A stretch of DNA of 32,515 bases from Hyphomicrobiales bacterium (GTDB lineage: Bacteria; Pseudomonadota; Alphaproteobacteria; Rhizobiales; Beijerinckiaceae), in assembly GCA_028290705.1 (NCBI GenBank), contig JAQGJH010000040.1, positions 1-32,515 on the forward strand, in the 5' to 3' direction. Every line of letters begins with the position of its first letter. The stretch's first letter is position 1. A model generated the notes under the pieces. The model was not told where the DNA came from. It saw only the letters and a list, made by a program, of their open reading frames with translations, and made no database searches. Positions 1 through 32,515 of this stretch are shown here, piece after piece. Both the position numbers and the translations under genes were made by a program.

Positions 1-657
1 ACGAACCGGCGGCGGCATCGGCCGGAGCGAAGACCCTGGGCCCTGCCCTTCGCCGTTCGGAATGGACGGCATGGGCGGGCGGGCGACGGGCGGCGGCGGA
101 GGCGGAGCGGCCATCACGGGAGGCGGCGCGAAAGACGTGTCGCGCATGGGCTCGCGAACGGGTTCGCGCATCTGCGGCTGGAACTCGCGCGGCGCTTCGC
201 GAGACGGCGGCGCATCGAAGGAAGGCGGCCGGGCCGCCGGCTCCTCCATGTCGGGATCGCGCACCCCCTCGAAAGACGGAAGGCGCGGCGACACGCGGTC
301 GCCATTCTGCCCGTTGCCGGACGCGCCGGCCTCGCGCCGCGGTTCGGCCGATTGCGCCGGCTGCCCCCGGATGATCGCCGGTTCGATGAGGAGATCGTTC
401 GGCCCGCCGATCATGATCAGATGCTCGACATTGTCGCGACGCACCAGCACCAGCTGGCGCTGCCGATCCAGATCGAAGGCGTCGACGATGCCGAGGCGAG
501 GCTGGCGCGACCTTGCGCCGGGAGCCTGGCGCAGCCCCTGCCCGACCGACAGGCGATAGATGACGGCAAGCACGATGACGAGGACCAGGAGCCCGAGCGC
601 AACGGCCACGATGGTGGCCAAAGGACCTTCGCCGAGAAGATTGTTGAGAAATGTCAT
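1..657 (-). CDS. fliO: FliO-like flagellar biosynthesis protein (3' end beyond window)
   Basis: The minus strand stays open from an ATG at 657 to the window edge, giving 219 residues without a stop. Residues about 10-35 are one hydrophobic segment (LATIVAVALGLLVLVIVLAV). A compact domain follows with the FliO pattern PRLGIVDAFDLDRQRQLVLV, then RRDNVEHLIMIGGPNDLLIE. The rest is a long Pro/Arg/Glu-rich tail (runs such as APPPPPPVARPPMP). FliO is known to help assemble the FliP-FliQ-FliR core of the flagellar type III export gate in the inner membrane. The tail is much longer than in short enterobacterial FliO and is probably disordered. A CtrA box lies about 110 bp upstream. Family call is good; the flagellar role is from family knowledge, and the C-terminus is not visible. 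Confidence 0.75.
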   Translation of the reverse strand, partial: MTFLNNLLGEGPLATIVAVALGLLVLVIVLAVIYRLSVGQGLRQAPGARSRQPRLGIVDAFDLDRQRQLVLVRRDNVEHLIMIGGPNDLLIEPAIIRGQPAQSAEPRREAGASGNGQNGDRVSPRLPSFEGVRDPDMEEPAARPPSFDAPPSREAPREFQPQMREPVREPMRDTSFAPPPVMAAPPPPPPVARPPMPSIPNGEGQGPGSSLRPMPPPVR

Positions 658-765
658 AAGCGGGCCCCGATCTCCTTCACGCATACGCCGGGCGATCGCG
701 GCGCAGAGGCCGGGCAACGTCCGAAACGTTAATTTACACGATTGCCGCCGGTGGCGGGAACAAGG

Positions 766-781
766 TTAAAAATTGGTTAAC
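766..781. promoter_or_regulatory. Perfect CtrA box (TTAA-N7-TTAAC)
   Basis: The bases read TTAA, seven bases, TTAAC. The reverse strand also reads TTAA-N7-TTAAC, so the site is consensus in both orientations. It lies in the 154-bp gap between the MFS stop and the FliO-like start, about 110 bp upstream of the latter. CtrA is the alphaproteobacterial cell-cycle regulator that commonly controls flagellar genes. Binding is inferred, not shown. Confidence 0.7.
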
Positions 782-811
782 GTCAGCGAAGCCGTTTTCT
801 CCGTGAGATGC

Positions 812-2059
812 TTAGCCGCCTGCAAGCTCCGGCCGACGCCAGACATAGGCGGCCACCAGGCCGGTTGCGAGGCTGAGCAAAGCGCCCATGATCAAGAAGC
901 TTGCATCCAGCCCGGCCACGCTGGCGATCGTTCCCATGGCGGCCGGCGTGACGGCGCCAGCCACGCGGTTGGCCGTCGTCCGCAGCGCCACGCCCTTGCC
1001 CTGCGAGCCCCGGCCGGCGGCGTCCACCAGAATGGACAACATCAAGGGCTGGCTGATCCCCATGCAGACGCCCCTCATGGCCGCGACGATCGCCAGAGCG
1101 GCGAAACTGCCGAGCAGCGGCGTCACCGCGACGAAGACGATGGAGCCGAACGTCGTCAGCAACAGCAGCCACACCGGCGGCATGTAGCGCGTCAGCCGTC
1201 CGACCAGCAGCGACGAAACCGCCGCCAGCGCCGACGATAGCGTGACCAGCACGCCGATCAACGTCGCCGACATGCCGATCGACACCAGATAGATGGTGTA
1301 GAACGAATCCTGGATGCCGCTGGCCGCGATGCGCAGCACCGTCACCATCAACACGATGGTCATGCCCGGGATCGTCGCGAGCCTGAACGCCGCGCGATAA
1401 TCGCTGAGACGAGGCAGAAGATCGGCGATCCGCAACCGGCGATCCGGATCGCGCCGATCGAGTTCCGTCGGGGCGATCGTCAGCGCCGAGAAGAGCGTGC
1501 CGGACGCCCAAAGCGCCATCATCCCGAAGGCGCCCCATGGACCCAGCCGGTCCCACGCCAGGCCGGTCAGCGGCGGTCCGATGAAGGAGCCGAGCCGCAA
1601 CGCGAAGGCGAAACGGCCCGAATAGGTCTGGTTTCCATGGAGCATCAGCCCGAACGAGGTCTGCGCGCCGATCCATCCCATCGAGGCGCAGAGGCCGTTG
1701 ATCATCTGCAGGAGAATGATCAGCGGAATGAACCCGGTGGTGGGAAACAGCAGCAGCACCACGACCGCCAGGGCGGAGCAGAACACCATCAGCCGCCTGG
1801 CCCCGAGCCGGTCCATCAACGCGCCGCCATGAATGGCGAGCAGCAAAGGCAGAAAATGGCGCGCCCCGATCACCAGTCCGATCATCACCGGCGAGGGATC
1901 GATGGTCGCCAGATAGAGCGGCAACGCGATCGACGCGAGATCCGAAATGCTGTTCGAGAACAGGCCGGCGGCATAGACCGGCAGTTGCACGCGCCACGGG
2001 GCCGTCCGTTCCGCGCCCCTGTCCCCGCCCCTGCTTTTCGACTCGTCGCCCGCCGCCAA
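812..2059 (-). CDS. MFS transporter
   Basis: About 415 residues with roughly twelve hydrophobic segments, a major facilitator superfamily permease of the inner membrane. The first segment starts at PVYAAGLFSNSISDLASIAL. The loop after the second carries GALMDRLGARRLM, matching the MFS signature G-x-x-x-D-R-x-G-R-R. A second half-repeat starts near SLVGRLTRYM. I chose the TTG at 2059 because GGGAGG sits six bases upstream; a GTG at 1990 is the alternative. The open frame runs on to 2353 but would then overlap cckA and has no transporter-like sequence there. The substrate cannot be told; drug or metabolite efflux is typical. It is divergent from cckA and lies upstream of the FliO-like gene on the same strand. 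Confidence 0.85.
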   Translation of the reverse strand: MAAGDESKSRGGDRGAERTAPWRVQLPVYAAGLFSNSISDLASIALPLYLATIDPSPVMIGLVIGARHFLPLLLAIHGGALMDRLGARRLMVFCSALAVVVLLLFPTTGFIPLIILLQMINGLCASMGWIGAQTSFGLMLHGNQTYSGRFAFALRLGSFIGPPLTGLAWDRLGPWGAFGMMALWASGTLFSALTIAPTELDRRDPDRRLRIADLLPRLSDYRAAFRLATIPGMTIVLMVTVLRIAASGIQDSFYTIYLVSIGMSATLIGVLVTLSSALAAVSSLLVGRLTRYMPPVWLLLLTTFGSIVFVAVTPLLGSFAALAIVAAMRGVCMGISQPLMLSILVDAAGRGSQGKGVALRTTANRVAGAVTPAAMGTIASVAGLDASFLIMGALLSLATGLVAAYVWRRPELAGG

Positions 2060-2325
2060 ACGCCGCCTCCCGGTGAGGCCCGCGAAACTAACAGATGCGT
2101 GCAAGGAAGAAAGCGAGTTGGCCGTTCCGGCGCCCGTCGGGTGTGGCGCAGATGCTGCGCCCGCTCTCGATGGGACGGTCAAATCCAGATTGCGGTGCAA
2201 GACCCGCCGGCCCGCCCCCCCGGCGAGATTGCCAAGATGACCGGCGGCCCCCATCCTGCGGGCGAATCGACGGCGTTTGGCCGCCTCACGGCGCAGACGT
2301 CCGCCCGCAAGATCAGGACGTGACC
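2060..2325. other. Divergent intergenic region, MFS gene / cckA
   Basis: This 266-bp gap separates the divergent starts of the MFS gene and cckA, so it should hold both promoters. I see no clear -35/-10 pair and no CtrA box. The one structured element is a perfect 7-bp inverted repeat with a 3-base centre, GGCGCAG-ATG-CTGCGCC, at 2145-2161. Upstream of cckA, AGGACGTGACC just before the ATG is a plausible ribosome binding site. Confidence 0.4.
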
Positions 2326-4833
2326 ATGAGTCAGACGCCACCGTCGGCCGCACTCGACCGGACGGAACGCACCGGGAATCCAGGCCTCGTTCTGCTGCTG
2401 GCCGCTCTCCTGGTCGGCGCCGCCGCCTCGTTTTCCTTCCTGCCTCAGGAACAGGCCGGACGCCTGACCATCGGACTCCTGGCTTTCCTGGCGATCGTGG
2501 GAATCGTTGGCCTGTTCGCCTATGCGGTCGGCTTCCTGCAGTTCGCGGGGGAATCGGCGCGCAACGACATCACCAAGCACATCGCCGACACCGGTCCCGA
2601 AGGCCTGCTGGTGACCGAGGGCGATTCGCGCGTCGTCTACGCCAACGAGAAATACATGGCGCTTTCGGGCGCTCACGATCCCGCCGACCTGCGCACGGTC
2701 GAGCGGCTGTTTTCAGGCACCCCGGACGTCTCCGAAGCCGTCTACCGGCTGGCCCAGGCGGCGCGCGAGAACAAGCGCGGCGCCGAGGAACTTCGCCTCT
2801 CGCCGCCCCTCACGGGCGAAGCGGCGGTCGGCTGGTATCGTATCCGCGTCCGCCCCCTCGAGCGCTTCGGCCACAAGCGCGCGACGCTCTGGACCGTCGC
2901 CGACGTGACGCGCGAGCGCGAGCGTCATGAGAACGTCTTCCAGGAATTGCAGCACGCGATCGACTTCCTGGACCACGCGCCCGCGGGCTTCTTCTCGGCG
3001 GACGCGCGCGGCGCGGTCTCCTACCTCAACGCCACGCTGGCGGGCTGGCTCGACTACGATCTCGCTCAGGTCGGGTCCGGCGGCCTGCGCCTGTCCGACA
3101 TGGTGGCGGGAGACGGCGCGGCGCTCCTGACGGCCATTTCCGGCGGCGCCGGTGAAGTCCGCACCGAACAATTCGACGTCGATCTGAAACGCCGCAACGG
3201 CCAGAGCCTCCCGGTCCGTCTTCTTCACCGCGTCGCCTTCGCGCATGACCGGACGCCCGGCCCTTCCCGCACGCTCGTCATCAACCGCGCGCCCGGAGAA
3301 GAGCCGGCCGAGGATCTGCGCGCCGCCGAAGTCCGCTTCGCGCGCTTCTTCAACCAGACCCCGATGGCCATTGCGGCCGTTGACGAATCCGGCCGCATCG
3401 TGCGCGCCAACGCGGCCTTCGCGAAACTCTGCCCGGACGCCCTCAAGGGCTCGGGCGACGGCCGCAACATCTACGGCGGCATTGCCGAGCGCGACCACGA
3501 GGCCCTGCGCAAGGCCATGCTCTCCGCGCTCGCGGGCAAGAGCGAGATCGTGCCGGTAGATGCAGCGCTGGCCGGCGACAAGCAGCGGTCCGCGCGCTTC
3601 TTCGTGTCGGCCGCCGAAGACGGCGGCGACGGCACCCGTGCCAACATCTATGCGCTCGACACCACCGAACAGCGCACCCTTCAGGAGAGCTTCGCGCAAT
3701 CGCAGAAAATGCAGGCGATCGGCCAGCTCGCCGGCGGCGTGGCGCATGATTTCAACAACGTGCTCACGGCGATCATCGGCTATTCCGACCTGCTGCTCGC
3801 CAACCATCGGCCGACCGACCCGTCCTTCCAGGACATCATGCAGATCAAGCAGAACGCCAACCGGGCCGCCGGCCTGGTGCGTCAGCTGCTGGCCTTCTCG
3901 CGCCGCCAGACCCTGCGCCCGCAGGTGCTCCAGCTCGGCGACGTGCTCGCCGACCTTCAAATGCTGCTGCGTCGCCTCGTCGGCGAGAAGATCGAACTCG
4001 ACCTGAAACACGGCCGCGACCTCTGGCTGGTCAAGGCCGACATCAACCAGTTCGAGCAGGTCGTGGTGAACCTCGTGGTCAATGCCCGCGACGCCATGCC
4101 GGACGGAGGCCGCATCCAGGTGCGGACCCGCAACATCACGGCGGCCGAATGCGCCGCCTTCAACGAAAGCTCGCTCGTGCCGGGCGAATTCGTCGTCATC
4201 GAGGTCGAGGATACCGGCACGGGCATTCCCGACGACGTCAAGGACAAGATCTTCGAGCCGTTCTTCACCACCAAGGAAGTCGGCAAGGGCACGGGCCTCG
4301 GCCTGTCGATGGTCTACGGCATCGTCAAGCAGACGGGCGGATGGGTCTTCTGCGACTCGACTCTCGGCAAGGGCACGACTTTCCGCATCTTCCTGCCCCG
4401 CCACATCGCCGTGCCCGAGGAACAGGTCAAGCGAGAGGTCGTCAAGGCGCCGGCGGCTGATCTCACCGGCCACGGCACCATCCTGCTGGTCGAGGACGAA
4501 GAGGCCGTGCGGGCCTTCGGCGCGCGCGCGCTCGCCTCGCGCGGCTACACGGTCCTGGAGGCCGCCTCCGGCGTCGAGGCGCTGCAGGTCGTGGAAGAGG
4601 CCCAGGGCAAGATCGACCTCATCGTGTCCGACGTCGTCATGCCCGAGATGGACGGCCCGACGATGTTCGGGGAACTGCGCAAGCGCGGCATCACCGCCAA
4701 GGTTATTTTCGTATCCGGCTACGCCGAGGACGCCTTTGCGCGCAATCTTCCCGAAGGCGAGGAATTCGGCTTCCTGCCCAAGCCCTTCACGCTGAAGCAG
4801 CTGGTCGAGGCCGTAAAGGGCGCGGTCGGTTGA
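2326..4833 (+). CDS. cckA: Cell-cycle hybrid histidine kinase CckA
   Basis: 835 residues from the ATG at 2326. Two membrane segments lie at about 20-39 and 47-70. Three PAS-like regions follow (about 86-190, 210-320 and 337-440). The HisKA domain has [20 protein letters not shown] with phospho-acceptor His474. The ATPase domain shows the N box ([14 protein letters not shown]), G1 ([10 protein letters not shown]) and G2 ([15 protein letters not shown]). A C-terminal receiver domain from about 715 to 830 has phospho-acceptor Asp769 in [12 protein letters not shown]. This order and the [10 protein letters not shown] motif are diagnostic of CckA, which passes phosphate through ChpT to CtrA and CpdR and is often polar. 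ChpT, CtrA and CpdR are not in the window. The open frame extends upstream to 2095, but that part does not look like protein and overlaps the divergent promoter region. Confidence 0.93.
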
Positions 4834-4983
4834 GGTCCGTTTCGGATCAACGCGAATCAGCCGGGGCGCAAAGTAGCGCCTTGGAGCGTCGCCGCAGCGT
4901 CGAGGCCGCAACCCTCTGTCCTGCCTGAACGAAAACGCACCGTTTCAGAGCTGCCGGTCGACATCGGCCCGAAATCGTCGTGA

Positions 4984-4998
4984 GAACAAAAAAAGAAC
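4984..4998 (+). promoter_or_regulatory. LexA (SOS) box of recA
   Basis: GAAC, seven A residues, GAAC. This exactly matches the direct-repeat LexA box described for many alphaproteobacteria (GAAC-N7-GAAC). It abuts the likely -35 element of recA, so bound LexA would block transcription until DNA damage. A third GAAC at 5009-5012 is at the wrong spacing to form a second box. Confidence 0.85.
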
Positions 4999-5026
4999 TT
5001 GCGAGCAGGAACAAAACACGTACATT
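4999..5026 (+). promoter_or_regulatory. Probable recA promoter
   Basis: TTGCGA at 4999-5004 and TACATT at 5021-5026 are 16 bases apart, a plausible housekeeping -35/-10 pair. They lie directly behind the LexA box and about 70 bases before the recA start. No other good pair is visible between cckA and recA. Confidence 0.55.
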
Positions 5027-5095
5027 CAACTCACACCTAACCCGATCCCATCGGTTGCGTCTGTCCCGCCGGTCATGCCAGAAGGAAACCACACC

Positions 5096-6172
5096 GTGAG
5101 CCAAGCGAATCTCCGCCTCGTGGAAGGAACGTCCGTGGACAAGACCAAGGCGCTCGACGCCGCCCTGTCGCAAATCGAACGCGCCTTCGGCAAGGGTTCG
5201 ATCATGCGTCTGGGCAAGAACCAGAAAGCGGTCGAAATCGAGACTGTCTCGACCGGATCGCTCGGGCTCGACATCGCGCTCGGCGTCGGCGGCCTGCCGC
5301 GCGGTCGCGTGGTCGAGATCTACGGGCCGGAATCCTCCGGCAAGACCACATTGACGCTGCATGTCATCGCCGAAGCCCAGAAAAAGGGCGGCGTCTGCGC
5401 CTTCGTGGATGCGGAACATGCGCTCGATCCCGTTTACGCCCGCAAGCTCGGCGTCAATCTCGAGGACCTGCTGATCTCGCAGCCCGACACGGGCGAGCAG
5501 GCGCTGGAAATCACCGACACGCTGGTCCGTTCGGGAGCCGTCGACGTGCTGATCGTCGATTCGGTCGCGGCCCTGACGCCCCGCGCTGAAATCGAAGGCG
5601 AGATGGGCGACGTGCAGCCCGGCCTCCAGGCTCGCCTGATGAGCCAGGCTTTGCGCAAGCTGACGGCCTCGATTTCGCGGTCGAACACCATGGTCATCTT
5701 CATCAACCAGATCCGCATGAAGATCGGCGTGATGTACGGCTCGCCCGAAACCACCACGGGCGGCAATGCCCTGAAGTTCTATGCCTCCGTCCGCCTCGAC
5801 ATCCGCCGCATCGGCGCCATCAAGGACCGCGAGGACGTCACCGGCAACCAGACCCGCGTCAAGGTCGTCAAGAACAAGGTCGCGCCGCCGTTCAAGCAGG
5901 TCGAGTTCGACATCATGTATGGCGAGGGCATTTCCAAGGTCGGCGAACTCGTCGATCTGGGCGTCAAGGCCGGCGTGGTCGAGAAGTCCGGCGCATGGTT
6001 CTCCTACGACAGCCAGCGCCTCGGTCAGGGACGCGAGAACGCCAAAGCCTTCCTCAAGGCCAACCCCGACGTCGCGGCACAGATCGAGCAGGCTGTCCGC
6101 GAGAATTCTGGCCTCATCGCCGAGAAGATCCTCGATACGGGCGACGCCGGTCCCGAGCCCGAAGAGGCCTGA
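5096..6172 (+). CDS. recA: Recombinase RecA
   Basis: 358 residues from a GTG at 5096. RecA forms ATP-dependent filaments on single-stranded DNA for homologous recombination and triggers LexA self-cleavage. Walker A is GPESSGKT at about 77-84. Family blocks [55 protein letters not shown] and [19 protein letters not shown] are all present, with an acidic C-terminus (EPEEA). An in-frame ATG lies at 5075, but AGAAGGA before the GTG and the usual alphaproteobacterial N-terminus (M-S-Q-x-x-L-R-L-V-E) favour the GTG. The LexA box and promoter just upstream indicate SOS control. Full length, nothing odd. Confidence 0.97.
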
Positions 6173-6239
6173 TCGCCGCCGGCGCCAGCACGGCTTCGGC
6201 GGCCCCACCGCCTCGGCGCCGCGCCGCCCCCAGATGGAC

Positions 6240-6265
6240 TCGGGACCGACTCACTCCGGTCCCGA
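6240..6265. repeat. 9-bp inverted repeat (hairpin) after recA
   Basis: TCGGGACCG and CGGTCCCGA form a perfect 9-bp stem with an 8-base loop, 68 bases after the recA stop. There is no T-run after it, so it is not a canonical intrinsic terminator. It could be a transcript-end stabilising hairpin or part of an alaS leader. Confidence 0.6.
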
Positions 6266-6298
6266 ATCCCGATCCATTGAGAGACCGGACGAACCCGA

Positions 6299-6336
6299 GG
6301 CGTCGAGACGGTGGTGGCCGCCCTCGCATCGACGCC
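6299..6336. repeat. 8-bp inverted repeat in recA-alaS gap
   Basis: GGCGTCGA and TCGACGCC are perfect complements separated by 22 bases. The large loop fits either a weaker RNA hairpin or a two-half-site protein binding site. It lies 33 bases downstream of the first inverted repeat. Confidence 0.45.
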
Positions 6337-6649
6337 GAAGCCGCACATGTGGAAGGTCCCCCCACGCGGCCGGGTTCGTCCAACTTCCCAGCCTTGCCCG
6401 CCTCGTGACGCAGCGGAGCCTTCCCGGCGGGAACACGCCCCCGGCGCTCTCCGGCCCTCTTCCCGCCACGTCGCCTCACCTCTCGACAGTCTTGTGCGTC
6501 GCGGCTAGAACGGGCGCGGCTCGTCAGGGCCGATTTTTGCATGTCTCCCTCGTGCGACGGCGTGCCATCATCGCTCTGTCTCGAGCCGCAGAACGGCTTT
6601 GCTGAACCTCCCGGAGATCCGGGAACGCGACGGGAAACGAGTGCCAGAT

Positions 6650-9322
6650 ATGAGCGGCGTCAACGAGATCCGGTCCACCTTCCTCGACTTCTTTGCGGCC
6701 AACGGCCATCAGGTCGTGGACTCGTCGCCCCTCGTGCCGCGCAACGACCCGACGCTGATGTTCACCAATGCCGGCATGGTGCAGTTCAAGAACGTCTTCA
6801 CCGGCGTCGAAAAGCGCCCCTACAGCCGCGCCACGACCGCGCAGAAATGCGTCCGTGCCGGCGGCAAGCACAACGATCTCGACAATGTCGGGTACACGGC
6901 GCGCCACCACACCTTTTTCGAGATGCTGGGTAACTTCTCCTTCGGAGACTACTTCAAGGAAGAGGCCATCACCCTCGCCTGGAAGCTGATCACCAAGGAG
7001 TTCGGGCTCGATCGCAACCGGCTGCTCGTGACCGTCTACCACACCGACGATCAGGCCTTCGACCTCTGGAAGAAGATCGCGGGCTTCCCCGACGAGCGAA
7101 TCATCCGCATTCCGACCTCGGATAATTTCTGGGCCATGGGCGACACCGGCCCCTGCGGACCCTGTTCGGAGATTTTCTACGACCAGGGCGAGAGCGTCGC
7201 GGGCGGTCCGCCGGGCAGCCCCGACGAGGACGGCGACCGATTCCTGGAATTCTGGAACCTCGTCTTCATGCAGTACGAGCAGGTCGCGCCCGGCGACCGC
7301 GTCGAATTGCCGAAACCCTCGATCGATACCGGCATGGGCCTCGAGCGCATGGCCGCCATCATGCAGGGCGTCACGTCGAATTACGACATCGACATGATGA
7401 AGGCGCTGATCCGCGCGTCCGTCGAGGCGACGGGCGTGGCGGCCGACGGCGAGCGCGCCGTCAGCCATCGGGTCATCGCCGATCATCTGCGCGCCTCGTC
7501 CTTCCTCGTGGCCGATGGCGTCAACCCGTCGAACGAGGGACGCGGCTACGTGCTGCGCCGGATCATGCGCCGCGCCATGCGGCATGCGCAGATTCTCGGG
7601 GCCAGGGAGCCGGTCATGTGGCGCCTGGTCCCCGCGCTGGTGCGCGAGATGGGCGCCGCCTATCCCGAACTCATCCGCGCCGAAAGCATCATCACCGAGA
7701 CGCTGCGGACCGAGGAGACCCGTTTCCGCACGACGCTCGCGCGCGGCCTCGCGATCCTCGACGATGAAACGCGCGATCTGGGTCCGGGACAGCGGCTTTC
7801 GGGAGAAACCGCTTTCAAGCTCTACGACACCTACGGCTTCCCGCTCGACCTGACGCAGGATGCGCTCCGCGCCCGGCAGATCGACGTCGACACCGCCGGC
7901 TTCCAGGCTTCCATGGAACGCCAGCGCGCCGATGCCAGAAAAGCATGGTCGGGATCCGGCGAGGCCGCGACCGAGACCGTCTGGTTCGGCATCCGCGACC
8001 GCGTCGGCGCGACCGAATTTCTGGGCTACGGCACCGAAAAGGCCGAGGGCGTCGTCCAGGCCCTTCTGCGCGATGGCCGCGAGGTCGAGAGCCTGTCGCC
8101 CGGCGAAACGGGCTTGATCGTTCTCAACCAGACGCCCTTCTACGGGGAATCCGGCGGCCAGGTCGGCGACACCGGCATCATGACCGCGGCCGGCCTGCGC
8201 ATCCGCATCACCGGAACGCAGAAGAAGCTTGGCGACCTCTTCGTCCATGAGGCGACGATCGAGGACGGCCGCGTCGCTCCCGGCATGGCGCTGGAACTCA
8301 CGGTCGATCACGACCGCCGCGGCTCGATCCGCGCCAACCATTCGGCCACGCATCTTCTGCACGAAGCGCTACGGCAGGTGCTCGGCGATCACGTCGCCCA
8401 GAAGGGATCGCTGGTCGCGGGCGATCGTCTGCGCTTCGATTTCACCCATCCGAAGCCGATCAGCGACGGTGAGCTGGCCCAAGTCGAGGACATCGCCAAC
8501 CGCATCGTTTTGCGCAACGAACCGGTGGTCACGCGCGTCATGGGCGTCGAGGATGCGATCGAGTCGGGCGCCCGTGCACTGTTCGGCGAGAAATATGGCG
8601 ATGAAGTCCGTGTCGTGTCGATGGGCACCCTGGACGGCGGCGACAACGGTCCACGCCCCTTCTCGGTCGAACTCTGCGGCGGAACGCATGTCCAGCGCAC
8701 CGGCGACATCGGTCTCGTCACCATCGTGGCCGAGAGCGCCGTCGCCTCCGGCGTTCGCCGGCTGGAAGCCAAGACGGCCGATGAAGCCCGCCGTCACCTC
8801 AACGCGGAGGCACGCCGCCTGAAGGACGTCGCCACCCTGCTGAAATCGCCCGCCGACGATGCGGCCGAGCGGCTGGCGTCGCTGATCGAGGAGCGGCGCA
8901 GGCTCGAAAAGGAACTGTCGGACGCGCGGCGCAAGCTCGCCATGGGCGGCGGCGGCTCGGGCGCTCCGGATTCGGTGCGTGACGTCGCCGGCATCAAACT
9001 CTTCTCCCGTGCCGTCACGGGCGTCGAGATGAAGGACCTGAAGTCGCTGGCCGATGAAGCCAAGCAGTCGATCGGGTCTGGCATCGTCGCCATCGTGGGC
9101 GTCTCAGCCGACGGCAAGGCCGGGGTGGTCGTCGGCGTCACACCCGACCTCACCTCGCGCTTCAACGCCGTCGAACTCGTGCGCATCGCTTCCGACCGCC
9201 TCGGCGGAAAAGGCGGCGGCGGCCGTCCCGACATGGCTCAGGCCGGCGGGCCGGATGCCGACAAGGCCGAAGAAGCGCTGTCGGCCATCGCCGATGCCCT
9301 GGCGGCCGCGCCGGCAGTCTGA
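6650..9322 (+). CDS. alaS: Alanine--tRNA ligase
   Basis: 890 residues, the usual full length for this class II synthetase, which charges tRNA-Ala with alanine and edits mischarged Ser and Gly. The N-terminal catalytic domain has [24 protein letters not shown] and [18 protein letters not shown]. The editing domain carries the zinc site HSATH (His564, His568) and CGGTH (Cys676, His680). The C-terminal part (about 725-890) includes a helical stretch and the Gly-rich [16 protein letters not shown] of the C-Ala/DHHA1 domain. I chose the ATG at 6650 ([15 protein letters not shown]), the normal family start; a GTG lies nine bases upstream and the open frame reaches 6599. A strong terminator follows. 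Confidence 0.97.
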
Positions 9323-9346
9323 AGCCAAAGAAGCGCATTTGCTGCC

Positions 9347-9374
9347 AAAAGCCGGCTCTCGCGCCGGCTTTTCG
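9347..9374 (+). terminator. Intrinsic terminator of alaS
   Basis: AAAAGCCGGC and GCCGGCTTTT form a perfect 10-bp stem around the six-base loop TCTCGC, 24 bases after the alaS stop. The stem ends in a T-run. The symmetric A/T ends mean it could work in both directions. Confidence 0.85.
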
Positions 9375-9398
9375 GTGCTTGCGCCGCATGTTTCCAGC

Positions 9399-9423
9399 GG
9401 AACCGTAAGCCGACTTGGCGGTT
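9399..9423 (+). promoter_or_regulatory. Possible EcfG general-stress promoter of dps
   Basis: GGAAC at 9399-9403 is followed 16 bases later by GGTT. The alphaproteobacterial EcfG consensus is GGAAC-N16/17-CGTT, so one -10 base differs. It lies 68 bases before dps, a typical general-stress target. Inference from a partial match only. Confidence 0.4.
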
Positions 9424-9491
9424 GAGCCTGCGGTTGACGATGGCGAGGGGGCCAGCAGGCTCCAGCCGCGCCACGACGCGGAGACTGACAC

Positions 9492-10058
9492 ATGTGCGCT
9501 GATAAGAGTTCAGGCAAAGCTGACAAGCAGCAGAAGTCCGGCAAGGCCGGCAAGATGGGCAAGAGCGAGCAGATGGACACCGGGCTTTCGGCCGAGGTGC
9601 GCGCCAAATTCGCCGGCGAACTCGGCCAGGTGCTCGACGACGCCTATTCCCTGATGGTCCACACCCACGTCTACCATTGGAACGTTCGCGGCCGCCTGTT
9701 CGAGCCGCTGCACAAATTGCTGCAGGAACATTACGAGGCTTTGTTCGAGTCCGTCGACGAGATCGCCGAACGCGTGCGGCAGCTCGGCCATCAGGTTCCG
9801 GCCGGCGACGTGAAGTTCCCGAGCGGCCTCGACATTCCGATGCCCATGCCGGGCGAGGAAGTCATGGTGGCCGATCTCCTCGCCCGCCACGAATCCGTCG
9901 TGCGCAAGCTGCGCCCGCTCTCGGCCGATGCCGACGAGGAACGCGACTTCGTCACCCAGGATTTGGTCAACGAACTGCTGGCCTTCCACGAAAAGGCCGC
10001 CTGGATGCTCCGCTCGATCCTGAACCGCGCGAACGAACGCAGTAACCCTTTGCGGTGA
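9492..10058 (+). CDS. dps: Dps family DNA-binding ferritin-like protein
   Basis: 188 residues. Dps forms a 12-subunit shell that oxidises and stores iron and shields DNA during stress and starvation. The core starts near residue 33. Ferroxidase ligands align with E. coli His51/Asp78/Glu82: here His62 (YHWNVRG), Asp89 and Glu93 (SVDEIAERV), with the same spacings of 27 and 31. The first 27 residues hold many lysines (KSSGKADKQQKSGKAGKMGK), a likely flexible DNA-binding tail longer than in many Dps proteins. GGAG lies eight bases before the ATG. It heads a stress group with the DUF1328 peptide and Usp, behind a possible EcfG promoter and insulated from alaS by a terminator. Confidence 0.9.
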   Translation: MCADKSSGKADKQQKSGKAGKMGKSEQMDTGLSAEVRAKFAGELGQVLDDAYSLMVHTHVYHWNVRGRLFEPLHKLLQEHYEALFESVDEIAERVRQLGHQVPAGDVKFPSGLDIPMPMPGEEVMVADLLARHESVVRKLRPLSADADEERDFVTQDLVNELLAFHEKAAWMLRSILNRANERSNPLR

Positions 10059-10089
10059 CTCCCGTTCTTCCCGAAAGAGGACTCAACAC

Positions 10090-10272
10090 ATGAACTTCGG
10101 AAACCTGCTTCACTGGGCCCTGATCTTCCTGGTCGTGGCGCTGGTCGCTGCGCTCTTCGGCTTCGGCGGCCTGGCCGGCACGGCCATGGAAGGCGCCCGC
10201 ATCCTGTTCTGGGTCGCCCTGATCCTGCTGCTGATCTCGTTGATCTTCGGCTTCGTGCGCCGCGGCCGATAG
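10090..10272 (+). CDS. DUF1328 small membrane protein (YtjA family)
   Basis: 60 residues with two membrane segments (about 7-27 and 36-54) and a basic C-terminus (RRGR). The sequence HWALIFLVVALVAALFGFGG, then LAGTAMEGARILFWVALIL, fits the DUF1328/YtjA pattern of hydrophobic-FGFGGLAGTA-hydrophobic. Function is unknown, although members are often stress-induced. AGAGGA precedes the ATG. It lies 31 bp after dps and about 100 bp before the Usp gene, so co-expression with the stress genes is likely. Confidence 0.85.
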   Translation: MNFGNLLHWALIFLVVALVAALFGFGGLAGTAMEGARILFWVALILLLISLIFGFVRRGR

Positions 10273-10379
10273 CGGTCTTCTCTCCGCCGCCCGGTCATCC
10301 TGGCCAGGCGGCGGCTTGATGCAGCGCAAGGCCGCCGACGTCGCGCGAGACCAAGCTGCTGGCCGAGAAGGAGCGCAAC

Positions 10380-10805
10380 ATGTTCAAGAAAATCATCGTG
10401 GCGGTCGATCTTTCGGAGATCAACCTCGCCAAGCCGGCTCTGGACAATGCGATCGCGCTGGCGACGCAATCGGGCGGAACGCTGCGCCTCGTCAACGTCC
10501 AGACCCTCCTGCCCGCGACCTTCATGGACTATGTCCCGGCCGACTTCGACCAGCAGATGAAGGACAATGCGGACGCGAGTTTGCGCAAGCTTGCCGACGA
10601 AGTGGGGCTGCCGAAGGATCGGGTGAGCTGCGTCGTGCGCGTCGGTGGCGTCTATCCCGAGATTCTCGCCGAGGCCGACGAGGCAGCGGCTGACCTCATC
10701 GTGGTCGGCTCGCATCGTCCGGCGATGTCGACCTATCTGCTGGGCTCGAACGCCAAGACGATCGTCCGCCATGCAAAATGCTCGGTGCTGGTCGTTAGGG
10801 TTTAG
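10380..10805 (+). CDS. Universal stress protein, UspF/UspG-like
   Basis: 141 residues with a single Usp domain, a cytoplasmic ATP-binding fold. The N-terminal strand is KKIIVAVDLSE. The C-terminal nucleotide loop reads VVGSHRPAMSTYLLGSNA, then HAKCSVLVVRV. In the classical G-x2-G-x9-G-S motif the second Gly is replaced (GSHR), which matches the UspF/UspG branch with its STYLLGSNA sequence. AAGGAG lies seven bases before the ATG. It is the last gene of the dps stress group. Ligand and target are unknown. Confidence 0.9.
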   Translation: MFKKIIVAVDLSEINLAKPALDNAIALATQSGGTLRLVNVQTLLPATFMDYVPADFDQQMKDNADASLRKLADEVGLPKDRVSCVVRVGGVYPEILAEADEAAADLIVVGSHRPAMSTYLLGSNAKTIVRHAKCSVLVVRV

Positions 10806-10858
10806 GCACGGAAGTAATTCGCGGGTGGAAGCAAAGGCTTAGGAAACCCTTTTGGAAA

Positions 10859-10875
10859 CCCCGCCCGTCGCGGGG
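10859..10875 (+). terminator. GC hairpin after the Usp gene
   Basis: CCCCGC and GCGGGG pair over a five-base loop (CCGTC), 53 bases after the Usp stop. The T-run is missing, so intrinsic termination is uncertain. Just upstream GGAAACCC occurs twice, four T residues apart (10842-10849 and 10854-10861, approximately). Confidence 0.35.
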
Positions 10876-10962
10876 GTGACCTTGGCGCGGCGACTCGCTA
10901 AAAGCGCTCTCGCACATCAGCAGGCGGATCCCCGCCGGGCGTTGAGTCGAGAAAGGTCGCGG

Positions 10963-11241
10963 ATGGGCACGAGCCAAGCATCCATGCTGGACGCACTGAC
11001 AGCAGAATTCGTCGAAGAGCGCGTTCGGCACAGCCCGAAAAAAAGCTTCGATCTTGCCGAGGCCGCCCGGGCGCTGACCGAAATGCTGGCCGAAACCGGC
11101 GAGAAAGTTTCATTCACGCAACGGGATCTCGACACCATCACGTCGCTGCTGGACCGGCATCCCTTCGTGCTGCGTCAGCCTGGAGCCAAGCCGGCCTGGA
11201 AGCCGGGCCTCGATCGCGCGCAGATCAAGGCGCGTCCCTGA
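10963..11241 (+). CDS. Small unknown protein, 92 residues
   Basis: I do not recognise a named family. The protein is soluble and helical: MLDALTAEFVEERVR, then KSFDLAEAARALTEMLAETG, then FTQRDLDTITSLLDRHPFVL, with a basic tail. The phrase FTQRDLDTITSLLDRHP could be a small helical interaction domain. I chose the ATG at 10963 because GAAAGG lies seven bases upstream; the frame is open to 10852 with less protein-like sequence. It is followed 45 bp later by the SixA-like phosphatase on the same strand, so the two may be co-transcribed. Confidence 0.6.
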   Translation: MGTSQASMLDALTAEFVEERVRHSPKKSFDLAEAARALTEMLAETGEKVSFTQRDLDTITSLLDRHPFVLRQPGAKPAWKPGLDRAQIKARP

Positions 11242-11286
11242 CCGAGCCCTCTCGAAACAGCAAGACCGCCGTGGTAGCGTGACCAT

Positions 11287-11808
11287 ATGCAGCGTCTGAT
11301 CCTTCTTCGCCATGCCAAGGCCGCGGCCCATGCGGGCGGAGGCGATTCCGAGCGGCCGCTGACTGGCCGTGGGCACAAGGACGCCACCCGCGTCGGTCTC
11401 TATCTGCGCGCCCAGTCCCTGCTGCCGGACATGGCCATCGTTTCGCATGCGCGCCGCACGCGTGAGACGCTCGATCGTGTCCTGGAGGCGACCGGCGACG
11501 GCATTCCGATCAACGTCGAGCCCCGCCTGTATCATGCCGATCCGTTGATCCTGATCTCGTCGATCCGGGACGTGCCGGCGAAGATTCACGTTCTGCTCGT
11601 CGTCGGCCACAATCCCGGACTGGGCGATCTGGCGCGCGAACTGGTGGGCTTCGGTGACCGGTATGCGCGCAAGCGCCTGGACGACGGCTTCCCGACGAGT
11701 TCTCTCGCGGTGATCGACTTCGACGGCGACGGATGGACGGAGGTCGAGGTCGGCAAAGGCCGGCTGGACCGGTTCATCACGCCCGAAGATCTTCCGGCGG
11801 AAGACTGA
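11287..11808 (+). CDS. SixA-like histidine phosphatase family protein
   Basis: 173 residues of the histidine phosphatase (phosphoglycerate mutase-like) superfamily. The catalytic RHG-type motif is LILLRHAKA (His9) near the N-terminus, followed by SERPLTGRGHKDA. Mid-protein SHARRTRETLDRVLEAT gives the second phosphate-pocket Arg, and VVGHNPGLGDLARELVG the second catalytic His. SixA in E. coli removes phosphate from phosphohistidine of Hpt-type domains. An orphan Hpt protein and CckA lie in the same window, but any link to them is speculation. About 84 bp before the next gene. Confidence 0.82.
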   Translation: MQRLILLRHAKAAAHAGGGDSERPLTGRGHKDATRVGLYLRAQSLLPDMAIVSHARRTRETLDRVLEATGDGIPINVEPRLYHADPLILISSIRDVPAKIHVLLVVGHNPGLGDLARELVGFGDRYARKRLDDGFPTSSLAVIDFDGDGWTEVEVGKGRLDRFITPEDLPAED

Positions 11809-11892
11809 CGGCGACGCTTGCTCCGGCCGGAATGAGCACGATGTTGGAGCGACGGCGCATGCCGCGCCAAGCCCGAGACGTCCGGACCGATC

Positions 11893-12885
11893 GTGATCGC
11901 AGAAACCATCGTGCTTCTCGCCAGCCTCTCCGGCCAACTCGCCGGCGCGCCCGCGCGCGCCGGGCTCGAGGCCCTGGCGGCCAGCGCCGGCCTGTCGGAT
12001 CCGGTCTTCCAGCCCGCACGTCGTGAAGTGAACAACTGGCGCGGACAGTCCTGGCGTCATCTCGATCTCGATCGCGCCGGCGCCTTGCGGATCCTCAACG
12101 AGCCGGAGCGGCTGCCGCGCTGCATTCGCCTCAACAATTACTGGTGCATCAAGAGCGCCGGCTGGAAAGGCGAGATCGCCAGCGACGGCGAGGGTCACGT
12201 CGCCTTTTCGAGCGCCCTCGAAGGAGCCGCCACCGCCGCGCTGCTGCTCCGCCGCTATTACATCACCTACGGTCGCAAGAGTGCGCATGCCATCGTTTCG
12301 CGGTGGGCGCCGGTGCAATGCGGCGGTCCCGTGGTCGCCGGGTCCGGCCGCAAACCGACCGCGGCCGCCAACGCGCTTGCGGTCAAGGGCATCCAGAACA
12401 CGCTGAGGGGGCGATATCTGGCGCGCAACAAGGGCGCGACGGGCCGCAGGGTGGCGCGCGGCAAGGCGGTCCCGCGCCGGTCCACCGTCGCGACGTCGAC
12501 CAAGCCGATGATGCGCGCCCCGTCCATCATCGTCGGTTTCAGCGAAAAGCCCAGTGCGCCGACCCGGCTCGCCGGCCTGACGCTCAACATCGCGATCCCC
12601 CGTCAGGCTTTGGCGAGCGGCGGCTCCTGCCCGTCCGAAAATGCGCGCGTCCGCAACTATGCCGCCCGCGCCAGCGCCGGGGTGGCGGGTCCGGGCGACG
12701 ACCTCCGTCTGTTCGACGAGACCGGCGCGCCGACCGAAAATCTCGCCCGCGTGATGGAGAACATGGCCGCGGTGGAAATCGGCCCGCTGGCTGCAGACCC
12801 AGCCCTGATCCGCGCCGGCATCGCACGCGCGGTCGAGTTGTGGACGCCGCCTCCCCAGCCCGATCCAGCCGGAACGCCGGAATGA
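11893..12885 (+). CDS. Unknown protein with a phage-structural/lysin-like module
   Basis: 330 residues from a GTG, function not recognised. The first 23 residues (IAETIVLLASLSGQLAGAPA) could be a weak signal sequence. Residues about 75-145 read RLNNYWCIKSAGWKGEI, then GHVAFSSALEGAATAALLLR, then YYITYGRKSAHAIVSRWAP. That resembles the NN..-W.G...F..F...G..A...LL..YY..YG..SA..IV.RWAP pattern seen in phage structural and endolysin-associated proteins; this is an impression from memory. The middle is basic (RKPTAAANALAV, KGATGRRVARGK) and the last 100 residues are helical. It precedes the YcjX-type ATPase gene by 38 bp on the same strand, so it is probably in that operon. The start codon has only a weak ribosome binding site. 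Confidence 0.65.
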   Translation: MIAETIVLLASLSGQLAGAPARAGLEALAASAGLSDPVFQPARREVNNWRGQSWRHLDLDRAGALRILNEPERLPRCIRLNNYWCIKSAGWKGEIASDGEGHVAFSSALEGAATAALLLRRYYITYGRKSAHAIVSRWAPVQCGGPVVAGSGRKPTAAANALAVKGIQNTLRGRYLARNKGATGRRVARGKAVPRRSTVATSTKPMMRAPSIIVGFSEKPSAPTRLAGLTLNIAIPRQALASGGSCPSENARVRNYAARASAGVAGPGDDLRLFDETGAPTENLARVMENMAAVEIGPLAADPALIRAGIARAVELWTPPPQPDPAGTPE

Positions 12886-12923
12886 GCGCGCGACGGATGG
12901 GAAACCAGCCCGTCCATGCTTAG

Positions 12924-14456
12924 ATGAGACGCCCGTCGTATCCGCCGATCTCCGGAAGTCCAGTGCCTCTGCTTTCCAACCTCACCCAGGAAGCGTTCAT
13001 CGCCGCCCGCAGCCTCGCCGATTACGTCGGCGGCACCGGCCTCCGGCTGGGCGTCACCGGCCTGTCGCGCGCCGGCAAGACGGTCTTCATCACGGCGCTC
13101 GTCGAGGCCCTGCTCGCCGCGGGCCGCCCCGCCGCGCCCGGCCGCCGCAACCCCCTTCCGGTCTTTCGCGTGCATGCCGAGGGGCGGCTCATGCGAGCCA
13201 ATCTGGAGCCGCAACCCGACGATGCCGTTCCGCGCTTCGCCTATGAGAATCACCTTGCGTCCCTGACTGGCGGCGAAGGCGGGCCGGACGCGCGCCACTG
13301 GCCGGAATCGACGCGGCGTATCTCGGAACTGCGCCTGACCCTCGAGTTCGAGCGCAAATCGGGCTGGCGGTCCGGCTCGTCCTCTCTGACGCTCGACATC
13401 GTCGATTATCCGGGGGAATGGCTGCTCGACCTGCCGCTCCTGTCGAAATCCTACGCGCAATGGTCGCAGGAAACACTCGAGGCCAGCGCCGCCGCCGCCC
13501 GCGCGCCGCTGGCAGCCGATTGGCGCGGTTACCTCAAGACGATCGACCCGGCAGGTCCCGCCTCCGAGGACATTGCCCGCAAAGCCGCAGAACTTTTCAC
13601 CGCCTATCTGCGGGCCTCGCGCGCCGACAAATATGCGCTCTCGACCCTGCCGCCCGGCCGCTTTCTCATGCCGGGCGACCTCGAAGGCTCGCCGGCCCTG
13701 ACCTTCGCGCCCCTGCCCACCGAAGGCGGATCGCCCTCGGGCTCGCTCGCCGCCATGATGGAGCGGCGCTACGAAGCCTATAAAACCCACGTCGTCAGGC
13801 CGTTCTTCCGCGATCACTTCGCCCGGCTCGATCGTCAGATCGTGCTGGTGGACGCGCTCTCCGCGCTGAACTCGGGCCCGGCTGCGGTGCGCGATCTCGA
13901 AACCGCCATGACCGACGTGCTGATGGCCTTCCGGGCCGGGCGCGCCTCCTTCCTCACCACGCTGTTCAGGCCGCGGGTCGACCGCATCCTCTTCGCGGCC
14001 ACCAAGGCCGACCATCTTCATCACACCAGCCACGACCGGCTCGAGGCGATCCTCCGGCACCTCACCGCCCGCGCCATCGCGCGCGCCGAAGGGGTCGGCG
14101 CCGAGGTGGACGTGATCGCCCTCGCGGCCGTGCGGGCGACACGGGAAGCCTCCGTCCGGCAGGGCCGCGAGACGCTCGACGCCATCGTGGGGACGCCTCT
14201 GCCGGGCGAGACTGTCGGCGGCGAGACCTTCGACGGCGCCCAGGAAGTGGCGATCTTCCCCGGCTCGCTGCCGGCCGATCCCCGCACGGTTTTCCGTGGC
14301 GACGCCCTGGCGATCCCGGAAGGCGAGGCCGATTACCGCTTCGTCCGCTTTCGCCCGCCGGTCCCGCAGGTCGACGCATCCGGCGGCTTCCAGCCCCTGC
14401 CGCACATCCGCCTCGACCGCGCTATCGAATTTCTCTTCGGAGACCGAATGGCATGA
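12924..14456 (+). CDS. ycjX: YcjX-family (DUF463) P-loop ATPase/GTPase
   Basis: 510 residues. The P-loop GLSRAGKT lies at about 46-53 inside RLGVTGLSRAGKTVFITALV, the hallmark of the YcjX family. LDIVDYPGEWLLDLPLL is the switch/Walker B region, and FAATKADHLHHTSHDRL gives a TKAD element resembling the G4 (NKxD) motif. YcjX is a dynamin-like or stress-linked NTPase of unclear role, often beside YcjF and, in enterobacteria, phage-shock genes; no psp genes are visible here. The start is uncertain: a GTG at 12962 (VPLLSNLTQEAF) would also give a complete domain. The YcjF gene begins 61 bp downstream. Confidence 0.9.
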   Translation: MRRPSYPPISGSPVPLLSNLTQEAFIAARSLADYVGGTGLRLGVTGLSRAGKTVFITALVEALLAAGRPAAPGRRNPLPVFRVHAEGRLMRANLEPQPDDAVPRFAYENHLASLTGGEGGPDARHWPESTRRISELRLTLEFERKSGWRSGSSSLTLDIVDYPGEWLLDLPLLSKSYAQWSQETLEASAAAARAPLAADWRGYLKTIDPAGPASEDIARKAAELFTAYLRASRADKYALSTLPPGRFLMPGDLEGSPALTFAPLPTEGGSPSGSLAAMMERRYEAYKTHVVRPFFRDHFARLDRQIVLVDALSALNSGPAAVRDLETAMTDVLMAFRAGRASFLTTLFRPRVDRILFAATKADHLHHTSHDRLEAILRHLTARAIARAEGVGAEVDVIALAAVRATREASVRQGRETLDAIVGTPLPGETVGGETFDGAQEVAIFPGSLPADPRTVFRGDALAIPEGEADYRFVRFRPPVPQVDASGGFQPLPHIRLDRAIEFLFGDRMA

Positions 14457-14501
14457 CCCATGCCCGTCGCCTCCCCGTCCACCTGCACCGAGATCCATTT
14501 C

Positions 14502-14527
14502 GCCATGACTGATCGCCATGACTGATC
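14502..14527 (+). repeat. 13-bp tandem duplication over the ycjF start codon
   Basis: CGCCATGACTGAT occurs twice back to back (14502-14514 and 14515-14527). The second copy holds the real ATG of the YcjF-type gene. The first copy places an ATG at 14505 in another frame, which reads six codons and stops at a TGA that overlaps past the real start. Confidence 0.9.
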
Positions 14528-15564
14528 GCCCGTCCGAGCGTACGCCCCGCCCGCGCGCTTTCCGCCTTGAAGATGCGGACCTTGGCGCGCTGGCGCCGGA
14601 GCGCGACCGCATCGTCGTGGAGAGCCAGCCGGACGTCTTTGCACAGCCGGACGACGAAACCCGCGATCAGGAAGAGATCGTCGAGTCGGCGCAGAAAAAG
14701 GGCATCGTCGCCCGCTCCCTCATGAGTTGGGGCGGCCTGTTCTGGTCGGCGGCGTTCGGCCTCGTCACCCTCGCGATGGGGCTCTGGTTCGACAGCCTCC
14801 TGGCCAATCTGTTCGCCCGCACACCGGCCCTGGGCTGGATCGGCGTGGCACTGATCGGCGCGCTGGTTCTGGCGCTGCTCGTTCTGGCAGGCCGCGAAGT
14901 TTCGGGCGTCCTGCGCCAGAAGCGGATTGGCCAGATGCACATCGCGCTGGCGCGGGCCCGCGAAACGGACGACACGGCGGCGGCCCGCACTCTGGTGCGC
15001 GATCTGACCGCGCTTTACGCCAGCCGCCCCGATACCGCTCGCGCTCGCGCCCATGTGCTCGATCTGACCCGGGAGATCGTCGACGGCCGCGATCTCATCG
15101 ACATCGCCGAGCGCACTCTCGTGATGCCGCTCGACCAGACCGTGCAGCATGAAATCGCCCGCGCGGCGAAGCGCGTCTCGGTCGTGACGGCCATCAGCCC
15201 GCGCGCCATCGTCGACCTGCTCTTCGTCGCCGCCCAGGCCTTTCGTCTCGTGCGACGCATCTCGGAGATTTATGGCGGCCGGCCCGGCATGGTGGGTTTC
15301 CTGCGCCTGCTCCGGTCGGTCGGCGCGCATCTGGCAATCACCGGCGGCATGGCGGCGGGCGACAGCCTCGTCCAGCAGGTTCTCGGCCATGGCATCGCGG
15401 CCAAACTCTCGGCGCGGCTCGGCGAAGGCGTGCTCAACGGCATGCTGACCGCCCGCGTCGGACTCTCCGCCATGGCGGTGTGCCGGCCCATGCCGTTCGC
15501 GGCCGAGCCGTCACCCGGCGTCAAGGACGTGGCGCCGTTCCTGTTCCGCAGCGGCGAGCCCTGA
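14518..15564 (+). CDS. ycjF: YcjF-family (DUF697/TIGR01620) membrane protein
   Basis: 348 residues. A charged N-terminal region of about 60 residues is followed by two membrane segments, around 74-96 (WSAAFGLVTLAMGLWFDSLL) and 103-125 (WIGVALIGALVLALLVLAG). A helical region and the DUF697 C-terminus follow (ISPRAIVDLLFVAAQAFRLV, then RISEIYGGRPGMVGFLRLLR). This is the usual partner of YcjX and its order here is standard. It is an inner membrane protein of unknown biochemical role. It ends 5 bp from the stop of the convergent ferredoxin reductase gene, with no terminator visible between them. Confidence 0.88.
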   Translation: MTDRPSERTPRPRAFRLEDADLGALAPERDRIVVESQPDVFAQPDDETRDQEEIVESAQKKGIVARSLMSWGGLFWSAAFGLVTLAMGLWFDSLLANLFARTPALGWIGVALIGALVLALLVLAGREVSGVLRQKRIGQMHIALARARETDDTAAARTLVRDLTALYASRPDTARARAHVLDLTREIVDGRDLIDIAERTLVMPLDQTVQHEIARAAKRVSVVTAISPRAIVDLLFVAAQAFRLVRRISEIYGGRPGMVGFLRLLRSVGAHLAITGGMAAGDSLVQQVLGHGIAAKLSARLGEGVLNGMLTARVGLSAMAVCRPMPFAAEPSPGVKDVAPFLFRSGEP

Positions 15565-15569
15565 ACGCC

Positions 15570-16631
<1,062 letters not shown>

Positions 16632-16952
16632 TCAGCCCTGCCGCTCGGGCGTCGAGACCACGAGCCCGTCGGTCTCGCCCGTGACCCGGATCTGGCACGA
16701 CAGTCGCGACCCCGTGCGGACGTCGAAGGCGAAGTCGAGCATGTCTTCCTCCATCGGCTGGGCCGGAGGAATTTTCGACACCCAGGCGTCGTCCACATAG
16801 ACGTGGCAGGTGGCGCAGGCGCAGGCGCCGCCGCATTCGGCCTCGATGCCGGGAATGGAATTGCGGAGCGCCGCCTCCATCACGGTCGAGCCCTCCTCGG
16901 CGGAGACCGAGCGGGATTGTCCGGTGGAATCGATGAAAGTGATCTGGACCAT
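16632..16952 (-). CDS. 2Fe-2S ferredoxin, FdVI/adrenodoxin type
   Basis: 106 residues. The cluster ligands are Cys40, Cys46, Cys49 and Cys86 (C-x5-C-x2-C-x36-C) in ECGGACACATCHVYV and SRLSCQIRV. Cys44 is an extra cysteine inside the loop. The spacing and the segment PMEEDMLDFA fit the vertebrate/adrenodoxin-like group (R. capsulatus FdVI), which serves Fe-S cluster assembly or P450-type oxygenases. No isc/suf or P450 gene is in the window. GAGAG precedes the ATG. Co-transcribed with the reductase just downstream, its likely electron donor. Confidence 0.92.
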   Translation of the reverse strand: MVQITFIDSTGQSRSVSAEEGSTVMEAALRNSIPGIEAECGGACACATCHVYVDDAWVSKIPPAQPMEEDMLDFAFDVRTGSRLSCQIRVTGETDGLVVSTPERQG

Positions 16953-17048
16953 GGCGAAGCTCTCGTCACGCGAAAAGTCGTTTGCCCGGCCGCAGCCGCG
17001 CAGTCGCGTGTCGATAGCCGATTGTAGCGCGCTTGGCGAGATCGCCCG

Positions 17049-17465
17049 TCAGGCGAGAACGTCGCGGATGGACGCGCGGGCGATCTGGACTTCCTCGACC
17101 AGGATCTGCAGCGCGGTCGCCAGCGCGCCCGCCTCGGCATTTTGCGCCATCATGGCTTCATAAGCTTCGGACGCAGCCGCCACCCCATGGGCGCCGACCG
17201 CGCGGGCCGAGCCGGTGAGCGTATGGGCGAGATCGCGCGGCCAGGTTGGGTCCGAATGCGGCTTCAAATGAGTGAGTCGTTCGATGACCTGGCCCGACTG
17301 GCGGTCGAACAGCGCCAGAAGCTCGGTCTCGAGCTTCTTATCCCCAAGTGATTGCCGCGCGAGATAGACCAGATCGAGGGCGGGTCCAGCATGGCGCCGG
17401 CGCTGGGACTCGGCCTCGGCCGGAGCTTCGATAAATGCCAAGCTTCTGGCAAAACGCTGAGACAT
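17049..17465 (-). CDS. Orphan Hpt-domain protein
   Basis: 138 residues from the ATG at 17465, chosen because GGAG lies seven bases upstream; the open frame reaches 17648 but that part is not protein-like. After a charged start, the Hpt helical bundle spans about 30-130, with LDLVYLARQSLGDKKLETEL and the phospho-acceptor His81 in AHTLTGSARAVG. The usual HxLKG lysine is Thr84 here. Hpt proteins relay phosphate between receiver domains of hybrid kinases and response regulators. This is a single-domain Hpt and not ChpT, which has a HisKA-like fold. Its kinase partner is unknown. Near-consensus CtrA sites lie 120-210 bp upstream. Confidence 0.8.
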   Translation of the reverse strand: MSQRFARSLAFIEAPAEAESQRRRHAGPALDLVYLARQSLGDKKLETELLALFDRQSGQVIERLTHLKPHSDPTWPRDLAHTLTGSARAVGAHGVAAASEAYEAMMAQNAEAGALATALQILVEEVQIARASIRDVLA

Positions 17466-17587
17466 TCGGTTGCTCCATGCCCGCGGAAGACGCTGCGGCC
17501 TGCTTCCGTCGCTTCTGGCATTATGCCTTCGACCCATGGCCAAGCCGTTGTGGGTCGTGGCTGTCGTTGAAAGATCCTTCAACATGG

Positions 17588-17603
17588 TGAAGGCTCCGTT
17601 AAC
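17588..17603. promoter_or_regulatory. Near-consensus CtrA site 1 (TGAA-N7-TTAAC)
   Basis: One base differs from TTAA-N7-TTAAC. It lies in the 309-bp divergent gap between the Hpt gene and the GPR-like gene, about 120 bp upstream of the Hpt start. Inference only. Confidence 0.4.
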
Positions 17604-17658
17604 GACGTTTGCCGATGCGGCACGGCCTAGGTTTCTTCGCGTGCGCATCTTCTATACA

Positions 17659-17674
17659 TTGACGATTAGTTAAC
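17659..17674. promoter_or_regulatory. Near-consensus CtrA site 2 (TTGA-N7-TTAAC)
   Basis: One base differs from TTAA-N7-TTAAC. It lies about 100 bp upstream of the GPR-like gene and immediately follows TATACA (17653-17658), a possible -10 element. If that promoter is real, bound CtrA would sit over the start of transcription and would be expected to repress. Inference only. Confidence 0.45.
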
Positions 17675-17725
17675 GCTTGCGCTCCGCTCGAGGCCGATAG
17701 ACGGGGTGGGACGCTTGCGGCAGGC

Positions 17726-17747
17726 CACCGGCAGGTTTTTGCCGGTG
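17726..17747 (+). promoter_or_regulatory. Leader hairpin before the GPR-like gene
   Basis: CACCGGCA and TGCCGGTG form a perfect 8-bp stem with loop GGTTTT, ending 27 bases before the ATG. It has no T-run after it. It lies in the expected 5' leader, upstream of the ribosome binding site AGAGG (17763-17767), and could affect translation or transcript stability. Confidence 0.5.
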
Positions 17748-17774
17748 AAGTGGTGTGTTTGAAGAGGCGAGACG

Positions 17775-20700
17775 ATGGCCACACAACCCAAGGCTCAGGA
17801 TCCGACTGCGGCGGCGCTGTCGGCGATCGAGGAAGCGCTCAATCTGACACAGGCGCCCGAGCCAGTCGGACCTCCCCCCGCCGCCGAGGCCGAAAGGCCG
17901 GCGGCGCAACCGGAACGCTCCCCCCAGCATTCGGAACGCATCCCGGTCAAACTGCCCGAGATCAGTGAACGCGATCTGATTCCGCGTGCCCGCCAGCAGG
18001 AGCCGAGGCAGGACGCCCGGCATGACACGCGCCAGGAGTCGCGTGCCGACGTTCGCATGCCCGAGAGCCGCGCGCAGGAAAGCCGCACGCAGGAAAACCG
18101 CACTTCGGAGACGCGCGCGGACGCCAACGCCGAGGCGCGCGGCGCCGTGGCGCCTTCCTCTCCCGCCAACGACGATCGTCGCTCGGTCGGTCAGATCCTC
18201 CAGACCCTTCAGGTTCGCCCGAGTTCGCTGCCGCTCGTGGTGGCCGGCATCGCCTCGCTCGTCTGGGTGGGACTCGTCGGTCTCTACGCGACAGGCCTCG
18301 CCGCCGCGACTCCGCAGGATCTCGTCATGATCGCCATGGCGGGTCTGGGCCCGGTGCTGTTCTTCTTCGTCACCGCCATGCTGATGCGCCGCGCGCAGGA
18401 AATGCGCCTGACGGCCCGTGCCATGACGGAAGTCGCCATGCGGCTGGCCGAACCCGAAGCCATGGCGACCGAACAGGTCGTCACGCTCTCGCAGGCCATC
18501 CGCCGCGAGGTCGCCTCCATGGGCGACGGCATCGAGCGCGCCCTGGCGCGCGCCAGCGAACTCGAGACCGTGGTTCGCTCCGAGGTCTCGAACCTCGAGC
18601 GCTCCTACACCGACAACGAACGGCGCATCCGCTCGCTCATCGACGAATTGTCGTCCGAGCGCGAAGCCATCGTGATCAACGCCGACCGCGTGCGCCAGGC
18701 CATCTCCGGCGCGCACGAGGCGCTCTCGCGCGATCTCGAAGTGGCCAGCACGTCGATTGCGGACCGCGTCGGCGACGCAGGCACGCGCGTCAGCTCGCTG
18801 CTCGGCGAGAAGGGCGAGGAAATCTCGATCACGCTCGCCCGCACCGGCGACGATCTGGTCGAGCGCATTTCGGCCCATGGCGGCGACATCGTCGGCCGCC
18901 TGGCCGAGACCGGCGAGGACGTGACCGCCAAGCTCACCAGCGCGACGGAAGTCGTCACCAATGCTCTCGGCGGCCGCATCGATGAACTCGACCAGCGTCT
19001 GAAGTCGACGGGCGAATCGCTCGTCGCCGATCTGGCGACCCGCGGCAACGAAGTCGCGGCCCGCATCGACGAAACCGGCGCCCGCATCGCCGACACCATC
19101 TCGTCGCGCGGCGAAGACCTGTCGGGCCGTCTCGCCGCCACCGGCGAGAAGATCGACCAGACCATCACGGTCTACGGCAGCGAACTCGAGGAGCGGCTCA
19201 GCGCCACCGGCGACCGCATCACGACCTCGATCGCCGAACGCGCCAACACGATCTACGATCTGTTCCACACGTCTGGACACGAGCTCGCCTCGCAGCTCGA
19301 AACGCACCATGTCCAGCTGCGCGACCATCTCGAACGCGAAGCCACGGATCTCACCAGCCGCTTCGCCAATTCGGCCGAGGATGCGATCAACGCCATCGCG
19401 ACCCATGGCGATCGCGTCAGCGAACATCTCGCCGAGCGCCTCGGCGCCTTCGAGGCGACCGTGCTGTCGCAGGGCGGCCGTGTCACCGACACGCTGGCCG
19501 AGCGTCTCGCCATCTTCGAGGCGAGCGTCATCCAGAACGGCGACCGGATCAGCGGCGAACTCGCGGAGCGCCTCGTCGCCTTCGAAAACACCATCGTGAC
19601 GCACGGCGAGGTCCTCACCGGCCAGATCGCAACGCATTCCGACCGCTTCACCAGCGACGTCGCGGATCGTCTCGCCTCGGTGGAATCGGCCTTCACGGTC
19701 CATGGCGCGGCCTTCCACGACCGCCTCGCCGAGCGCACCACCGAGACCGCCAACCTGCTCGAGTCGCGGGTTCGCGAATTCGACGAGCGCGCCGCCTCCA
19801 AGGCGCAGGACATCGCCCAGTCGCTCGACGGACTCATCTCCAAGATCGACAACGGCCTCGACGCCCGCGCCAAGGCGCTCAACGAGACGCTCGCCCACCG
19901 CGCGCTCGAAGTCGCCCAGGTCCTCGGCGACGGCGGCCGTCAGGTCACCAAGGCGCTCGACGCCAAGGCGGCCGAGATCGACGAGATCCTGCTGACCCGC
20001 TCCACTGCCCTCACCGAGACGCTTTCGGCCAAGGCGCAGGAGATCAACGACACGCTCGGCGGCCGCGCGACCGAAATCGCCGACACGCTCGACACCCGCA
20101 TCACCACCTTCGAAGAGCGCGTCGTCGGCCGCCTCAACGCCGTGTCGAGCGAACTCGACACGCGCGGCCGCGCCGTCGCCGACACGCTCGGCGCCAAGGT
20201 GGCGGAGATCGACGACACGCTGGCGGCCCGCCTCGGCGACATCAACTCCACGCTGGAGCGTCACGGCGACTCGCTGGCCGCGTCTCTCGACACCCGGCTC
20301 GAGCAGCTCACGACGCGTCTGCGCGAACGTGGCGAAGCCCTGCACGAGACGATCGCGTCGCGGTCCCTCGACCTGCAGAACCTGTTCGAGACCCAGGGGC
20401 CGATGCTGGTCGAACTGCTTACCTCGCGGGGCGGCGACATCGTCAACGAACTCGCCAGCGTCGGCGAAGTCGTCACCCATGCCATCGAGAACCGCGGCTC
20501 GGCCATCGTGCAGCATCTCGGGCAGAAGCAGATCGAGCTCACCTCGGCGATCGACCAGTCGTCGGTCGGCCTGCGCAACGCCATCGAGCATTCGGCCCAT
20601 AACTCGGTCGACGTGCTGCTCTCCACCAAGGACTCGCTGCGCGACGAGATCGTCGGCGTGCTCGACCAGCTCTCGCAGACCAGCAGCATCCTGCAGCAGG

Positions 20701-22106
20701 TCGTGGGCCAGGCCGGCGACAATCTCTCGAACATCGAGAGCGCCCTCTCGGCCCGCGTCCAGAACTTCGACACGGCGCTGATTGCCGTCTCGAACCAGGT
20801 GAACGCCCTCTCGCAGACGGCCGAATCGACGCTCGGCAGCGCCGAGGCGATCGCCGGCCGCCTCGAAGCCTCCAACCAGGGGCTGTCGGCCATCACCCAG
20901 CAGGTCACCCGCACGCAGGGCGAACTCGACGCCGCGCTGGAGGCGCGCCGCCAGTCGCTCGAGACCATCCTGGCGGCCGTCGGCTCGCGCACGGAAGACT
21001 TCGACAACGTCATGCGCTCCTTCTCGGGCCTGATCGACGAATCCTTCCGCCGCGCCGAAACGCGGGCGCGCGAAATCGGCTCGTTCCTGTCGGACTCGAC
21101 CAACTCGGTCGTCGGCATGATCGACCAGCAGTTCGAGGAAGTGCGCGCCACCAGCGGCAAGGAGCGCGAGCGCACCGCTGCGGCGCTGCGTGCGGCTTAC
21201 GAGCAGGCCAATGCGGAGATGAACCAGATCTTCTCCTCGGCCATCGACCGGTTCAAGGCTTCGGCCGCCGAGATGCGTGGCGTGTCCGTCGAGATCCAGC
21301 AGGAACTCGAGACCACCCGCCAGGAACTGCGTCGCGGCGCCGTCGAACTGCCGCGCGAGACCGCCGAGCAGGCTTCGGCCATGCGGCGTGTCGTCGCCGA
21401 GCAGATCAAGGCGCTGAACGAGTTGACCGACATCGTTGCCCGCTCGGGACGCGCCTATGACGTCGCGGAGCCGGCCGCGGTCGTCCGCCGCAACGATCCG
21501 CCACGCCTGGCCGAGCGCACGGCCGAGACGCCCCGCGTCGAAGCCTCGTTCCGGCAGAGCGATCCGGTGCGCCCCGCCGAGCCTTACCGCGCCGAGGCCT
21601 TCCGCAAGGAAGAACCCGTCGTGGCTCGTCGCCCGGCGCAACCGGCTCCCCGCCCTGCCCCGGCCCCGGCGGCCTCCGAACGCGGCGCCGGCTGGCTGTC
21701 CGACCTTCTCGCCCGCGCCTCGCGTGACGAGCAGGAGAGCCCCCGCACCGCCGGAGCGCGCCCGCGCGCTGAACCGCTCGACCAGATCTCGCTCGACATC
21801 GCGCGCATGATCGACCACGACGCGGCCGTCGACCTGTGGGACCGCTACAACCGCGGTGAGCGCAACGCCTTCTCGCGCCGCCTCTACACGCCCCAGGGCC
21901 AGCAGACCTTCGACGAAATTCGCCGGCGTTATCGCGCCGACTCCGAATTCCGCGACACGGTGGATCGCTACACATCCGAGTTCGAGCGCCTGCTCGGCGA
22001 GGTCAATCGCGACGACCGTGACGGCATGCTGACCCGCACCTATCTCACCTCGGAAACCGGCAAGGTCTACACCATGCTGGCTCACGCGGCCGGACGCTTC
22101 GAGTAA
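17775..22106 (+). CDS. Giant 22-residue-repeat membrane protein, GPR/RgsE-like
   Basis: 1443 residues, the largest gene here. Residues 1-150 are disordered and rich in Pro, Glu and Arg. Two membrane segments lie at about 152-174 (LPLVVAGIASLVWVGLVGL) and 183-204 (LVMIAMAGLGPVLFFFVTAM). Residues about 205-1250 are continuous amphipathic helix built of 22-residue, apolipoprotein A-like repeats. A Pro/Ala/Arg-rich linker follows, then a compact C-terminal domain at about 1335-1443 (SLDIARMIDHDAAVDLWDRY, then TYLTSETGKVYTMLAHAAGR). This layout matches Growth Pole Ring/RgsE proteins of Hyphomicrobiales, which form a ring at the growing pole and are needed for polar growth; A. tumefaciens GPR is longer. 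Assignment is by architecture, not alignment. AGAGG lies seven bases before the ATG. A perfect terminator follows. Confidence 0.8.
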   Translation: MATQPKAQDPTAAALSAIEEALNLTQAPEPVGPPPAAEAERPAAQPERSPQHSERIPVKLPEISERDLIPRARQQEPRQDARHDTRQESRADVRMPESRAQESRTQENRTSETRADANAEARGAVAPSSPANDDRRSVGQILQTLQVRPSSLPLVVAGIASLVWVGLVGLYATGLAAATPQDLVMIAMAGLGPVLFFFVTAMLMRRAQEMRLTARAMTEVAMRLAEPEAMATEQVVTLSQAIRREVASMGDGIERALARASELETVVRSEVSNLERSYTDNERRIRSLIDELSSEREAIVINADRVRQAISGAHEALSRDLEVASTSIADRVGDAGTRVSSLLGEKGEEISITLARTGDDLVERISAHGGDIVGRLAETGEDVTAKLTSATEVVTNALGGRIDELDQRLKSTGESLVADLATRGNEVAARIDETGARIADTISSRGEDLSGRLAATGEKIDQTITVYGSELEERLSATGDRITTSIAERANTIYDLFHTSGHELASQLETHHVQLRDHLEREATDLTSRFANSAEDAINAIATHGDRVSEHLAERLGAFEATVLSQGGRVTDTLAERLAIFEASVIQNGDRISGELAERLVAFENTIVTHGEVLTGQIATHSDRFTSDVADRLASVESAFTVHGAAFHDRLAERTTETANLLESRVREFDERAASKAQDIAQSLDGLISKIDNGLDARAKALNETLAHRALEVAQVLGDGGRQVTKALDAKAAEIDEILLTRSTALTETLSAKAQEINDTLGGRATEIADTLDTRITTFEERVVGRLNAVSSELDTRGRAVADTLGAKVAEIDDTLAARLGDINSTLERHGDSLAASLDTRLEQLTTRLRERGEALHETIASRSLDLQNLFETQGPMLVELLTSRGGDIVNELASVGEVVTHAIENRGSAIVQHLGQKQIELTSAIDQSSVGLRNAIEHSAHNSVDVLLSTKDSLRDEIVGVLDQLSQTSSILQQVVGQAGDNLSNIESALSARVQNFDTALIAVSNQVNALSQTAESTLGSAEAIAGRLEASNQGLSAITQQVTRTQGELDAALEARRQSLETILAAVGSRTEDFDNVMRSFSGLIDESFRRAETRAREIGSFLSDSTNSVVGMIDQQFEEVRATSGKERERTAAALRAAYEQANAEMNQIFSSAIDRFKASAAEMRGVSVEIQQELETTRQELRRGAVELPRETAEQASAMRRVVAEQIKALNELTDIVARSGRAYDVAEPAAVVRRNDPPRLAERTAETPRVEASFRQSDPVRPAEPYRAEAFRKEEPVVARRPAQPAPRPAPAPAASERGAGWLSDLLARASRDEQESPRTAGARPRAEPLDQISLDIARMIDHDAAVDLWDRYNRGERNAFSRRLYTPQGQQTFDEIRRRYRADSEFRDTVDRYTSEFERLLGEVNRDDRDGMLTRTYLTSETGKVYTMLAHAAGRFE
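19428..19625 (+). repeat. Three tandem 66-bp units encoding 22-residue repeats
   Basis: Residues 552-573, 574-595 and 596-617 of the GPR-like protein each start with LAERL and share the pattern LAERL-x-x-FE-x3-V/I-x3-G. Units are exactly 66 bases. The DNA copies have diverged, so the period is held at protein level. They are the clearest of many such units; others start around KAQEINDTLGGRATEIADTL. Confidence 0.85.
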
Positions 22107-22133
22107 GCACCGGCTCCCGAGGTCCAAGACAAG

Positions 22134-22161
22134 AAAGGCGCAGCTTCGGCTGCGCCTTTTT
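22134..22161 (+). terminator. Intrinsic terminator of the GPR-like gene
   Basis: AAAGGCGCAGC and GCTGCGCCTTT form a perfect 11-bp stem with the stable tetraloop TTCG, followed by more T, 27 bases after the stop codon. A textbook intrinsic terminator. Confidence 0.92.
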
Positions 22162-22208
22162 CGTTGTGCGGCCTCCGAACGCAACCGGGCAACGCCGTCG
22201 CGCAGGCG

Positions 22209-22234
22209 CAAAAAAGCCGGCCCTGAGGCCGGCT
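22209..22234 (-). terminator. Intrinsic terminator of the MCE operon
   Basis: On the minus strand AGCCGGCC and GGCCGGCT form a perfect 8-bp stem with loop TCAG, followed by a run of T (read as A at 22210-22215). It lies 49 bases after the lipoprotein stop. The two convergent units thus have separate terminators about 50 bp apart. Confidence 0.88.
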
Positions 22235-22282
22235 CGACGAGATCGGGAGATGGGAGCGCCGTCCCGCGCTCTTTTGCCGGGA

Positions 22283-22918
22283 CTAGATGCGCGCACCCGC
22301 CCAGGCAACGATCTGGCGCAACACGTCGTTCGACGCGGCATCGAGCGCCGTCGTTGCCGCAGGCCCGCTCGAGGCGGAGCCCGGCGTCTGGGAGCGGAAG
22401 ATCTGCGCCGCTGCGATTCGGCCCTCGGGCGTCAAAACCTTGACGGAAATTTCCACCACGGCCTGACCGGTCGCGACGTCGATTTCGAAACGCCGAACAT
22501 CCCAGTTGAACGAGCGATCGGCCGACAGGCCCTCTCCCGGGCGGCCGACGGAGCGCATCATCCGGGCGTTCTCGAACGTCTGGATCATGCGCGTCTGCAG
22601 CAGGCGCGGAAGACGATCGCTCCACTGCGCTCCGGCCAGCACCGAGACCGCGCTCGGGCTGCTGCGCACGACGATGCGATCGCCATCGGTGGGCGCGGGC
22701 GCAGTCGGCTCAGGGATCACCAGAATACCGCGTAACGCGCGCGGCTTGAGACCTTCGCGCGGGGCTGAAATGTCGAAGGTTGCAAGCGGCGCGCTTCCGC
22801 AAGCGGACAGGAAGACGCTCAGCGCCGCAACGCCGGCCAGGCGGACGAGGGTCGACGCCAAAGGCCTGACGTCAGCACGAACCCGGCCCCATTTTGTCAC
22901 GGCAGGCTCGTTCACCAC
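22283..22918 (-). CDS. ABC-type transport auxiliary lipoprotein (PqiC/ABC_trans_aux type)
   Basis: 211 residues from a GTG at 22918, chosen because GGAG lies seven bases upstream; the frame is open to 22954, and a GTG at 22900 is another option. The signal sequence ends in lipobox LSAC with lipidated Cys40. The mature part has the family pattern: TFDISAPREGLKPRALRGIL, then RIVVRSSPSAVSVLAGAQWS, then DRLPRLLQTRMIQTFENA. Such lipoproteins accompany MCE transporters at the outer membrane side (PqiC, LetA/B partners). It is the last gene of the operon, 126 bp after the MCE gene, and is followed by a good terminator. Confidence 0.85.
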   Translation of the reverse strand: MVNEPAVTKWGRVRADVRPLASTLVRLAGVAALSVFLSACGSAPLATFDISAPREGLKPRALRGILVIPEPTAPAPTDGDRIVVRSSPSAVSVLAGAQWSDRLPRLLQTRMIQTFENARMMRSVGRPGEGLSADRSFNWDVRRFEIDVATGQAVVEISVKVLTPEGRIAAAQIFRSQTPGSASSGPAATTALDAASNDVLRQIVAWAGARI

Positions 22919-23044
22919 ACAAAGACTCCGGCGATCATGATTCTCAAGCAGCATGCCGCATCAGAACAGCAGCCCAGCTGACGACGCAAGCGGCGCCGTG
23001 TTGCTCATGTAGAGCTTTCACGGCGCTGCGCTTTTTGCGTCACT

Positions 23045-24355
23045 TTAACGGCCGCTATATTCTGGAACCGACGGTTTGCCGCCGAAAATGAGCTGCTGCG
23101 GGTTCTTGCCGAGCGAGCGAACCGTCCGGTTGATCTCGTCCAGCGTCCGCCGCCCATCGGTCGCCAGCGCCTCATATTGCTTCAGGCCCGGACCCGTGAA
23201 GCGATTGATGCCCGCCGTGATCTCCTTCGTACGCGCATCGAGATTGTCGGCGAGCTTGCGAATGGCCTTGGCGGCTTCGCCGACGTCCGAGAACATGCCT
23301 TCCGAACCCGGACCGCCGAGAAAGCCCTGCACGGACGCCAGAACGCCGTCGATCTTGTCAGCCGACGCATTGAGCTTCGCGGTCAACTCGGTCGCGTTCT
23401 TCATGATCGAGTCGGCGTTCGGGCTGTTGCGGTCGAGCACGGACGCGAAGCGATCGAGCGAGTCGATGGCGTTCCCGATTTTCTTCGGGTCGACCGCATT
23501 GGTGATGTTGGTCGCGCCCGTCAGCACGCCGTCGAGCTTGGCGGTCTGCGTCGACAGATCGCGAGCCACTTTCGCCGCGTCGGTGAGCAACCCGTCGATG
23601 TTGGTCTTGTTGCGAGCCAGCGAGGTCGAGAAATCCTCGACGTTCGATACGATGCTCCGCACCTTCTCGGCGTCGACGGACGACACCAGCTTGTCGAGCG
23701 TGCCGGTCAGGCCTTCCAGACGGGTCGCGAGCGGCTTGATGGTGCGGCCGAGATCAGCCATGCCGCCCAGGAAATCCTTCACGCCATCGGAATTGGCCGC
23801 CAACGCATTGGTGAAGACCTGCACGTTCTCGACGGTCTTCGAAATCGCGCCCGCATTGTCGCTCACCAGCGTGTCGGCCTTGTTCAGCAACCCGTCGACC
23901 TTCTGCGACAGGTTCTGCAATGTCTCGACCAGGTTCTGGAAGTCGGATCGCTCGGCGCGGATCTCGGCCATGTCCCTCGAGGTGGAGGCCAGCCGAGGCG
24001 CATCCGACGAACCACCGGTGAGCGCGATCGATCCGACGCCCGTCAGCCCCTGGTACTCGAGGCGGGCGCGCGTGTCGGTCTTGACCGGCGTACGCCGATC
24101 AACGTCGATGATCGCGTAGACTTCGCTGGGATCTGGAGCGAGGTCGATGGCCGAGACTTCGCCGACTTTCAGGCCGTTGAACAGAACCTGCGAACCGCGG
24201 GTCAGCCCCGAGACCGAACTCGAGAACACCACTCGATAGGTGTCGCGCCCCGACTGCTTGCTCGATCCGGAAAACCAGAAGACGAACATGAAGCCGGCCG
24301 TCACCACCGCGAGCGTGAAAGCTCCGATCAAGGCGTAGTTCGCACGCGTCTCCAT
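23045..24355 (-). CDS. mlaD: MlaD-type MCE substrate-binding protein
   Basis: 436 residues. One N-terminal membrane anchor at about 8-28 (ALIGAFTLAVVTAGFMFVFW) is followed by the MCE domain (about 38-115: YRVVFSSSVSGLTRGSQVLF, then NGLKVGEVSAIDL, then LEYQGLTGVGSIALTGGS). A long helical part follows (VETLQNLSQKVDGLLNKADT and similar). MCE proteins form hexameric rings in the periplasm and carry phospholipid between ABC transporter and outer membrane. At 436 residues it is much longer than E. coli MlaD (183), like other alphaproteobacterial and mycobacterial-type MCE proteins with a helical tail. Operon position after permease and ATPase supports the call. Confidence 0.92.
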   Translation of the reverse strand: METRANYALIGAFTLAVVTAGFMFVFWFSGSSKQSGRDTYRVVFSSSVSGLTRGSQVLFNGLKVGEVSAIDLAPDPSEVYAIIDVDRRTPVKTDTRARLEYQGLTGVGSIALTGGSSDAPRLASTSRDMAEIRAERSDFQNLVETLQNLSQKVDGLLNKADTLVSDNAGAISKTVENVQVFTNALAANSDGVKDFLGGMADLGRTIKPLATRLEGLTGTLDKLVSSVDAEKVRSIVSNVEDFSTSLARNKTNIDGLLTDAAKVARDLSTQTAKLDGVLTGATNITNAVDPKKIGNAIDSLDRFASVLDRNSPNADSIMKNATELTAKLNASADKIDGVLASVQGFLGGPGSEGMFSDVGEAAKAIRKLADNLDARTKEITAGINRFTGPGLKQYEALATDGRRTLDEINRTVRSLGKNPQQLIFGGKPSVPEYSGR

Positions 24356-24364
24356 GTCGACCGA

Positions 24365-24481
24365 TCACCCTCTCGCCTGCTTAAAGACTCTGTCCGTCTC
24401 AAGCGCGCGAATGGCGCTGTCCAGACCCGAATCGCAAGCGTAACCACACACGAATTCAGCGCGACATTCGCAGTCTTTCAT
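24365..24481 (-). CDS. Candidate 38-residue Cys-rich small ORF
   Basis: Between the ATPase stop (24489) and mlaD start (24355) the minus strand reads ATG to TGA for 38 residues, starting MKDCECRAEFVCGYACDSGL, with four Cys in the first 16. It starts 7 bases after the ATPase stop and ends 9 bases before the mlaD start, filling the gap almost exactly. Its last codons would hold the AGAGGG used as ribosome binding site of mlaD. Its own ribosome binding site is weak. It may be a real coupling peptide or chance. Confidence 0.3.
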   Translation of the reverse strand: MKDCECRAEFVCGYACDSGLDSAIRALETDRVFKQARG

Positions 24482-24488
24482 GGCGCTT

Positions 24489-25352
24489 TCAAGGGTGCGA
24501 ACGCCCTGCTGTATCACCACTTTCACGTCTTTGTGCACGCTCGCCGTGGAAGTAGGCCCGAAGCCACGGATGATCGAGCTTGAGGATTTCGGCGACGCTG
24601 CCGGCCGCGATCACGCGCCGTTCCGCCAGGGCGGCGATGCGGTCGCAGATCGAATACAGGCTGTCGAGATCGTGCGTCACCATGAACACCGTCAGGCCGA
24701 GCGTCTTCTGAAGCGTCGCGATCAATTCGTCGAATTCCGCCGCGCCGATCGGGTCGAGCCCGGACGTCGGTTCGTCCAGGAACAGAATTTCCGGATCGAG
24801 AGCCAGTGCGCGCGCCAAAGCCGCGCGCTTGATCATGCCGCCCGACAGTTCGGAGGGAAATCTCTCGGCCGCATCGGCGTTCAACCCGACCATCTCGATC
24901 TTGAGCAGGGCCAGTTCGTCCATGAGGTCCTGCGAGAGATCGAGATATTCGCGCATCGGCACTTGAATGTTCTGGCGCACGTTCAGGCCTGAAAACAATG
25001 CCCCGTGCTGGAACAGCACGCCCCAGCGGCGCTCCATCTCGCGATGGCCGCGACGGTCGAGAGTGTCGAGGTCCTGCCCGAAGACCTGGATGGACCCGGC
25101 GCGCTTTTTCACCAGCCCCAGGATGGTGCGCGTCAGGACGGACTTGCCGGTCCCCGAGCCCCCGACGAAGCCCATCACTTCGCCGCGACGCACGTCGAGG
25201 TCGAGATGATCGAGAATGACCTTATCGCCAAATCCGACCTGCAGGCCGCGCACGCTGATGATCGGCTCGCCGCCATGCGGCACGCGTCCCGCAGGCTCGA
25301 CCGGCACATGACGCGGAACGAGATCGTGGTCGACCGGCCGTGGATCCGCCAA
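24489..25352 (-). CDS. mlaF: MlaF-type ABC transporter ATPase
   Basis: 287 residues. Walker A is GGSGTGKS (about 64-71), the signature is LSGGMIKRAALARALA, Walker B is EILFLDEPTSGLDP, and the switch His is in MVTHDL. The family segment FQHGALFSGLNVRQNI is clear. MlaF powers lipid movement by the MlaFEDB-type complex at the inner membrane. I chose the TTG at 25352 because GGAG lies six bases upstream; a TTG at 25367 that overlaps the permease stop (TTGA) is the alternative. The frame stays open to 25628 inside the permease gene, which is shadow. Translational coupling to the permease is likely. Confidence 0.93.
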   Translation of the reverse strand: MADPRPVDHDLVPRHVPVEPAGRVPHGGEPIISVRGLQVGFGDKVILDHLDLDVRRGEVMGFVGGSGTGKSVLTRTILGLVKKRAGSIQVFGQDLDTLDRRGHREMERRWGVLFQHGALFSGLNVRQNIQVPMREYLDLSQDLMDELALLKIEMVGLNADAAERFPSELSGGMIKRAALARALALDPEILFLDEPTSGLDPIGAAEFDELIATLQKTLGLTVFMVTHDLDSLYSICDRIAALAERRVIAAGSVAEILKLDHPWLRAYFHGERAQRRESGDTAGRSHP

Positions 25353-25363
25353 GGAACTCTCCG

Positions 25364-26497
25364 TCAATATGCGATCGATGCGAAGAACATGGCGAACATT
25401 CCGTCCACCAGAATGACCATGAAGATGGATTTCACGACCGAAGCCGTGACCTGCCGGCCCAATGATTCGGCAGATCCCTGGGTCGCCAGGCCCTCCATGG
25501 CGGCGATCATCCCGATCACCAGCGCCATAAACGGCGCCTTGATGAGGCCGACCAGGAAGGTGTTCATGGCGATCGCGCTCTGCAAGCGCGCCATGAACAC
25601 TTCCGGGCTGATGCCGCCATAGAACCACGCGACCAGCAGGCCGCCGAAAATCGCCGACATGTCCGACAGGAAGGTCAGCAGCGGCAGGCTGATGATCAGC
25701 GCTAGAATGCGCGGCATCACCAGCACGTCGATCGGATCGAGACCCATCACCCGCAGGGCGTCGATCTCCTCGCGCATCTTCATCGAGCCGAGTTCCGCCG
25801 TGATGGCGGAACCGGACCGCCCCGCCACCATGATGGAGGTGAGCAGAACCGCAAGTTCGCGCAGCACCAGAATGCCGATGAGATCGACCGCGAAGGTCGC
25901 GGCGCCGAACTTCTGCAACTGGAAGATGCTCTGCTGCGCGACGATGCAGCCGACCAGGAAGTTGATCAGCGCGATGATCGGCAGGCCGCGAAACGCGAAG
26001 GTCTCGATGTGAAACACGACCGACGTGCCGCGAAACCGCGACGGGCTCACGATGGCTTTGACCATCGATGCCATGACTTCGCCCAGGAACGAGACGCCAG
26101 CCAGCAAGTCGCGCCCGAAGCTCACGACGTTCCGGCCGATGTCCGACAGAACGTCGATCAGCAGCGACCGCGACACCGGCTTCTCGGTCTTGAACTCGCG
26201 AAAATGGGCTTCTTCGATCAGGATCTCATATTCAGGCCGCGCCTGCGCGATGCTGGTGCGCGTGCCCGCAGCTTCCAGTTGCGCCCGGCAACGGCCGATC
26301 AGCCACGCCCCCGCCGTATCCATGCGGTCGACCTTCGCGAGATCGAGTACGGCATGCGACATGCCTTTCGCATCGGCCACGAGCCCCTGGGCGGCCGTCT
26401 CGAGCGACTTGGATGAGCCGATCGTCCAGGCGCCGCTGAGCGCGATGCGCAACTCGTCCTGGCTGCGTGCGCTGGAAAAAGCCGGTTCGGAAACCAT
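25364..26497 (-). CDS. mlaE: MlaE-type ABC permease with N-terminal STAS domain
   Basis: About 377 residues. The first 110 form a STAS-like domain (ELRIALSGAWTIGSSKSLET, then AVLDLAKVDRMDTAGAWLIG). The permease part follows with the conserved segments TFAFRGLPIIALINFLVGCI, ELAVLLTSIMVAGRSGSAIT and AELGSMKMREEIDALRVMGL, and about five membrane helices. In E. coli the STAS protein (MlaB) is separate; here it is fused, a common alphaproteobacterial arrangement. First gene of the MCE operon. The start is uncertain: I chose the ATG at 26497 (MVSEPAFSSARSQ); an ATG at 26572 adds 25 mostly basic residues, and neither has a good ribosome binding site. Confidence 0.9.
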   Translation of the reverse strand: MVSEPAFSSARSQDELRIALSGAWTIGSSKSLETAAQGLVADAKGMSHAVLDLAKVDRMDTAGAWLIGRCRAQLEAAGTRTSIAQARPEYEILIEEAHFREFKTEKPVSRSLLIDVLSDIGRNVVSFGRDLLAGVSFLGEVMASMVKAIVSPSRFRGTSVVFHIETFAFRGLPIIALINFLVGCIVAQQSIFQLQKFGAATFAVDLIGILVLRELAVLLTSIMVAGRSGSAITAELGSMKMREEIDALRVMGLDPIDVLVMPRILALIISLPLLTFLSDMSAIFGGLLVAWFYGGISPEVFMARLQSAIAMNTFLVGLIKAPFMALVIGMIAAMEGLATQGSAESLGRQVTASVVKSIFMVILVDGMFAMFFASIAY

Positions 26498-26615
26498 TGC
26501 GTCAGGGCGCCCTCGACGGCGGCGCGACGGGTGAGAACCGCGCGCACGGGGTGAACTTTCGCTTTCGTACATACGCGGCGCTCAACCGGAAGTCGAGTTC
26601 ACGCCTTCGCGTGTT

Positions 26616-27062
26616 TCACGCTTTGCCGCCCTCTGTGGCATCGCGCGCGCCCTCGCCGCTGCGAGCCTGAGTCAGCCACAGCCAGCGCGTCCATGTGAGT
26701 GCCTGAGGTTCGTTGTTGCGCCACCATGTGGCGTCGCGCAGCCGTCCGGTGTCCGGATCGAATCCGAGGCTTTCGGGCCCGCCGTCGTCGCGATGCAGGA
26801 CGCCGTCGTGAAAGTAATACATGTCCTCGACGCGCCCCGTGTCGAGGTTGTAATACACCGCCGCCGGGCCATCCTGACGATGCAGTCGTCCATCGCGATA
26901 CCAGAGTTCGAACGCCACTGCGCCATCCGCGGTCCTGTGCATCACGGCTGCGGGGCCATCCTCGCGATGCAGGCGGTCTTCGAGCAGATAGAGCTCGGTG
27001 AACACCGGCCCCTCTTCCTCGATACGATACTCCAGCATGGGCTTCGTCATACGCGACACCAT
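26616..27062 (-). CDS. Small LHREDGPA-repeat (MORN-like) protein
   Basis: 148 residues, rich in Trp, Tyr and acidic residues, without a signal sequence. It carries three repeats: RLHREDGPAAV, RLHRQDGPAAV and VLHRDDGGPES, spaced about 28-30 residues apart and joined by strand-like segments (AFELWYRDG, VEDMYYFHDG). Such LHR-x-DGPA repeats resemble the MORN-type beta-hairpin repeats of phage and bacterial proteins of unknown role; I cannot assign a function. It starts 18 bp after the XRE-cupin gene on the same strand and is probably in its operon. Internal ATG codons at residues 5 and 9 are possible starts; no clear ribosome binding site. Confidence 0.7.
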   Translation of the reverse strand: MVSRMTKPMLEYRIEEEGPVFTELYLLEDRLHREDGPAAVMHRTADGAVAFELWYRDGRLHRQDGPAAVYYNLDTGRVEDMYYFHDGVLHRDDGGPESLGFDPDTGRLRDATWWRNNEPQALTWTRWLWLTQARSGEGARDATEGGKA

Positions 27063-27080
27063 GGCTTGCGCGGAGCCGCG

Positions 27081-27698
27081 CTACTCCATCACGGCCGCCT
27101 TCAGAATACACACCATGGTGGCATGCGCGGGCTTCTTTGTCGTGTTGCGGATCACGTGCGGACGGTCGCAGCGATAGCGCAGCGTGTCGCCCGCCTTGGC
27201 GATCTCCACCACGCCCGAGACCTCGACTTCGAGCTCGCCCGAAATCACCGAGAGACACTCGACGGACCCGCGCTGGTGCGGATCCGATTCCAGCACGCCG
27301 CCGGCATCGGCCTGAAAGTCGTACCACTGCAGCCATTCGACGGTCTTGATCCAGCCGATGATCGCCAGCCGGCACTTGCCGTCGTCGGAGCGCAGGATCG
27401 GCGTCTCGGCCTTGGAGGATTTTTCCAGAAAGGGCTCGTCCTCGGCCGCCTGCAGGACGCGCTCGATCGACACGTCGAGCGCTTGCGCGAGCCGCCATAT
27501 CGTCGCCAGCGTCGGATTCGTTTCGTTGCGCTCGATCTGGCTGATGATCGATTTGGCGACGCCCGACTGCTCGGAAAGCTCCGACAACGAGAGGTTGTAG
27601 GCCTTCCGCAGCCGCTGGACGGTTTTGCCGAGCTGACCCGAAAGCGCCAGGGCTCCCGCCTCGATAGCCTTGACCTTGTCCCGCCCTTCGACGCCCAT
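27081..27698 (-). CDS. XRE-family regulator with C-terminal cupin domain
   Basis: 205 residues. An XRE helix-turn-helix spans about 25-80 (VQRLRKAYNLSLSELSEQSG, then VAKSIISQIERNETNPTLAT). The C-terminal cupin spans about 125-200 (GGVLESDPHQRGSVECLSVI, SGELEVEVSG, then GDTLRYRCDRPHVIRNTTKK). The type is like PuuR and SutR, where the cupin senses a small metabolite and the protein represses nearby genes. It shares its direction with the LHREDGPA-repeat gene downstream. A 6-bp inverted repeat lies in its promoter region and could be an operator. Ligand unknown. Confidence 0.9.
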   Translation of the reverse strand: MGVEGRDKVKAIEAGALALSGQLGKTVQRLRKAYNLSLSELSEQSGVAKSIISQIERNETNPTLATIWRLAQALDVSIERVLQAAEDEPFLEKSSKAETPILRSDDGKCRLAIIGWIKTVEWLQWYDFQADAGGVLESDPHQRGSVECLSVISGELEVEVSGVVEIAKAGDTLRYRCDRPHVIRNTTKKPAHATMVCILKAAVME

Positions 27699-27722
27699 GC
27701 CCGATCCGTTTCTCTGATGAAG

Positions 27723-27748
27723 ACGTTCCGGATAATAGACAAGAACGT
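27723..27748. promoter_or_regulatory. Inverted repeat before the XRE-cupin gene
   Basis: ACGTTC and GAACGT are perfect complements with a 14-base spacer (20 bp centre to centre, two helical turns). It sits 25-50 bases upstream of the regulator start and overlaps a possible minus-strand -10 (TATTAT). Candidate autoregulatory operator. Confidence 0.4.
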
Positions 27749-27776
27749 TTGAAATAACGAACGGATTCTGGCGGGC

Positions 27777-28856
27777 TCAGCCGGGCGCCGGCACGGCAGC
27801 CTGTGGGGCGCGACGGCGCATTCCCCAGGCGAGGAACGGCCTTTCGACCAAGACATAGGCTGCCAGAGCCGCCTGGATGGCCGCAGCCGCGAGGGCAAGC
27901 AACACCAGATCGCCCCCCGCCCCTGCAGGCAGGACGCGAACCAGCGCTGAGCCGACGAGACCGTGCGTCAGGTACAGCATGTAGGAGCCGCCGCCGAGCA
28001 GCGCCACGAGACGGGGAGCCGGGACGCGCCCGCCTGCCCGCTCCCATCCGACCAGCCCCTGAACGAGCATCATGGCCGCGACGGAATAGACCAGCGGGCT
28101 CGCCACCGGCCCGAAGGGCAAGGCGGTCGAAACCGGGATATGCCGGCCCAGGACCCATTCGACGCCCGCCAGCCCGGCCAGCAGCCCGCCTCCGCAGAAG
28201 AGCCAGACGCCGGGAGAGACGCGCGGCAGGATTCGCGTCAACTGCCCGCGCGCGACCAGCATGCCCATGCCGAAACCGAGATTGGTCACGCCCAGCAATG
28301 GCGCCAGCCCCTCTCCGCCGGCTTGAGGGATGAGAAAGATGCAGGCCGCCACGAGCGCCTGCCATGTCGCCAAAAGCCACCATCCGTGCCGACCGACCAG
28401 GATGGCGAGGCCGAAGATGGCGTAGAACATGGCCTCCTGGCGCAGCGACCAGGATACGCCGAGCAACGGCGCGGTTGCGGGTGCGAGCGTCATGTCGGCG
28501 AGCAGGCGCATCGGATCGAGGAGCCCGGACGGCGCTGGCCTCCCCAGGGGAAGAACCAGCCACATCGTCGCCACGGCGACGGTCACCGCCAGAAACGCGG
28601 GATAGACGCGCCAGGCCCGACGCAGGACGAAGCGCATCGCGGCGGCCGCCCCGGACTGACCCGTGTGCTGCGAGGCAATGAGGTAGCCGCTGAGCACGAA
28701 AAAGAATTCGACGCCGCAATGCCCCGCGCGGAACGCCCAGCCGAGCGGATGCTCGCCCCGCATGCCGCCCACGAGGTCGCTGAAATGATAGAGCATTACG
28801 AGACTGGCCGCGAGAAATCGGCCCGCCTCCAGGCAGAGCAATCGGTGGGTTTTCAT
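27777..28856 (-). CDS. Acyltransferase 3 family membrane protein
   Basis: 359 residues with about ten membrane segments. The N-terminus LEAGRFLAASLVMLYHFSDL holds the conserved Arg and His of this family. FFFVLSGYLIASQ and SWSLRQEAMFYAIFG are further family motifs, and RPFLAWG closes the last helix. Members such as OafA, NodX and ExoZ put acetyl or other acyl groups on surface sugars in the inner membrane. No sugar synthesis genes are adjacent, so the substrate is unknown. The frame is open upstream to 29507 through a shadow of the EamA gene, so the ATG at 28856 is the sensible start. Confidence 0.9.
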   Translation of the reverse strand: MKTHRLLCLEAGRFLAASLVMLYHFSDLVGGMRGEHPLGWAFRAGHCGVEFFFVLSGYLIASQHTGQSGAAAAMRFVLRRAWRVYPAFLAVTVAVATMWLVLPLGRPAPSGLLDPMRLLADMTLAPATAPLLGVSWSLRQEAMFYAIFGLAILVGRHGWWLLATWQALVAACIFLIPQAGGEGLAPLLGVTNLGFGMGMLVARGQLTRILPRVSPGVWLFCGGGLLAGLAGVEWVLGRHIPVSTALPFGPVASPLVYSVAAMMLVQGLVGWERAGGRVPAPRLVALLGGGSYMLYLTHGLVGSALVRVLPAGAGGDLVLLALAAAAIQAALAAYVLVERPFLAWGMRRRAPQAAVPAPG

Positions 28857-28972
28857 AAATGATCCGGAAATCCGGCAGTCTGAAATGAATGAAGCAATGA
28901 CCGGACGATAGGACGTCGGGACCGGATCGGCAAAGGCCAAGCTGAAACATGGTGAGCGCAGCGGGAAGAAAA

Positions 28973-29911
28973 CTACATCCGCTTCGCGTGCCGCTCCGTC
29001 AGGATCGCGAACAAGCCGCCTGCCGCGATGATCGAAGCGCCCACGATGGCGATCGGTGACGGCACTTCGGAAAACAGCACGAGCCCGAGGATCAGCGCCC
29101 AGATCATCGACGTGTAGTCGAAACAGGACACGACCGACGCGTCCGCGAAGCGGTAACTCTGCGTCATCAGGATCTGGCCGATCCCGCCCAGGAGACCGAC
29201 GGCGATGAGCGGAAGCCAGTCTCGGCCGGCGGGCCAGATCCAGGCCTGCGAATGCATGATCGCCGCGCCCGGCCATGTGCTCGGCCAGTAAGCCGCCGCC
29301 GCCACGATCAGCAGGCTCGCAAGCGTCGTCGTGCCCTGGAAATAAAAGACGATCGCGCCCGTGTCCTCGGTGCGCGTCAGCCGCCGCGTCTGGATCATCG
29401 CGACGGCGACGAGAAGCGCACCACTGAAGGCCAGCAGCGCGCCGAGCCCCGTGCGCGCCAGCCCGCCAGCAGCCGCCTCGCCCGTCGTGATGCCGAGATG
29501 CTGCCACAGCATCACCAGCACGCCCGAGAAACCGACCGTGACGGCGGCCCAGCGCGTCGCATGCACTTTCTCACCCAGCAGCAGCGCCGCCAGCACCACG
29601 ACGACGAGCGGACCCGCATATCCGATCGCCGTGGCGTCGGCGAGCGGCAGCAGGCCGTAGGCCGTAAAGATGCAGAACATGCTGCCGACGCCGGCCAGCG
29701 ACCGGACGAGGTGGCCGGTGAACCATTTCGTCTGCAGCGCGCGCGGAAAGTCGCCGCGCCACAGCAACCAGAACACCAGGATGAACAGCGCGAAGAACGA
29801 GCGGAAGAACACCAGTTCGGCGACCGAGTAGGCCCCGTACATCTTCACCAGCGCCAGCATGAAGGCGAACGCGAGCGTCGACCCGATCTTGCAGGCAATG
29901 CCTTTCAGCAC
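28973..29911 (-). CDS. EamA/DMT family transporter
   Basis: 312 residues with about ten membrane segments in two EamA halves (first: FAFMLALVKMYGAYSVAELV, FFRSFFALFILVFWLLW; second: GALLAFSGALLVAVAMIQTR). LADATAIGYAGPLVVVVLAA and LGEKVHATRWAAVTVGFSGV are typical of the family, which exports or imports small metabolites at the inner membrane. It starts with GTG at 29911, only 3 bp after the SDR stop, so the two genes are co-transcribed and probably coupled. Substrate unknown. Confidence 0.9.
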   Translation of the reverse strand: MLKGIACKIGSTLAFAFMLALVKMYGAYSVAELVFFRSFFALFILVFWLLWRGDFPRALQTKWFTGHLVRSLAGVGSMFCIFTAYGLLPLADATAIGYAGPLVVVVLAALLLGEKVHATRWAAVTVGFSGVLVMLWQHLGITTGEAAAGGLARTGLGALLAFSGALLVAVAMIQTRRLTRTEDTGAIVFYFQGTTTLASLLIVAAAAYWPSTWPGAAIMHSQAWIWPAGRDWLPLIAVGLLGGIGQILMTQSYRFADASVVSCFDYTSMIWALILGLVLFSEVPSPIAIVGASIIAAGGLFAILTERHAKRM

Positions 29912-29914
29912 GGA

Positions 29915-30694
29915 TCAGAAAGCGCCGGGGAAGGCGCCGCCGTCGATGAGGAAGTTCTGTCCGGTGATGTAGCCGGCATGCCCGCTGGCGATGAAGGCGC
30001 AGAGATTGCCGAACTCCGATGGATCGCCGAAACGTTTTGCGGGGATCGACTGCCGCCGCTGCTCCTGCAACTGAGCCACCGGCACGCCCTTGAGCTCCGA
30101 CTGCTTCTGCGCCGCGCTCTTCAGCCGGTCGGTGTCGAACGCGCCCGGCAGGATGTTGTTGATGGTGACGTTGGCATGCGCCACCTCGCGCGCCACGCCC
30201 GCCAGAAACGCCGTGAGGCCGGCGCGCGCGCCAGAGGAAAGATCGAGGCCGGCCAGCGGCATCTTCACCGAGCCCGACGTGATGTTGATGATGCGCCCGA
30301 AGCGGCGCTCCACCATGCCGTCGATCACCGCCTGCGTCAGCGCGATGGGCGTCAGCATGTTGGCCTCGACGCCCGCCACCAGCTCGGCATGGCTGAGCTT
30401 GCGGAAATCCTTGGGCGGCGGCCCGGAATTGTTGTTCACCAGAATGTCGGGCGACGGACAGGCGGCCAGGATGGCCGCGCGCCCCGCTTCGGTGCCGACG
30501 TCGCCCGCGACCGCGATCACCTTCGCGCCGGTGGCCTTCGACATCTCGTCCGCCGTGCGGGCGAGCGAATCGGCGTTGCGGCCGTTGATCACGACCGTGC
30601 ATCCGGCTTCCGCGAGCGCCTGCGCGCAGGCGCGGCCGAGACCCTTGCTGGAAGCGCAAACGATCGCCGTGCGGCCGCTCAATCCGAGATCCAT
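29915..30694 (-). CDS. SDR family oxidoreductase lacking the catalytic Tyr and Lys
   Basis: 259 residues with a Rossmann fold. The nucleotide loop reads VCASSKGLGRA in place of TGxxxGxG. DILVNNNSG and Ser140 (NITSGSVKMPL) are where expected. The catalytic Tyr and Lys of Y-x3-K should be at 153 and 157, thirteen and seventeen residues after Ser140, but the sequence reads LDLSSGARAG, with Ser153 and Arg157. Some proteins annotated as 3-oxoacyl-ACP reductases share this change. The C-terminus LIDGGAFPGAF is normal. I chose the ATG at 30694, where AGGG lies seven bases upstream; the frame is open to 30736. It is 3 bp from the EamA transporter gene. Substrate unknown; it may not be a classical reductase. 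Confidence 0.88.
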   Translation of the reverse strand: MDLGLSGRTAIVCASSKGLGRACAQALAEAGCTVVINGRNADSLARTADEMSKATGAKVIAVAGDVGTEAGRAAILAACPSPDILVNNNSGPPPKDFRKLSHAELVAGVEANMLTPIALTQAVIDGMVERRFGRIINITSGSVKMPLAGLDLSSGARAGLTAFLAGVAREVAHANVTINNILPGAFDTDRLKSAAQKQSELKGVPVAQLQEQRRQSIPAKRFGDPSEFGNLCAFIASGHAGYITGQNFLIDGGAFPGAF

Positions 30695-30791
30695 GACGTC
30701 ACCCTGTCGCGCCGCGCATCGACGCGGACGTTGCACCGGGCGCGGCGAAAACCGCGCTCGTCATGGCTTTACGCCGTCAGGCCCCGGAGGA

Positions 30792-31487
30792 TCAACCGAA
30801 GAAGCGCAACCTGTCGCGCAGCGGCATGGCGTCGATGTCGGCCAAGGCCACGGCGGCCGGCTGAGACGTAGCCATGCTCCCGGCTGAGGTGGCCGACGAG
30901 GTGTCGAGTCGGCGCATGGCTTCGAGCCTGTCGGTGAGCCGGCCTTGTTGACCGAGTTCGTGGACCTCGGCGCGTTGCGGCGGCGCGGGCGCATCGTCCT
31001 TGGGAACGAAAAAGGCCGTCGGCTCGATCATGCGCTGCGCGATGAGGCGGCGCTCTTCGGCGTCATCGGCTGAGTTGCGCGATTCCAGTCGAAGCACCGG
31101 CGCTGAAGCAGCGAGCGACGCGGGATCGGCATCGCGGCGCAGGTCGTCGGCAAGTCGCGCAGCGCGCATTGCCTGTTCGGCCAGCGCACCGCTGATGTAG
31201 CTGCCTGAACGCGTGGCCCGCAGCTGCCTGACGATGTCTTCGAGATTACGCGCCAGATCATCGGCCGCCCCCCTGAGGTGCAAGGCGTCGAAGGGCGCAG
31301 GCGGCGCGGCGTCGACCGCGCGCTCGATGCGCCGCAGAGACGCGACGAGCCGGTCGGTCTCGGCGGCCCTGTTGCGTCGTGCGAACTCAGCCAGGAACCA
31401 GCGACCGCGCGCAGTCTCGTTCACCGCGGCTTCGATGGTCTCGAAGTCGGCGTCCTGCAAACCGGCGGGTTCTGGCGTGGAAGGCAT
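30792..31487 (-). CDS. Unknown conserved-type protein (GRWFLAEFARRNR motif)
   Basis: 231 residues from the ATG at 31487; a TTG at 31511 adds eight. The N-terminus reads DADFETIEAAVNETARGRWF, then LAEFARRNRAAETDRLVASL, a pattern I recall from uncharacterised alphaproteobacterial proteins. The rest is helical and charged (ALAEQAMRAARLADDLRRDA), followed by a low-complexity part. It ends in DIDAMPLRDRLRFFG, possibly a short docking tail. No membrane segment or signal sequence. It lies between the SDR and the cytochrome c gene on the same strand. I cannot assign a function. Confidence 0.65.
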   Translation of the reverse strand: MPSTPEPAGLQDADFETIEAAVNETARGRWFLAEFARRNRAAETDRLVASLRRIERAVDAAPPAPFDALHLRGAADDLARNLEDIVRQLRATRSGSYISGALAEQAMRAARLADDLRRDADPASLAASAPVLRLESRNSADDAEERRLIAQRMIEPTAFFVPKDDAPAPPQRAEVHELGQQGRLTDRLEAMRRLDTSSATSAGSMATSQPAAVALADIDAMPLRDRLRFFG

Positions 31488-31575
31488 GTCGAATGGGCTC
31501 GCGAATCGCAAGCCATCAGTGTCGGCGCGATCATGCTAATTGCAAGCCGTTGCTTCGCCAAGGCTTGCGGGAAGC

Positions 31576-32508
31576 TTACTTCTTCGTCGGGCGCGCCGGT
31601 CCATCACGCGGCGGAAGGCTTTTCAGATATTCCGCCATCGCGTCGCGATCGGACTTGGGCAAAGCCGCGGTATTCTTGACGACGTCCGCCATCGACGAAC
31701 CGACCGAGTCGTATTCCGGCGTGAAGCCCGTCGCCAGCAGTTCGGAAATATCCGCTTTCGTCCAAGAGCCAATCCCCTTGGGAGACGGCGTGATGTTGGG
31801 CACCCATCCGCGCCCTTCGAGATCCGCCCCTCCGGCAAATCGATCCTCGGCGACGATGCCGCCGATGGGATTGCGCGGCGAATGACATTCGGCGCAATGC
31901 CCCAGCGCATCCACGAGGTAGCGGCCGCGGTTCCACTCTTGGCTCTTCGTCGAATCTACCGCGACCGGCGTCGTGTCGAGGAACAGTTGCTTCCACAAGC
32001 CGAGGCCGCGCCGGATGTTGAAAGGGAAGCCGATGTCGTGCGGCGGCGCCTTGCCCTCCACCTGCGGCAGCGTGCGCAGATAGGCCATCAGGTCGGCCAC
32101 GTCCTCGATCTTCGCGTGCGCGTAAGTCGTGTATGGGAACGACGGATAATAATGCGCGCCATCGGGCGAAACGCCGCGCAGCATGGCGTTGGCGAGATCC
32201 GCGACCTTCCAGTTGCCGATGCCATCGCGCGAGTGGGGAGAGATGTTGGGCGCCACGAAAGTGCCGAAAGGCGACTTCAACTCAAGCCCGCCACCGAGAC
32301 GCAGCCTGTCCTCCTGCTTCGGCGTCGCGTGGCAGGAGGCGCAGCCGCCGGCGTTGAACACCACCTGACCGCGCGTGGCGTCCCCGGTCTTCTCGAGCGC
32401 CGCATTGGCGTCGACCGGGACGGCGCGCACGGGCGTCGTGAGCCACCAGAAAATGCCCGCACCCGCGCCCGCGAGAACGAATAGAGCGATGAACAGGCGC
32501 TTGATCAC
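31576..32508 (-). CDS. Diheme cytochrome c
   Basis: 310 residues with an uncleaved or cleavable hydrophobic N-terminus (LFIALFVLAGAGAGIFWWL, about 5-23), so exported or membrane-anchored. Heme 1 is GCASCH (Cys56, Cys59, His60); heme 2 is HCAECH (Cys205, Cys208, His209). Both halves carry PNISP/PNITP, the segment usual in diheme subunits of alcohol and aldehyde dehydrogenases. A likely Met ligand for heme 2 is Met273 in SVGSSMADV. For heme 1 the segment YYPSFPYTTY has Phe where many relatives have Met. No partner dehydrogenase is in the window; it may lie just past the right edge. Start ATG is 7 bases from the window end. Confidence 0.9.
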   Translation of the reverse strand: MIKRLFIALFVLAGAGAGIFWWLTTPVRAVPVDANAALEKTGDATRGQVVFNAGGCASCHATPKQEDRLRLGGGLELKSPFGTFVAPNISPHSRDGIGNWKVADLANAMLRGVSPDGAHYYPSFPYTTYAHAKIEDVADLMAYLRTLPQVEGKAPPHDIGFPFNIRRGLGLWKQLFLDTTPVAVDSTKSQEWNRGRYLVDALGHCAECHSPRNPIGGIVAEDRFAGGADLEGRGWVPNITPSPKGIGSWTKADISELLATGFTPEYDSVGSSMADVVKNTAALPKSDRDAMAEYLKSLPPRDGPARPTKK

Positions 32509-32515
32509 GAGATCA

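Follow-up and report, generated by a model that had tools for sequence, protein, structure and literature searches.

The window, by which we mean the whole 32,515-nucleotide stretch of DNA analysed, encodes a 1443-residue protein that is very probably a short-form orthologue of GPR/RgsE in Hyphomicrobiales. Sequence comparison makes this the best explanation of the evidence as a whole, and the scaffold function would follow from the orthology. Over 115 aa its C-terminal domain shares 65% identity (E 1.3e-50) with that of a 2089-aa S. meliloti protein annotated as 'kinesin' (locus L107, CP090106.1), and the membrane-proximal N-terminal part is 43% identical over 147 columns. We take the S. meliloti protein to be RgsE because its length is that given for RgsE (SMc00190), which is itself 42% identical to A. 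tumefaciens GPR (PMC7327166); since the comparison was made with RgsE and not with GPR, the tie to GPR runs by way of RgsE. The earlier note had proposed this identity from the layout of the protein and had named lack of C-terminal similarity to GPR/RgsE as one outcome that would refute it. The check was run and the similarity is present, and the proposed identity is supported both by this domain and by the YcjX, YcjF and Hpt genes found upstream in the two genomes.

Table 1 Features of the window (positions in the whole stretch)
Feature	Position	Strand	Basis
YcjX-like protein (DUF463), upstream neighbour common to the S. meliloti locus	12924..14456	+	PF04317
YcjF-like protein (DUF697), upstream neighbour common to the S. 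meliloti locus	14518..15564	+	TIGR01620
Hpt-domain protein, divergent from gpr; start possibly later than 17648	17049..17648	-	PF01627; conserved position
Shared hpt/gpr start region with two GTTAAC sites	17598..17774	.	GTTAAC count
Probable gpr/rgsE orthologue, 1443 aa	17775..22106	+	ORF; PF01442; C-terminal domain compared with RgsE
Two hydrophobic segments, probably transmembrane (residues 149-178 and 181-205)	18219..18389	+	hydropathy
Regular 11-residue array (residues about 330-920)	18762..20534	+	periodicity, unit composition
Proline-rich linker (residues about 1258-1335)	21546..21779	+	translation; low pLDDT of model start
C-terminal helical domain	21774..22103	+	RgsE comparison; AlphaFold model
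MpcA/PqiC-like lipoprotein (ABC_trans_aux), convergent with gpr	22283..22954	-	PF03886
MpcD-like MCE protein	23045..24355	-	PF02470 MlaD above cutoff; TIGR00996 below cutoff
MpcF-like ATPase; ORF start probably later	24489..25628	-	PF00005
MpcE-like permease with N-terminal STAS	25364..26572	-	PF02405 and STAS; TIGR00056 above cutoff

Identity and architecture of the protein

The open reading frame begins with ATG, and its GC content by codon position (0.71, 0.48 and 0.87) is the pattern expected for a coding frame in such DNA. A search with the protein found 224 related loci, from which the best 80 were kept (L001-L080); these were picked by similarity to the window, Bosea and Microvirga are abundant among them, and the nearest are, by their titles, Beijerinckiaceae and Hyphomicrobiales metagenome bins. 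In one relative, L002, the match spans residues 1-1443 and the best segment is 79% identical. That the gene is an artefact of an open frame, or a repeat collapsed in metagenome assembly, is scarcely credible. GC-rich DNA does yield an antisense ORF (17670-22625, 1651 aa) that overlaps gpr and is longer than it, and the source assembly is a 148-contig draft, but the plus-strand frame is kept in other genera, and the array measured between two anchors has 887 residues in both the window protein and L002, and 861 in L003.

Two N-terminal membrane helices, as in GPR/RgsE, are predicted from the hydropathy, the 19-residue mean of which reaches 2.29 and 2.26 in the two segments; ORF and hydropathy thus agree with the claim of a 1443-residue protein carrying two such helices. 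Two hydrophobic segments are likewise found in RgsE, and GPR, as described in PMC8262873, has two membrane helices, apolipoprotein-like helices, a proline-rich region and a C-terminus. GPR (Atu1348, 2115 aa) exceeds the window protein by about 670 residues; the latter, at 1443 aa, has 69% of the 2089 aa of RgsE and lies within the 50% limit used as a filter in PMC7327166. The upstream neighbourhood, with its divergent Hpt gene (at 12742-13110 of L107 in S. meliloti), is common to gpr and rgsE; the genes in between and those downstream are not shared, rgsE being followed by a transposase and cytochrome bc1 genes and gpr by the Mpc operon.

A ZorA/MotA-like long-tail protein, in which the helical tail passes on force or signal, is a very improbable alternative. 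The NCBIfam ZorA2 model does match residues 978-1166 with E 4e-11, and a two-hybrid test showed interaction between TolQ and RgsE (PMC7327166); the score, however, is 42.1 bits against a cutoff of 700, there are two hydrophobic segments only, and the upstream genes are like those of rgsE.

An AlphaFold model of the final 134 residues, with six predicted helices (mean pLDDT 82.3, pTM 0.71), supports the compact C-terminal domain described in the earlier note; the first 20 modelled residues, on the linker side, average a pLDDT of about 50. Searches of Pfam and the PDB found no relatives of this domain.

The helical array and its length

Apolipoprotein-like repeats extend over most of the protein: PF01442 matches six stretches with 159.8 bits (cutoff 90), and the hydropathy has a period of 3.662 residues per turn (power 71.8, against 9.7 for the 99th percentile of shuffles), the value for RgsE being 3.654. 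Among 14 control genomes PF01442 has matches in 12 but exceeds its cutoff in none. Residue identity over residues 231-1230 is raised at lags 22 and 11 (z = 9.9 and 8.9, respectively, against 200 shuffles), and two positions of the 11-residue unit are 98% and 96% I/L/V/M/F. For the strict 22-residue units of the earlier note, an 11-residue quantum is the better description. Of the 'three exact' units at residues 552-617 the spacing stands, with LAERL at 552, 574 and 596, but exactness of sequence does not, the underlying DNA repeat of period 66 (19428-19585) having 70% matches.

The length of the array changes in steps of 11 residues among relatives, a result of sequence comparison that is new here. 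Array lengths in the 25 Bosea-like homologues all leave one common remainder modulo 11, although 18 distinct lengths occur. The modulo-11 analysis covered the 85 of 95 proteins in which both anchors were present, and its result rests mostly on two genera, with related lineages as dependent observations; it gave p = 7e-13 for the array, whereas the controls gave nominal values of 0.046 for the linker in the Bosea-like set and 0.066 for the N-terminus in all 85. Alignment gaps were multiples of 11 in 1795 of 2089 cases in the array, compared with 47 of 1213 in the N-terminus and linker. The earlier note was right that the protein is shorter than A. tumefaciens GPR (1443 vs 2115 aa) and that repeat number may differ, the variation in length being real; the RgsE array spans 1543 residues between the same anchors.

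We envisage that the two helices anchor the protein in the inner membrane with the array in the cytoplasm, and that copies gather at the growing pole, where they would act as a scaffold for the synthesis of the envelope, by analogy with what is reported for GPR and RgsE. Less certainly, the array may behave as a single uninterrupted straight object along whose whole length the hydrophobic stripe has to keep its register. Surviving changes would then mostly be gains or deletions of 11 residues, equal to three turns of the helix, and the quantised length predicts tolerance of 11-residue changes but not of others. The proline-rich tether would give the C-terminal domain reach to partners.

A real possibility, if short of probable, is that the array is instead an apolipoprotein-like amphipathic helix lying flat on a membrane or lipid surface, its 11-residue unit kept for lipid binding. 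The match to PF01442 (apolipoproteins A1/A4/E), with which the protein shares 11/22-residue amphipathic periodicity at a score above the curated cutoff, and the 11/3 helical period are as this would predict; on the 11-residue wheel Arg residues are next to the hydrophobic stripe and acidic residues occupy the opposite face, a lipid-transport operon lies next door, and PMC8262873 argues for a function related to lipids. Unlike the apolipoproteins, however, the protein is bacterial and has membrane segments and a C-terminal domain of its own, and the PF01442 match could stem from repeat geometry alone. The stripe is also narrow, strongly hydrophobic residues taking up just two positions in every 11; a helix lying flat would, we infer, have no need to hold register over 1000 residues; and in other orders the period is 25/7 in 28 of 37 arrays (the survey took in 94 loci from Hyphomicrobiales and 37 from elsewhere, out of 141, cut or short loci having been dropped), while none of five proteins scanned there passes the PF01442 cutoff.

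Genes on either side of gpr

Many genomes have an orthologous Hpt gene next to gpr, again a finding new in this comparison. The Hpt profile was built from 50 of 75 gpr-adjacent genes, so that the survey measures positional conservation of one orthologue and not of all Hpt proteins. It matched 250 of 297 genomes (47 were without a match at E 1e-10), and positions were compared for the 150 Hpt matches listed, 148 MpcA matches and 266 of 291 gpr matches. Hpt is upstream of gpr in all 139 same-contig cases among the matches listed, in 117 of them divergent and within 1.5 kb; the single Hpt genome without a gpr entry, G059, has no gpr match. Counted by locus, and including three seeds, Hpt is present in 75 of the 129 loci whose upstream sequence covers 1300 nt or more; an adjacent Hpt gene was found in none of 19 Microvirga loci, and most loci of other orders have neither an Hpt nor an Mpc neighbour. 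GTTAAC, which stands 177 and 106 nt before gpr in the window, occurs in 56 of 73 shared hpt/gpr start regions, where 2.7 would be expected from its locus-wide frequency.

Downstream, the operon encodes a STAS+MlaE permease, then an ATPase and an MCE protein, and lastly a lipoprotein resembling PqiC. This order, E-F-D-A, and the four parts are those of the MpcEFDA system of Brucella abortus (PMC12436622). The frequent occurrence of a convergent Mpc operon after gpr is new in this comparison: MpcA or MpcD genes are downstream of gpr in 76 of 95 Hyphomicrobiales loci, window included, and convergent in 73. Among the 148 MpcA matches listed (a second match in G284 and that in G144 being left out), 30 are on a contig other than that of gpr and 9 are upstream of it; in S. 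meliloti no Mpc operon was found within 14 kb after rgsE.

With a signalling gene on one side and a lipid-transport operon on the other, the position of gpr suggests how the scaffold might be controlled and used. The Hpt gene points to phosphorelay input, and its product might, less certainly, link the scaffold to a phosphorelay. A candidate donor would be the hybrid kinase RdsA of Rhizobium etli, which is essential, affects cell shape and lacks a neighbouring Hpt gene (PMC9022086). The Mpc operon points to phospholipid transport as output, and this transport may be a functional partner at the growth zone, with similar reservation. A conserved neighbourhood nevertheless falls short of proof of joint function. 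A stable GPR-Mpc complex is not supported, because the pull-down of MpcA in Brucella names only MpcE, MpcF and MpcD as specific partners (PMC12436622), and the text of that paper does not contain the terms GPR, growth pole, kinesin or synteny. Together the array quantum and the Hpt and Mpc neighbours render the building, sizing and control of the growth pole ring testable.

Occurrence across the class and MreB

The C-terminal domain is present in 109 sampled genomes labelled 'same class', which we interpret as other orders. Its occurrence in other orders, the 25/7 arrays and its co-occurrence with MreB are, at the level of sequence, new in this comparison. A broader reading, tentative and rather unlikely when all its parts are taken jointly, is that GPR is the polar-growth branch of a family of helical rods, anchored in the membrane and spread across the Alphaproteobacteria, that is older than the loss of MreB. 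The ends would be kept and the repeat lineage-specific (with a 25/7 period in many orders and 11/3 for most Hyphomicrobiales); the whole 11-residue length steps in Hyphomicrobiales might make a cytoplasmic ruler; and a dedicated Hpt phosphorelay would exert control, with Mpc phospholipid transport organised at growth sites. If this were true, array length would predict ring diameter, and the window species would have a smaller ring.

It is unlikely, though less so than the ZorA/MotA alternative, that the protein is a long helical membrane protein with the ends of the family and a role other than polar growth in this lineage. The same C-terminal domain occurs in MreB-bearing genomes and in other orders, and the possibility that distant homologues have another role is raised in PMC7327166 itself; on the other side stand the 65% identity to the RgsE domain and the lack of clear MreB matches in the window genome and its genus. 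TIGR00904 had no match in the genome itself at E 1e-40, an absence that carries little weight because that genome is 74% complete, and across 25 genomes of the genus, this one included, MreB-family matches were weak and partial only.

Absence of MreB is not a general feature of carriers, as all 33 MreB-bearing genomes among the 297 have the C-terminal domain. In Rhizobiales, Rgs and MreB homologues had been suggested to exclude one another (PMC7327166); the survey in that paper retained only proteins whose length was within 50% of 2089 aa, and part of the difference in outcome may arise because this filter excludes frames below 1045 aa. The MreB-bearing genomes gave 29 usable frames (open frames with uncurated starts, 18 of 291 below 700 aa having been dropped, four of them from these genomes); all 29 are shorter than 1500 aa and 12 are shorter than 1045 aa.

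Membership of the GPR/RgsE family

The frame of the gpr/rgsE-like ORF is gene-like in its codon-position base composition, and the first ~145 residues of its translation are polar and proline-rich. PF01442 matches the protein at 159.8 bits (cutoff 90), with no other match above cutoff in the rest of its own genome or in 14 control genomes, and no Pfam family spans the C-terminal domain. The unit of the array, the long helical repeat region, is 11 residues, with z values of 9.9 at lag 22 and 8.9 at lag 11 and with lags 55, 44, 33 and 66 also above 200 shuffles. Between residues 330 and 920, the unit has two positions taken by I, L, V, M or F at 98% and 96%, and a third taken by Gly or Ala at 65%. 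Three 22-residue units at residues 552–617, described earlier as exact, are so in spacing but are not identical to one another in sequence. A weak match to the ZorA2 profile at residues 978–1166 (20706–21272; E 4e-11, far under the cutoff) may reflect a likeness of helical tails.

Parts of the window protein and their positions
Feature	Position	Strand	Remark
gpr/rgsE-like ORF	17775–22106	+	1443 residues
Two hydrophobic segments	residues 149–178 and 181–205	+	after the polar N-terminus
Proline-rich stretch	residues near 1258–1335	+	after the array
C-terminal domain	from residue about 1334	+

A 3.7-Mb S. meliloti record, reached by tblastn of plasmid records, contains a gene annotated 'kinesin' of 2089 aa, which is the length given for RgsE in PMC7327166. 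According to the same source, RgsE is 42% identical to A. tumefaciens GPR and sits at the growing pole, and its depletion or overproduction leads to shape defects. The window protein and RgsE share 43% identity over 147 columns of the membrane-proximal N-terminal part and 65% in the C-terminal domain. Upstream of both genes lie YcjX, YcjF and a divergent Hpt gene. The parts of GPR follow the order of those in the window protein, a proline-rich region preceding the last 115 residues, and the C-terminus of GPR is needed (PMC8262873). From the matches at both ends, the upstream genes and the layout of parts, we conclude that the window protein is orthologous to RgsE and, via RgsE, to GPR. The gene is, as the earlier note had proposed, a new, short member of the family.

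Array length and the 11-residue unit

Array length was measured between two conserved points, one following the membrane segments and one preceding the linker, the proline-rich stretch. It is 887 residues in the window protein and 1543 in RgsE. Collapse of the repeats in assembly is unlikely, since the array of a close relative (L002) also has 887 residues. In the 85 of 95 proteins with both anchors the arrays range from 392 to 2136 residues, and these lengths are not free. All 25 Bosea-like homologues, whose arrays come in 18 different lengths between 1250 and 1701, share one remainder modulo 11; among the 19 Microvirga proteins, 16 have a remainder in common. Over the 85 proteins, the array has a modulo-11 concentration of 0.574, the linker one of 0.103 and the N-terminus one of 0.179. 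Across 492 pairwise alignments of proteins sharing 60% identity or more, multiples of 11 make up 1795 of the 2089 array gaps that span at least 4 residues, compared with 47 of 1213 in the N-terminus and linker; the alignment of repeats itself favours multiples of 11, a bias of which the anchor-length test is free. The 11-residue quantum would be new to a specialist.

Such regularity suggests that the end-to-end register of the array may be under selection, in which case the array would act as a single object, whether as a rod or as an unbroken helix on a surface. A helix rises 0.15 nm per residue, which would give the helical part of the window protein, some 1050 residues, a length of ~160 nm. 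For GPR, with 1,700 helical residues, the same rise would give ~250 nm, the reported ring diameter being 200 nm (PMC8262873). Insertion of the array in lipid is a possible alternative, to which the arginine flanking the hydrophobic stripe is suited; the stripe is, however, narrow, with two large residues per unit, and fits helix packing somewhat better. Membrane anchoring, polar position and need of the C-terminus are reported for RgsE and GPR (PMC7327166, PMC8262873).

Neighbouring Hpt and Mpc genes

Hpt-like ORFs, sought by iterated profile from three seeds in 141 loci, adjoin gpr in 75, always upstream; with L154 set aside, they are divergent in 73 of the remaining 74, at a median distance of 213 nt. 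Of 50 gpr-adjacent ORFs scanned with Pfam, 48 are identified as Hpt. The phospho-accepting histidine is kept in 48 of 50 gpr-adjacent Hpt proteins, being missing in a close relative (L003:4507–4881) and in Sphingomonas (L108:2619–2918). The 19 Microvirga loci all lack an Hpt-like ORF beside gpr. An Hpt orthologue is matched in 250 of 297 genomes of the order; among the 150 matches listed, 139 are on the gpr contig (all upstream within 10 kb, 117 of them divergent within 1.5 kb of gpr), 10 are on another contig and one is in a genome without gpr. GTTAAC occurs in the hpt-gpr start region of 56 of 73 loci, twice in the window (17598–17774), and as a lead these palindromes are a candidate shared regulator site.

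A pyridine-nucleotide-disulphide oxidoreductase gene (15570–16613, minus strand) lies between YcjF and Hpt. An antisense ORF overlapping it (16017–17027) has tblastn matches upstream of gpr in 47 loci, and the oxidoreductase gene may likewise often lie upstream of gpr. The window also contains the cell-cycle kinase CckA (2095–4833; NF046020, 1227 bits) and alaS (6599–9322).

Downstream of the window gpr, and convergent with it, is an operon for a PqiC-like lipoprotein, an MCE protein, an ATPase and a STAS-MlaE permease, equal in composition and gene order to the Mpc system as described in PMC12436622. Of the 95 Hyphomicrobiales loci, the window included, 76 have MpcA- or MpcD-like genes 3' of gpr (73 convergent), as have 9 of 41 loci from other orders (9 convergent). 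Among the 148 MpcA matches listed, 75 are convergent and at most 3 kb downstream of gpr, and 98 lie no more than 10 kb downstream. No such genes were found in S. meliloti, 32 of the 41 other-order loci and several short-form families, within a fetched downstream sequence of ~3 kb for most of these. The open-licence literature yielded no link of GPR with Hpt or with MlaD/Mpc, and only MpcE, MpcF and MpcD are named for the MpcA pull-down from Brucella (PMC12436622). The conserved Hpt-gpr-Mpc order would be new to a specialist; from gene position alone, we hypothesise that Hpt might be an input to GPR and Mpc its partner.

Distribution, repeat period and MreB

A profile of the C-terminal domain built from 38 domains matched 113 of 289 genomes sampled across the class, 4 in the window's own family and 109 labelled 'same class', which we take to mean other orders. 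Loci from 40 of the 109, together with a Sphingomonas plasmid gene of 774 aa, gave an other-order set of 41; two or more hydrophobic segments precede the array in 33, one in 6, and 2 are cut. One locus of this set (L171) encodes only 324 aa. The nearest hydropathy period is 25/7 in 28 of 37 other-order arrays (18/5 in 6, 29/8 in 3) and 11/3 in 78 of 94 Hyphomicrobiales arrays (29/8 in 15, 18/5 in 1), with intermediate values of 3.62–3.634 in several of the shortest Hyphomicrobiales forms (L110, L111, L113–L116, L119, L122, L123). All lie near 3.6 residues per turn, off the heptad value of 3.5, so the property common to the arrays would be a nearly straight hydrophobic stripe. Outside Rhizobiales, homologues are named in PMC7327166 only for Emcibacterales and Rhodospirillales; a class-wide family with a different repeat would be new to a specialist.

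Among 297 genomes from the order, 33 have an MreB match (TIGR00904, E 1e-40), 32 above the family cutoff, and all 33 have the C-terminal domain, a coexistence that would be new to a specialist. Rgs and MreB homologues have been suggested to be mutually exclusive in PMC7327166, where RgsE homologues were filtered to within 50% of 2089 aa; this filter may account for some of the discrepancy. Among frames of at least 700 aa, the 29 from MreB-bearing genomes span 815–1498 aa (median 1093) and the 244 from genomes without MreB span 708–2940 aa (median 1891), 53 of the latter being at most 1500. By family, the medians are 1103 with MreB (9 families) versus 1781 without (39; p = 0.0055). In this sample frames above 1500 aa occur only without MreB and short ones in both groups, the window frame being one of the short ones.

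The C-terminal domain had no match in six of the 297 genomes (G059, G089, G148, G165, G214, G304), whose growth mode would be informative; four of them belong to one genus (g65). In genomes of the window's genus the query's membrane part is matched a second time, at G001:C16:1963–2706 (frame of 943 aa), G014:C514:2107–2811 (913 aa) and G001:C28:69525–70007 (634 aa); these are possible paralogues with a different array.
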